Shown here piece by piece: positions 1 to 64,000 of a stretch of DNA of 64,000 bases. Source of the stretch: Ostrinia nubilalis (lineage: Eukaryota > Arthropoda > Insecta > Lepidoptera > Crambidae); NCBI RefSeq assembly GCF_963855985.1, contig NC_087117.1, positions 3,731,001 to 3,795,000 of the forward strand. Direction: 5' to 3'. A program made the translations under genes and the position numbers. Positions within the stretch are counted from its first letter, which is position 1. Each line of letters starts with the position of its first letter. Below the pieces are notes generated by a model that worked only from the letters and a program-made list of their open reading frames with translations, searched no databases and was not told where the DNA came from.

Positions 1-345
1 GAAACTGGGTCCAATATGAGAGATGGTGTCTCGTTAGATGTCCAACTTATAGAAGATGGGGGCAACAACCTTTGGAACTGCGTGAATTGCCACTTAAATG
101 AAATATCGATGAAACGAAGATTAGCTTCTACAGAAGAAGTACCTATACCGAATCACCAATCCAGAGAATCCATTTAGTGAATCCATACAGGAAGAAATGA
201 CACTCAAAAGAACATGGGTGTTTAACTCTAGATACAGTTGAGACTCCAAACTGCATCTTTAGATACTGCAAACGGTCTAATCGGAGCTTTAGGGGACAAA
301 GCAAAAAAGCCCAGGCAGAGAAAGAAAAAGCTTGTTCTGAAGTTA
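1..345 (+). pseudogene. Endogenous orthomyxovirus PB1-like fragment (C-terminal part), diverged
   Basis: This stretch aligns by eye, with many substitutions, to the 3' part of the PB1-like units further right (about 24275-24560). The shared order is a tract reading GTCCAACTTATAGAAGATGG (unit: GTCCAATTAATAGAAGATGG), then the CACTTAAATGA/CACCTGAATGA tract, the AATCCATT-AGTGA tract, and ACTCAAAAGA.CATGGGTG. No open frame spans it; stop codons interrupt every frame. It is cut by the window edge. It is clearly more diverged from the array than the array copies are from each other, so it is an older copy or derives from a different virus lineage. The family call rests on the motifs seen in the array units. 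Confidence 0.55.
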
Positions 346-716
346 TAAGCATTTTGAATATGTTAGACCCTACGATTCTTCTTGAGTTTCCCTCCTCATC
401 GGTTTCAATGCGGACTCACATTTTATCTATCTTGAACATTATGAAAGAACACATTACGCTCTGTGTTGTTGATGGGTGCGACGAGCGAGTGAGTGAGATG
501 GCGATATGTGAGGAGCGTTTCTCTCGCTCACTCAACTCTCTAGTTTGGTTTCAGTTTTATAATAATAAAAAAAAATTATGTATGCATTTATGTATGTATG
601 TAGGTACGACATAATAAAACTTACTTAGACCCACCCGCAATACAAAATGTAACAAGATCTACGAAAAATCGCAACGCAAGAAATAGTACGAAAGTTACAC
701 GCACGGCGTCAACGTC
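346..716. other. No gene recognised; short simple-sequence tract
   Basis: Only short open frames with no recognisable product are present. A small (TATG)n-like run lies near 580-602, followed by AATAAAA at about 611, which could be a decayed element end. Confidence 0.5.
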
Positions 717-1055
717 ATGTATTCGCACAAGAAAACGGACGGACAAACAAAGATAACGGTGATCAGAGGACGTGCTAGGAACATAACCCTAACACACGAC
801 CGTAAGATGGTACAAACAAAACCGAAACCGGAACCAGAACCGGAACCGGCAGACGAAGACGAAGACACGGCGGACTGGACTAACATAAAATCAGACTGGA
901 ACGAGATCCTCCAAATCGACATAGAAAATTACATAGATCTGAATCAGAATCTGGACCCGGGACCTGATCGCAGACCGGTTCTTCGCCGACGTGTCTTGAG
1001 ACTCAGCATGCGCTGGGTCGCACCAGATTGTCTAACTTCCCAGGTTAAGGGATGA
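717..1055 (+). CDS. Unrecognised 112-aa ORF, partly repeated elsewhere in the window
   Basis: The predicted peptide has a basic N-terminus and a PEPEPEPADEDEDTADW acidic stretch, then the segment WNEILQIDIENYIDLNQNLD. The latter segment recurs nearly unchanged at about 56580-56657, where it is joined to a Jockey ORF1 remnant. I do not recognise the family. The recurrence suggests part of a mobile element rather than a host gene. There is no signal peptide or membrane segment. The 3' end runs into a different repeat. It may be only a fragment of a longer decayed frame. Confidence 0.35.
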   Translation: MYSHKKTDGQTKITVIRGRARNITLTHDRKMVQTKPKPEPEPEPADEDEDTADWTNIKSDWNEILQIDIENYIDLNQNLDPGPDRRPVLRRRVLRLSMRWVAPDCLTSQVKG

Positions 1056-1099
1056 TGCGAGCTGTGGATGTGGGGAGTTCGAGGAGGACCGCCACCACA

Positions 1100-1490
1100 T
1101 AACCCGTAGCGGTAGCACTGTCCCCTGTATAGGGGGACATTCGTGAGGAGCTACTGCAGGAAGTCGTGCTGGAAACGCACGGCCCTGCTTGGTACCCCGA
1201 TCTCGTTGCAACAGAGTCGAACTTCAACCGGCTCAAGGCGTTTGCGTACAAGTGGCATGAGCAAGAGAGACGAACAGCCGCAAACAGGTCGGCGCCATAG
1301 GGTGCCACCCGTTTCGTGTTAGTAGCAGCCTCAGAACGGGGAGAGCCCTTCATAGGGACAAGGATAAGAACAAAGAACTTGTAGAAAGTCAAGCATTGCG
1401 CGTGGCGGAGTGCAACATGCCACGGCAGACGCAGTTCCGCGCACATCTCTCGCGATTTGGGCCAGTTATAACCGGAAGGTTGGAATGGCC
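1100..1490 (+). repeat. Degenerate TE-derived segment, copy 1 (related to 11600-11890)
   Basis: Two blocks are shared with 11600-11890. The first has coding character (around 1140-1300: ...GPAWYPDLVATE... in one frame, matching ...RPAWYSDLVSSE... at about 11630-11670). The second runs GGGACAAGGA...AACTTGTAG..AGTCAAG, then GTGGAGTGCAA and GGCCAGTATAACCGCAAGGT-like tracts. Both copies are full of stops. The element of origin is not recognised; a retroelement gag or tail is possible. Confidence 0.45.
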
Positions 1491-1935
1491 GTGGGCGGTG
1501 GTGGGTTGGGTGGCGCCTCGTTACTCTCCGCCACCTGCGCCCGAGCCACCCAGTCGCGCCGCAGTACGTCTCCGCAGAAGCGTCGAGGCCCGTCTCCGCG
1601 CCCTCCAGCTCGGTGCGAAGCAGCACCACCGCGACGCGCGCCCGTCTCCGCCGTAGGCGTTGAGAGTCCCGCCGTCGCGAATACGAGTATCGAGAGCGAT
1701 ATCGCCATCCCTCTCCCGCGAATTGGACGCTATCTACCCGCGACAGTGACGCTTTTTTGTGTTGTGCCGTGCAAAAATAGGGCAAGTGAGGGTAGGCTGA
1801 CATTGAAGAGTACCCACCGAATATTTGCAAAAATATCACGGAGGTACTCGTTCACCGCGACTAACCTCACTAAAACTTTTTATTCTCCGACCCGCGAAGA
1901 ATCGCGATATTCCGACATCCTGCAAGTCCTGCAAA

Positions 1936-3593
1936 ATGTCGGACGGCGAGGAAGTGCCGCCCCCACAGCGCCAGCCGGCGTACAGGCCTCTTGCGAGGCC
2001 CGCTCAGCCCGCCGCCGCCGCCACGAGCGGCCAGCCGAGGCAGCGCCCGGCCGCGCTCAGCCGCGAGCCGACCGCAGCGACCCAGCAAGGGCCCCCCGCC
2101 CCCCTCCCCGGCCGCGACAGCCACCGCCGCCCCAGACACCACCCGGACTCCTCAGAGGGGTCGCTCCCGAGGAGAAGGGACCAAGAGTCGGGCCCTCGCC
2201 GAAGCAGAGGGCATCGACACCCGAACCACAAATCTCACCGATAGAGAGGTATGTCCCGGGATACCGCGGGGAAAACACCCTGCGGACCCCTACCGCATCC
2301 CCGGTCGGGTCCGCCTCAGCGCCCGCTTCGCCATCCGCCCACGGCTCCTCGGCCCGTTTCTCCTCGGAGGGCCGATCAGGCACGACAGCCGAAGGCAGCC
2401 AGCCGAGTGGGACGCTGGCCCCCCAGGTGGTCTCCGACGAGGACTACCTGGACTACGTAGCAGCTACGTCGTAGCTCCTCGGCCGGCCTCATCTAACTCC
2501 ACGGCCCCAACGTCCTACGCGGCGTTGAACAGCCCCGCGCGGACGTACGCCGCGACACTGAGTGCTCCCTCCCCCCACCCGCCACAACCGGAACAGGGGC
2601 AAGAGGTCGAGCTGATGGACGTAGCGCCACCTACGACCGACCCCGCCACGACCGCACGCAAGCAACGGGCTTACCCACCAATAGTGGTGGAGAAACTGCC
2701 AAACTGGACTCAGCACTTTCGGGAGCTGAGCCAGAAGTTGGGGCATCCTCCAAACGCACGGCCCTACAAAGCTGGTGTGCGCTTCATCGCACGCACACCA
2801 GAAGAGTACAGGGTGGTACAGCGCCACCTAGTCGAGGCAGCAGGGCAAGACCAGAACCTGCACTGGTTCTGCTACTCGCTGCCGACGAAGCTCCCCACGA
2901 AGGTGGCCATCCGAGGCCTCCCTGCAGACACCGACCCTGCCGAACTCAAGGCGGCCCTCGACAAGCTGGGCTTCAACGTCCAGCACGTAAAGCACATCCC
3001 CCCGAGGAGAGGCAGAGCAGGCTGCCTATACCACGTTCAACTGGACCACCTGGACCAGCAGGAGCTCTCCCGCCTCTACGCGGTGACTGAGCTCCTGTAC
3101 ATGCCAGGCATTGTGGTCGAGGCCTGGCGAGGACGCAGCGGACCCGCCCAATGCCATCGCTGCCAGATGTTCGGCCATGCCTCCGCTGGCTGCCACCGCC
3201 CGCCGAGATGCGTGCGCTGTGGGGAGGGGCACATTGTCGCGGACTGCCCCCACCCGCACGACCACACCCCCAAGTGCGCGAACTGTAAAGCCGCGCACAC
3301 GGCGAAAGACCGCCGCTGCCCCGCCTTCATGCGTGAGGCACGCGCAAAGGGGGCCAAAACGCACCCCCCCATACCAGACCAGGGGGGTCGCCCAGCTAAG
3401 GTAGGCCACCGCCCGCCCCCTCCAGGGACAGCGAGGCAACCACGCCCTACCCCGGCGCTACACCAACCACGCCCTGCCCCGGTGTCGTCTAACACGCACC
3501 AAACGGCAGAAGGCCCAATCCAGGGCGCAACGCTGATGGCCCCAGCAAACCCCCCAACAGACCGTACAGCCCGCCCTCAACATGCACCTGCGT
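1936..3593 (+). pseudogene. Jockey-clade non-LTR retrotransposon ORF1 (gag-like nucleic-acid-binding protein), frameshifted
   Basis: The intact antisense copy at 7094-9199 identifies this as the ORF1 protein of a Jockey/X-element-type non-LTR retrotransposon, which coats the element RNA. The likely start is ATG 1936 (MSDGEE..., parallel to MSDDDE... in the other copy). The protein is spread over three frames, with changes near 2150 and 2465. It contains a Pro/Ser/Arg-rich N-terminal half and a PRE_C2HC-like domain (LPTKVAIRGLPADTDP at about 2890-2940). Three zinc knuckles follow at 3152-3320 (CHRCQMFGHASAGC, CVRCGEGHIVADC, CANCKAAHTAKDRRC). The C-terminus breaks off where the phenuivirus-like nucleoprotein sequence begins on the same strand. 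No ORF2 follows. It cannot make a normal ORF1 protein. Confidence 0.85.
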
Positions 3594-4555
3594 CCTCGCG
3601 ACGCCGAAATGACTTCAAGAGTGGAGACGGTGTTGACTCTCAGTGCAGCAGAGAAGAGGGAGCTGTTCGCAGTTCTAGGGAAAACAGACGATGAGACACG
3701 AGAGGTGTTTGGCCTGTCCCTCACAGACACTGAATGGGCGTCAACGCTTCACATCAGCCAGGTGGTGGCATATCAGGGATTTGACCCGTTGAGGGTGATT
3801 GCCGAGTTTATGAAGAAAGGAAAAGCATCGCCTGGGGAAGAGATGAGGGGACGTGAGCGTGCAGGTGTGTGTGGGTACCAATCCAAAGGTGGACCTGCAG
3901 TTCCTGCTCACCCTTTTCATAACCAGAGGGAACAAACAATGCGGCTAAGATACTCCTCAAGTGTGACTCATCAGTGAAGAATGTCATACAGCGGAAGTGC
4001 AACCAGTATGGCATCAGCACTACAGCCAAAGCTGGGGCTGGTCCACTAGGACCATCAGTAATCACTCTGGCCAGGCTGTCACAGGCGTTTGCCCCAGCCA
4101 CTGCCTCAATAATATTGGGCCATTCCATAGCCGGCAACCTTAGGACAAAATTGTTTTCTGGGGTTGTGCTTCCGATAATAATCATGACCCACACGATCTT
4201 CCCGGCCCTTTTGAGGGAGACAGACAGTGAGCTCATTGAACTGGCTAAATACCTCAATATGGAGATGTCTATAATGCTGAGCACCCCGAAGGATAAGAGG
4301 AAGATGGCTGGGATGACCATGTCAGACCTGCTAGAACAATCAGAGTCTTTTGTCATGGCTGCAGTTAAAGGGTCCGTGTCCACCCCTGCCATAAAGAAGA
4401 AGGCGCTGATCAAAGCTGGTGTTCTGATGGCCAATGACACCTTCTCGCCGACTGTTCAGGCCATGATCGGCTTGTGCGGGAGGTTACACTCCCTGGGGTC
4501 TGAGACATATGCATCTGCCACGAAGAAGATGGCAGAGTTCACGGCCCCAAACTAA
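3594..4555 (+). pseudogene. Endogenous phenuivirus-type nucleoprotein (N) gene, broken
   Basis: A copy of a negative-strand RNA virus gene in the genome, by eye a nucleocapsid protein of the Phenuiviridae (phlebo-/tenuivirus group), which encapsidates viral RNA. The apparent N start is ATG 3609. Supporting features in order: the N-terminal helix with VAYQGFDPLRVIAEF (3755-3800), the block LLTLFITRGN (about 3900-3935), LARLSQAFA (about 4065), and a helical C-terminal half ending at the stop at 4553-4555. Total coding span is near 315 codons, closer to the longer tenuivirus-like N than to the roughly 245-aa phlebovirus N. The frame is broken twice, near 3845 and 3940, so no full N can be made. 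The last 193 codons remain open. It abuts a Jockey ORF1 on the same strand. Confidence 0.75.
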
Positions 4556-4639
4556 ACCGGGATCATGGGGAAGCACCGAGCCTGATCCCGAATCCAACGG
4601 TGCGTAACGAGGCTCATGTGAGATGAGGACTGTCACAGT

Positions 4640-4970
4640 CGGGGACGTGAGCGTACAGGTGTGTGTGGGTGCCAATCCAAAGGTGGACCTGCAGTTCCTG
4701 CTCACCCTTTTCATAACCAGAGGGAACAATGTGGCTAAGATACTCCTCAAGTGTGACTCATCAGTGAAGGATGTCATACAGCGGAAGTGCAACCAGTATG
4801 GCATCAGCACTACAGCCAAAGCTGGGGCTGGTCCACTAGGACCATCAGTAATCACTCTGGCCAGGCTGTCACAGGCGTTTGCCCCTGCCACTGCCTTAAT
4901 AATATTGGGCCATTCCATAGCCGGCAACCTTAGGACCAAACTGTTTTCTGGGGTTGTGACCATTATTTAA
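4640..4970 (+). pseudogene. Second, partial copy of the phenuivirus-type N gene
   Basis: This segment repeats 3853-4169 at high identity (a few substitutions and one small indel), covering the central part of N. It ends abruptly after GGGGTTGTG, where copy 1 continues. The 115-codon frame here is uninterrupted, unlike the same region of copy 1. The 85 bp between the copies (4556-4640) contain GGATCATGGGG...CCTGATCC and resemble neither copy. The truncation at both ends points to duplication or template jumping rather than a second viral gene. Confidence 0.75.
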
Positions 4971-5190
4971 AAAATAAATTTATATTGACAACAGATAAAT
5001 ACTATCTGAATAAATATTGTAAAAGACTTATAGCGAATTCGCTATCATATTAAATAAAATATTCAGCCATTAATTTGGTTAACCAAACTGCTTTTATTGA
5101 GCAGAACATGGATGTTCGACCCTTGGAATCTCTTCCAAATCATAATTTAAATTACATCATAAGACTATAGAGGATAACTCTAGCATACAA
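4971..5190. other. AT-rich interval, no gene recognised
   Basis: AT-rich sequence follows the N copy (ATTATTTAAAAAATAAATTT), with no coding signal. Confidence 0.4.
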
Positions 5191-5209
5191 AATTCGGGTA
5201 CAAAAACAT

Positions 5210-5420
5210 TTCAATGTTTTAATTTAGTGCATCAAAATATACAAGGCTTCTCCAGCAAAGACTTGGAAAATTGAGTTATTTATCCAAGAATTGAATATTC
5301 ATGTCTTATGTTTAACGGAACATTGGCGCAGGCAATATGAACTAAAGATGAGCAGTTTGACTTTAGAGCCAAACACTCTTGCGTCCAACAGGTGCATCGC
5401 ATAGTCGAGCACACGTTAGC
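5210..5420 (+). mobile_element. Non-LTR retrotransposon ORF2 endonuclease N-terminus, fragment
   Basis: One frame reads ...HQNIQGFSSKDLE, then after a one-base change LFIQELNIHVLCLTEHW. This resembles the start of the APE-type endonuclease of CR1/Crack-like LINEs (the family motif is N.QG/L..K...E..., then the LTEHWL motif). It is frameshifted and has no reverse transcriptase after it. The clade is uncertain. Confidence 0.5.
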
Positions 5421-5439
5421 TGGCTTTTACAACCACAAC

Positions 5440-5945
5440 AACTAAAATCTTTTACGCCCAACTGCGGTCCCCTTCGACCCGTTCCTTTTTCTCACGGTGT
5501 CGGCACGTGCCCGGCCGCAGAAACCAGAAGACGTTCAACGGCCAGAAGTTTGAGGACACGGCGGTGAATAGTGATCACGGCAAAATAGTGAAACAGACAG
5601 AAATTGTGTGTTGTGCAGTGGTACGGGCGGGACATAGTGTCGCGGGGTGCAATAAGTAGAAAGACTCGAATACGTCGCAACGGTGTGACATAGCGAAGGA
5701 AAAAGATGTTTTCAGTGTCTACGCTTCCGCGCGCGTGCACAATTGTAAAAGGAACAAGTGCAATATAGACGGATATGATAGTGTTCACCATCGTTCGCTC
5801 CATTAGGCCAAAAGGAAGTAGCACAGTGAAGTCGTCGGTTCAACATGGACGGTGAAGGGCACGCAAGCTGTCAAGGACAGAATTTAAAAGTAAATTAGAA
5901 AAAAAGAATAAAGATGTTTATTTTCAAACAATACGGTCTTTCATT
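5440..5945. other. Possible leader/LTR-type sequence upstream of the BEL/Pao coding fragment
   Basis: No convincing gene. The segment has a mixed composition and lies immediately upstream of BEL/Pao protease sequence, so it may be a decayed 5' part of that element. No matching second LTR was found. Confidence 0.25.
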
Positions 5946-6850
5946 TTGCTCTCTTCGTACAATCTTCGTATCGAATTATGTAGAGAATCACAGGCCTTCC
6001 TCAAGATAGTGCCTGTTCAGATTCGTGGCCCGCGCAAGAAGATCAACACTCACACTCTGCTCGACGACGGGTCGACAATCACGCTCATCGACGAAGAAGG
6101 AGAAAAAGAAAGAAGGCAGACCGCGGGAGCCTCTCCAGTAGAAGCCATCGGGAGTGCGTGGGTGGACACCTCTGCCTCCCGAAGGCTCAACATCGCGATC
6201 AACCGGTCCGGGCAGTGCAAGCAACACCGCATACGAGCGCGCACAATCAAGAACCTGAAGCTGTCACCGCAGAGTGTCAAGAGTGAAGACCTAGTGAGAT
6301 GCGAACATCTGAGTGACATAAGTGAAAGTGTAGTGCTACATAGTGCGCGGCTACAGATACTGATCGGCCAGGACAATTGGCACCTGCTCGTCGCACAGGA
6401 GCAAAGAATAGGTAAGCGACACCAACCTATCGCTTCACTAACGCCGCTCGGCTGGGTGCTACACGGCGCGTGCAGTCGCACCGTCGGACATAGAGTGCAC
6501 TTCACGCAAGAAATAGAGAGCGATGATCGCCTTAACTCGGAGCTCAAGAACTTCTTTTCGTTGGAGGCTTTGACTATTGCCCCTAAGTTGCCTCGCAACG
6601 ACCCGAAGCCCGAGCACTGAAGATATTGGATGAAAAAACCACACGGTTAGTGGATGGGCGTTTCCACACCGGGATGTTGTGGAAGGCTGAAGATGTCAAG
6701 ATGCCTGAAAACCGAGACTACGCCCTCAGGAGGCTGGAAGCCACTGAAAGAATAATAGAAAAGGAGCCGGAGGTCAAGGGCAAAGTCATTAAACAAATGA
6801 AGGCCCTGGTGGAGAAAGGCTATGCAGAGCTCGCGCCCGCCGATCATCAT
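5946..6850 (+). mobile_element. BEL/Pao LTR retrotransposon pol fragment (protease to RT N-terminus)
   Basis: The 224-codon frame 5946-6620 begins with the BEL/Pao aspartic protease. It has VQIRGPRKKINTHTLLDDGS, with the catalytic DDGS at about 6062-6073. It continues through the linker with the hallmark LIGQDNWHLLVA (about 6361-6393) and LTPLGWVLHG. A second frame, 6626-6850, carries GMLWKAEDVKMPENRDYALRR and a KGYAELAP tail, the region just before the RT fingers. The polyprotein is then interrupted at about 6850 by an antisense Jockey element and resumes at 9544. A stop and frame change between the two frames show decay. Confidence 0.8.
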
Positions 6851-9480
6851 CCTGGCTTCTTCGGCTTGTTAGGCCGGTGCGGGTCTCGAGCTTTACGCTC
6901 ATTACCCGGGCTTCTTCTCGGGCAGACTCTTCCGTCCGGTGGCTGTGTTCGCCTCATTGCGAGGCGTTAGTCTCCACCCTAGCGCCCTGGGCCCGCCCTC
7001 GGCGCGGTACAACCCACCGGGTGAGTCGACGTTCGTCGAGGCCCAGTGAGCTACCAGCGAGCAGGCGGGCGAGCGAGGCGCCAGGGGAGATTCCTACTCC
7101 AGGTTGAACCTCTGGCGGAGCAGCGCAAGGTTACGCTGCGCCGTCTCCCGCAGGTCTTCCTCTCCGTACGCCAGGTCGGACAGGACCTGGACGATCGTGT
7201 CCGTCGCTTGGCGCACGAAGGAGGTGGGGTCGGCCAGGTGCTCGGGTGGCGGTAGCGGGGGCCACTCGTCCGCTTCCGCCGGAGGGGCGGCGCGGGGGGC
7301 CCCACGTTCGGGCGGCGGCAGCGGCGGCCACTCTTCCGCTTCCGCCTGCGGGGCGGGGCGGGGGGCCGGCCGGGGCGCCGGGGGGAGGGCGCGAGCGAGC
7401 AAGCGCGGGTCCTGCCGCTGCGCCGTGCGCTCGCGCTCCGGTGGTGGCCCTGCTGCGGGCGTCGGGACGCCTCGGGCGGCGCCGCCTGCGGGGGCCGGGG
7501 CGAGTCCCCACTCGCGCTCGACGGCCCCCGCGCGCGCGCCGCCGGGCGTCGCCCCCGGGTGCGGGGTGGGCGCGCGCGAGCGGGGCGCGGCGGCGGCGGG
7601 GGGCGGGGCTGCGTCGCCCGGCCCGTCCGCGCTCGTGCCGCGCCTGGCTCGGCGCCTGCGCCTGCGACGGCCGGCAGGGCGCTCGGGTGGTGGGGCCGTG
7701 CGGCCTTCCTGGCCGCAGGCGGGAGGGGCCGGCGTCTGGGCGACGCCTGGCGCCTCGGGGCCCGGGGGGCGGCGGGCCTCGGGCGGCGGGCGGGTGCCCG
7801 CCTGCTCGGGGCCGGGTCGGTCCGGGTAGGGAGGAGGCACTCGCTCTCCTCGGGCGCGGGCCTCCCGTCGGAAGACGGGGCAGCGCCGGTCGTTGGCGGG
7901 GTGCGCGCTGCCGCAGTTGGCGCAGCGCGGTGGTCGGTCGCGGGGGTGGGGGCACTCCGCAATGATGTGCCCTTCCCCGCATCGCACGCATCGAGGCGGG
8001 CGGTGGCATCCGGCAGACGAGTGGCCGAACGCCTGGCAGCGGTGGCATTGCGCCGGCCCGCTGCGGCCGCGCCAGGCCTCGATGACGACTCCTGGCATGT
8101 GCAGGAGCTCGGTCACCGCGTACAAGCGGGAGAGCTCCTGCCGGTTGAGGCGCGCCAGCTGCGCGTGGTACAGGCAGCCGGAGCGGCCTCGCTTCGGTGG
8201 GATCGGGCGGACGTGTTGGGCCTCGAAGCCCAGCTCTTCTAGAGCGTGCTTGATTTCGGCGGGGTCTGTGGCCGCCGGGAGCCCTCTGATGGCCACTTTG
8301 GTGGGCAGTTCGGAGGACAGCGAGTAGCTGAACCAATGTAGGCCTGGGTCGCTCTCAGCTGCCTCCGTCAGGTGGCGCTGCACCACCCGATATTCCTCGG
8401 GCGTGCGCGCGATAAAACGCACGCCGGACTTGTAGGGGCGCGCGTTCGGTGCATGGCCCAGCTTGTCATACAAGCTCCGGAAGTGGTGAGGCCAGTTCCT
8501 CAGGCTCTCGACCACTATGGGCGGGTAGGAGCGCTGGTGCTGCTCGGTGGTTCGGTGGGGCGCAGGGGCCGCTTCAGTCTGCTCGACCTCCGGGTCCCGT
8601 TGCGGCGGGGGTGAGGAGGGAGCGGTGCTGGTGGCGGCGTATGACCGCTGCGGGCTCTGCAACGCCTCGTACGACGTCGGCGTTGTGGAGTTTGTTCGGT
8701 GGGTAGGCGGGTAGTAAACGTCGCTCCTACCCTCGATCGGTCTCGGAGAGCTGCCCCTGGATGGGGTGCGCGAGACGGAGTGCGGGGTGGAGCGCGAGGT
8801 GTCGGCTCTCACCGGGGAGGCCGTTGGTGAGCGAGGGGGCTGCACGTACCTCTCCACTGGAGATATCCGGGGGGCTGGCGTGGAGGCCCGTTGCGGCGGT
8901 GACGGTCCGGCTCTGAGCCGCTTTTCCTCGGACGTCACGTCGTCCTCCGAGGAGTTCCGGTAGCCTCTGGGTCGGCGGTGGCCGGCTCGGCCTCCCGGGA
9001 GCGGGCCTGGGCAATCTCCCTGGATTCCCGCGGCAGGCCCCGGGCGGGGCTCGGCGGCATTCGCCTGCCTGGGCTGGCCGCGAGCGGTGGCGGCGGAGGT
9101 GTGGGCGCTGGAGTGCGCTTGGGTGGGCCTTCCGATAGGCCGGTATGCTGCGTGGCTCGGAGGGATCGACTCGTACGAGTATTCGTCGTCGTCCGACATT
9201 GTTGGTGTGTTGGGGGTAGGTGGTGAAAAGTTCGATGGGCGGCACTGCTCGCGGCGAATATCCACTTTCGCGGGTATTCTGATACGCACTGGCACAATTC
9301 ACACACAAAAGCGTCTTATCGCGGGTAGGTGGCAAACAATTGTGCGAGAGCGAGATAGCTCTTCGCGGCGCGGGACTCAACGCTTGCGCGGAGTCAGTCG
9401 CAGCGTCGCGGCGAATCGAGGCGCGTGAGGGTAGCAGTCGGGCAGGAGGTCTACGACGCTTTACGCGGAGCCACTCGTGC
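6851..9480 (-). mobile_element. Jockey-clade non-LTR retrotransposon, antisense insertion into BEL/Pao
   Basis: GC-rich block (6851-9480) inserted between the BEL pre-RT region and its RT fingers. It contains the ORF1 described separately, about 240 bp downstream of the ORF1 stop, and about 280 bp of 5' leader upstream. ORF2 (endonuclease/RT) is absent, so the copy is internally deleted or truncated and could move only in trans. Exact target-site duplication was not resolved. Confidence 0.75.
7094..9199 (-). CDS. Jockey-clade ORF1 protein (PRE_C2HC plus zinc knuckles), open reading frame
   Basis: A long uninterrupted frame of about 701 codons from the second methionine (MSDDDEYSYESI, ATG complement at 9197-9199). 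I prefer this start because the sense copy begins MSDGEE at the same place; the frame is open up to 9295. Role by family: ORF1 nucleic-acid-binding protein that packages element RNA. Layout: Pro/Ser/Arg-rich N-terminal third; conserved RSYPPIVVESLRNW; PRE_C2HC-like domain (ELPTKVAIRGLPAATDP, then RLNRQELSRLYAVTELL); three CCHC-type knuckles (about 7880-8060: CHRCQAFGHSSAGC, CVRCGEGHIIAEC, CANCGSAHPANDRRC); a very GC-rich Pro/Arg/Ala-rich tail. The high GC produces long spurious frames on both strands, which I left out. It may still be translatable but lacks ORF2. Confidence 0.8.
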   Translation of the reverse strand: MSDDDEYSYESIPPSHAAYRPIGRPTQAHSSAHTSAATARGQPRQANAAEPRPGPAAGIQGDCPGPLPGGRAGHRRPRGYRNSSEDDVTSEEKRLRAGPSPPQRASTPAPRISPVERYVQPPRSPTASPVRADTSRSTPHSVSRTPSRGSSPRPIEGRSDVYYPPTHRTNSTTPTSYEALQSPQRSYAATSTAPSSPPPQRDPEVEQTEAAPAPHRTTEQHQRSYPPIVVESLRNWPHHFRSLYDKLGHAPNARPYKSGVRFIARTPEEYRVVQRHLTEAAESDPGLHWFSYSLSSELPTKVAIRGLPAATDPAEIKHALEELGFEAQHVRPIPPKRGRSGCLYHAQLARLNRQELSRLYAVTELLHMPGVVIEAWRGRSGPAQCHRCQAFGHSSAGCHRPPRCVRCGEGHIIAECPHPRDRPPRCANCGSAHPANDRRCPVFRREARARGERVPPPYPDRPGPEQAGTRPPPEARRPPGPEAPGVAQTPAPPACGQEGRTAPPPERPAGRRRRRRRARRGTSADGPGDAAPPPAAAAPRSRAPTPHPGATPGGARAGAVEREWGLAPAPAGGAARGVPTPAAGPPPERERTAQRQDPRLLARALPPAPRPAPRPAPQAEAEEWPPLPPPERGAPRAAPPAEADEWPPLPPPEHLADPTSFVRQATDTIVQVLSDLAYGEEDLRETAQRNLALLRQRFNLE

Positions 9481-9543
9481 GCACGACTACCCGCTGCTAA
9501 CGCGACAAAACTCAGGAAGCAGCCCGCCGATAGCAGCAGTAGC

Positions 9544-9665
9544 AAGAAGTGGTACCTGCCCTGCTTCCCGGTCTTCAATCCCCAGAAGCCGGGAAAATTT
9601 AGAATGGTGCACGACGCGGCGGCGAAGACAAGAGGAATGGCACTCAACGACGCGCTTCACATTCA
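9544..9665 (+). mobile_element. BEL/Pao RT fingers fragment (continuation of 5946-6850)
   Basis: The frame reads KKWYLPCFPVFNPQKPGKF, then RMVHDAAAKTRGMALNDAL, the classic start of the BEL/Pao reverse transcriptase. It directly resumes the polyprotein interrupted at 6850 and ends after about 40 residues, so the catalytic RT core is missing. Confidence 0.8.
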
Positions 9666-9667
9666 TG

Positions 9668-10300
9668 TAAGATTGTGTTAAGTCATTTTGTTTGTATTGT
9701 ACTCTATTGTGTCTTTATTTCGTGTCTTTATTGTTTGTGTCTTTTTGTATTTGTTATTTTTGTATAGTTGATTTGTTATTTGTTTGCACTAAACTTATGT
9801 AAATTGTATTTGGTATGCAAATAAAATAACTTGTTGTTGGTGTTGGCTTCATTTAGAAAGGGACAAATAGGTAGGAAAATAGGAAGTTAGAATAGATAGG
9901 CAATAGGTACTCACCCTCCGACAGAGGACAGAGACAGACATATCGGAAATAGAGCCGTAATCGCTTTACGGTATTGCCTTTTCGAAAGAAAAAGCAAGCA
10001 TATTGTTGTCTCGCTCCCACTAGCGGCTCTCGCTCACACCGTACTGCGTCTCGCTCGCACTCGCTCCGTCCTTGTCGCACGGAGGCACGCGGTACGGCGT
10101 TAGATTGAGGCGTAGACGTCACTAGTGGAGAGTGGCATGGTGGGCCCAAATATAGCGGTGGTCCGAGCCAAAAACACAGTCCACTTGAAGATAGCTACGA
10201 AGTAACAACTAAGAAACAAGAAGTCCCTAGAAGCCAACAGCAGCCAGTACAAGCCCACTCAAGAAATAAGGGGTTGTTATTTCCATACACCCCCTCCCCG
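9668..10300 (+). repeat. LTR-like/leader sequence next to BEL/Pao fragments
   Basis: T-rich tract beginning TGTAAGATTGTGTTAAG, with AATAAAATAA near 9821. It is followed by a region with ACGGTATTGCC and TCTCGCTC tracts that resembles 19910-19990 in the LTR-like block at 19.2-20.3 kb. It separates BEL RT from BEL integrase remnants. A BEL-type LTR is plausible; ends and target duplication were not resolved. Confidence 0.4.
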
Positions 10301-10629
10301 CTACCCTGCTACGTGAACACCGGCGAGAGAGAGACAGCGATATCCCTGCATCGGGCGCTTCTTCTTCGAGCCTTCAACAACTCCCAGGCGCAACTCCAGT
10401 AACCCGTGGGGCGTACCCCACAGACAGCACGGATGATCTCTTTACACTCTCATCAAGAGAAGCAAAGGAGATTTGCTGCCTTGAGAATTCCCTTCTGAAG
10501 GAAGGAGAAGCCACTGGAAAAATCTAGCCGACTGAAGATGATCGACGTTTACCTGGATCAACGCCGGATCTTGAAGCTGAGGACGCGCACCAAGAAGATT
10601 GGTTCGGGAAAAGGACGGACCAACCCGAT

Positions 10630-11215
10630 AATACTCGACGGGAAAAGTCAGATTGCCTGCTCGTCATAGGGTATTATCACAAGAAGTTCTACCATTGCAA
10701 CTCTTCGACGGTGATCAACGAAGTGACGCAGAAATTATTTGGAGACTACTGGTGAGCTGTAAGATATTGGAATTTTTGGTAATGATGGATCACACATGGG
10801 TGTCAATGGTGCAGAGTCCACAAAGGGGAGCCTCAAGTACCACCTACCGGAGACTTGCCGGCCGAACGTTTGCAGCATCCCTCCGAAAAATGGCTGCACG
10901 CAAGAGGGAGGCTAAAGAATCTTCAGCGATAATGGAACCAACTTCGTGGGGGCCAACAGGGAATTAAAAGAGACTGCCTCACAAAGAAGGGAATCACATG
11001 GAGATTCATCCAACCTGGATATCCAAACATGGGAGCCTAAGGAGAGATCACCACCAGGAGAAGTCCAGCACACACTCCTCCTCGAAGTGGAGCATATTAT
11101 AAACTCGCGTCCACCTACCCACATCACCGCAGATCCCAATATGAAGAAAGCCTGACGGCGAACCACTTTCTAATCGGAAGCGATAGCGCCGGAGCATTGC
11201 CACTACGTTGTTGAA
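10630..11215 (+). mobile_element. BEL/Pao integrase fragment, frameshifted
   Basis: Pieces in changing frames read YHKKFYHCNSSTVINE (about 10677-10725, zinc-binding HHCC region). Next come DNGTNFVGANRELKE (10928-10972, with the second catalytic Asp in DNG), LLEVEHIINSRPPTH (11080-11120, catalytic Glu region), and LTANHFLIGSD (11153-11185). Order and motifs fit a BEL/Pao integrase. Several frame changes make it non-functional. It ends about 11215, where PB1-like sequence starts. Confidence 0.75.
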
Positions 11216-11219
11216 ACCT

Positions 11220-11545
11220 CTTCTTTACGTGGTTGAGGCGTTCCACTTGGGAGTTGGCAAAAAAGATTCCTGGCTCAACAATCTCCATCGGAGAAGAAAA
11301 GAAAGCAAAAATAACAAATAATATGGAGAGCACAAGAATGGACAGGAGTTGCAGCTTTCAGCAGCCAAGGGACTGAAGACGCAACTAAGTGGAATGAGTG
11401 TTTGGCCCTCAACAATTTGCCCTCATGCACCATTCTATGTTTCACTCTATGCACAGACTAAGTTTGAATTGTATGAGTACTCCGAAATTTTGTCAAAAGC
11501 TTGGAAATGCCATTTGTTTTTCAAGCATGGAAGCAAGTACAGTTA
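11220..11545 (+). pseudogene. Endogenous orthomyxovirus PB1-like fragment, second diverged copy
   Basis: Aligns by eye with 23330-23660 of the tandem array. Shared tracts are GAGGCGTTCCACTTGG / GAAGCATTCCATCTAG, the ATCTC.AT.GG.GAAGA.AA block, and GGGACTGAAGACGCAAC followed by AAGTGGAATGAGTG, which encodes the TKWNE polymerase motif A. The end, TTTTTCAAGCATGGAAG, matches TATTCCAAGCATGGAAG. It is diverged and frame-broken. It lies directly downstream of the BEL/Pao integrase fragment on the same strand. Confidence 0.7.
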
Positions 11546-11599
11546 GGGTCAGGTGTGCTTATTTATAATAAGCAATGACATTTTTTTCTTAAGGATACG

Positions 11600-11890
11600 A
11601 TACGGCAAGCTCTGCTTCAGGGAATCGTACCCGAGAGACCCGCCTGGTACTCTGATCTTGTCTCCTCGGAGGCTGCGTGAATTTGCGGCTGGCATAGGAG
11701 GAGGACCGCTAGCGCTGCACATGGTGTGTTGTACAGGCCCCAGAAGGGGGAGAACTACACAGAAGGGACAAGGACGTAGATTAAATAACTTGTAGGGAGT
11801 CAAGAAGTGTGGCGCGGTGGAGTGCAATCTGCCTTTGGCAGCTGCAATTCCGCGATTCGGCCAGTATAACCGCAAGGTTGGTGAACCGTC
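11600..11890 (+). repeat. Degenerate TE-derived segment, copy 2 (related to 1100-1490)
   Basis: Carries the same two blocks as 1100-1490 in the same order, with different indels. No intact frame. Origin unknown. Confidence 0.45.
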
Positions 11891-11974
11891 GTCGTCGTGA
11901 CGGTTTAAGAAAAAGTCAGGCTTATGTCGTCGGACTGGTTTTATTGACGTAAAACCAATTATCTGGACGCCACG

Positions 11975-12565
11975 ACAGTTGGTATGGGCATGGGTGGTGG
12001 TGGGTTACTTGTCCCTAGCTATCCTAATTGGAAGTTGTTACTAGCGCATGAAATTCGTCGAGGAGCTGAAGCGAGCCGGTCGCATCACGTACACCGTGGA
12101 AGCCTGAGGCACGCCGTCGTCCACCATGTGTATCGACTTAATGAAACAGACCGCCTGGAAGAGGCGATGAAGAAGCACGACAATTGGGAGTTGTTACTAG
12201 CGCATGAAATTCGTCGAGGAACTGCGAGCGAGCCGGTCGCATCACGTACACCGTGATACCGGGAAAGCCTGGGGCACGCCATCCACCATGTGTATCTACT
12301 TAATGAAACAGAAGACCGCCTGGAAGAGGCGATGAAGAAGCACTTCGCCATCGAGTCGTTGGGTTGGGAGTGCTGCTGAGGAAGACGCGCGCCGCCCCGG
12401 AGGAGCGCATTCTTCCAATATTAACCGGAAAAACAAAGAAGCCGCCGACAGCAGGCTACGAGACAGCCCTATTATGGAATGCCGACCGCCTTGAACTTCC
12501 CAACAACTACGATCACGCGTTAACGCGTCTGCACAGCACTGAGAAGAAGTTGACATATTTTCGAA
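11975..12565 (+). mobile_element. BEL/Pao protease-RT linker fragment with internal tandem duplication
   Basis: Two imperfect tandem copies of about 155 bp (about 12027-12178 and 12183-12337) both read NW.LLLAHEIRRG, the BEL linker hallmark. They also share CATCACGTACACCGTG, CCACCATGTGTAT and GACCGCCTGGAAGAGGCGAT. After them, AGYETALLWNADRLELPNNY (about 12463-12510) and LTRLHSTEKKL match the pre-RT region of BEL/Pao. Frames are broken. Confidence 0.7.
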
Positions 12566-12850
12566 AGTGACAGGTGGAGTTACAGTTTTTGTCAATGTTG
12601 CCAGTGGTATTAAACATTTCAAGCTTATATTGTTCATACTGGGTGATGATGTCGATTGAATATTTTTAACAGATACCTTAGATTGCAGAACATTGTTATT
12701 GGAAGAATTGATCAGTATTTGTGTTGATTTTTATTCATTTTAGTTTTCTTTGAAGCTACCCAAGATTTTCTTTATTGGATCTAGATCGAAGGTTTACTAA
12801 CTAATCCCCGAACGGATAGTTACCAAGGTGACATACTCTGCTACTCGCCC
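12566..12850 (+). repeat. Repeat R, copy 1 (partner 14560-14587 plus 18859-19140)
   Basis: From GAAAGTGACAGGTGGAGTTACAG to CCCGAACGGATAGTTACCAAGGTGACATACTCTGC, this copy matches the DNA flanking the hAT element (14571-14580 joined to 18859-19140). The shared tract includes ATTTCAAGCTTATATTGTTC and GTCGATTGAATATTTTTAAC. It therefore approximates an empty site for that hAT insertion. Confidence 0.7.
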
Positions 12851-12859
12851 GAACCGGCC

Positions 12860-13330
12860 AGAAAGGTCGAGGAACAATTTATCTTTCCAGAGTTCTCGTC
12901 AATCGCTGAGTTTAACTACAAAAAAGTAGACAAGCTCCTTTCACATCCAGGAACCGTCCGATCGCTGGGCGTCTCGAAAACTATCTAGAGAAATGTGTAA
13001 AACTGATATTAATACATTCGATTTCCAGTCGTATAAAAAGAATAAACTTAACATAAATATTTAATAGAAGTAAAAAATCTTCTTGTTACATAAGATTCCA
13101 ATATTACTTTTGTTGAAGAAAAAATTTAATTAAAAGTACTATTTTAAATGTTTTGTCGGTTATTAGCACACAATCTGTATCTAACAGCTAACAGAATATA
13201 AAATCAAGCGTTTAAAATATTATTTTTTTCATAATTTTAACACTTAATAACAATACATTTAGCAACAGCAGCGCGCGGCGCCACGCAACCTGCCGCAGCG
13301 CGCCCACAACAACACGAGTGAGAGTGACAG
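12860..13330. other. AT-rich interval without recognisable gene
   Basis: No coding signal, repeat partner or terminal inverted repeat was seen. Confidence 0.4.
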
Positions 13331-14400
13331 AAGCGAAAAATTCCCCGTGTGCAGCCTTCCGAACCACAGTGCAACAAAGTGCAAGAAGTTGGTGCGTGCA
13401 AGTAATAGAGAGCAGTGGAGCATCGCTAAGTCAGATCGGCTATGCTTTCGCTGCCTGAACCCCAGGAGAGGGTCACAAGTGCGAGGACCGTCAGTGCGGC
13501 GAAGGTGGCTGCGAAAGGACCCACCACCCAATGCTGCACTTCAAACGAGCAGAGGTATTAGCCGACAAAAGCGAGACTGACAGCAGCGCATTCAACAAGG
13601 AAATCAATCGTAAGTTTTATGAAGATTTTACCTGTGACAGTGGTGGGCTGCAAAGCCAAAATCGATACCTTCGCTCTTCTACATGACGGTTACTCTAATA
13701 GATGAAGATCTGGCAAAGCGCGTAGGCGCTACAGGCCCCATAGATCCGCTAAACATCGAAGCGATAGCGGGGGCCCGCGTTACCCGCACCAACTCGCGCC
13801 ACGTGCGACTTGCTGAGAGGCCAGGAGGAGGAGCACTCCCTGCGAGGCCGCACCATTAAGAACCTGAAGCTGGCGGCCCAGTACATCGATTAAGATTTAT
13901 CGAGATATCGACACCTACGAGACATCGCGGAGCGAGTGAGTCTTGTCCTATTAAAATTGTGGCCCACAATTTTAATAGGACAAGACAACTGGAAGCTCCT
14001 GTTAGCCAATTAAGAGCGCACGGCTTCGAATTTTGGAGAACAGAACAGTCAAGCTGCCGACATCAGGCTTATGAGACAGCCCTACTCTGGAACACCGACC
14101 GCCTTAAAGTTCCTAACACAATTACGACCACGCTTTGACGCGTCTCTACAGCACCGAACGAAAGTTGGATCGTCGTCACGTCATCGACCACCGAACGAAC
14201 CTGGTACTTGCCTCACTTCCCGGTGCTGCATTCAGTCAAGCCCAGGAAGGTGAGACCCGTGATCGACGCCGCCGCTCGCACAAAGGGAACTTCGTTCAAC
14301 GACCACCAGCTGTCCGGACCGTCGCCGTCCCAGCTGACATTCAAGATATGTTCCTGTGTATTCCAGGGACGACTACAGAGGCGTAGCAGTGCTCGTACAG
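13330..14400 (+). mobile_element. Decayed BEL/Pao gag-pol (zinc knuckle, protease, linker, RT start)
   Basis: In order, across several frames: gag knuckle VCSLPNHSATKCKKLV and REQWSIAKSDRLCFRCLNP (13350-13460); protease region ILPVTVVGCKAKIDTFALLH (about 13624-13685), where the expected DDGS is degenerate; LRGRTIKNLKLAAQYID (13838-13890); ILIGQDNWKLLLA (about 13973-14010). RT-start pieces follow ([38 protein letters not shown] in fragments, 14205-14330). Stops and frame changes are frequent. A small palindrome CCTATTAAAATTGTGGCCC / GGCCCACAATTTTAATAGG lies at 13947-13980. Confidence 0.75.
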
Positions 14401-14579
14401 CGAGATGAGTTGACTTGACCTGCTCCCCTACGAGTCTACGAGTGGAGCACAGGGGGATAGCGGTCCACGCGGAAGACGTCAAAGAATCTCGAATCGACTA
14501 AATCGAATTGTTGTGTTTTGTAAATGTCAGGAAGTCATTGGAAATTGGTGCTGGTGTTGAGATGTTTTCGGAAGTGACA

Positions 14580-14587
14580 GACTGATC
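14580..14587. repeat. Target-site duplication of the hAT element, left
   Basis: GACTGATC here and GATTGATC at 18851-18858 differ at one base and flank the inverted ends; 8 bp is the hAT hallmark. Confidence 0.65.
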
Positions 14588-14964
14588 TAGCGATGGGCGT
14601 TATTCGTTATAACCGGTTATTAAACGAGTGATTAGCCTGACCAGTGATCACTCGTTATCCAGAAACGCCTAAACTAGTTATTTTCTTAACGTCATACAAC
14701 GTTAGAATTTCTTCGTTATTCAAGACGTTTGTTTTCACAACGCTCTGAAGCTAAGCTGAATTCACTCTTAAGTAAGTCTTTCCCGTTTCGTTATGACACT
14801 TTAAATAGTTTTCAAGTAGTGTAAATTACTATATTCTTGTGAACACTTTCCTGAGAGGCACACAAGTGAGAATATTAAAGATTTCCTCATTCAATCGACA
14901 ACAGATAGAAATATTATCACAGATAAAATAAAGGACATCATCCACGTTTCATATATTTTTGGTC

Positions 14965-15430
14965 CAAAATCAAAAGTGCCGGCCAACAAAAAAAAGTGCT
15001 GTATTCTGACAGAATACGTCTGCCTTAGCATTTGTTACTATGGCACCAAAGCCGTAGCTCCACTGTGCGTCGAGTATTTGAGATCTAAAAGTCATCGACT
15101 ATTCATACATTTTTTGTTCAAAATCAAAAGTGTCGGCCAATAAAAAAAAAGGGCTGTATTCTGACAGAATACGTCCGCCTTAGCATTTGTTACTATGGCA
15201 CCAAAGCTGCAGCACCACTGTGCGTCGAGTATTTGAGATCTAAAATTCATCGACGATTCATACATTTTTTGTTCAAAATCAAAAATGTCGGCCAATAAAA
15301 AAAAAGTACTGTATACTGACAGAATACGTCCGCCTTAGCATTTGTTACTATGACACCAAAGCTGTAGCACCACTGTGCGTCGTAGTATTTGAGATCAAAG
15401 TCAGTCGTTTCATATATTTTTAGAACTAAT
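14965..15430. repeat. Tandem array of about 154-bp units inside the hAT element
   Basis: The landmark CAAAATCAAAAGTGYCGGCC occurs at 14965, 15119 and 15274, giving periods of 154 and 155 bp. Each unit includes a poly(A) tract, CTGTATTCTGACAGAATACG (itself containing the palindrome TTCTGACAGAA) and ACCACTGTGCGTCGAGTATTTGAG. The array is closed on the right by an inverted copy of its start (GGCCGGCACTTTTGATTTTG at 15461, then GGATGATGTCC). Confidence 0.85.
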
Positions 15431-15494
15431 ATTCTATCAGAATACAGCACTTTTATTTTTTGGCCGGCACTTTTGATTTTGGACCAAAATGGAT

Positions 15495-16240
15495 GATGTC
15501 CTTTTGTTATCAGATAATGCCGCCAATGTCCAACGAGTGCTATTAGATGTGGGGTGGAGACATTTCGGCTGTTATGGGCATACGCTCAATTTAACAGTAC
15601 AGCATGCCCTTAAGAGTCGTGCAGGACACAATTGAAAAAGTCAAATGCATTGTCCATTTTTTTAAGAAAATCCCTCAAGCTACGGAACGGCTATTAAAAT
15701 ATCAGAAGAATGAAAACGAGGCTGCCATACCACGGAAGTTAAAGCAGGACATGCCTACCAGGTGGAACTCCACGTTCCACATGACCGATTCGTGGAGGTA
15801 GAATCGGCAGTGAAGGCAACGGCAGCGGTAATAGGCAAAGATTTGCCCATACTTAGTGTAGAGGAGTGGACACTTCTGGAACAATTACTAATGGTACTGA
15901 AGCCTTTTGATGATGTCACTTCAGCCATGAGCGCTGAGAAATATGTAACCGTTGGCTCCATAATTGTCATAACAAGCTACGGAATGGCTATTAAAATATC
16001 AGAAGAATGAAAACGAGGCTGCCATACCACGGAAGTTAAGGCAGGACATGCCTACCAGGTGGAACTCCACGTTCCAACGTTTGTTTTCCCACGTTTTCAA
16101 GGTGCTTAGTAAAAATATGTGACAAATTGATAACGGAGCATTTGTCACCGTTAAGTGATGAAAACCTTGAGTCCAGCGGCCACAGCGCACACACACTAAA
16201 AATAAGAGATGGGTTGGTGACACGACTAGGGAGTGTTGAA
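15495..16240 (+). pseudogene. hAT transposase (ZBED/Ac-like) fragments with a partial internal duplication
   Basis: Frames read LLLSDNAANVQRVLL (catalytic-core Asp near 15512) and GCYGHTLNLTVQHAL (15565-15610, the hAT C-x2-H motif). MPTRWNSTFHM (15750-15783, hAT TRWNS motif) and DLPILSVEEWTLLEQLLMVL (15840-15900) follow. This is the order of a hAT transposase RNase-H core. At least two frame changes disrupt it. The stretch 15690-15778 is repeated at 15983-16072, ending at the same GGAACTCCACGTTCCA tract. The C-terminal dimerisation part is not recognisable as an open frame. Confidence 0.75.
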
Positions 16241-17282
16241 AAAACACCACATTAGGAGTCTACATGTTCCTAGATGTCAGGCTTTGAAGACAAGCAGCAG
16301 GTCGAGCAAAAAAAAGGGTCCAGCAGGGCTAAGATGCGCGCCGTGATAAACTGCTATCGCGGCGTTATATCGATTTTGACGTCACTATATCGTTTTATCT
16401 ACCGGCGCTAACATGGCACCCCGAAAATTATCATGTCATCTGTCAAAATGTGATAGTGATAGATTTGTTTTTTTTTTTGTGATAAACCTGGCAAGCCCTA
16501 ACATGAAGCGCTAACTATATCATATTTTGACATCACGATAGGATAGGATGTGGTGTTTTTATCGTCCTCGATCCTTGCCCACGATAGCAAGACGATAGGA
16601 GATTAACTTTTTTGCAAGCTACTTTAACTCTATTTATTTATCATTTATAATGGTAAATGACATTTTACGACTAATTTGAGGCTAGTAAAATTCAAAGAAA
16701 GGAATCTAGCACCTTTGTGATACTTTTACTTCTAGGTGGAGATTGAGTTCTAGTTCAAGAGTTTATCAGTGTGAGGCGAATCTTGCGACAGTTTATAATC
16801 GCTAGCTGCAAAATCTTAGTGCTCCCACAGTCCCACCCACATATTAATTATTACATTACCTACCTTGTAAAATAACCATTACTTACCTACTTAGGTAGGC
16901 AGTCAACAGTACATCAGACAATACATATTAAGTTGCAAATGTCGTGAGATACCCCACAGTGTTTAGCTTGATTTAAGTACCTACTGTCATCTGTACATAA
17001 TCTTGTAAAATTATTGAAAATGGGGCGGAATGTGGTGACCGAGCTTCTTGTGTCTACATCAAACAGTGGCAAGGTCATTGTCAGAAATTAGCATTGGGTG
17101 GGATGTGTAATCAAACTTGCTATAATAACAATGAGAATAAATGAATTTTACTAATTTTATAACTTGATGGTGATACCATACATACATTCCACATTACTAT
17201 CAATCTAATTCCTCCATGTGGTCTTTTTTAAGGGCTTAAATGTGACAGGATGATAATCTTGTACAATTTATTCCATTATAAT

Positions 17283-17480
17283 AAATTCATCATCATCTCA
17301 GCCATTGATAGGACGTCCACTGCTGAACTTAGGCCTCCCCCAATGCTTTCCATGTTGCCCGATGGGGCAGCAAGGTTCTAGGGTGGAGGCCGGGTACCGG
17401 AATACGCAGCGTGGGACGTCCACCCACAAGGTGGACCGACGACATCATAATGGTAGCAGAAAGGCGCTGGACGCAGGCAA
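17283..17480. mobile_element. RTE-like LINE 3'-end fragment, rearranged
   Basis: CATCATCATC...GGACGTCCACTGCTGAACTTAGGCCTCCCCCAA is the inverted 3' tail of a very common lepidopteran LINE. The adjacent plus-strand part reads GRPPTRWTDDIIMVAERRWTQA, the C-terminus of the same ORF2. The two pieces are in opposite orientations, so the copy is rearranged. Confidence 0.7.
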
Positions 17481-18400
17481 TAAATTCATTATTGCAGTGT
17501 AATTTCAAAATAATTCAACCATTATTTACAAAATCTTTATTTGGAAAACTTTTGTTTTACAATAGCTATTTATAATTTCAAATACAAACAGAATTCCATG
17601 AATTGGTTAGCCTAGCCAGTACCCTTGAAGTTTTTCTTGCTGATTGTTATTGTAAATTTTCATGATAGTGAGCAAGACTTGATTATGTCTGCTTTAGAAT
17701 GAAATAATCACTCATAATCCCACACTTCTTCATCCACTGTCTGAAAAAAGAAAGAATATTATTTAAACACAATTATAAATATTACAATTACATAAACAGT
17801 AACATTTACTTAATCCTATTTGTATTTTAAGTTTACATACAAAATATTGATCACAGTATTTACACGGTGAAAGAACTATGTGAAATAAATATAGGAAAGA
17901 AGATGAAAGCTTATTTGTAGGAATAAAGATATTTTTCCTTTTCTCCGGTGCTGTTACTTATGAAAATCAAGATCTGCGGAGTATAGCTAATATTTTAGAC
18001 TTTAGGTACTTACTTTGCTACTTATGAGTGTAACTTTATTTCTCAAATCTCAATAAACTTTCTGACTGCTTCATGTAGGTTGAATAATTACTGTAAACCT
18101 CGCATTATGGGGTAGGTAGTGGAGTTCGGTTATTCTGTTAATTTTGAAGACTTCATTCTTTAATACTATCGGTATGATTAGGAATTCTTCATTGTTTTTC
18201 TTTAACTTGGTTATCTCTTCGTTTGATATTTTCCGTACTTTAGAAATATTAAAAATAAGACTGGAAACATAAAAATACAATTTTAAAAACACAAACAAAT
18301 ACAATCAAGCAGTCATGTAATGTCAACAAAATTGACATAACTTTTTTTTAATGACGTTCTCACTGCTTTAAGATATGTGTTTTTAGCCGAATTAGTAGCA
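17481..18400. other. AT-rich interior of the nested element, no gene recognised
   Basis: Only short frames with no similarity that I recognise. Confidence 0.4.
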
Positions 18401-18858
18401 GAAATGAACGAGATTGAACGAATGAGCTAAAATATTTCAAGGTTGGCCAACATAATAACGCAATTTTTTCTTAATATGGCAACAATTCGGTTATCACGCG
18501 ATAGCGGTCGATAGACTTTTCTATCGATGGTCCCATGTTAGGGAAAATGATAAAATTATCTACGTGATCGAAAATTGTCTTATCATATCATGTCATTGTC
18601 GATGCGCGCATCTTAGGCCTACAGGACATGTTTCAAAGCTTGATAGCGCAAAAACTATCAATTTTGAGTCTTATTTTGTAGGACAGAAGTTCCTGTGTGA
18701 CTCTTACAGCTAACCAAACACCTATTATCACGCTTGCTTGAGAGTTGTGGAAATAACTTCGTTAAAAAAAAACTAGTTTTGAAAACGTTATTCGTGATTC
18801 AAAAACCGTCGCGTTTCGTTATTTCAGAAACCCATAACGACACATCTTTAGATTGATC

Positions 18859-19220
18859 AGGTGGATTTACAGTTTTTGTCTATGTTGTCAGTGGTGTTGA
18901 ACATTTCAAGCTTATATTGTTCGTACTGAGTGATGATGTCGATTGAATATTTTTAACAGATACCTTTGGTTGCAGAACATTGTAATTGGTCCCAGTATTT
19001 GTATGTTGATTTTTCTTCATTTCAGTTTTGTTTGAAGCTACCCCTCTTATGAAGCTTTTATTTGTCCCCCCCTTGAATCGTGCAATACCCTCGAAGGTTC
19101 ACAAACTAATCCCCTAACGGGTGGTTATCAAGGTGACCTACTCTGCCATGATAAATTGAACAGCCTATAGCCCTGCAGTATCCACCTTGGCAACGCCCGG
19201 AAAGATGTCCAAAAATGGCC
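18859..19220 (+). repeat. Repeat R, copy 2, running into an LTR-flank repeat
   Basis: Matches 12572-12850 and continues with GGTGACCTACTCTGCCATGATAAATTGAACAGCCTATAGCCCT...CAACGCCCGGAAAGATGTCC, which recurs at 40240-40340. Confidence 0.7.
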
Positions 19221-19227
19221 CAACCTA

Positions 19228-20290
19228 TGTGTGCACGACGGACGGCCCCGAATAGAAACTTAAATAGTTGTAAATAGTTTTCGTTTTGTTTCAATTTTGT
19301 ATCGTTTTTTATTTCGTTGATATAGTTAAATAGTATAGTTAAATTTCGATAATTTCGTAATACAGTCCACTTTCTCTTAGTTGGTTCTCAGTTAGTTCTC
19401 AATTAGTAATGTGTCGAGTCCTTAATTACTGATTAATAGGCGTATGTGGGACGTTGGAGATGTATAAATCATAGTTTATTTTAGAAAACCAAAGAAATGT
19501 ATAATTTGATAGCCCTTTGTTTTATGTATATCGATTAAACATGTAATTTCGCATAGTTATGTATGTCGAGTCGTATTTATAATATGTACATTAGAAAGAT
19601 AATTATGTGTAGATCTTTATAGTTATTTACTTTTAATTGGTGATAATCGTAATTAGCCATAAAGGCGCTGAATGTAAAATAGTGTGGCCAAATGAGCCCT
19701 ATTTCGTGTACAAATTCTTAATTTGTAATTAACCCTGTACCTGTGTACCTTTATTTACCTGTCTAAAGATATGGGATAGTTTACCTGAAAATAAATAACA
19801 TAGATTCCAAAGAATAGTGGAAGAGCTAATTAGATTCTGATAAGAAATAGGTCAAGGTCGTAATGAAAAAATAGGACACCGAATAGATAAAAAACAGGCT
19901 CTCTATACGGTATTGCCGCCCAGGGGGGGTCTAAATTAGAAAGAGAGGGCAATAGATTTGCTGTCTCATTAGAGCGAGAGGCAACTAGGTTTTCTCACTC
20001 TAATGAGAACGAATAAATATCGGGATGCCATCCGGGCACCGACAGTTCCGCGTTTTCTCCTCAACAAGCTACAACACCAAGCTCTCTCCACTGCTCCGAG
20101 GAACCGGTTACAGTCTCAACCACAACCGAGTTATTATTTCTGCGCTCCCCGCCCCCTTCGTCTCGCTCTCCCGCTCGCGCTGCACCCCGCATCGCGCCGT
20201 GTCGGCGTACGGTATCAAGGGTCCGCACAGGGTTGCAACCCCATACCGCCCGGCACACTGACTGTGAGTACCTAACTATTTAATAAACCT
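19228..20290 (+). repeat. Putative solo LTR (BEL/Pao-like), about 1.06 kb
   Basis: The sequence at 40240-40380 carries both flanks joined (...AAAAATGGCCTAACC...CGCAGCCAGTAGCATCGACGATGC). Here the same flanks are separated by about 1.06 kb beginning TGTGTGCACGACGGAC. Candidate duplication CCTAT/CCTAC (5 bp) borders it. The interior has a leader-like, start-rich region (ACGGTATTGCC, TCTCATTAGAGCGAGAGG) similar to 9950-10030. The right end does not show the usual CA, so the edge is approximate. Confidence 0.45.
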
Positions 20291-20339
20291 ACGCCGCAGG
20301 CAGTAGCATCGACGATGCAAAAACTACAATTTTAAATTT

Positions 20340-21100
20340 TTGTTTTTTGGATTTTAATTTCCTGGAGCCGGATTTGTGCGCGTTTCATACTGTTGCGAGC
20401 CGCTGCGTCCTTGCCCAGATTGTCTGCCTTCCTCAAGGCGGTTCTAGGCTTCCCGTTTCTGAGCGTGTGTTCGCATGAGTTGTTTTTACAATAACGCGGG
20501 CGGGGCACGCGGATTCGAACGCGTCGCGGTTTGTCAAATCCACTCTTTATAGTGGTCGCTAAGCGGATACCTCGCGGTGTTAACGAAGCTTAGTGGGCGT
20601 TGACCCGATATCGCAGACTTAATCCCTTCAGAACTAAGTTGAAATCGGACGGGGTCAGGACCACCGGCCTAGGGGGATCTCCTAGTCGAGCCTGACCGTC
20701 TCCCTCCCCTCTCCTTCTATCCCATTCCTCGGGTGTTGTTTGGGCGCTAAAGGCTCCGGCTGGAAGCTACCCTCTACATTCGAGGCTGTTAGGGCCCCTC
20801 TTGCACATTGAGATCGGCAAGAGGCTTACAAGCTTAGGGCTCACCTCAGGACTCACCCTTCCCGCTACCCCGCGGGAAGGTATTCAAAGCACTCACCCCC
20901 GGGTAATCCCACCCGGGGACCGAAAGTAGGCCAAGAGTAGGCACGACCGCCGCACAGTTTCTTCCTGGTTCTTCTGTGCAGAACGTGACACGAGCGAACC
21001 AGAGTAAGTTCGTTTATAAATTACACAGCTGTTGGTCGGGCGAGCGATGGCGCCGTCCGACCTTGTGGTCAGGCTCATCGGAGCGCAGGCCTGAAGATTC
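20340..21100 (+). other. Probable 5' leader of a Jockey element; no gene
   Basis: Moderately GC-rich, with no long frame, leading into the Jockey ORF1 pseudogene on the same strand. Confidence 0.4.
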
Positions 21101-21104
21101 CCGG

Positions 21105-21845
21105 GGGTGATTGAATCACTCTCGGAAGAGATCGCCCAGCTTCGGGAAGCCCATCCGGCTGACCCAGCTCGCCCCCGCTCTCCCCTCACTAACGAGGACT
21201 CGCCCCCCACCCCCCTTGTTCATACAGGACAAGGACAAGTGGGTCAACGTCTCTAAAAGGTGCGCCGCTACCGGCGTTAACCTCTCCGCCCGCACCACGC
21301 CTCAGGGTATCAAGGTGCAGGTTCAAACCTCCCGAGATCATAGATCTCTTACCACCATGTTGAAAAGCATGAAGGTAGGTTTTCACACCTACGCGCTCCC
21401 AGAGGAGCGACTTCTGCGCGTGATCATACGCGGTATCCCTCGCGAGCTTCAAACCTCGCAGATCTTGGCAGATCTAAAAAGCCAAAACCTTCCCGCCCTC
21501 GAGGTACATCGAATGTACCGGGGCCGCCATGCTGAACCATACGACATGGTTCTAGCCATTCTCGAACGGACGGACGCCGGAAAGGCAGTGTTTAGTATAA
21601 AAACTCTGTGCCAACTTTCCGGCATTCGTGTGGAGGTCCCACACAAGCGGCATGCCTAGGTGCGTCAAGTGCCTGGGTGTAATGTAAAATGCAGGTCCCT
21701 AAGGCACCGGTTTCGGTCCCACATCCAACCCTCCCCCTCTAGCGACGGTTTCAAAATCGACTTGTTAAGTAGATTTTTCAATGAGATCGACTTCGACGAA
21801 GTAGAAAGAGTAGTGGAGACACTGACAGGCGGTCGAGGTTAACTA
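21105..21845 (+). pseudogene. Jockey-clade ORF1 (PRE_C2HC) of a second family, frameshifted and deleted
   Basis: The early frame reads ...VIESLSEEIAQLREAHP. After a frame change near 21225, DKWVNVSKRCAATGVN continues to FHTYALPEERLLRVIIRGIP and TMYRG-type residues of the PRE_C2HC domain (about 21385-21640). It ends at MPRCVKCLG, only the first zinc knuckle. The rest of the knuckle region is deleted, and the frame resumes at a C-terminal DGFKIDLLSRFFNEIDFDEV stretch (21749-21840). This is a different Jockey family from the ORF1 at 1936 and 7094. Its 3' end is the source of the Jockey module attached to each PB1-like array unit. Confidence 0.75.
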
Positions 21846-22283
21846 ACACCGCAATGGCAATGCTGCAGGTCGCCTGCTCTTCCCGCACTTTGTGTAGAGC
21901 CCTCAAATATTTCAGAGTAAACCCATAATGGATTTAAGAAATAAGAGCGAAGTCAAACCGATTGCCTTGAAAATTGGCTATTTTAACGCTAATGGGTACA
22001 AATTCTAGAGAATGGAACAAAATTAGAGAGATCCTCTCAAGCGATATGCGGCGGGAGCCCACGTGCATCACGAAGCTCTAAAGTGATCTTCACTTGTGCA
22101 AGTTCGGGACCTTGTCATTTAAAAAATATAGTTCTGTTTCTTTCGCACGAAAGTAATAATGCTTAAGTATGAATGTGATAGCTATATTTTCTAGGCACTA
22201 TGGTTGCTTTTCAAACAAAATTTTTCTTAATCTTTGGGCACGGGCACTTCACGCATTAGCGCCTTCCCGCCGCAGATCGCGTG
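21846..22283 (+). mobile_element. Jockey ORF1/ORF2 junction and unit-1-specific sequence
   Basis: TTAACACCGCAATGGC...CAGGTCGCCTGCTCTTCCCGCACTT and LKIGYFNANGY (ORF2 start) match the modules at 24727, 27522, 30304 and 39038, but with more differences. About 200 bp (22080-22280) are absent from the other units. Confidence 0.65.
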
Positions 22284-24680
22284 ATTGGATATCCTTTTCA
22301 AGACCTATTACAGCACACTTTTACCAGAATATTACCAATCAGCGATGAACATTTTCAATTTCTCAAAGAATTACAATGTGTTCCTTCCAGAACAAAAACT
22401 GGGGCTTTGACGGAAGTATGGGACAATCATTATACAAACATGCCTTTTCCGATGCTGAAGAAAATAGTCTCGTAGCCACCACATGTGACTATCACCACTG
22501 TCAGTCGACCTAAGAGGGCCCGCAAATTCGCGGCCTTTCCCTCTCCTTCCCGATTCGCAGTCGAACACCGGGCGGACTGTCAGATTCACCCCTAGTCTTT
22601 GTTTAAGACAAGACGTCCTGGAACAAATGACCGAATTGGACCGAGAATGGAGATTATTAAGAAACGACATTTAATTTCACGGAAAAAATGTGGATCCTAC
22701 ACCTGATGAATTCTGGAAGCATGTTTCATCCATTAAAAAAGGAGATCAGTGATATGCGAATTCATGAGAGAATTACTCGCACTTCGTAAAAAGGTATTTT
22801 ATTATCGGTAGGAGATGTATATTTTACTAAGGAGAATATGTTTGTATGTATACTATACAGACAAATTATTTGCCTTTCGCAAAAAGCACCGTCGCGGCGT
22901 GGTCCTTTTGCCACAAGGAAGGCAAACTTTATGTCCATTTAGAGAACAAAATGTAACTGCTGAGCTGCACAAGCTTATGAGACCGCGTTTGAGTTCTTGA
23001 ATTTTAAACACATCAAGAGATTGCTTCAGTTTGATAGACTGGATACAAACAATAATAGAGTGTTTTGACAAAGAGGAAATAATTGTGTTTACATTAAAAG
23101 AAGTAGAAATTGATGAAGATGCTATAGACTCAAAAACAAGTAACAACACTAAAGAGTTCTATTATAAAGTTAAAGAAAAAGATAGTGAGGGAAAACATTA
23201 AGGGGAAGGAAAATATTAGAAGAGTGATGCAACGCCTGGTAGGAAGCTTTGCCTCTTATATAAAACATAAAGAGAGAGGAAAGAAGGATCGGAGAGCAAT
23301 TGCCTCAGCAACTATGCTTTTTAGGCCTTTCCTGCATGTAATCGAAGCATTCCATCTAGAGCTATCCAAAGGATTGACTGGATCTACAATCTCTATAGGT
23401 GGCGAAGAGAAAAAGGCAAAAATCACTTCAAACATGGAAGTAACAACAGTACTAGACACAGAATTTCCCACTCATGTGTCGCAAGGGACTGAAGACGCAA
23501 CCAAATGGAATGAATGTCTAGCTCCAGCCATATTTTTCTTGATGCACCATTACATGTTCAAGGATTCAATAAGAGTAGCAAATCTGATACCTATGTTAAA
23601 GAGAACTGCACGCCTATTTCTTCTTATTTGCAAATATGGACATCTATTCCAAGCATGGAAGATGTTTCAAATTGGACCTGGTCCTATAGTTAAGAATGAC
23701 ACCAACTATGCAAGAATTAATTGGTCTAGAGAGTACATGGGTTCAATGAATGAACGCACAAAAGATAATACCTGACAACAAGTAGGTATTTCATGTCTAG
23801 TCCTGGCATGTTAATGGGAATGTTGAATGCTGCAAGTACTACAGTTGGACTAATTCCATTGAATTTTTGCATGAGCCAGAACGTCATGAAGGTTGTGTGC
23901 ATGAGGTCTAGCGATGATTCAACCACCAAGTATTTGTCTAACAGCTCAGAAAAAAACAAATTATGTGTATACTTAACAAACAAAATCTGTCTCTAGCCGG
24001 AATAAACCTTAGCCCTGACAAAACCTTCCTGCCGGAGGGAATCGCTGAGTATACCGTTGTATACATCGTGGTATATAGACGGAAAGTTTGTATCACAATA
24101 CGGAACAGAAGTTCTAAGTATCCGACCGCAAGGTAAAAGCCCTTACGATGATCTTTATGCTATTTCAAAAGGGACTTCCACTTTGTTACAGACGCTTGTT
24201 ATAAATCATTTGGGGGCAACAGCTAGGCTTAGAATAGGTGTTGCTGCTTGTAAACGGATCTGGAGAATGAAAGTTTGCTACAAACATAAGGGATGGCGTG
24301 TCCTTGAGTGTCCAATTAATAGAAGATGGGGGAGAAAACTTATGGAATTGTACAAAGTGTCACCTGAATGAGAGAAACGTAGATTAGCAAAAACTGATAA
24401 GAAGAAAAACTACTTAGGGAAGATAACGAACCCTGAAAATCCATTCAGTGAGTCTATTAATGAGGAGATGACATTCAAAAGAGCTTGGGTGCCTTGCACT
24501 TGACGTGGTAGAGACTCCCAACTGTGTTTTCCGTTACTGCAAGAGGTCATTATGAGCTGAAACGATAAAAATGTAGTGGTGTATAATTTACCTACTGAGG
24601 AATAAGTTAAGATTGTATTAAATAAGAAAAGACGAAACTTATGTACCACTTTTTACGTGTAAATAATAAAGAGAACACCT
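22284..24680 (+). pseudogene. Endogenous orthomyxovirus PB1-like polymerase gene, array copy 1
   Basis: By motif order this is the RNA-dependent RNA polymerase subunit PB1 of an orthomyxovirus, integrated as DNA. The clearest part is the 196-codon frame 23185-23775, containing a palm region with TKWNE (motif A, about 23500). A change of frame follows, then SSPGMLMGMLN (motif B, 23796-23830) and the SSDD signature (motif C, 23907-23918). A further change precedes GINLSPDKTF (motif D, 23998-24028). Then come 104 codons to the stop at 24369-24371. The N-terminal third is only patchily recognisable and a GC-rich patch (22505-22600) looks foreign. Frame changes and stops mean no polymerase is encoded. 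The arthropod quaranja-/thogoto-like group is the likely source. Confidence 0.75.
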
Positions 24681-24726
24681 AATAATTAAAGAAAATAGTT
24701 AATTAAGAATAAGAACATATTATTAT

Positions 24727-25063
24727 ATGGTATCGGTTACGAGTGAGCAATTCATCCCAGTCGGCAAGACCGGCAAGCGAGCCCGCAAATCTAAGCCCAA
24801 GGCGACCAGTTCGCCCAAGGCCAAACGGCCGGCCAACACCCAGGCCGAATCCGCCAGCCCGCTCCGGGCATCCGCGGCGGTCGAGGTTAACACCGCGGCA
24901 ATGCTACAGGTCGCCTACTCTTCCCGCACTTGGTGCAGAGCGCTAAAGGAATAAACCCATAATGGATTTACAAACCAAGAGCAGAGTCAAACCAAAATCC
25001 TTGAAAATTGACTATTTTAACGCTAATGGGTACAAATCCTAGAGAATGGAACAAAATCAGAGA
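24727..25063 (+). mobile_element. Jockey ORF1 C-terminus/ORF2 start module, unit 2
   Basis: A 75-codon frame (24727-24954) has a Lys/Pro-rich tract GKRARKSKPKATSSPKAKRP. The adjacent frame gives LKI.YFNANGYKS, the start of Jockey ORF2, which stops at once. The module is same-strand and directly upstream of PB1-like sequence. Confidence 0.65.
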
Positions 25064-27475
25064 TATCCTTTTCAAGACCTATTACAGCACACTTTTACCA
25101 GAATATTACCAATCAGCGATGAAGATTTTAAATTTCTCAAAGAATTGCAGATTTTAAATTTCTCAAAGAATTGCAATGTGTTCTGGAAGGAAAACTGGGG
25201 CTTTGACGGAAGTATGGGACACTCATTATACAAACATGCCTTTTCCGATGCTGAAGAAAATAGTCTCGTAGCCACCACATGTGACTATCACCACTGTCAG
25301 GCGACCTAAGAGGGCCCGCAAATTCGCGGCCTTTCCCTCTCCTTCCCGATTCGCAGTCGAACACCGGGCGGACTGTCAGATTCACCCCTAGTCTTTGTTT
25401 AAGACAAGACGTCCTGGAACAAATGACCGAATTGGACCGAGAATGGAGATTATTAAGAAACGACATTTAATTTCACGGAAAAAATGTGGATCCTACACCT
25501 GATGAATTCTGGAAGCATGTTTCATCCATTAAAAAAGGAGATCAGTGATATGCGAATTCATGAGAGAATTACTCGCACTTCGTAAAAAGGTATTTTATTA
25601 TCGGTAGGAGATGTATATTTTACTAAGGAGAATATGTTTGTATGTATACTATACAGACAAATTATTTGCCTTTCGCAAAAAGCACCGTCGCGGCGTCGTC
25701 CTTTTGACACAAGGAAGGCAAACTTTTTGTCCATTTAGAGAACAAAATGTAACTGCTGAGCTGCACAAGCTTATGAGACCGCGTTTGAGTTCTTGAATTT
25801 TAAACACATCAAGAGATTGCTTCAGTTTGATAGACTGGATACAAACAATAATAGAGTGTTTTGACAAAGAGGAAATAATTGTGTTTACATTAAAAGAAGT
25901 AGAAATTGATGAAGATGCTATAGACTCAAAAACAAGTAACAACACTAAAGAGTTCTATTATAAAGTTAAAGAAAAAGATAGTGAGGGAAAACATTAAGGG
26001 GAAGGAAAATATTAGAAGAGTGATGCAACGCCTGGTAGGAAGCTTTGCCTCTTATATAAAACATAAAGAGAGAGGAAAGAAGGATCGGAGAGCAATTGCC
26101 TCAGCAACTATGCTTTTTAGGCCTTTCCTGCATGTAATCGAAGCATTCCATCTAGAGCTATCCAAAGGATTGACTGGATCTACAATCTCTATAGGTGGCG
26201 AAGAGAAAAAGGCAAAAATCACTTCAAACATGGAAGTAACAACAGTACTAGACACAGAATTTCCCACTCATGTGTCGCAAGGGACTGAAGACGCAACCAA
26301 ATGGAATGAATGTCTAGCTCCAGCCATATTTTTCTTGATGCACCATTACATGTTCAAGGATTCAATAAGAGTAGCAAATCTGATACCTATGTTAAAGAGA
26401 ACTGCACGCCTATTTCTTCTTATTTGCAAATATGGACATCTATTCCAAGCATGGAAGATGTTTCAAATTGGACCTGGTCCTATAGTTAAGAATGACACCA
26501 ACTATGCAAGAATTAATTGGTCTAGAGAGTACATGGGTTCAATGAATGAACGCACAAAAGATAATACCTGACAACAAGTAGGTATTTCATGTCTAGTCCT
26601 GGCATGTTAATGGGAATGTTGAATGCTGCAAGTACTACAGTTGGACTAATTCCATTGAATTCTTGCATGAGCCAGAACGTCATGAAGGTTGTGTGCATGA
26701 GGTCTAGCGATGATTCAACCACCAAGTATTTGTCTAACAGCTCAGAAAAAACAAATTATGTGTATACTTAACAAACAAAATCTGTCTCTAGCCGGAATAA
26801 ACCTTAGCCCTGACAAAACCTTCCTGCCGGAGGGAATCGCTGAGTATACCGTTGTATACATCGTGGTATATAGACGGAAAGTTTGTATCACAATACGGAA
26901 CAGAAGTTCTAAGTATCCGACCGCAAGGTAAAAGCCCTTACGATGATCTTTATGCTATTTCAAAAGGGACTTCCACTTTGTTACAGACGCTTGTTATAAA
27001 TCATTTGGGGGCAACAGCTAGGCTTAGAATAGGTGTTGCTGCTTGTAAACGGATCTGGAGAATGAAAGTTTGCTACAAACATAAGGGATGGCGTGTCCTT
27101 GAGTGTCCAATTAATAGAAGATGGGGGAGAAAACTTATGGAATTGTACAAAGTGTCACCTGAATGAGAGAAACGTAGACTAGCAAAAACTGATAAGAAGA
27201 AAAACTACTTAGGGAAGATAACGAACCCTGAAAATCCATTCAGTGAGTCTATTAATGAGGAGATGACATTCAAAAGAGCTTGGGTGCCTTGCATTTGACG
27301 TGGTAGAGACTCCCAACTGTGTTTTCCGTTACTGCAAGAGGTCATTATGAGCTGAAACGATAAAAATGTAGTGGTGTATAATTTACCTACTGAGGAATAA
27401 GTTAAGATTGTATTCAATAAGAAAAGACGAAACTTATGTACCACTTTTTACGTGTAAATAATAAAGATAACACCT
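25064..27475 (+). pseudogene. Endogenous PB1-like gene, array copy 2
   Basis: Nearly identical to copy 1 over the palm region; the 196-codon frame 25981-26571 encodes the same peptide as in copies 1, 3 and 4. Motif B at about 26592-26625 and SSDD at about 26703-26714 are preserved, with the same frame changes, so the copies duplicated after the gene was already broken. It differs from copy 1 by scattered substitutions and a one-base loss in the poly(A) run after the SSDD block. Confidence 0.75.
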
Positions 27476-27521
27476 AATAATTAAAGAAAATAGTTAATTA
27501 AGAATAAGAACATATTATTAT

Positions 27522-27857
27522 ATGGTATCGGTTACGAGTGAGCAATTCATCCCAGTCGGCAAGACCGGCAAGCGAGCCCGCAAATCTAAGCCCAAGGCGA
27601 CCAGTTCGCCCAAGGCCAAACGGCCGGCCAACACCCAGGCCGAATCCGCCAGCCCGCTCCGGGCATCCGCGGCGGTCGAGGTTAACACCGCGGCAATGCT
27701 ACAGGTCGCCTACTCTTCCCGCACTTGGTGCAGAGCGCTAAAGGAATAAACCCATAATGGATTTACAAACCAAGAGCAGAGTCAAACCAAAATCCTTGAA
27801 AATTGGCTATTTTAACGCTAATGGGTACAAATCCTAGAGAATGGAACAAAATCAGAG
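27522..27857 (+). mobile_element. Jockey module, unit 3
   Basis: Same 75-codon frame and ORF2 start as in unit 2; ends at AGAGAGAACC before the PB1-like part. Confidence 0.65.
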
Positions 27858-30257
27858 AGAACCTTTTCAAGACCTATTACAGCACACTTTAGCCAGAATA
27901 TTACCAATCAGCCATAAAGGTACAATATTGTACCCAATTTTTTTTTAAAGAATTGCAATGTGTTCTGGAAGGAAAACTGGGGCTTTGACGGAAGTATGGG
28001 ACACTCATTATACAAACATGCCTTTTCCGATGCTGAAGAAAATAGTCTCGTAGCCACCACATGTGACTATCACCACTGTCAGGCGACCTAAGAGGGCCCG
28101 CAAATTCGCGGCCTTTCCCTCTCCTTCCCGATTCGCAGTCGAACACCGGGCGGACTGTCAGATTCACCCCTAGTCTTTGTTTAAGACAAGACGTCCTGGA
28201 ACAAATGACCGAATTGGACCGAGAATGGAGATTATTAAGAAACGACATTTAATTTCACGGAAAAAATGTGGATCCTACACCTGATGAATTCTGGAAGCAT
28301 GTTTCATCCATTAAAAAAGGAGATCAGTGATATGCGAATTCATGAGAGAATTACTCGCACTTCGTAAAAAGGTATTTTATTATCGGTAGGAGATGTATAT
28401 TTTACTAAGGAGAATATGTTTGTATGTATACTATACAGACAAATTATTTGCCTTTCGCAAAAAGCACCGTCGCGGCGTCGTCCTTTTGACACAAGGAAGG
28501 CAAACTTTTTGTCCATTTAGAGAACAAAATGTAACTGCTGAGCTGCACAAGCTTATGAGACCGCGTTTGAGTTCTTGAATTTTAAACACATCAAGAGATT
28601 GCTTCAGTTTGATAGACTGGATACAAACAATAATAGAGTGTTTTGACAAAGAGGAAATAATTGTGTTTACATTAAAAGAAGTAGAAATTGATGAAGATGC
28701 TATAGACTCAAAAACAAGTAACAACACTAAAGAGTTCTATTATAAAGTTAAAGAAAAAGATAGTGAGGGAAAACATTAAGGGGAAGGAAAATATTAGAAG
28801 AGTGATGCAACGCCTGGTAGGAAGCTTTGCCTCTTATATAAAACATAAAGAGAGAGGAAAGAAGGATCGGAGAGCAATTGCCTCAGCAACTATGCTTTTT
28901 AGGCCTTTCCTGCATGTAATCGAAGCATTCCATCTAGAGCTATCCAAAGGATTGACTGGATCTACAATCTCTATAGGTGGCGAAGAGAAAAAGGCAAAAA
29001 TCACTTCAAACATGGAAGTAACAACAGTACTAGACACAGAATTTCCCACTCATGTGTCGCAAGGGACTGAAGACGCAACCAAATGGAATGAATGTCTAGC
29101 TCCAGCCATATTTTTCTTGATGCACCATTACATGTTCAAGGATTCAATAAGAGTAGCAAATCTGATACCTATGTTAAAGAGAACTGCACGCCTATTTCTT
29201 CTTATTTGCAAATATGGACATCTATTCCAAGCATGGAAGATGTTTCAAATTGGACCTGGTCCTATAGTTAAGAATGACACCAACTATGCAAGAATTAATT
29301 GGTCTAGAGAGTACATGGGTTCAATGAATGAACGCACAAAAGATAATACCTGACAACAAGTAGGTATTTCATGTCTAGTCCTGGCATGTTAATGGGAATG
29401 TTGAATGCTGCAAGTACTACAGTTGGACTAATTCCATTGAATTCTTGCATGAGCCAGAACGTCATGAAGGTTGTGTGCATGAGGTCTAGCGATGATTCAA
29501 CCACCAAGTATTTGTCTAACAGCTCAGAAAAAACAAATTATGTGTATACTTAACAAACAAAATCTGTCTCTAGCCGGAATAAACCTTAGCCCTGACAAAA
29601 CCTTCCTGCCGGAGGGAATCGCTGAGTATACCGTTGTATACATCGTGGTATATAGACGGAAAGTTTGTATCACAATACGGAACAGAAGTTCTAAGTATCC
29701 GACCGCAAGGTAAAAGCCCTTACGATGATCTTTATGCTATTTCAAAAGGGACTTCCACTTTGTTACAGACGCTTGTTATAAATCATTTGGGGGCAACAGC
29801 TAGGCTTAGAATAGGTGTTGCTGCTTGTAAACGGATCTGGAGAATGAAAGTTTGCTACAAACATAAGGGATGGCGTGTCCTTGAGTGTCCAATTAATAGA
29901 AGATGGGGGAGAAAACTTATGGAATTGTACAAAGTGTCACCTGAATGAGAGAAACGTAGACTAGCAAAAACTGATAAGAAGAAAAACTACTTAGGGAAGA
30001 TAACGAACCCTGAAAATCCATTCAGTGAGTCTATTAATGAGGAGATGACATTCAAAAGAGCTTGGGTGCCTTGCATTTGACGTGGTAGAGACTCCCAACT
30101 GTGTTTTCCGTTACTGCAAGAGGTCATTATGAGCTGAAACGATAAAAATGTAGTGGTGTATAATTTACCTACTGAGGAATAAGTTAAGATTGTATTCAAT
30201 AAGAAAAGACGAAACTTATGTACCACTTTTTACGTGTAAATAATAAAGATAACACCT
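27858..30257 (+). pseudogene. Endogenous PB1-like gene, array copy 3
   Basis: Palm frame 28763-29353 is identical in translation to the other copies. Motif B lies at about 29374 and SSDD at about 29485. The same disabling frame changes are present. Confidence 0.75.
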
Positions 30258-30303
30258 AATAATTAAAGAAAATAGTTAATTAAGAATAAGAACATATTAT
30301 TAT

Positions 30304-30639
30304 ATGGTATCGGTTACGAGTGAGCAATTCATCCCAGTCGGCAAGACCGGCAAGCGAGCCCGCAAATCTAAGCCCAAGGCGACCAGTTCGCCCAAGGCCA
30401 AACGGCCGGCCAACACCCAGGCCGAATCCGCCAGCCCGCTCCGGGCATCCGCGGCGGTCGAGGTTAACACCGCGGCAATGCTACAGGTCGCCTACTCTTC
30501 CCGCACTTGGTGCAGAGCGCTAAAGGAATAAACCCATAATGGATTTACAAACCAAGAGCAGAGTCAAACCAAAATCCTTGAAAATTGGCTATTTTAACGC
30601 TAATGGGTACAAATCCTAGAGAATGGAACAAAATCAGAG
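30304..30639 (+). mobile_element. Jockey module, unit 4
   Basis: Same frame and junction as units 2 and 3. Confidence 0.65.
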
Positions 30640-33039
30640 AGAACCTTTTCAAGACCTATTACAGCACACTTTAGCCAGAATATTACCAATCAGCCATAAA
30701 GGTACAATATTGTACCCAATTTTTTTTTAAAGAATTGCAATGTGTTCTGGAAGGAAAACTGGGGCTTTGACGGAAGTATGGGACACTCATTATACAAACA
30801 TGCCTTTTCCGATGCTGAAGAAAATAGTCTCGTAGCCACCACATGTGACTATCACCACTGTCAGGCGACCTAAGAGGGCCCGCAAATTCGCGGCCTTTCC
30901 CTCTCCTTCCCGATTCGCAGTCGAACACCGGGCGGACTGTCAGATTCACCCCTAGTCTTTGTTTAAGACAAGACGTCCTGGAACAAATGACCGAATTGGA
31001 CCGAGAATGGAGATTATTAAGAAACGACATTTAATTTCACGGAAAAAATGTGGATCCTACACCTGATGAATTCTGGAAGCATGTTTCATCCATTAAAAAA
31101 GGAGATCAGTGATATGCGAATTCATGAGAGAATTACTCGCACTTCGTAAAAAGGTATTTTATTATCGGTAGGAGATGTATATTTTACTAAGGAGAATATG
31201 TTTGTATGTATACTATACAGACAAATTATTTGCCTTTCGCAAAAAGCACCGTCGCGGCGTCGTCCTTTTGACACAAGGAAGGCAAACTTTTTGTCCATTT
31301 AGAGAACAAAATGTAACTGCTGAGCTGCACAAGCTTATGAGACCGCGTTTGAGTTCTTGAATTTTAAACACATCAAGAGATTGCTTCAGTTTGATAGACT
31401 GGATACAAACAATAATAGAGTGTTTTGACAAAGAGGAAATAATTGTGTTTACATTAAAAGAAGTAGAAATTGATGAAGATGCTATAGACTCAAAAACAAG
31501 TAACAACACTAAAGAGTTCTATTATAAAGTTAAAGAAAAAGATAGTGAGGGAAAACATTAAGGGGAAGGAAAATATTAGAAGAGTGATGCAACGCCTGGT
31601 AGGAAGCTTTGCCTCTTATATAAAACATAAAGAGAGAGGAAAGAAGGATCGGAGAGCAATTGCCTCAGCAACTATGCTTTTTAGGCCTTTCCTGCATGTA
31701 ATCGAAGCATTCCATCTAGAGCTATCCAAAGGATTGACTGGATCTACAATCTCTATAGGTGGCGAAGAGAAAAAGGCAAAAATCACTTCAAACATGGAAG
31801 TAACAACAGTACTAGACACAGAATTTCCCACTCATGTGTCGCAAGGGACTGAAGACGCAACCAAATGGAATGAATGTCTAGCTCCAGCCATATTTTTCTT
31901 GATGCACCATTACATGTTCAAGGATTCAATAAGAGTAGCAAATCTGATACCTATGTTAAAGAGAACTGCACGCCTATTTCTTCTTATTTGCAAATATGGA
32001 CATCTATTCCAAGCATGGAAGATGTTTCAAATTGGACCTGGTCCTATAGTTAAGAATGACACCAACTATGCAAGAATTAATTGGTCTAGAGAGTACATGG
32101 GTTCAATGAATGAACGCACAAAAGATAATACCTGACAACAAGTAGGTATTTCATGTCTAGTCCTGGCATGTTAATGGGAATGTTGAATGCTGCAAGTACT
32201 ACAGTTGGACTAATTCCATTGAATTCTTGCATGAGCCAGAACGTCATGAAGGTTGTGTGCATGAGGTCTAGCGATGATTCAACCACCAAGTATTTGTCTA
32301 ACAGCTCAGAAAAAACAAATTATGTGTATACTTAACAAACAAAATCTGTCTCTAGCCGGAATAAACCTTAGCCCTGACAAAACCTTCCTGCCGGAGGGAA
32401 TCGCTGAGTATACCGTTGTATACATCGTGGTATATAGACGGAAAGTTTGTATCACAATACGGAACAGAAGTTCTAAGTATCCGACCGCAAGGTAAAAGCC
32501 CTTACGATGATCTTTATGCTATTTCAAAAGGGACTTCCACTTTGTTACAGACGCTTGTTATAAATCATTTGGGGGCAACAGCTAGGCTTAGAATAGGTGT
32601 TGCTGCTTGTAAACGGATCTGGAGAATGAAAGTTTGCTACAAACATAAGGGATGGCGTGTCCTTGAGTGTCCAATTAATAGAAGATGGGGGAGAAAACTT
32701 ATGGAATTGTACAAAGTGTCACCTGAATGAGAGAAACGTAGACTAGCAAAAACTGATAAGAAGAAAAACTACTTAGGGAAGATAACGAACCCTGAAAATC
32801 CATTCAGTGAGTCTATTAATGAGGAGATGACATTCAAAAGAGCTTGGGTGCCTTGCATTTGACGTGGTAGAGACTCCCAACTGTGTTTTCCGTTACTGCA
32901 AGAGGTCATTATGAGCTGAAACGATAAAAATGTAGTGGTGTATAATTTACCTACTGAGGAATAAGTTAAGATTGTATTCAATAAGAAAAGACGAAACTTA
33001 TGTACCACTTTTTACGTGTAAATAATAAAGATAACACCT
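30640..33039 (+). pseudogene. Endogenous PB1-like gene, array copy 4
   Basis: Palm frame 31545-32135 has the same translation as the other copies. Motif B is near 32156 and SSDD near 32267. The same frame breaks occur as in copies 2 and 3. Confidence 0.75.
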
Positions 33040-33304
33040 AATAATTAAAGAAAATAGTTAATTAAGAATAAGAACATATCGCCCATTTGCGACGACACTG
33101 TGACATCTCGACATATACGATTTTTTCTTTTACCGAAATTCTGAACCGCGATCTTGCGTTCTTTTATCTCCAAAAACAGGGTATTTGTTACTCCAAAAAC
33201 AACAATACTATGAGAGAAAGAGACAAAATATTACGTTATAGCGCTGGCTCGTTCGGCGATCTAGTTGGCTTCGACACTGTGACAGTTCAGTTGCCACCTG
33301 CGCT

Positions 33305-33583
33305 TTGAGATGTGAGGTGCTCTTCGTTTTTAAGAAAAACGTGACATCTCGAGGATACCGCGGTATTGATGACAAAGGTAAGTTTTTAAAATATTATTAT
33401 TTTATTCGACAATGTGGCACGTCATACTTATCACAGTGTTCTTCTAAAACAAAAAGCAAAGTAAAAGAGAAATTATTTATATGTCACGTTATTCTTGTAA
33501 GAAAATCGAAGTATCATCGGGACATCTTAACTAGTAACGTTGTAGATGATGAAAATTTTTCCTATATTGAAAATATGTTGTAG
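33305..33583 (+). CDS. Unrecognised 92-aa ORF in the TIR element
   Basis: The frame opens MRCEVLFVFKKNVTSRGYRG. Its first part may be an exon, ending at a good splice donor (GACAAAG|GTAAGT, 33370-33380), with the remainder being intron. CGTGACATCTCG near 33340 repeats the subterminal sequence of the element (33099). Function unknown; it may be a transposase exon. Confidence 0.3.
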   Translation: MRCEVLFVFKKNVTSRGYRGIDDKGKFLKYYYFIRQCGTSYLSQCSSKTKSKVKEKLFICHVILVRKSKYHRDILTSNVVDDENFSYIENML

Positions 33584-34655
33584 GTCATTTGTTGATGTTC
33601 TGTTATTGCAGAATACATGCTATTGAAATTGAATGGTATATCTACTTGTCACGTTGTATACGCTAAACAGTAATACTAAACTCCAGATATCATTACAGAT
33701 GGGGACTAGCAATGCAAAAAAGCAAAGGTTAACATTTGTGGCGATGCACTGCCTGAAGGAATTCCACAACCTAATCCGACAACATGACTAACAGCGCTAT
33801 GCGAGCGCTGTGAAAGTGTCTCTTTGAGCTACAATAACGTCGAAACTAATATGAGTAGATGTAGACTGATAAACATACATTCGTTTTGAAGAATAGTTCA
33901 AATACTAGAAATACAGTGCAAATAAAACATACTTATACGACTGTCTGTTTTTACAGACACAACAAGCAAAATATTTTATATTAACATACGATAGCCTTAG
34001 ATTAGCTTAATCTAAGACGATAGTTAACAAAATTATCTATTAGTAGAAGTATGCTAGAATAGCAATGCGTTGGATGACCCCAGATATTTATTTATTTATG
34101 TAATTATTCAATGTTACTTAGCTGTATTGGCTATGTTTTGCTTTCTGCAAAAAAATTATTTTAACGTTTTAATATAATTACAGATAATCAGCAATTGATG
34201 GAATTGTATCGCTTCTTGCCTTGCCCAAATATACTTTGGCGGGCGCAACATTGTTTTGTATAATAACATTGCAATAGGTATAACTATTTCAGAAAAACTA
34301 CGCCAATAAAATGGCTACATTATTTATAAATAGTGGTTGTTATTTTTCACTATTAATACATTAATTAAATATCTTTTATAAAGGACAATGGGCAAAATGG
34401 TACCCGGCTCCAATAGATATGAGTCTAGTATCGTTTGAAAGGTCTTACCAAGATGAACAACTTTTACTATGACCACCAGCCTCAGATCTGGTTGTGTACG
34501 AAGATATACATACTTTTTTGCAGAATGGTACCCGGCTCCAATAGTTATGTTTGTAGTGTCATTTGAAAGGTCTTACCAAGACGAACAACATTTACTATGG
34601 CCACCAGCCTCAGATCTGGTTGCGTTCGAAGATAAAGATACTTTTTGTGTAACCT

Positions 34656-34855
34656 AAGTATCATACAGTATGAAAAGGGACGCGCTCGGGGCAGGGCATC
34701 GACGAGATGGTCGGACGCGGTGAGGAAGACGGTGGGCGGGAGTTTGCATCGTGCGGTCCACACAGCTTATGACCGCAGTCTGTGGAGGAACACTATCTGT
34801 GGTCGCGATCCTCATCAGTGAGGGACCGAGGAAGAAGAAGAAGAAGTATCATACG
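34656..34855 (+). mobile_element. 5'-truncated LINE insertion with target-site duplication
   Basis: One frame reads ASTRWSDAVRKTVGGSLHRA then YDRSLWRNTI, a typical LINE ORF2 C-terminus. It ends in a (GAA)n-type tail and is flanked by AAGTATCATAC on both sides (34656 and 34846). Confidence 0.7.
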
Positions 34856-35159
34856 TGTCCATCGTATGGTACTTGGGTTATGCGAGGTAGGAAGGGTTTA
34901 CTGCTCCAGCATCCTTCCTTAACTCTATAATTATTGATGGGGATAGTTGTGAAATAAATATTTTTATTTAAAGAAGTACTACCCCCTTATTAATAAAAAG
35001 TTACACCTAGGAAGAACCTTGGATTAAAATGACATTTCCATACCAAATGACAATTTAAGCCAGAGTTCAACTAGGGTGTAACTTGTATATTAATAAAGGG
35101 GTTAAAGTTTTATTACTTCTTAAGGGTTTTATTATGGGTTGCTAAAGCGAATAAACCCA

Positions 35160-35325
35160 CAAGACCCAATAAGTCCATCCACAAGATGGACCGACGACCT
35201 CATAAAGGTAGCGGGAAGGCGCTGGATGCAGGCCGCCACCAACCGGCCATTGTGGAAATCATTGGGGGAGGCCTATGTTCAACTGGACGTCCTATGGCTA
35301 AAATGATCATGATGATGATGATGAA
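35160..35325 (+). mobile_element. RTE-like LINE 3' end
   Basis: STRWTDDLIKVAGRRWMQAA then WKSLGEAYVQLDVL is the same ORF2 C-terminus as at 17283, here in one orientation, ending in an (ATG)n tail (35305-35322). Confidence 0.75.
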
Positions 35326-35639
35326 AGCGAATAAAGGGCAAATAGCTTGGGTAGTTCATCGTAGGTATAATCCTTTCCTTTTCAATGCTTCTTTTAGTTA
35401 TATTAATAGATTGTAGTCATAATACATACTCGTATACATGGATGATTGTGTTATACTTTCATTATAATACTTAGTGGAATTACTGCTTTCAAAACGTGAA
35501 TTAGAACTGGCCCCATAGCAGACATTTTCCTACATCTAAAGGCCTTTTAAAATATATATTGGTTATGGCTATTGGAGCGGGTACCACTTTCCATACATTT
35601 GTGCCCATCATCCTTTAATTTTAAATAAGTATAAAAAAT

Positions 35640-36112
35640 TAAAACCCTAAAAGGTACCAAAATGTCGCTTTTTTGCCATTTTATGCGCCGGAGACGGCGA
35701 TTTTTGCGTTGATAATTTTAGGATTAAATTGTCTTAACTAGTCAGTTAAAAAACATCTATTTACTAACCTAGTAGGTACCTACAATTTTTTCTTCTGCAT
35801 ACATACATACTTAGTACAGTTTCTCTTACTGTGTTTTTTTTTGTAGTAGTTTACGAGGTTTTACTTTTGAGAGTTTTTCGTTTATTTTGATAAGCATTAG
35901 TTTTTAGAATAAGAAAACTTAATGTGAGCTTAAATATTGTATGTATACAACTGTCTGTCTACTTAGATAATATTTTTATAAGTGCAATTTAACATGGCAA
36001 AGCGAAATATTCGCCTGTTCCAAAAATTACCTCATTTTTACTGATTGTAATGTTATTAAAATAAAATAAAAATTTTCAAGATCAACGTTTTATCTAAATA
36101 ATGACTTATATA
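35640..36112. other. AT-rich interval, no gene recognised
   Basis: No coding or repeat partner seen. Confidence 0.4.
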
Positions 36113-38715
36113 TGTTACTGTAAAAGCTAGAATTGCAGTAAATCCTAAGATATTCCAGTAAAACCTAAGATCTACCAATTCCTAATGGTAAATGTCCCAA
36201 AATGTTTGCGATTCGAACTCTTACCACCATTTCGTTGGTAAATCTTAGGATTTACATTAATGGCACGGTAAATGTTGAAAAACAAAACATGTCATTACGT
36301 GCTCAGCGCATCGACTTGTGCATGTTGGTAGCTTGCCGCCCCCGCTACCCGCGCACCGTCTCCGCCGATCCGCTCGCCTCATTCGCTTGTTGGACACGTT
36401 TGAACTTGCACGATAATTTGATTTCTAATTGTATTTTTGGTGTTTAAAAGTTATTTGTGAGTAAAAATGAGTATGAAGCATAGATTTTATGAAATAATGG
36501 ACGAGCTTGTGGCAAACAAGAAAGATAATAACTTTTATCTCGATAAGGACAAATACGCTAAGTGTTTAGAGGAAGTAAAAACTGCAAAGAACATTAAAAA
36601 GAAGGAAGCTGTTCATTACAGGCGTATAAAACGCTATGATATTTTGACTATAGGCGGCGAAGAAAAGCTAATTGCCCCGATGAAGGAAGATAATGGAGAA
36701 ATCAAATATTATGTTTGTTACGACGATTTATTTAACATTCTCGAAGAAACGCATTTTGCTGTTGGACACGGTGGAAGAACAAGGATGCTCAAAGAATGTA
36801 ACCGCAAGTATAATAATATTACAGTTGAGGCTATCATGACATATTTGAAATTATGCCAACCTTGTCAAAAGAAACAGAAGACTTTGAAAAAGGGTATTGT
36901 CATTAAGCCTATACTTCATAGTGAAATGAACTCACGTTGTCAAGTAGATCTCATAGATCTACAAACTAATCCTGACGGAAATTATAAATTTATATTAGTT
37001 TATCAAGACCATCTCACTAAATTCGTGATCCTTCGTGCACTTCAAACTAAACGCGCAACTGAAGTCGCATATCATCTATTGGATATTTTTACCACTTTTG
37101 GAGCGCCCAACATCCTTCATTCCGATAATGGTCGGGAATTCAGTAATCAAATAATTGAAAATGTATGCTCTATGTGGCCAGATGTTAAAATCGTACACGG
37201 AAAGCCAAGGCATAGCCAGAGTCAAGGATCGGTAGAGCGTGCAAATCAAGACATAGAAAATATGCTCAGTACGTGGATGGAAACCAATCAGATTACAAAG
37301 TGGTCAGAAGGCTTGAAATTTATCCAGGCCATGAAAAATCGAGCATATCATGAGGGAATCAAATGCTCTCCTTACGAAGCAATGTTTGGTAGTCCAATGA
37401 AAATGGGCATTGCGACATCAGCTATTCCTAAAGATATGATTGGACTATTAAAATCGGAAGAAGATTTGGAAAATGTGTTGCGTTCCCGAAAAAATGATGA
37501 AAATGTGATAGAACAGGACAAGGAAAACATCATCGTTGGTAATGAGTCAGAAGGAATAAAAAAAGGAATGAGTAAAAATGTGAACACCAAAACACAAGAA
37601 AAAGAAATGATTGCACTGGAACAGACAACAGAGAAACAAATAACCGATGATACCAATCTAACTATTAAAATACAAACCGATTCAGAGTCAGAAAGCGCTA
37701 TTCAAGCTGAACAAGATCCAATAACAAAGAAGATAGAATCTATTCAAACAATAAGAACAAAAGCTAAATTTAATTTGGAAAACCAAGCTGAAAAAATGAA
37801 AACCATATCAGGTGATAAATATTCAAATGTGGAAGTGGGCCAAAATGTAAGACTGAAAGTACCTGATATTGACAGATCGAAAACTGACCCAAAAAGCATT
37901 ATTGCAGTTGTGATAGATGTAAAGGACAATGAGTTTTACCAACTAGGTACCAAAATGGGAATACTAAAACAGCTTTACATCAAGAATCAGTTCGCCGCAT
38001 GCTCTGAAGATTTTATAAAGATAGAAGAAGTTGTTACGGATAAAGAAGTGAGTCTCCGAGAAGTTGTCGGAAAATTGTCGTTAAGTGGAGGACAAGGATT
38101 CAAAAAATGTAATTGTCAAAAAAAATGCTCGACAAAAAAATGCACTTGCAGATCATCAGGATTACTTTGTAATTCTAAATGCCACAATAGCAATCCGTGT
38201 TGTAACAAGTGAAATGTTATTTTTAGGTACCTACCTTACTTATTAATCAGTTACATTTGATTGTCTTCTTTTTACTTGTAAACCAAATAATAAGAAAAAT
38301 AATTATTAAGTTAGACTAGCATAAGTAAGCATTATGTTTGTATTTCTTTGTTAAATTCCAAATAGAGAACTACTGATTCAGTTAGATAGATATGATAGAG
38401 ATTGAGATATTCAGAGATATACGTTGTGTTTTTTCAAAATAATTTAAATAAGTTGGTATTAGTTTGTACTTGTGTACCTGTTTTGTAATAGTTGATTAAA
38501 GTAAGTAATTAAGAATTACTCATTGTTTTATTCCTAAAACCAACATCTACCAGCTGACAGAGGTAAAACCTAGCATATACTGAATTCGTATGGTAAAAGC
38601 TCGAAAAAATCGTCGTATTTTCAGAAATACTTACATTTACCAACTCATGTCGGTAAATCCTAAGACTTACACTTAAATCTTAAGATTAACCGTAGTTCGA
38701 GCTTTTACAGTAACA
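36113..38715 (+). mobile_element. Ginger-type DNA transposon, apparently complete (2603 bp)
   Basis: Left TGTTACTGTAAAAGCT and inverted right TGTTACTGTAAAAGCT are identical over 16 bp, with further imperfect pairing inward. The four-base target TATA is present on both sides (36109-36112, 38716-38719). The TGT start and 4-bp target fit Ginger elements, DNA transposons related to gypsy-type integrases. Subterminal GGTAAATCTTAGGATTTAC-like short repeats occur at both ends. It sits inside the 33080-39025 element. Confidence 0.85.
36467..38212 (+). CDS. Ginger-type transposase (DDE integrase core), 581 aa, intact
   Basis: Cuts and joins the Ginger element ends. The frame is uninterrupted. Domains: N-terminal 80 residues; HHCC zinc-binding domain (H96, H101, C130, C133); integrase catalytic core with D161 (CQVDLIDLQ), D220 (HSDNGREF) and E257 (SQGSVERAN), the last two 36 residues apart as in retroviral-type integrases. 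A Lys/Glu-rich linker (about 345-450) and a GPY-like region follow. The C-terminal cysteine-rich module (549-579: CNCQKKCSTKKCTCRSSG...CNSKCH) resembles CXC/tesmin-like repeats and may bind DNA. The start is the first ATG after the leader, 354 bp from the TIR. The gene lies centrally between perfect TIRs. Related host-domesticated proteins (KRBA2-like) exist, but the context here is a transposon. Confidence 0.85.
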   Translation: MSMKHRFYEIMDELVANKKDNNFYLDKDKYAKCLEEVKTAKNIKKKEAVHYRRIKRYDILTIGGEEKLIAPMKEDNGEIKYYVCYDDLFNILEETHFAVGHGGRTRMLKECNRKYNNITVEAIMTYLKLCQPCQKKQKTLKKGIVIKPILHSEMNSRCQVDLIDLQTNPDGNYKFILVYQDHLTKFVILRALQTKRATEVAYHLLDIFTTFGAPNILHSDNGREFSNQIIENVCSMWPDVKIVHGKPRHSQSQGSVERANQDIENMLSTWMETNQITKWSEGLKFIQAMKNRAYHEGIKCSPYEAMFGSPMKMGIATSAIPKDMIGLLKSEEDLENVLRSRKNDENVIEQDKENIIVGNESEGIKKGMSKNVNTKTQEKEMIALEQTTEKQITDDTNLTIKIQTDSESESAIQAEQDPITKKIESIQTIRTKAKFNLENQAEKMKTISGDKYSNVEVGQNVRLKVPDIDRSKTDPKSIIAVVIDVKDNEFYQLGTKMGILKQLYIKNQFAACSEDFIKIEEVVTDKEVSLREVVGKLSLSGGQGFKKCNCQKKCSTKKCTCRSSGLLCNSKCHNSNPCCNK

Positions 38716-39029
38716 TATAAATATTTTTTTTTACATCATCTTCAACGTGACAACTGAACTTACCATCTTCAAAATATTATTTTTTACTAGAACAACGTGA
38801 TAAGTTGTCTCTTTTTTTTTCAATCGCTATGATTTCATCAATTTAGACGCAAAGTTATATCTTACTATAAATATTTAAATTCATTAATAGTTAATCTTTA
38901 AACGTTTCATACACAATTAGGTAATCCTAACCTTCTTTTAAGAGTTATGGTCATTCAAAAGTTAAAAAGTCGATTTCTGTAAAACCACTATTTTTGATAT
39001 ATCACAGTGTCGTCGCAAATGGACGATAT

Positions 39030-39371
39030 TATTATATGGTATCGGTTACGAGTGAGCAATTCATCCCAGTCGGCAAGACCGGCAAGCGAGCCCGCAAATC
39101 TAAGCCCAAGGCGACCAGTTCGCCCAAGGCCAAACGGCCGGCCAACACCCAGGCCGAATCCGCCAGCCCGCTCCGGGCATCCGCGGCGGTCGAGGTTAAC
39201 ACCGCGGCAATGCTACAGGTCGCCTACTCTTCCCGCACTTGGTGCAGAGCGCTAAAGGAATAAACCCATAATGGATTTACAAACCAAGAGCAGAGTCAAA
39301 CCAAAATCCTTGAAAATTGGCTATTTTAACGCTAATGGGTACAAATCCTAGAGAATGGAACAAAATCAGAG
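39030..39371 (+). mobile_element. Jockey module, unit 5
   Basis: Resumes at ATTATTATATGGTATCGG right after the TIR element; same frames as in units 2-4. Confidence 0.65.
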
Positions 39372-39800
39372 AGAACCTTTTCAAGACCTATTACAGCACA
39401 CTTTTGCCAGAATATTACCAATCAGCCATAAAGGTACAATATTGTACCCAATTTTTTTTTAAAGAATTGCAATGTGCTCTGGAAGGAAAACTGGGGCTTT
39501 GACGGAAGTATGGGACACTCATTATACAAACATGCCTTTTCCGATGCTGAAGAAAATAGTCTCGTAGCCACCACATGTGACTATCACCACTGTCAGGCGA
39601 CCTAAGAGGGCCCGCAAATTCGCGGCCTTTCCCTCTCCTTCCCGATTCGCAGTCAAACACCGGGCGGACTGTCAGTTTCACCCCTAGTCTTTGTTTAAGA
39701 CAAGACGTCCTGGAACAAATGGCCGAATTGGATATTGGACCGAGAGTAGAGATTATTAAGAAACGACATTTAATTTCACGGAAAAAATGTGGATCCTACT
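39372..39800 (+). pseudogene. Endogenous PB1-like gene, array copy 5, truncated
   Basis: Follows units 3 and 4 (with the GGTACAATATTGTACC palindrome at about 39434) to AATGTGGATCCTAC, then departs to unrelated DNA. Only the poorly recognisable 5' part is retained; the palm motifs are missing. Confidence 0.7.
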
Positions 39801-39850
39801 TTACATAGGCATCGGCCTTTTAACCATGACAATACCTACTTAACTAATAA

Positions 39851-40066
39851 ATGTTTTTGCGAAACCAGCTAAAAATCCGTAAGACTAATTGTTTTGTCTA
39901 TCAACTACCGGATGAAGTAGTAAACCAAATCCGTAAAGATGGGAAATATTCATTCAGAGGCCAAACAAACACGGAATTGCAACAGCCGTCTACGTCGCAA
40001 ACCATCCGAACTGATGAAGATAGTGAAGATGAAGAGTTTCCTACATTATTTTTGATGTTGAGTTAG
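39851..40066 (+). CDS. C-terminal-like 71-aa ORF with polyadenylation signal, unrecognised
   Basis: The frame ends in an acidic stretch DEDSEDEEFPTLF and is followed by AATAAATAAA (40100-40110). It resembles the tail of a longer, truncated TE protein. I do not recognise the family. Confidence 0.35.
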   Translation: MFLRNQLKIRKTNCFVYQLPDEVVNQIRKDGKYSFRGQTNTELQQPSTSQTIRTDEDSEDEEFPTLFLMLS

Positions 40067-40229
40067 ACTTTTAAGTTTGGTTTTTAATATTTTTACTCAA
40101 TAAATAAATTTGATTCTTCGTTTTACTGTTTCTTTATTAAAAAAATATTTAGCGTCATCTGGAGACTTTTTATGTTACTAAATTTACCTATATCTAGGGA
40201 CTTTCGAATGGCAGTCTAGCTAGGGACAT

Positions 40230-40385
40230 CCACCAATACACTTACCAAGGTAACCTACTCAGCAATGATAGATAAATTGAACAGCCTATAGCCCTCCAGT
40301 ATCCACCTTGGCAACGCCCGGAAAGATGTCCAAAAATGGCCTAACCTAACTACGCAGCCAGTAGCATCGACGATGCAGAAGTCAT
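40230..40385 (+). repeat. LTR-flank repeat, copy without the LTR-like insert
   Basis: Joins the two flanks seen at 19110-19227 and 20291-20320, thus acting as an empty-site reference. Confidence 0.6.
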
Positions 40386-40600
40386 TAAAATTTCTTTAGA
40401 CTACTTAAAAATCATGAACGATTCTGCTCTTATGGAGCCTTTACAATTCTACATGTCTCATAATCTTTTTATCAAATTTAGAAAGAAAGAAAGCATCCAT
40501 GGCCCAGATCTTCTCGTTGCTAGTTTTAGTAAGTGAACTCGTGAACTTTGAAGTCTCTCTTGATATTCTTCAAGATCTTTGTAGGTCGCAAAGCAACTTT

Positions 40601-40706
40601 TCAATGAGGGCTATCGTTTTTATACACTTGGCACCCCTGGCGATTGACATGACCTTACTCTACAGTGGCGCTAACTGGTGAGCGCTAAAACGATAGCCCT
40701 CATTGT
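40601..40706. mobile_element. Short MITE, about 105 bp
   Basis: CAATGAGGGCTATCGTTTT and its inverted copy AAAACGATAGCCCTCATTG flank about 65 bp that include CAGTGGCGCTAACTGGTGAGCG. Related scraps occur at 42600-42810 and 43246-43300. Confidence 0.8.
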
Positions 40707-40719
40707 GTTCAAGTCGTCA

Positions 40720-41590
40720 TGTTAATATCCTGATTAACAATAATCTATTGTTCCAGGAGGCAGATGTGAGAGGCAAGCAACTATCAGCAGATAAATCACG
40801 AAGAAAATGATTAAGATATTACCATTACGCGCTCCATCTTACATTAGATTACATTTAATCTGAAGGGCGCCAAGATCAAAGACGGAAACCGTGATCAGCA
40901 GTTCCCGAACTGACAGCAGATGAAATCGGAATATATTAACAGATTAGATTGGTTTGCAAAAAAAAATTCATATAAACTCTGTGCATCGAAAAATGGACTG
41001 CTTTGTATTCAGAATTAGATGGTAGAAAGGGAGAAATTTTAAAGCGTTATATGCCGAATCAAGTAATCAACTATCTTAGATCCGCGATGTAAGAAATTCG
41101 AGTTTCGGGACGCGAAAATAAGTATAAAATTGATATGACAACCTTGAGAAAACTATGTAGTTAAAGGGCACTGTTTCTCATCAGCTAAGCCCATGTCATC
41201 ATGCCTATATAGGCTCACATGAGCAGCGAGTATGGACGTACTAACTTTCCCACGATTTCAACTTTTTATTCCCTGGGATCAATGATCTTTAATCATTACA
41301 AATGAGAAACCTCAGATCGGTACGTTACCTCTCTGAAATTACTACCTCGTTTCGCCATGTTTAACTTCCAATTATTGTGCACGACGGACAGCTGCCGATA
41401 AAAATAGTATCGAGGATTTGCAATTTGGACATAACCACCACCTCGACACACGAGTGCACAGTCGACAACTGTACGTAAAAAGAGTTTATTCAGTTATTTT
41501 CAGATTCCAAAAGGAATGTAGAACTCTAGGCTACGCTCGTTCGTTGGCACCGTTAGGTTTTCCGAGCGAGGCCGCGACAAGCTACTTATA
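40720..41590. other. Decayed sequence without recognisable gene
   Basis: Weak coding look around 40980-41090 (KWTALYSELDGRKGEILKRY in broken frames). TGTGCACGACGGACAG at 41380 matches the start of the LTR-like tract at 19230. Nothing else is supported. Confidence 0.35.
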
Positions 41591-41594
41591 ATCA

Positions 41595-41800
41595 AAGAGC
41601 TCTATCAATAACGACTGATGTTTGAATTGGTCAATTTTAGATTTTGATATTTTGAGCACATTTTGCTGATTAGACAATGCGCCCAACCGAAATTAAAGAC
41701 TGATATTTGAATTGGTCAATTTGGGATTTGGACATTTTGAGCCCACAGAGGACATTTTGTGAATTGGACATAATGCGCCCAACTGAAGCTAGGAATCCTG
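41595..41800. repeat. Imperfect tandem duplication
   Basis: ACTGATNTTTGAATTGGTCAATTT..ATTTTGATATTTTGAGC / ...GACATTTTGAGC and AATGCGCCCAAC recur at 41609-41690 and 41699-41790. Confidence 0.7.
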
Positions 41801-41879
41801 TGGCCCGCCTGCAAAGTTGTTGGCCCAATGTAACAACATGTACTAGGAACATAAAAACAAAGGAAAGAAAATAAACCGC

Positions 41880-42590
41880 AATTAAAAAAGTCTAACTAAA
41901 TTCGAACGATTAAATTCTAGAAGAATCCTCGAAAATGTTGACGACATGCCAGCAGAACAATTTGTTGAAAAATCTTCAGACGAGACTAAGCCACTTTTTG
42001 GGCACTGCTTGGATTTAGCGGAGACTGGACTTTCGAGGGTCTTGACAAGTTGCCGTTGGATATAAAGGCAAATACTACTAAATAATCTGATAATGCATGG
42101 TCTTTGACCTTAAGCCTGTTCCAGTTGTTTTATCTTTTTATTCATGGACTTTGAATATTCGAGCTTGGTTCAATATGCCATTGGCTGCAATTTTAAAATC
42201 GAATCGAGAAATCAATTGAAATCGTCGATCTTCCCATTTGGTTTGCGGTTGAATTTTGACTGGACCCACTGACGGCAATACCAAACAATACTGTCAAACC
42301 CGAAAATTGGAAATTGAGAAGTGGATCTTATCTAGTTGAAGGACTAATTAAGCCCTCGGGATTATTGTGACGCCGACAACATCGGGTCAATTCGGGTCTC
42401 TTTGGAAAGACAACGAACAACGGGGTAGGTTCAACCGACGAGTTCTTTTATTTCAACAATATAAAACCTAAGACATGGTACAGAAGCTCAACGATTTGGT
42501 TTTTTATCGAAAATATTCCTTTATCAACAACAGGTAACGCCATCTAGTTATTTGTAGGAAAAGGCAACCGACTTAGTAATAAACAAATCC
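41880..42590. other. No gene recognised
   Basis: Only short frames; no repeat partner in the window. Confidence 0.4.
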
Positions 42591-42599
42591 GCCAGGTGG

Positions 42600-42830
42600 C
42601 GGGCCATTACCTATAGTATTTGCCCTCACCAGTTGGCGCTACTGTAGGTAGAGCGAGGTTCTGTCACTCGCCAATGGCTAAGACAGTGAGCGCTTTGGTA
42701 GGACAATCGCATTTGTTTGCACTCACCACATTGCGCCACCGCGGCACCGTGGAGTAAGGTACTCGTCAGTAGTGCCAACTGTTAAGTATAAAAACGATAG
42801 CGCTGCCCCCCTAGACAAAACGCACTTTTT
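42600..42830. mobile_element. MITE-like remnants related to 40601-40706
   Basis: CTCACCAGTTGGCGCTACTGTAG and TAAAAACGATAGCGCTGCC resemble inner and terminal parts of the short MITE. Confidence 0.5.
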
Positions 42831-43245
42831 GATCGAATCGAAAATCGAATCCGTCAAAACTCCATACAAAAAAAGGGCTTTTCGACCACTTTTCGACTGG
42901 TTTGCGATTATAATTTGCACTTTGTCTAGACCCAGTTTTTCTTAATTTCAGCTGTAAGGCTACGTTCAGATGAGCGCTCAACGTGCGTATCTAACTATTA
43001 TGTAGAAACGCGCGTTGTCATGTGTACTACGAGACTAAAATACAAATGATTACTGTTTAAAACTTCCAAACTATAATTACGGAAAGCAACCTTCAAATTC
43101 ACCTTTTGAAAGGATCTACGAATCGATTTCGAGGAGTAAGACTTTCTCATCATTTATTCACACTAGTGCTGTTCGAAATTATTGTTCTTATGAAAATAAT
43201 TATGTCTATTACTTATGTAAATCTTTTTACCATATTTTAAATTAC

Positions 43246-43305
43246 CAGTTGGCGCCACTGTCTTCGCCACTAGTCAACACTAAAACGTTAGCCTCCATTC
43301 CGTAC
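43246..43305. mobile_element. MITE end related to 40601-40706
   Basis: ACCAGTTGGCGCCACTG...ACTAAAACGTTAGCCTCCATT parallels the right half of that MITE. Confidence 0.5.
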
Positions 43306-43309
43306 TTTG

Positions 43310-44190
43310 ACACAATATGGACAGAAAGAAAAGAAATGCAGCCTAAGGTACAAACAACCTGCACCCTGAACAATATTCAAAAATCCTAAAAAAATGATAT
43401 CATTGTACAATATTTTTCATAATAGACAAAACTTTATTTTTAAATAACCCATTCAAGAAGTTAAAGATTATTTCATTATTAAGATGTTTGATTAAAAGCG
43501 GAAGAAAAAATTGCAATATTTCGAGACAAAACTTGACTCATAACGAAAGAATGGAATTATTCCAAAATATCTCAGATATTCAATTAGGAGCTACACGATC
43601 ATTAAGATATTCTAAGAAAATCGAAGATGCGACTAAACCAATACAAAAACAATTTTCGCTGACAACATAAATCAAGTAAGTATTTATTTTATTTTCATTA
43701 TTTTCTTTTCGGGAGTTTCACTTCATGGCGAAGTGTAAAATATTAACGAATAAAGATTGCATTTAAGCAAATAAAAGTGAATAAAATTTTTAATATTTCT
43801 TCATCACAATCATTGGATTCCATTCGAAAATCTAATTTTTTTTCAACAAACAGGACAACAGCATAAAAATCAACACAGCCAAGACAAAAATTAAGACCTC
43901 GTGACAGGTATATGAACAATAAGACCATCCTACTACAACACCATTTGAAAATAAATTTTCAATTTTTTTCTTCTTTTAGTTTTGACCAGAGTGCAAAAGA
44001 AAAAAAAAAGACTTCAACCAACACTTCCTGAACTAAACAAGAGTACCGTACCAACATAATCATTTAGAAATTTCAAACCATAGATGAAGAACTCTATTTG
44101 AAATATTTGAATTCGATTTTTAAAATTTTGAAAAGTATTCAAATGTAATTTGGTGTACAAACATTCAAATCAATCCGTTTATTTGGCTGA
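43310..44190. other. AT-rich interval, no gene recognised
   Basis: The short frame 43488-43670 has no recognisable features. Confidence 0.4.
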
Positions 44191-44306
44191 TGCCCGTTTT
44201 CACCAACAATCCCTAATTTTTAAGTAACCCCTATTAAAACAAAATTCCTGTTATTTGTTACCATGGGGGTCACTTGAAAATTAGGGATCGATGGTGAAAA
44301 CGGGCA
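44191..44306. mobile_element. MITE, 116 bp
   Basis: TGCCCGTTTTCACCA and inverted TGGTGAAAACGGGCA form perfect ends, with inner CCCTAATTTTTAAGT/ACTTGAAAATTAGGG pairing. TGA is present on both sides (possible 3-bp duplication). Confidence 0.8.
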
Positions 44307-44449
44307 TGACACTAACCAAATTTAAAAGTTGCTTTCCGTACACAAATTTTGTTAGTTATTCGTACCTGATTTTAACACTTCTGAAGTTTATTAAATTGAA
44401 GAAACTATCGTGAAGAACTAAAAAACGTTATTATTTTGAAGTTTAATTG

Positions 44450-44739
44450 AATGGATATTATTTTACATTTATTTCTTCTTAATATTTTTATCTATTAAAA
44501 TGATTTTTAAAACAAACTAGAATATTAAGAATAAGAATAAGAAATTTATTCATAATGTTCATTACATGTCAAATTTTCAATATATTAGATAAAGGTGAAT
44601 GGATATTATTTTACATTTATTTCTTCTTAATATTTTTATCTATTAAAATGATTTTTAAAACAAACTAGAATATTAAGAATAAGAAATTTATTCATAATGT
44701 TCATTACATGTCAAATTTTCAATATATTAGATAAAGGTA
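44450..44739. repeat. Tandem duplication of about 145 bp
   Basis: GAATGGATATTATTTTACAT...ATTAGATAAAGGT occurs twice back to back (44450-44597, 44598-44738); copy 2 lacks one AATAAG repeat. Confidence 0.9.
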
Positions 44740-44751
44740 TGCAGCAATTTG

Positions 44752-45141
44752 CGTTTCAGCTCGGAATGACAACTTCTCAAAATGACAACCTGGGCGCAAA
44801 ATGTCCACTTCTCGAAATGACAACTTCGTAAAATGTCAACTTCGCTAAAAGACAACTTCTCATAATGTCTATTTCTCACAATGACAAAATTCGCATTTGG
44901 TCTACTTCGCATAATGTCAACTACTTGTTGATATTTTATTTTCATTATTTCTAGAGTTCTAGTTCTTCTAGAGTTGTCATTATGTGAAGTTGCCCAAATG
45001 CGAATTTGTCATTGTGAGAAATAGACATTATGAGAAGTTGTCTTTTAGCGAAGTTGACATTTTAAGAAGTTGTCATTTCGAGAAGTGGACATTTTGCGCC
45101 CCGGTTGCCATTTTGAGAAGTTGTCATTCCGAGCTGAAACG
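44752..45141. mobile_element. Palindromic foldback-type element, copy 1 (390 bp)
   Basis: CGTTTCAGCTCGGAATGAC at the left is mirrored by GTCATTCCGAGCTGAAACG at the right. Each arm consists of a degenerate run of about 15-bp AATGACAACTTCTCA-like motifs. The ends resemble those of the 997-bp foldback at 53872. No coding capacity. Confidence 0.85.
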
Positions 45142-45348
45142 AAAAGAAAAAATAAAGTCATTTCCGTGTGCAACCGCCGCTGCCTCCGTTTGCGCTGGTC
45201 CACGCAGCCCGCCGCCGCCGCTACGAGCGGCCAGCCGAGGAGAATCTCGCCGATAGATAGGTATGTCCCGGGATACCGCGGGGAAAACACCCTGCGGACC
45301 CCTACCGCATCCCCGGTCAGGTCCGCCTCAGCGCCCACATCACCATCC
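45142..45348 (+). pseudogene. Jockey ORF1 N-terminal fragment between palindromic elements
   Basis: AAAATAAAGTCATTTCCGT then GAGAATCTCGCCGATAGATAG and PGYRGENTLRTPTASP in frame, matching the ORF1 at 1936-3593 around 2230-2340. Confidence 0.7.
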
Positions 45349-45688
45349 CGTTTCAGCTCGGAATGACAACTTCTCAAAATGACAACCGGGGCGCAAAATG
45401 TCCACTTCTCGAAATGACAACTTCGCTAAAAGACAACTTCTCTTAATGTCTATTTCTCACAATGACAAATTCGCATTTGGTCAACTCTTGTTGATATTTT
45501 ATTTTCATTATTTATAGGGTTCTAGTTCTTCTAGAGTTGTCATTATGTGAAGTTGACCAAATGCGAATTTGTCATTGTGAGAAATAGACATTATGAGAAG
45601 TTGACATTTTAAGAAGTTGTCATTTCGAGAAGTGGACATTTTGCGCCCCGGTTGCCATTTTGAGAAGTTGTCATTCCGAGCTGAAACG
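45349..45688. mobile_element. Palindromic foldback-type element, copy 2 (340 bp)
   Basis: Same ends as copy 1, with about 50 bp of arm repeats missing. Confidence 0.85.
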
Positions 45689-45895
45689 AAAAGAAAAAAT
45701 AAAGTCATTTCCGTGTGCAACCGCCGCTGCCTCCGTTTGCGCTGGTCCACGCAGCCCGCCGCCGCCGCTACGAGCGGCCAGCCGAGGAGAATCTCGCCGA
45801 TAGATAGGTATGTCCCGGGATACCGCGGGGAAAACACCCTGCGGACCCCTACCGCATCCCCGGTCAGGTCCGCCTCAGCGCCCACATCACCATCC
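45689..45895 (+). pseudogene. Jockey ORF1 N-terminal fragment, repeat of 45142-45348
   Basis: Essentially identical to 45142-45348, so element plus fragment duplicated together (period about 547 bp). Confidence 0.7.
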
Positions 45896-46284
45896 CGTTT
45901 CAGCTCGGAATGACAACTTCTCAAAATGACAACCGGGGCGCAAAATGTCCACTTCTCGAAATGACAACTTCGTAAAATGTCAACTTCGCTAAAAGACAAC
46001 TTCTCATAATGTCTATTTCTCACAATGACAAAGTAGCATTTGGTCTACTTCGCATAATGTCAACTACTTGTTGATATTTTATTTTCATTATTTCTAGAGT
46101 TCTAGTTCTTCTAGAGTTGTCATTATGTGAAGTTGCCCAAATGCGAATTTGTCATTGTGAGAAATTGACATTATGAGAAGTTGTCTTTTAGCGAAGTTGA
46201 CATTTTAAGAAGTTGTCATTTCGAGAAGTGGACATTTTGCGCCCCGGTTGCCATTTTGAGAAGTTGTCATTCCGAGCTGAAACG
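45896..46284. mobile_element. Palindromic foldback-type element, copy 3 (389 bp)
   Basis: Same ends and arms as copy 1. Confidence 0.85.
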
Positions 46285-46562
46285 AAAAGAAAAAATAAAG
46301 TCATTTCCGTTAAGTGTGATACCGCCGCTGCCTCCACGAGCTACGAGCCTACTAGCCGCTACGAGCGGCCAGCCGAGGAGAATCTCGCCGATAGAGAGGT
46401 ATGTCCCCGGTCAGGTCCGCCTCAGCGCCCACATCACCATCCGCCCACGGCTTCTCGGCCTCGGCCCGTTTCTCCTCGGAGGGCCGATCAGGCACGACAG
46501 CCGAAGGCAGCCAACCGAGCGGGACCCTGGCCCCCCAGGTGGTCTCCGACGAGGACTACATG
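46285..46562 (+). pseudogene. Jockey ORF1 N-terminal fragment, longer version
   Basis: Continues through SPVRSASAPTSPSAHGFSA and LAPQVVSDEDYMDYV, matching 2250-2460. It ends at GATTACGTA, where a different TE-derived exon begins. Confidence 0.7.
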
Positions 46563-46663
46563 GATTACGTAACTCCAAGAATCGAAAAAGACACATTGGA
46601 TCCTGACTTTGAGGGCATATTTGTTGGCCCTCAAATCAGGCAATTGATTAAATATGATATCGA
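46563..46663 (+). pseudogene. TE-associated protein exon, 5' part (GPQIRQLI type)
   Basis: RIEKDTLDPDFEGIFVGPQI then RQLIKYDID. I recognise this as part of an uncharacterised protein repeatedly found with insect transposons; its continuation is at 48920. Joining across the insert keeps the reading frame for several codons (KYDID-IFKEKL). Confidence 0.55.
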
Positions 46664-46720
46664 CACCTTCAGGTTCAATTGTCGTATAAACCATTTTGGC
46701 CAAATTGAGTTATATGTATA

Positions 46721-47199
46721 TGTTACGGTTAATGTGATAAATTGAAAATTATTAATAATAACCGGTTATTATGAATAATTACCGACAGTCGCGGTAAAAG
46801 TGATAAATGAATCACATTTAACAGTGATTATTTAATAATTCAAGCTCAGTACTAACAAATTTCATAAAAGAGAACAACATCTTGTGTACGTGCTCGTGTA
46901 CAGCCAAACTTTTGAACGTTTTGATATCATATATTAATATAAATTGGCATAATGAGTTTGGAGTGTTTCTTGCATAATATTAGTTTTCCATGATGCCTAT
47001 AACATAATGTTTTGATTTAAAGTGAAAAATAGGTTAAGGTGCGGCGGGGGTGGCCCTTGGGCCACCCCTAAGCCGCCTATTTAGTTTTATACACACATAA
47101 ATGACCTCATATTAATCACATTTACCAAATCATTCGGTAATTATTCATAATAACCGGCGATTATTCATAATTTTCACATTTATCACTTTGACCGTAACA
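46721..47199. mobile_element. Ginger-like MITE (479 bp) with TATA duplication
   Basis: TGTTACGGT...GTGATAAAT and its inverted copy, with nested AATAATAACCGG...ATTATGAATAATTACCG pairing. TATA occurs on both sides (46717-46720, 47200-47203). Start TGTTAC and target match the Ginger element at 36113. A strong hairpin GGGGTGGCCC-TTG-GGCCACCCC lies at about 47048-47072. Confidence 0.7.
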
Positions 47200-47796
47200 T
47201 ATACCATTTTAATCAGAATTTTTTTCTCTATCGAGCTGTATATTCGATATATTGAAATTCGCTAAAAAAAATGTTTATACGCCCCAAAAAACTATAGCCT
47301 AAAAGATAAATAAATACCTTATAAACGATGTAAAAACCGAATGCTTGTATTTGGTATTTTTGCTAAGATGTATCAACCATACATTTTTTTAAGCCAGGAT
47401 GTAAAACTCTCTCGTATATGAAAATGGTTTTTACGCCCAAAGACATATGGCCAGATATTTGGATCCAACGTCGTAAGTCCACGTATTCAATATGGTAATT
47501 ATATTGTTTCATATTCATATTCATTTGTTTATTGCATCACATATGTATGTATGGACAGTAAGTAAGTTTTTCTTAATTAAAAAGTTAAATAAAGTTGACT
47601 TTTAAAGATAATAACTAGATAGGTAGGTATATAAGGTTGCTTTCCAGGTCCAGTACATTCATGAATTGATCTCGACTAAATGTGATGAATTCAAGACTTT
47701 TAAACAAAGAAAACAAGCCATAGTGTGCTCATGAAGGCTATTTATACCCTTTTGATATGCTCTGTAATAATTTATTACTTTACAAGTACTATTAGG

Positions 47797-48092
47797 GATG
47801 ATGACTAGGTAATGAAATCGAAATTCTATTTAGTCCGTCAGACAGATAATTAGAAAATATTATTCATATTTTTTTTCCATAATCGAATAATTACAGTGTT
47901 ATATTGAGTTGAAATGTCGCGTGACGTCACTTTTGAGTAAAAATTCTACTCTAGCGTGACGTATCGCGCCATTTCAACTCGATGTAGCACTGTTATTATT
48001 TAATTATGAAAGAAAATAAAAAACGATGAGTCTAATATTTTCTAATTATCTGTCTGACGGACAAATAATTGAAATTTTGTCATCTAGCCTTT
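47797..48092. mobile_element. Palindromic MITE, about 295 bp
   Basis: GTCCGTCAGACAGATAATTAG (20 of these bases) near 47840 is mirrored by CTAATTATCTGTCTGACGGAC near 48043. Inner arms pair TTGAGTTGAAATGTCGCG with CGCGCCATTTCAACTCGA. Exact ends are approximate. Confidence 0.75.
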
Positions 48093-48919
48093 ACTTTTAG
48101 CTGTAATTTAAATTTGGGTTTCTTGTAAAGATATAAATTCCTTAGAGAAATTCTCAAAAAATTACAAATCCTTCTCCTGAGCATACTGGGGCTCTTCTCT
48201 TTATGCAAAATTTATCATAACCAAACGAATTCAATATGCGTCAGCAGAGAACCAGGAAAGCTGTCTTAATGTTTTGCTGTAATTGTATTTTTTTGTTCAA
48301 AATTTATGGTGATTAGTTTTGTTTAAAATTATTAGTTTTGCCATAATTTTCCTGCAAAATTGTAAAAAAAAAACAATAAACTTGTTATTTTTCGTATGCA
48401 AGAAAATTTATTATTTCTACCTCAACCAAATATAGTTTTTACACTGTTAAATATCTTTGTGCAAATTCTCTAAACAACAAAAGCCTGGAAATAGTAAACA
48501 ATACATTATTTACATGTATAGTTTTAATAATACATTTGAATAAATCACTTTATCAATGGGTATATAAACCAAAAAAATTACATCTAATGGTCTTTAAGCC
48601 ATCAATTTCAGTCTCGTGTTTACTAAAAAATCAAATACGACGTAAAGAGTTATTTTTAGGTCCAATATAATGGGTCGTATAAACCACCGAGTGCCTTTTT
48701 TAAGGACGTAACTCCAAGCTAACTTTAAAACTACTGAAGATACCCATTTTTTAAATATCTAGACTTTTTCATCGCAAGAATTGAAAAATGTTTTCTCTTG
48801 GTCATTTTTTTATAACTTCTCAAATAAAAAAGTTACGATTTATTTATTAAAAAAAAAAACGTTTTTTGGCTCTCCTGAAAAGTAGGGTTTTGGTTTATAC
48901 GACAATTGAACCTGAAGGT

Positions 48920-49300
48920 ATCGATATATTTAAAGAAAAGCTTTAGAAAATTTAGAAAAATCAGCTTGGGAATCATTCATAAAAGTAACTTCCAATTTTC
49001 TAGGAAATCGCCGATCAAGTGACCATAAATGTATTATTGCGGAGCTTTTATCTACTTATAAGGTTTTGGCCTGTAATATGTCATTGAAAATACATTTTCT
49101 TCATTCACATTTAGACTTCTTCCCTGAAAATTTGGGCGCCATCAGCGATGAACACGGTGAAAGATTCTATCAAGACTTCCACCATAGAAAAACGATATCA
49201 AAGCAAGTGGAGCCCACGAATGTATGTATTTAGGATTACTGTTCGACATTAAAACGAGACATTCCTGAAGCAACATACAGACGAAAATCATAAAAGGAAA
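48920..49300 (+). pseudogene. TE-associated protein exon, 3' part
   Basis: EKSAWESFIKVTSNFLGNRR, then LSTYKVLACNMSLKIHFLHS and FFPENLGAISDEHGERFYQD, with later TLKRDIPEATYRRKS. It resembles an uncharacterised protein common in arthropod TE-rich DNA. Internal stops and a frame change disable it. Confidence 0.6.
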
Positions 49301-49529
49301 TTCATATTAATCTTGCAATAAATCGAAATAACTTCTTTTTGTTGATAAAAATTCAAATTTTTTAAAATGTTATAAAATGGTATAACAAAAAATCTATTCG
49401 TATTTAAATCATTTCAATTGTATTTCTGGTATCCTTATCCTTGTCCTAATCATAAACAGACAAAAGTTTTCATGTTACATGCAAAAGTTGTTTTTTTGTT
49501 GACTAGTGTAATTACATTACCTACTCCCA

Positions 49530-51905
49530 TGAGAGGAGGTGTTTTTATTTTCATTATAATTATTTATTCCAATCGGTGAATCGATGAACGATTGAAGCTA
49601 AAATGTTCAATCATTCATCGGTTCAGTGATTCAGATTGTCTCTGAGGCTCACGCCCACGCATAATGTCACTAAGAGGAGATTGCGCATGCGTTGCAGGAG
49701 CGCGGCGAGCGGCTCGACGGCGGCGGCGGGCGTAGGGTTGCCAGGTCCAAAATCACAAAAGCCGGACTTTGTGCTGTATTTGGCCGGACATTTTACCTTA
49801 AAAGCCGGACATGTGACAGGTGTAATTAGTGTCAGGTCATGACTGAGTACTATCATCATCGGTTGCTAACCAACATCCTGATGCGTGCGCTTCATATGAT
49901 TCTGTGGCTCGACTTTCGCCTGGCGCGGCAACCAAATAAAAAGCCTAACAGGACAGGACAGGAGGACAAGCCGGACAAGGCAATATTTGGCCGGACAAGT
50001 CCCTAAAAAGCCTAACATGTCCGGCTAAAGCCGGGCAGCGGCCGCGGCGCTGGAGGCGCGCCTGCCGCTCGAGGCCTTCGCGCTGCCGGCCGTGGCGCGA
50101 CGACGACTGTGAGTACCGCTTCTCCCTTCCGTCGCACAGTGGTCAATTTTAAGAATTTAGGGGTACTTAATTATATCTGTACCCCCAGTGAAAAGGGATC
50201 TAAGTCAAAAATGGTGATTTTTGGGAAATCGCATTTGAAGTTAAAAAAAAATCCTGCTTCGTCGCTATTAGAGATAACTGGGTGAAATATTTTTTAGGTG
50301 AAAGGTAATGTTAGATATAATTAGGCAGTGTGCCAGTTTGGGAAATATAGCATGTGGTTTTTTCGTAATTAAATAAAAACCTAGTTATATCACCATGCAC
50401 GACAACTTTATATTCGTGTAAAGTGATGTAATGGGACATAAATCATTTTACACCACACTGGCTAACAAGTGTAAAGTGATACATTTTACGCCATTTCTGT
50501 TGATAATTTTTTGTTTCTTAAATTTTAGAAAAAGTTGTAAAACAAACATTAGTAATTACACTATGAGGAATCATTATTTCAGGTTATTTAGGGTAAATCG
50601 TCCAAAAATTGTTACTTATATCAATAGACACCAATTTTGTGGTGAGAAGAAAAATGTGTCAACTGATCTAACTAACATAATAGCGATCTAAGTATCCTAA
50701 TAATTATGTGTAAAGTGATATAAGTGGCGACTGTAAAGGAATAAGGCTAGAATTTGAGACTGAATTCTAATTATTTACTCCTTAAATGTTTTTTCTGATC
50801 TGAAACTACTATTTTATTAATTAAATTAATGAAATCGTTCAAGTTTGGAAGATATTTAATAAAGTATGAAAATTGTTCAAAGCTGCCCCCCTCTCCCCTA
50901 CACCATATACCATCAATGATATCGGCCTAAATCACATACATTATCTCCTATTTTAAAGTAAGTATTGCTGAAGCAATTGTGTAGTAAAGACCAGAAACAA
51001 CAATGGTTTCACATCAACTAATTAGACAGGAGACAGAGAAAAGTTTGTTTTCTACAATTACCCTATTAGGAATCAAATCCTGGACCAGAGATGGTGATGT
51101 CAAGCTATATTGATTGCCTTGAACGTTAAAACAACGTCAAACGCTTTACGAACATTTGCTGTGATTTAGTGATATCGAATTGCACATCAGCTGGAGCGAA
51201 AATGGAGAGCGGTCGCGAGCGGCTGCAGATGAAACGCAAATGAATTGGAGACATTACCAAATTAACGTAATCGGGGCCCTGAACGAAATTCATGTGCTTA
51301 GGATTCTCAACAACTGTTTCCGGTTCATGTTTTGCTTGCGCAAATGACAACATTTCCTCATACTAGTCCTAAGCTCTAACACAGGTCAACAAAAAATCAA
51401 AATGAAAATGGTGCCGAGATTCTGTTGATAGTTTATTATTAGGTGTGTATTAGTAATATTAAAAATATTTTTCTTTTTTTTTTTTACTACGTGTAGTTTT
51501 GGATCTACCCTCAGTTTTAAAATTTAGCTTTAATCGGTACTTTGGTTGCACAGTCTGTAGAGTTATCGTTACATTTTTATAAATGCATTTATTTTAATAT
51601 CATGTCTACATTGCCAAGAAGAATTGTTTGAACTATAAATCAATTTGATTATGTTCCCCGCAAGAAAATCTAAAGCAATAACCGTAAAACCTAATATTTT
51701 TTTATTAAAATAAAAAAACTTTATTTTTTCAACCCTGACATGTGGACGAGTGCTTTTGCGAATTATTCGTGGGCGCTAGTGCGAAATTAAAATGGATATC
51801 ATTTCTGATGAGATCACCAACGAATGGATTAAAACGATCAAACAACGTTATTGAAAGAACACTAACAATATTTTATCAAATTTTATTTAATCGACAGGCA
51901 AATTC
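49530..51905. repeat. Segmental duplication, copy A
   Basis: GAGAGGAGGTGTTTTTATTT through the ACAATATTTTAT.AAATTTTA tract is nearly identical to 52489-55858. It lacks the foldback element found in copy B; the junction CACCATATACCATCAATG is intact at about 50900-50920. It contains a GCCGGAC-rich patch and a candidate captured exon. Confidence 0.9.
50036..50111 (+). other. Candidate captured exon end with splice donor (copy A)
   Basis: A sharply GC-rich tract reads AAAALEARLPLEAFALPAVA then RRR, ending at ACGACTGTGAGTACC, a good splice donor. It stands out from the AT-rich surroundings and may be a fragment of a host gene carried by a mobile element. The gene of origin is not recognised. Confidence 0.35.
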
Positions 51906-51914
51906 GAAGAACTC

Positions 51915-52095
51915 CGAAGGCAAAAGAAAAATAAAGTCATTTTCGTAGTCAAGTCACACGTAAGTGTACAGTGTGATACCGCCGCTGCCTCCTAGACGCT
52001 CAGCCGAGGAGAATCGCCGATAGAGAGGTATGTCCCCGGTCAGGTCCGCCTCAGCGCCCACATCACCATCCGCCCACGGCTCCGCGTCTTTCCGT
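51915..52095 (+). pseudogene. Jockey ORF1 N-terminal fragment
   Basis: AAAATAAAGTCATTTTCGT, GTGTGATACCGCCGCTGCC, then the CGATAGAGAGGTATGTCCCC tract as at 46285, with different deletions. Confidence 0.65.
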
Positions 52096-52330
52096 TCTAT
52101 ACATATTCGTGTAAAGTGATGTAATGGGACATAAATCATTTTACACCACACTGGCTAACAAGACAGTGTAAAGTGATACATTTTACGCCATTTCTGTTGA
52201 GAATTTTGTTTCTTCAATTTTAGAAAAAGTTGTAAAACAAACATTAGTAATTACACTATGAGGAATCATTATTTCAGGTTATTTATGGTAAATCGTCCAA
52301 AAATAGACACCAATTTTGTGGTGTTAACTG
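52096..52330. repeat. Partial extra copy of part of the segmental duplication
   Basis: CATATTCGTGTAAAGTGATG to GACACCAATTTTGTGGTG repeats 50410-50645 with a deletion. Confidence 0.8.
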
Positions 52331-52334
52331 GACA

Positions 52335-52445
52335 AATCAGTCAAGTGACATTGACTAAGGCCATCAGTCGAAACCACTATTGACTGATTTTTGCAGTCAA
52401 AAGTGGTTTTGACCGATTATGAGTTTTGACTGTAACATAGACACT
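52335..52445. repeat. Imperfect hairpin repeat
   Basis: Alternating AGTCAA/TTGACT motifs (ATCAGTCAAGTGACATTGAC, GACTGATTTTTGCAGTCAAA) give an imperfect palindrome; possibly a MITE. Confidence 0.4.
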
Positions 52446-52995
52446 ATTGGATATGCTGTTTGAAATAAAAAAATGTGTCATATGCCACGAGAGGAGGTGT
52501 TTTTATTTTCATTATAATTATTTATTCCAATCGGTGAATCGATGAACGATTGAAGCTAAAATGTTCAATCATTCATCGGTTCAGTGATTCAGATTGTCTC
52601 TGAGGCTCACACGCCCACGCATAATGTCACTAAGAGGAGATTGCGCATGCGTTGCAGGAGCGCGGCGAGCGGCTCGACGGCGGCGGCGGGCGTAGGGTTG
52701 CCAGGTCCAAAATCACAAAAGCCGGACTTTGTGCTGTATTTGGCCGGACATTTTACCTTAAAAGCCGGACATGTGACAGGTGTAATTAGTGTCAGGTCAT
52801 GACTGAGTACTATCATCATCGGTTGCTAACCAACATCCTGATGCGTGCGCTTCATATGATTCTGTGGCTCGACTTTCGCCTGGCGCGGCAACCAAATAAA
52901 AAGCCTAACAGGACAGGACAGGAGGACAGGCCGGACAAGGCAATATTTGGCCGGACAAGTCCCTAAAAAGCCTAACATGTCCGGCTAAAGCCGGG

Positions 52996-53071
52996 CAGCG
53001 GCCGCGGCGCTGGAGGCGCGCCTGCCGCTCGAGGCCTTCGCGCTGCCGGCCGTGGCGCGACGACGACTGTG
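52996..53071 (+). other. Candidate captured exon end with splice donor (copy B)
   Basis: Identical to 50036-50111, including the donor. Confidence 0.35.
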
Positions 53072-53871
53072 AGTACCGCTTCTCCCTTCCGTCGCACAGT
53101 GGTCAATTTTAAGAATTTAGGGGTACTTAATTATATCTGTACCCCCAGTGAAAAGGGATCTAAGTCAAAAATGGTGATTTTTGGGAAATCGCATTTGAAG
53201 TTAAAAAAAAATCCTGCTTCGTCGCTATTAGAGATAACTGGGTGAAATATTTTTTAGGTGAAAGGTAATGTTAGATATAATTAGGCAGTGTGCCAGTTTG
53301 GGAAATATAGCATGTGGTTTTTTCGTAATTAAATAAAAACCTAGTTATATCACCATGCACGACAACTTTATATTCGTGTAAAGTGATGTAATGGGACATA
53401 AATCATTTTACACCACACTGGCTAACAAGTGTAAAGTGATACATTTTACGCCATTTCTGTTGATAATTTTTTGTTTCTTAAATTTTAGAAAAAGTTGTAA
53501 AACAAACATTAGTAATTACACTACGAGGAATCATTATTTCAGGTTATTTAGGGTAAATCGTCCAAAAATTGTTACTTATATCAATAGACACCAATTTTGT
53601 GGTGAGAAGAAAAATGTGTCAACTGATCTAACTAACATAATAGCGATCTAAGTATCCTAATAATTATGTGTAAAGTGATATAAGTGGCGACTGTAAAGGA
53701 ATAAGGCTAGAATTTGAGACTGAATTCTAATTATTTACTCCTTAAATGTTTTTTCTGATCTGAAACTACTATTTTATTAATTAAATTAATGAAATCGTTC
53801 AAGTTTGGAAGATATTTAATAAAGTATGAAAATTGTTCAAAGCTGCCCCCCTCTCCCCTACACCATATACC

Positions 53872-54868
53872 CGTTTATGCTCAGAATGCCAACTTCTCAA
53901 AATGCCAACCGCTCGCAAAATGACAACTTCTCAGAATGCCAACTTCTCGAAATGCCAACTTCGCGAAATGCCAACTTCTCAAAATGCCAACTTCTCAAAA
54001 TGCCAACTTCTCGAAATGACGACTTCTCATAATGACAACTTACAATTATAATGAATGCAGGAGCAGTGAATGCTACCACAAATAATAAAAATCATTAAAA
54101 AGTCCATATATTTACAATATCTCATCTCAATACCTTTATTTGTTACTATACAATCAATCAATACACTAGGGTCGTATCGCATCAATCTCTCATCTCAAAT
54201 GTCGATAGAATGACATATATAATTGTTACAATCATTGTTAAAATCAGATAAACAAAAACCAGATACGGTCTGTAACAGCAAAACAATTATTTTACTAGAT
54301 AAATTAACACATTACAAGGGCGATATAGTTTTGACAAGTATAACTTGTGCATTTTTTACAACTACCCTCATAACGTAACATTATTTTCGCCATGCACTAA
54401 TTTATGATTTAAATTGTACTGTGACCTTATCATACACCATAGCATAATTGTTTTGCTGTTACACAACAGACCGAACCTGGTTTTTGTTTATCCAATTTTG
54501 ACAATGATTGTAACAATTATATAGGTGTATGTCATTCTATCGACATTTGAGATGAGAGACTGATGCGATACGACCCTAGTGTATTGATTGATTGTATAGT
54601 AACAAATAAAGATATTGAGATATTGTAAATATATGGACTTTTTAATGATTTTTATTATTTGTGGTAGCATTCACTGCTCCTGCATTCATTATAATTGTAA
54701 GTTGTCATTATGAGAAGTTGTCATTTCGAGAAGTTGGCATTTTGAGAAGTTGGCATTTTGAGAAGTTGGCATTTCGCGAAGTTGGCATTTCGAGAAGTTG
54801 GCATTCTGAGAAGTTGTCATTTTGCGAGCGGTTGGCATTTTGAGAAGTTGGCATTCTGAGCATAAACG
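53872..54868. mobile_element. Foldback element, 997 bp, with 8-bp target duplication
   Basis: Ends CGTTTATGCTCAG / CTGAGCATAAACG. CATATACC is duplicated (53864-53871, 54869-54876) and present once in copy A. The two arms of about 425 bp are nearly perfect inverted copies around a central loop of about 150 bp. The outer 170 bp of each arm is a run of about 15-bp AATGCCAACTTCTCA motifs. No coding capacity. The 8-bp target suggests mobilisation by a hAT-type enzyme. Confidence 0.92.
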
Positions 54869-55904
54869 CATATACCATCAATGATATCGGCCTAAATCAC
54901 ATACATTATCTCCTATTTTAAAGTAAGTATTGCTGAAGCAATTGTGTAGTAAAGACCAGAAACAACAATGGTTTCACATCAACTAATTAGACAGGAGACA
55001 GAGAAAAGTTTGTTTTCTACAATTACCCTATTAGGAATCAAATCCTGGACCAGAGATGGTGATGTCAAGCTATATTGATTGCCTTGAACGTTAAAACAAC
55101 GTCAAACGCTTTACGAACATTTGCTGTGATTTAGTGATATCGAATTGCACATCAGCTGGAGCGAAAATGGAGAGCGGTCGCGAGCGGCTGCAGATGAAAC
55201 GCAAATGAATTGGAGACATTACCAAATTAACGTAATCGGGGCCCTGAACGAAATTCATGTGCTTAGGATTCTCAACAACTGTTTCCGGTTCATGTTTTGC
55301 TTGCGCAAATGACAACATTTCCTCATACTAGTCCTAAGCTCTAACACAGGTCAACAAAAAATCAAAATGAAAATGGTGCCGAGATTCTGTTGATAGTTTA
55401 TTATTAGGTGTGTATTAGTAATATTAAAAATATTTTTCTTTTTTTTTTTACTACGTGTAGTTTTGGATCTACCCTCAGTTTTAAAATTTAGCTTTAATCG
55501 GTACTTTGGTTGCACAGTCTGTAGTGTTATCGTTACATTTTTATAAATGCATTTATTTTAATATCATGTCTACATTGCCAAGAAGAATTGTTTGAACTAT
55601 AAATCAATTTGATTATGTTCCCCGCAAGAAAATCTAAAGCAATAACCGTAAAACCTAATATTTTTTTATTAAAATAAAAACTGTTTTTTCAACCCTGACG
55701 TGTGGACGAGTGCTTTTGCGAATTATTCGTGGGCGCTAGTGCGATATTAAAATGGATATCATTTCTGATGAGATCACCAACGAATGGATTAAAACGATCA
55801 AACAACGTTATTGAAAGAACACTAACAATATTTTATAAAATTTTATTTAATCGACAGGCAATCGGCCAAAGATCAAATTCGAAGAACTCCGAAGCGAATA
55901 AAGC

Positions 55905-56531
55905 CAAAAGAAAAAAAGTCATTTCTGTTAAGTGTGATACCGCCGCTGCCTCCACGAGCTACGAGCCTACTAGCCGCTACGAGCGGCCAGCCGAGGAGAA
56001 TCTCGCCGATAGAGAGGTATGTCCCGGGATACCGCGGGGAAAACACCCTGCGGGACCCCTACCGCATCCCCGGTCAGGTCCGCCTCAGCGCCCACATCAC
56101 CATCCGCCCACGGCTTCTCGGCCTCGGCCCGTTTCTCCTCGGAGGGCCGATCAGACACGACAGCCGAAGGCAGCCAACCGAGCGGTACCCTGGCCCCCCA
56201 GGTGGTCTCCGACGAGGACTACATGGATTACGTAGCTCCTCGGCCGGCCTCATCAAACTCCACGGCCCCAACGTCCTACGCGGCGTTGAACAGCTCCGCG
56301 CAGACGTACGCCGCGACACTAAATGCTCCCTCCCCTACCCCGCCACAACCGGAACCGGGGCAAGAGGACGAGCTGATGGACGTAGCGCCACCTACGACCG
56401 ACCCCGCCACGACCGCACGCACCCAACGGGCTTACCCACCCATTGTAGTGGAGAAGCTACCCAACTGGACGCAGCACTTCCGGGAGCTCAGCGAAAAGTT
56501 GGGCCACCCCCCCAACGCACGCCCATTCTAA
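55905..56531 (+). pseudogene. Jockey ORF1 N-terminal half, partly open
   Basis: The 170-codon frame 56019-56531 runs from TASPVRSASAPTSPSAHGFS through VVSDEDYMDYVAPRPASSNS to RAYPPIVVEKLPNWTQHFRE and LGHPPNARPF, stopping just before the PRE_C2HC domain. It is the best preserved of the short ORF1 fragments. A one-base insertion (GCGGGACCCC, 56051) separates it from the upstream frame. Confidence 0.75.
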
Positions 56532-56816
56532 ACAGGGGTGCGATTCATAGCGCGTACGTATTCTACAGAATTAACGTACTGGAACGAGATCCTCCAAATC
56601 GACATAGAAAATTACATAGATCTGAACCAGAATCTGGACCCGGGACCTGATCGCAGACTGGCCGGAACTCTCGAACAAAACCCGGGAGGAGCTGGCCCGA
56701 GCAGCCGACCCGACCAGGAGGCGGCCAAGAAGAAGGCGCGGCCAAGGGAAGAAGCGGAGCGGCAAACCAAGTCCGGGAGACAGTCCAGGCCAGTAACTTT
56801 TAAAATTAAATTTTAA
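56532..56816 (+). pseudogene. Fusion of ORF1 remnant with the WNEILQIDIENYIDL segment
   Basis: GVRFIART from ORF1 leads directly to YWNEILQIDIENYIDLNQNL, also seen at 897-960. A basic Lys/Arg/Glu-rich tail (EEAERQTKSGRQ) ends at TAA 56814. Origin of the second part is unknown. Confidence 0.45.
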
Positions 56817-57418
56817 TACCTAAGCTAGGTTTCAAGTACAAAGTACCAGTCACCGTCTGGACGTGTCCAGGCGAGAACAAGCACGGGCTATGAGCGTCGG
56901 CTCGATGCCCGAACCGGCCAGTGGGCTAATTCAAATGCATTTGTCGAGAGTAGAAATCGTCTGTCAAATAATTTTCTAGTAATCAATTTTGAACTGATTG
57001 TCAAGGTAATACAGTTGAAAATTGAATATCAAAGCCAGACTACGCCTAATGTCAGATCAGCCGATGGTAGATGCCAAATTTCCAATATCGCGTACGAAGA
57101 CGGAGAACTTTGTCAATATAGTGGTACATAAGGGTCATAATTAGTGGATGCCGACGATTTTCGCGCTGTCATCTCAACGACTGCCCACCCTTGTCGTTAG
57201 AGCAGTCGACTGGATAGAAAGCATGGAATTAACATGGTGATTGATAAACTAGGTGCACATAAGCATAGGTATTTTATAACCACAGAATGCTTTTTGCTTA
57301 AATTTGAAAATAAAGGATATTGTTCTGCGTCCATACATCGTTCGCCCCAAGACCCCCAAGCAATGAAATAATGATTTTTATATGTGAAATTACTTAACGA
57401 TTGTCACCTTATACTCCA
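56817..57418. other. No gene recognised
   Basis: CCCGAACCGGCCAG at 56909 recurs at 12850; otherwise nothing supported. Confidence 0.4.
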
Positions 57419-57636
57419 CTAGCTTTTCGCTCGCGGCTTCGCGCGCGTGGCCTACATTAGGTACCTACATATTTTACGGAACCCTATTATTTTCCAAAAT
57501 AAAATTTAGCCTGTTACTCGTGGATAATGTAGCTTTCGAATGGTGAAAGAATTTAATAAAAACGGTCCAATAGTTTTTGAGTCTATTCATTACAACCAAA
57601 CAAACAAAGTTTTCCTCTTTATAATATTAGTGTAGA
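57419..57636 (-). mobile_element. Non-autonomous Helitron, 218 bp
   Basis: On the minus strand it starts TCTACACTAATATTATAAAG, preceded by A. It ends with a GC-rich hairpin (CGCGAAGCCGCGAGCG) and GCTAG followed by T. Start, hairpin, CTAG end and A/T insertion site fit the short Helitrons abundant in Lepidoptera. Confidence 0.75.
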
Positions 57637-57757
57637 TACTTAAAGCACGGATAAGCGGGAGATTCGTTACAATAGGAAAAATGCTTCAGATTTTGAGGTT
57701 ATTAGCATAACAGAAGTACATTTCCATTTTCTATCTTCTATAGGTACTTATAATAAA

Positions 57758-58314
57758 TCTGTAGAGAGGTCAACTCTGTACATGAAATATATTTTCAAAA
57801 TAACTATCAGGGGGTGATACTGATGCCAAAAATGCAATCAGTAAAATTTTTGTCTGTCTGTCTGTCTGTATGTTCCTTATAGAAACAAAAACTACTCGAC
57901 GGATTTTAACGAAACTTGGTACAATTATTCTTCATACTCCTGGGCAGGTTATAGTATACTTAGGAATTCCCACGGGAACAGGAATTAGCGGGAAAATCCT
58001 TTTGTATGAAAAATCTAAACCGCTTAAGTTAGACGCTTTAAATTTCGCACGTAGGTACTTTAGTAAACTAATTCCCACGGGAACTGGAATTCGTGGGAAA
58101 ATCCCTTTGTATGAAAAATCTAAATCGCTTTAGTTAGACGCTTGAAATTTGACATGTAGGTATCTTAATAAACTTAAAGCTTAGTTACAACAGGATATTG
58201 CAAAATTCCCACGTGAACGGGAAAAAACATTTGAACGAAAAAATCTAAACCGCGTAAGATAGATGAAGGGGGTAAAACGGGATCCACGCGTACGAAGTCG
58301 CGGGCGACCGCTAG
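57758..58314 (+). mobile_element. Non-autonomous Helitron, 557 bp
   Basis: Starts A|TCTGTAGAGAGGTCAACTCT and ends GTCGCGGGCGACCGCTAG|T. Contains a (GTCT)n run at 57851-57867 and an internal near-duplication (ATTCCCACGGGAACNGGAATT at 57966 and 58071). Confidence 0.6.
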
Positions 58315-58344
58315 TTGCTAATAAAACTATTTATTGTCAAGAAT

Positions 58345-58701
58345 TATATGTATAATAATGCGAATTCCCGTTCCCGTGGGAATTAGTTTACTAAAGTACC
58401 TACGTGCGAAATTTAAAGCGTCTAACTTAAGCGGTTTAGATTTTTCATACAAAAAGATTTTCCCGCTAATTCCTGTTCCCGTGAGAATTCCTAAGTATAC
58501 TATAACCTGCCCAGGAGTATGAAGAATAATTGTACCAAGTTTCGTTAAAATCCGTCGAGTAGTTTTTGTTTCTATAAGGAACATACAGACGGACAGACAG
58601 ACAGACAAAAATTTTACTGATTGCATTTTTGGCATCAGTATCACCCCCTGATAGTTATTTTGAAAATTATATTTCATGTACAGAATTGACCTCTCTACAG
58701 A
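58345..58701 (-). mobile_element. Truncated Helitron copy, inverted relative to 57758-58314
   Basis: Matches 57758-58085 in reverse complement at high identity, starting (minus strand) TCTGTAGAGAGGTCAATTCT, but lacks the 3' hairpin. The pair forms a large inverted repeat with about 350-bp arms. Confidence 0.75.
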
Positions 58702-58982
58702 TTTATTATAAGTAGGTATAGATATGTAGGAGAGACGTCTTAATTACACTTTAAATCGTAGATCGATAAAGAACCCCTTTGTCAAACCGTATGAATAGCA
58801 GCAAATAGAACTTTGCGTATTGGAAAAATAGGAATGCCTACGGAAAAGCCAAACATTTTTTAAAAAGAAGTTAATATATTTTACTTACATTTAAATCCAA
58901 AAATATCTTTATTCCGACCCAAGGGTAAGTAGGCAGTTATGTAGGTATAAATGAAAATACGTATGTAGGTACTTATTATTTA

Positions 58983-61458
58983 TTAATGGTCATGTTCTAC
59001 ATTTTCTATTAAATATGGGCCCAATACATCAATGATGTCGCCATCACAACAAAGTACCATAAATGGTTTAACGAGATTCCGATATTTGTATAGGGAATAA
59101 GTTTTTTTTTTGGTATGCATAATTGCTACTTTTTTGCACATAAATGTATGTATGTACCATCCATGATGACAATAGCCTTTCTTTGTGGTAAATCGTTTCC
59201 TGGCTTCCCGAAAAGAGACTGGAACATAAAGGTTTCTTTGGGCTACTTCCTCTCTACTAATATGTTGTAACCCTAAATGTGCTGGTACGAAATGTTCCTC
59301 CATCATACTGCGTGCTTTCATTACATATTTTGTAAGAGTACTCCTTGAAATGCCAAGTAATGTAGCTATTCTGTCATCTGAATCACCGGTCCTCAGCTTC
59401 ATTAAATAAGCACCAACTGTAGTAATTCGTGCTCTCTGATAGTATCTATGGCAAAGAAGATCTGAAGGACGAATCTGAAAATAAAATAAAACATCAGATT
59501 CACAGTTCAACAATAAGAAGAGCAATATTTATATGTATAGGATTAACGACTTTTGTGTGTAACGGAATAGTAAGATGAGTGATGAAAGATAATTTATGAT
59601 TTGAACGCTGAATGATGAGGAATGATTGGTCTATGGAGGAAACGAAAGGGATGAATGAGGAACGAGGATTGAGAGTGAGAATAGTGGTAGTTTAAAAGAG
59701 TAGTCTGTTGTTATGCAGGAAGTATAAATAAAACTTTACTGAGTTTATTTGGCTCAGGGAATTTTTAACTGGCTTTATAATAGTAAAAATTATGTTTAAT
59801 ATTATGTAAGTAATAATATTGCAATATTTTAATAATATAAGTCTATTTGTATTATACAGGGTGGAAACGATAAGTGATCTATAACACTTTTAATATTGTG
59901 TGGCTGGCATACATTTAGTATGGAGGCTGAAAACATTGAATTTTCGGATAGATCCAGTTAATTCTGTAACTATTTACTGATACCGTTAGAAAGAGCTCGT
60001 GAAGCACTTTCAGGATGAGTAACCAGTTTTTCGATATCTTGTGTAGTTTAGAAATAATCGAGTGAGATCACTTATCGTTTCCACCCTGTATAACCTGTAT
60101 GGATGAGAGTAGTGGCAGATTGAAAGCAATGGAAGGAGTTGAAGGATGGGAAGGCTGATTCGGAAAAAACCTTTTTTATTATTATAATAAACCGGCATAA
60201 TTATTTTTATGTATTATAAAACTGGCAGGGCTCTTACCTCTCTGGGTTGAATCCAATTTCGAACAATGTTTAATATATCTTGATTATTCTCTGTATCCAA
60301 ACAATGACTTCAAGTTCGCAATAATGAACAACCACATCCAACACAAACTTGTTGGTGACCTACCGGGGCACCGGTTGGCATATCTGGAGAGTCTTGTGAA
60401 GTAGGTGTGGTATCTCTTTGCAATAATGAGTGACAAGCCCCACAGATGTAGTCATTTGCAGTAACCTGTTTAAAAATAATAATAATTAGAAATAAGTTTA
60501 AAAAAATTATCAGTTTTTTAATGTCCCGCACTTAAATTATTTTATTTTAGTATTAATTTACAGAAACCAATAACTTTACAAGAATTAGACTGATTGTATA
60601 GCCAATAACATTTTATTAAATAAGGACTTTAGCGTGCATTACCTCTAATGGAGTTAGTCGTTCCACAATTATGTTCCTGATGTTAATATGATGTTGAGTG
60701 TTAGTTCTCAGGGACATGAGCTGATGTGAACGTGTTCTAGGCTCTAGTGTTCTACTGCAAAGCACACATTTTCTGCTAAGATTTGAAGTAGATGCATTTG
60801 TGTTGTATCTTGGGCTTGGGTCCAACATGTTGTGCATATAAGATCATGAGCTGTAACCTGTAAAAATAAATAGATTCATTGCATGCCATGCCACACATAC
60901 TCCTGTGCGTTGAATAAATTGAGCCGCAAACCATAAAAAAAATGATAATTCAATATTATGTGCTGTTAGTAGAATTTTGGGTCAGAGGGTAGGGTTAAAC
61001 AGCTTTAGTAAATAAGCATTGTTGTTATAATAATTAATTATGACGTGTTACAAACTTAGTTACAAAAAATAATAATCTAGTAGTCTTAGTTCCAAAAAAC
61101 AAAACAAAACAAGCTTTCATTGAGAGCAGGGAGATAGTGTCAAAGTAAATAATTCCTTAGATTTACACCAAAACCAGCTGGATTGTCAACATAATTGTTG
61201 TTTCGCTCATGCCTCCATTGCGCTGTACCATCGACTAGTTTCTTACAATCGAATCGGGCCTGGCTGTCCACACTGTCCAGGGTTGAACCACAGATAGCGG
61301 AACATTCATTTCAAGACAACCCGCCATGAGAATGGCAATTCAGAAGTTTGGCAAGGCTAGTACTTATTCATAAGATTGCAGAGCAAAATGTAGGTACTTA
61401 CCGATCGAGGTGCTGCCCATTGTTGTGTATAATTAAGTTGCTCATTTTCTAACACCAT
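58983..61458 (-). pseudogene. ISL2EU/PIF-like transposase gene, four exons, disabled
   Basis: Exons on the minus strand: 61402-61458 (ATG, MVLENEQLNYTQQWAAPRS, donor GTAAGT); 60643-60857; 60238-60465; 58983-59474. All have GT-AG borders. Exons 2 and 3 begin VTAHDLIC / VTANDYIC and hold CxxC zinc-finger-like pairs (CTTCW, CVLC; CGAC, CVGC). Exon 4 has a helix-turn-helix region (IATLLGISRSTLTKYVMKAR) and the start of a DDE domain. KKTYSLYKYRNLVKPFMVLC and DGDIIDVLGPY resemble the ISL2EU group of PIF-related transposases. It is disabled by a frame change in exon 2, an in-frame stop in exon 3 (ACT TGA AGT), a frame change before the DDE motif, and loss of the C-terminus. Confidence 0.65.
59856..60089. 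mobile_element. MITE in the last intron of the ISL2EU-like gene
   Basis: ACAGGGTGGAAACGATAAG and its inverted copy CTTATCGTTTCCACCCTGT bound 234 bp; the next bases GTGATCT/AGATCAC extend the match. TA or TATA flanks are ambiguous. Confidence 0.85.
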
Positions 61459-63700
61459 AGAACCACCAGCCGAGCCTTGGCCGAGCCACACAAAAACAGT
61501 AAATCCCAGGCTGAGTATGTCGTTATTGCAATCAATCAGAGTCCGTTTGAATAGCCAAGTTTGTAGTTAATAAAGTTCCGAAAATAAAAGCTAAAACACA
61601 AACGAATCACAAAGAAGGATCAAGCAAGACAGCAACACAGCAAGAGTGAGTGAGAGAGAAAAGGTGATGCGAGTGAATGACAATTTGACTAACAAATAGG
61701 GATGTCCATTTAGAATAGACATAATCGATTAAATTGATCGTTTTTGAAAAATTTTATTTTTAAACATTGTGTTGCTATAAATATTTATTTTATTTATTTA
61801 ATAGGACAACCAACAAGACATACACTGGAAGACAATCAATATTTACAACGTATTTAACTTAATCTAAGTGCTGCCTTAATTATTTTATAGGTTGCCACGG
61901 CATGCAATAGTGGACTTATACATAAACAGTGTCTACACTTAAAGAAAAGAGTAAATATGTAAATGTAGGTAAATAAATGTGATTAAATATACATAAAATG
62001 CAATAATCCACTGAAGCGCTGCGGGCGCGGCGGATCTGCGCCCGTCTAAAGGTCTAATGATTAGACTCTAGTCTAATCGATCATACCATTATTTACTTAA
62101 ATCGAATTAAAAAAGCGCATCTCTGTCTCTGCTCTGTCAATATGTCGGTGACTTTGATTTCGTTTAAATACTTTTAAAATATTTTTTCGAACTGCAACTT
62201 GTCCGATAGGTTTGGACACTTGCAAGTAAATAAATAAAATATACATAAAATTATGGTACATACTAAGTCTTTGAAAATCTTAGGGCGATTTTTATCACTG
62301 TCCTTTGTCTGCTCGATTGCATTGATGGTAAGGAGCAATGGTATTATCTATAATATCATTGGTAAGGAGGGACTGTTCTAAATACATATTATGATAGTTG
62401 AGATGGTTGAGAATATTTCCGGGTCGATCGCTTCCACCTTCGGCCTAGATAGTACCTACCTACCTACTTATACGCCAAACTATCTTATGATTGTTATGCA
62501 TTGTTAAGTAGGGTTATAATACCTAATTATGATTGTTATGCATTGTAAGTAGGGTTATAAATAATTATAATTTACATAAGCAGCAGGTCGGTTATTTTTA
62601 TTTAGGCAAATGTAATATTTTAAAAGACAATACGTACGATCAGATATTAAGATCAAAGATAAAGATTTCTGCTGTGAAAAAAAATATAAAACAGCTAACT
62701 TCTATATCAAGTTCCAACGTCGCTATACGTACCTACCTACTTAATGCTACTGGATTATACGTTCATAGCTCAGAAGTTTAGTCCTTTTTCAGCAGTGTTT
62801 AGTAAGAATATTATTACAAATGGGCTTTTAGGGATTTTGTTCACATGGAATAAACGACAAAGTTCTTAGTTACTTATCCAATAGGTAGTAGTAACATATA
62901 TGTAGAAAACAGGAACTTAGATGCCAACGAAAGAAAATAGGCTATCAAATGTTGTTTTGGGGACTTACCTTTATAAAAATATCACATTTAAAAATTCATA
63001 CCATTTGTTGTTATTTAAAAAACAATGTCAATTTTGACGATTAACTGAAAGTCTATTATCTATGAATATAGTAGCGATATATGGTATCCAGCGGCAATGG
63101 CAGTGCAAAATTTTGACAATGACTGTAGTTATCATACTTCGAGTTTGTCCATGGAGACGGCAAAAGTCCTTTAGTTGGCCATAAAGTAAACTTAACGGAA
63201 AATGTTACTTAATTGATACCGAGGCGCAACCTGGAAGCATTGCTAAGTGTGCTCCTCGTTACTGGTTCATCGTTCGTCATCGTCATTGTTCGTAAAAACC
63301 GGGTCGCGGCAGGCAAATAATAAAATTAGTCTTATGTCTTCTCCCTTATTAACTTCGATGGATAAATAGCTAAACCTCCTTGCGCGTAACTGACGTTTGT
63401 TGGAAAACCGATTTTTTCAGGCCATCGGATTTTAATTTCAAAAGTCATTGACCAATCCCAGTTCATATAATAACTATTATGACGTTTTCTATTGGCCAAA
63501 AGATTTAACTCTCTAAAAATCCGCGTGCAACCATATCCTGCTTAAATATTGTGCACTTTATTGAGCACAGATTAAACAAGCTAAATGACAAATAGAATAG
63601 ATTGAAATGACAGATTGCACTTGAATTACCCTACAGGAGGTCGAAGACCAGATAGAGAGATTTGATGTACTGAAATTCTAACAAATTAGCTTTATAGCTA
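61459..63700. other. AT-rich interval; promoter side of the ISL2EU-like gene, no other gene recognised
   Basis: Contains only short frames. A 45-bp tandem duplication lies at 62480-62560 (see separate entry). Confidence 0.4.
62480..62563. repeat. Tandem duplication of about 45 bp
   Basis: TTATGATTGTTATGCATTGT-AAGTAGGGTTATAA occurs twice, with one base difference. Confidence 0.85.
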
Positions 63701-63784
63701 TCTCTTTCTCCGCATTCACTCCCCCAGCACTATCGCGTTCTCTGTCGCACGCGCTGCGCGTGCCCCGATTGGCTCGTGCGCTTC

Positions 63785-63846
63785 GTTACATTCAGTTCAC
63801 GTTGATTCGTCAGAGTGAAGTTACTAAATCCTTACAAGGTGCAATC
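63785..63846 (+). promoter_or_regulatory. Candidate core promoter/5' UTR
   Basis: ACATTCAGTTCACG at 63787-63800 fits the arthropod initiator TCAGTT and lies 50-60 bp before an ATG, in a GC-richer patch. Confidence 0.35.
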
Positions 63847-64000
63847 ATGTCAGCATCCCAAGTTAATTCTGTAGAATTACCGAAGAAGGAGATTAGTGGC
63901 GATGAAGATATTGCCGAAGGTGCTACTCAAGTTACCGCCGTAGGACATCGCCCTGGCCTATTGAAGTGGAGGTACTCTATGATCTGGACACCTTCATCAA
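63847..64000 (+). CDS. Possible first exon of a gene, truncated by window end
   Basis: ATG in good context (GCAATCATGTC) opens 51 codons without a stop to the window edge. They begin MSASQVNSVELPKKEISGDE and run on to VTAVGHRPGLLKWRYSMIWT. Codon use is balanced and there is an initiator-like site upstream, unlike the surrounding repeats. I do not recognise the protein. It could be a host gene or another TE (for example a gag start). Confidence 0.4.
   Translation, partial: MSASQVNSVELPKKEISGDEDIAEGATQVTAVGHRPGLLKWRYSMIWTPSS

What the first reader, a model, noticed from the sequence alone, without database searches (positions are those of the whole stretch)
22284..39800. Tandem array of endogenous orthomyxovirus PB1-like genes, each fused to a Jockey fragment
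Units at 24727, 27522 and 30304 (periods 2795 and 2782 bp), an older unit starting near 22284 and a truncated fifth carry a polymerase-like gene with TKWNE, SPGMLMGMLN, SSDD and NLSPDKTF blocks in PB1 order. All long copies share the same frame breaks, so amplification followed inactivation. Viral insertions in insects are common, but a satellite-like array of a viral polymerase fused to a LINE is unusual. The array suggests unequal crossing-over and possible selection for dosage of antisense or small RNA.
Basis: partly seen in the sequence, partly recalled or inferred. Interest (0 to 1): 0.92.

Follow-up and report, generated by a model that had tools for sequence, protein, structure and literature searches.

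The report
Stacked dead virus genes beside histones
In what is likely a moth or butterfly genome, a broken polymerase gene of an influenza-family virus, likely captured with the help of jumping elements, stands in four head-to-tail copies inside a 95-kilobase cluster of captured virus genes beside the histone genes, a place where one could test whether such clusters would serve as a memory of past infections.

Summary
The array is real. Copies spaced 2,795, 2,782 and 2,782 bases hold a broken orthomyxovirus PB1 gene joined to fragments of two LINE families; units 3 and 4 are identical, the edge units have diverged, and a 5.9-kb integrase element with 4-base target duplications later split the array. 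The fifth unit has no PB1. The window lies in a 495-Mb genome, likely lepidopteran, and begins about 28 kb right of the last histone gene found in the histone array. Around it, 10 PB1 stretches lie within 95 kb, all on one strand, from at least two and likely three or more separately captured virus lineages: a longer PB1 relic 22 kb upstream differs from the array copy in about 32% of bases with saturated synonymous change, although the adjoining flank is 97% alike. The genome's only phenuivirus-like nucleocapsid match lies here too. Only two other PB1 loci were found. Best reading: repeated capture, likely with LINE help, in a recombination-prone locus, then unequal crossing-over. A role in small-RNA defence is possible but untested. 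The kind (clustered insect viral insertions) is known; this form appears new.

The parts
22288..24716 (+). Array unit 1, viral part V1 (PB1 homology about 22905-24548); edge unit
24717..25061 (+). LINE fragment J of unit 2 (JkB ORF1 aa 104-149 and 538-562, ORF2 aa 1-30)
25062..27511 (+). Array unit 2, viral part V2 with JkA ORF1 patch then PB1
27512..27861 (+). LINE fragment J of unit 3
27862..30293 (+). Array unit 3, viral part V3
30294..30643 (+). LINE fragment J of unit 4
30644..33079 (+). Array unit 4, viral part V4, identical to unit 3
33080..39025 (+). Later insertion (Ginger-like, name recalled): terminal inverted repeats alike in 23 of 24 bases, target duplication ATAT, integrase ORF 36461-38212
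39026..39799 (+). Truncated unit 5: J plus first 424 bases of V, no PB1
23128..23775 (+). Longest open PB1 piece (215 aa, Flu_PB1 positions 202-382); same in units 2-4 at 25924, 28706, 31488
1..447 (+). 3' end of PB1 relic A (about C30:3729163 to window 447), a separate lineage
448..606 (+). Patch of histone-repeat spacer (between H2B and H2A) directly after PB1 relic A, 92.6% alike
11178..11659 (+). PB1 relic C; 97% duplicate C' at C30:3717652-3718090
1514..3609 (+). LINE ORF1 stretch, 90% alike to a copy at C30:3651316-3653401, ending at the probable nucleocapsid start codon
3609..4555 (+). Phenuivirus-like nucleocapsid relic, copy 1 (Tenui_N 1.6e-4, below the curated cut-off, for 3923-4552; the part 3609-3846 assigned by inference)
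4608..4970 (+). Nucleocapsid relic, tandem partial copy 2 (96% to copy 1 over 322 bases), the only Tenui_N match found in the genome
10420..22041 (+). Segmental duplicate of C30:3716895-3728099, with gaps; pieces of 500 bases or more 95-97% alike, one gapped piece 89%
22036..22287 (.). 252-base MITE-like insert with 15-base inverted ends (by eye) between the unit-1 LINE piece and V1

Best explanation
Four head-to-tail copies of a broken orthomyxovirus PB1 gene joined to LINE fragments stand in a 95-kb cluster of virus-derived sequence near the histone gene array of a likely lepidopteran genome, and they likely arose by capture of viral RNA during LINE reverse transcription followed by multiplication through unequal crossing-over. 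Shown: identity, copy number in the assembly, unit homogeneity, LINE patches, neighbouring PB1 and nucleocapsid relics, duplicated flanks. Inferred: (1) viral mRNAs were reverse-transcribed by LINE enzymes with template jumps (the LINE-to-virus junctions of relic A and of the N relic fall at or near the probable viral gene start); (2) this happened at least twice, likely three or more times, with related orthomyxoviruses in the same locus; (3) the locus, full of duplicated LINE and flank sequence, then expanded the composite J-V-JkA-PB1 by unequal exchange, which keeps central units identical while edge units drift; (4) the integrase element inserted after amplification.
For: PB1. Array homogeneity with diverged edges and two subtypes. 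Insertion after amplification, since J of unit 5 resumes after a 4-base target duplication. LINE patches of two families, open in the neighbouring histone array, both ORF2s with RVT_1 and endonuclease domains. Junctions: JkA homology stops at L013:7162 and the Flu_PB1 match of relic A begins at profile position 6 at L013:7173; LINE homology stops at window 3609, at a start codon in frame with the upstream N piece. Separate captures: A versus V1, 433 codons, differences 90/56/263 by codon position, pS 0.885, pN 0.162, while the adjoining 1.7-kb flank is 97% alike; A groups with P0002 and not V, support 99/87. Cluster: 10 PB1 stretches within 95 kb, all + strand; otherwise only C22 and C43.
Against: No poly(A) tail or clean target-site duplication was seen, on inspection, around relic A or the array unit, so LINE-driven insertion is inferred from patches only; capture during break repair would look similar. 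The order J, 76 bases, JkA is shared by relic A and the array although their PB1 genes differ, which a simple insertion history does not explain. Lineages beyond A and V rest on weaker tests (V-C p 0.006, V-D p 0.012), and E1 and E2 gave no codon-position signal (p 0.95 and 0.13). P0002 may itself be a relic. Unit count rests on one assembly.
Confidence: 0.72

Rival explanations
1. The cluster is a piRNA source locus, and the array was kept because more PB1 copies give more antisense piRNA against orthomyxoviruses.
For: 10 of 10 PB1 stretches and both N copies on one strand; viral clusters with duplications lie in piRNA clusters in Aedes (PMC5497376 passages).
Against: No small-RNA data. By lineage the strand bias is at most 5 of 5, two-sided p 0.06; LINE pieces run both ways. 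Neutral unequal exchange explains the homogeneity.
Confidence: 0.25
2. The viral pieces were captured as patches during repair of DNA breaks, with viral cDNA made elsewhere, not by LINE target-primed insertion.
For: Relic A is flanked by a LINE piece on one side and a 160-base histone spacer piece on the other; short patches from several sources follow each other; no tail seen.
Against: In the two junctions read, the LINE piece lies upstream in the same orientation and stops near the probable viral gene start, which repair would not require.
Confidence: 0.25
3. The identical units are an assembly artefact of a single unit.
For: Units 3 and 4 are identical, within an identical run of 5,133 bases; histone repeats also stand on short contigs C47 and C48, so repeats may have been hard to assemble here.
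Against: Unit 1, the first 110 bases of unit 2 and the truncated unit 5 each carry private differences; the inserted element splits a fifth J; no N in the 264 kb read.
Confidence: 0.07
4. PB1 relics A and V are one old host-kept gene that was duplicated and diverged under host selection, then died.
For: Third-position excess would also arise under selection in the host.
Against: The adjoining flank is only 3% diverged against saturated synonymous sites; an outside sequence falls between A and V, though it may itself be a relic.
Confidence: 0.04

Closest known systems
Clustered non-retroviral viral insertions in piRNA clusters of Aedes aegypti and Ae. albopictus (PMC5497376, passages seen)
   Same: Many viral insertions concentrated in a few TE-rich regions, with local duplication; template switching proposed.
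   Different: There rhabdovirus, flavivirus and bunyavirus sequence, LTR elements, piRNA shown; here orthomyxovirus PB1 and a phenuivirus-like N, LINE patches, beside histone genes, no RNA evidence, and a near-identical tandem array (the word tandem does not occur in that paper's main text).
Orthomyxovirus PB1 insertions in ticks (PMC10675110, passages seen) and orthomyxo-like insertions in the firefly Photinus (PMC6191289, passages seen)
   Same: Same virus family fixed in arthropod genomes; PB1 in ticks.
   Different: No tandem array in the passages seen; the firefly appendix on viral elements is not in the held text.
Viral helicase domains inside TRAS and Jockey LINEs of insects (PMC5563155, abstract and passages seen)
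   Same: LINEs joined to RNA-virus sequence, in Lepidoptera for TRAS.
   Different: There an open helicase travels with the LINE; here broken PB1 is fused to LINE scraps and amplified locally.

Membership tests
Endogenous orthomyxovirus PB1 element | PB1 sequence homology | tested here: met
   Flu_PB1 4.1e-25; 16 of 16 structure hits named RNA polymerase catalytic subunit; 60 of 60 homologues carry PF00602
Endogenous orthomyxovirus PB1 element | Embedded in host chromosome | tested here: met
   Within contig C30 of 7.5 Mb, with TEs and histone genes nearby
Endogenous orthomyxovirus PB1 element | Placement within a named genus such as quaranjavirus | not testable with these tools
   No named full-length virus could be compared; the viral-contig scan confirmed 0 of 67 stretches
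   tblastn patches; open ORF2s with RVT_1 and Exo_endo_phos; the clade name itself not tested
LINE retrotransposition of the viral unit | Target-site duplication and 3' tail | tested here: inconclusive
   Relic A ends against a histone spacer patch with no tail seen; array unit 3' end only AT-rich
Tandem array by unequal crossing-over | Head-to-tail units, homogeneous centre, diverged edges | tested here: met
piRNA cluster | 24-30 nt 1U small RNAs from the locus | not testable with these tools
   No RNA data held
Ginger-type DNA transposon (33080-39025) | rve integrase, terminal inverted repeats, short target duplication | tested here: met
   rve 4.4e-8, repeats and ATAT read by eye; family definition recalled

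The most novel reading that the evidence does not exclude
The flank of the histone locus is a virus-gene trap: LINEs resident in the histone array repeatedly copied the nuclear mRNA of successive orthomyxoviruses, again and again PB1 and always in one orientation, and the locus turns these captures into an antisense small-RNA archive whose PB1 dose is set by unequal crossing-over.
Probability: 0.17. Interest if true: 0.82.

Novelty: new variant of a known kind. Interest (0 to 1): 0.55.

Why it matters
It gives a series of captures of one viral gene at one chromosomal address, with internal controls: separate virus lineages, post-integration duplicates, and identical tandem units. That makes two open questions testable in Lepidoptera: whether certain loci attract or retain RNA-virus insertions, and whether copy number of such an insertion changes small-RNA output. 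It also puts viral capture beside the fast-recombining histone locus; a search of the held library for 'endogenous viral element' together with 'histone gene cluster' returned 0 papers.

Tried and rejected
IMG/VR scan with a PB1 alignment: 67 pattern stretches, none confirmed. Pfam on the downstream 121-aa piece of the array PB1: no family; solved structures: 8 beta-lactamase matches at E 0.92-0.99, taken as chance. Pfam on the pieces at window 1-174, 11215-11373 and 11315-11458 and on the N-side piece 3537-3974: no family; those relics rest on tblastn and blastn. tblastn of the relic-A N-terminal piece against V: no convincing match, so V lacks that part. Idea that relics A and V are duplicates: rejected. 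Idea that C and D are two separate lineages: not decided, because they cover different parts of PB1. W-chromosome idea: not tested. Genome-wide DNA search with the array unit and a search for mononegavirus L (PF00946) did not complete, so short or decayed copies of the array unit could be missed, and other virus families in the cluster are untested. Species not identified; Lepidoptera rests on histone H1: of the first 11 named hits, 9 are Lepidoptera, the other two are labelled Macadamia and Acinetobacter, which I take for contamination; 120 of 1130 hits were listed and 7994 candidates scored. A papers search for endogenous viral elements, tandem, orthomyxo, PB1 and transposable element gave one paper, the firefly genome, whose appendix on viral elements lies beyond the held text.
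Full report
OBSERVATION. V1 22288-24716, V2 25062-27511, V3 27862-30293, V4 30644-33079 alternate with LINE fragment J at 24717, 27512, 30294 and 39026. Units 3 and 4 are identical over 2782 bases, within an identical run of 5,133 bases. Outside the first 113 bases, unit 1 differs from each of units 2-4 by 10 substitutions in 2315 aligned bases, and units 2, 3 and 4 show no substitution there; over 300 bases unit 5 differs from units 2, 3 and 4 by 5 and from unit 1 by 7. The first about 110 bases of V come in two forms, one in units 1 and 2, another in units 3, 4 and 5 (and sequence). A homogeneous centre with drifting edges and local subtypes is what repeated unequal exchange leaves (established knowledge of tandem repeats).

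The fifth unit has J and 424 bases of V but no PB1. Between unit 4 and unit 5 lies 33080-39025, 5,946 bases with inverted ends alike in 23 of 24 bases, flanked by ATAT on both sides, and a 583-aa open frame with an rve integrase domain. It came after the array was made.

WHAT THE GENE IS. The open piece 23128-23772 matches Pfam Flu_PB1 at 4.1e-25, profile positions 202-382. All 16 solved-structure matches up to E 1 are named RNA-directed RNA polymerase catalytic subunit; that these are influenza and Thogoto PB1 is recalled. Of 145 candidates, 60 proteins passed, 60 of 60 with PF00602; the best is a Pieris macdunnoughi protein, 66% identical over 96% of the piece. Candidates were limited to 0.55-1.75 times the piece's length, so full-length virus proteins could not appear. 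In each unit the PB1 lacks its N-terminal part: the relic-A N-terminal piece has no convincing match in V, and PB1 homology in V begins near 22905. The 215-aa and 121-aa open pieces recur in 4 of 4 units; units 2, 3 and 4 carry the same stop pattern, and unit 1 differs by one single-base length change. So the gene was broken before it was multiplied.

THE FUSED PART. Open LINEs JkA (ORF1 533 aa, ORF2 978 aa) and JkB (567 and 1012 aa) stand in the neighbouring histone array; both ORF2s have RVT_1 and endonuclease domains. J in each unit is JkB ORF1 aa 104-149, ORF1 aa 538-562 and ORF2 aa 1-30; then about 76 bases of unassigned sequence; then JkA ORF1 patches, weak (E 1e-4 to 9e-4 by protein, 85-89% over 72 bases by DNA), then PB1. 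Unit 1 is instead preceded by another JkB piece, 83% alike, and a 252-base insert with inverted ends.

BEYOND THE WINDOW. The window is C30:3731001-3795000 of a 495-Mb assembly in 52 contigs. I read C30:3631001-3895000 (and the window). tblastn with the 60 relatives found 10 PB1 stretches, all on the + strand, beginning at window coordinates -13348, -1827, 11178, 22905, 25701, 28483, 31265, 65167, 80363 and 81200, spanning 95 kb. Genome-wide, the Pfam search gave 12 matches at three places, C30, C43 and C22; the protein search gave 15 matches, 10 on C30, 2 on C22, 3 on C43; the tool calls such counts lower bounds. The Tenui_N profile has one match in the genome, window 4677-4904; two partial tandem copies of that nucleocapsid relic lie at about 3609-4555 and 4608-4970; copy 1 alone scores below Pfam's cut-off, copy 2 above it.

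To the left, C30:3.63-3.70 Mb holds open H3, H2B and H2A genes (Pfam-checked in L022), H1 (its listed relatives carry PF00538) and H4 (named by recall), with 4 histone 3' stem-loops. Of 65 core-histone matches in the genome the repeated cluster is on C30 and on short contigs C47 and C48; C27 has a group of three, and single or paired matches occur on five other contigs. A 160-base piece of histone spacer, 92.6% alike, directly follows PB1 relic A.

The region is built of duplications: C30:3716895-3728099 matches window 10420-22041 in pieces of 95-97% (down to 89% for one piece), and 40242-44190, 66214-70253 and 82087-85976 are 97-99% alike.

SEPARATE CAPTURES. Relic A (about L013:7163 to window 447) and V1 share 68% of bases. 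Over 433 comparable codons they differ 90, 56 and 263 times at codon positions 1, 2, 3; pS 0.885, pN 0.162; a repeat with other settings gave 98/63/272 in 454 codons, chi-square p 2e-38. Such change is made while a protein is under selection, not in two dead copies, and the adjoining 1.7 kb of flank is only 3% apart. In a tree of 52 rows A groups with P0002 (99/87), V outside; P0002 lacks a residue that is invariant in 9 aligned relatives and may be a relic from another genome. Relics C and D differ from A with third-position excess (p 0.0017 and 1.3e-4), and from V more weakly (0.006 and 0.012); C' gave p 0.0046 against A. E1 and E2 gave none (0.95 and 0.13). D against E2, duplicates of each other, differ without third-position excess (8/16/8, raw phase), which serves as a control. 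C and D cover different PB1 parts. So the count of lineages is at least two, likely three or more. A rough bound for chance clustering in one 95-kb stretch is 1e-6 for three of five lineages and 2e-3 for two of four, after the fact.

HOW IT MAY HAVE ARISEN. LINE homology stops at L013:7162, next to the start of PB1 relic A (profile position 6 at L013:7173), and at window 3609, at the probable start codon of the N relic; in both the LINE piece is upstream and in the same direction. This fits a reverse transcriptase that ran to the 5' end of a viral mRNA and jumped to LINE RNA. It is inferred; neither tail nor target duplication was seen, and break repair remains possible. The shared order J, 76 bases, JkA in relic A and in the array, with different PB1 genes behind, is not fully explained; two nested insertions followed by unequal exchange between the JkB copies would do.

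KNOWN WORK. In Ae. aegypti, one fourth of viral insertions lie in two regions with piRNA clusters and duplications (PMC5497376, passages). PB1 insertions are reported in ticks (PMC10675110, passages), orthomyxo-like insertions in a firefly (PMC6191289, passages). LINEs carrying viral helicase occur in Lepidoptera (TRAS) and, as Jockey elements, in other orders (PMC5563155, abstract and passages). A search for viral elements with tandem array, insect and piRNA cluster gave 2 papers (listing only), with histone gene cluster 0.

HOST. Of the first 11 named relatives of the H1 protein 9 are moths and butterflies; species unknown.

Noticed in passing
window 3609-4970: Phenuivirus-like nucleocapsid relic in two tandem partial copies, joined near its probable start codon to a LINE ORF1; only such match found in the genome.
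   Followed up: partly
window 33080-39025: Integrase transposon with an open 583-aa frame, Cys-rich tail, inverted ends and 4-base target duplication.
   Followed up: partly
C30:3631001-3711000 (L016-L023): Histone repeat array in which open LINEs of two families recur in several units.
   Followed up: partly
window 44765-46271 and 53880-54860: 16-base repeat units in opposite orientation, looking like subterminal repeats of DNA transposons.
   Followed up: no
window 22036-22287: 252-base MITE-like insert with 15-base inverted ends next to unit 1.
   Followed up: no
L014 (C43:12498552-12500702) and L015 (C22:12086400-12087346): Two further PB1 relics on other contigs, placed in other parts of the tree (the C22 piece fills 45% of columns).
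   Followed up: partly
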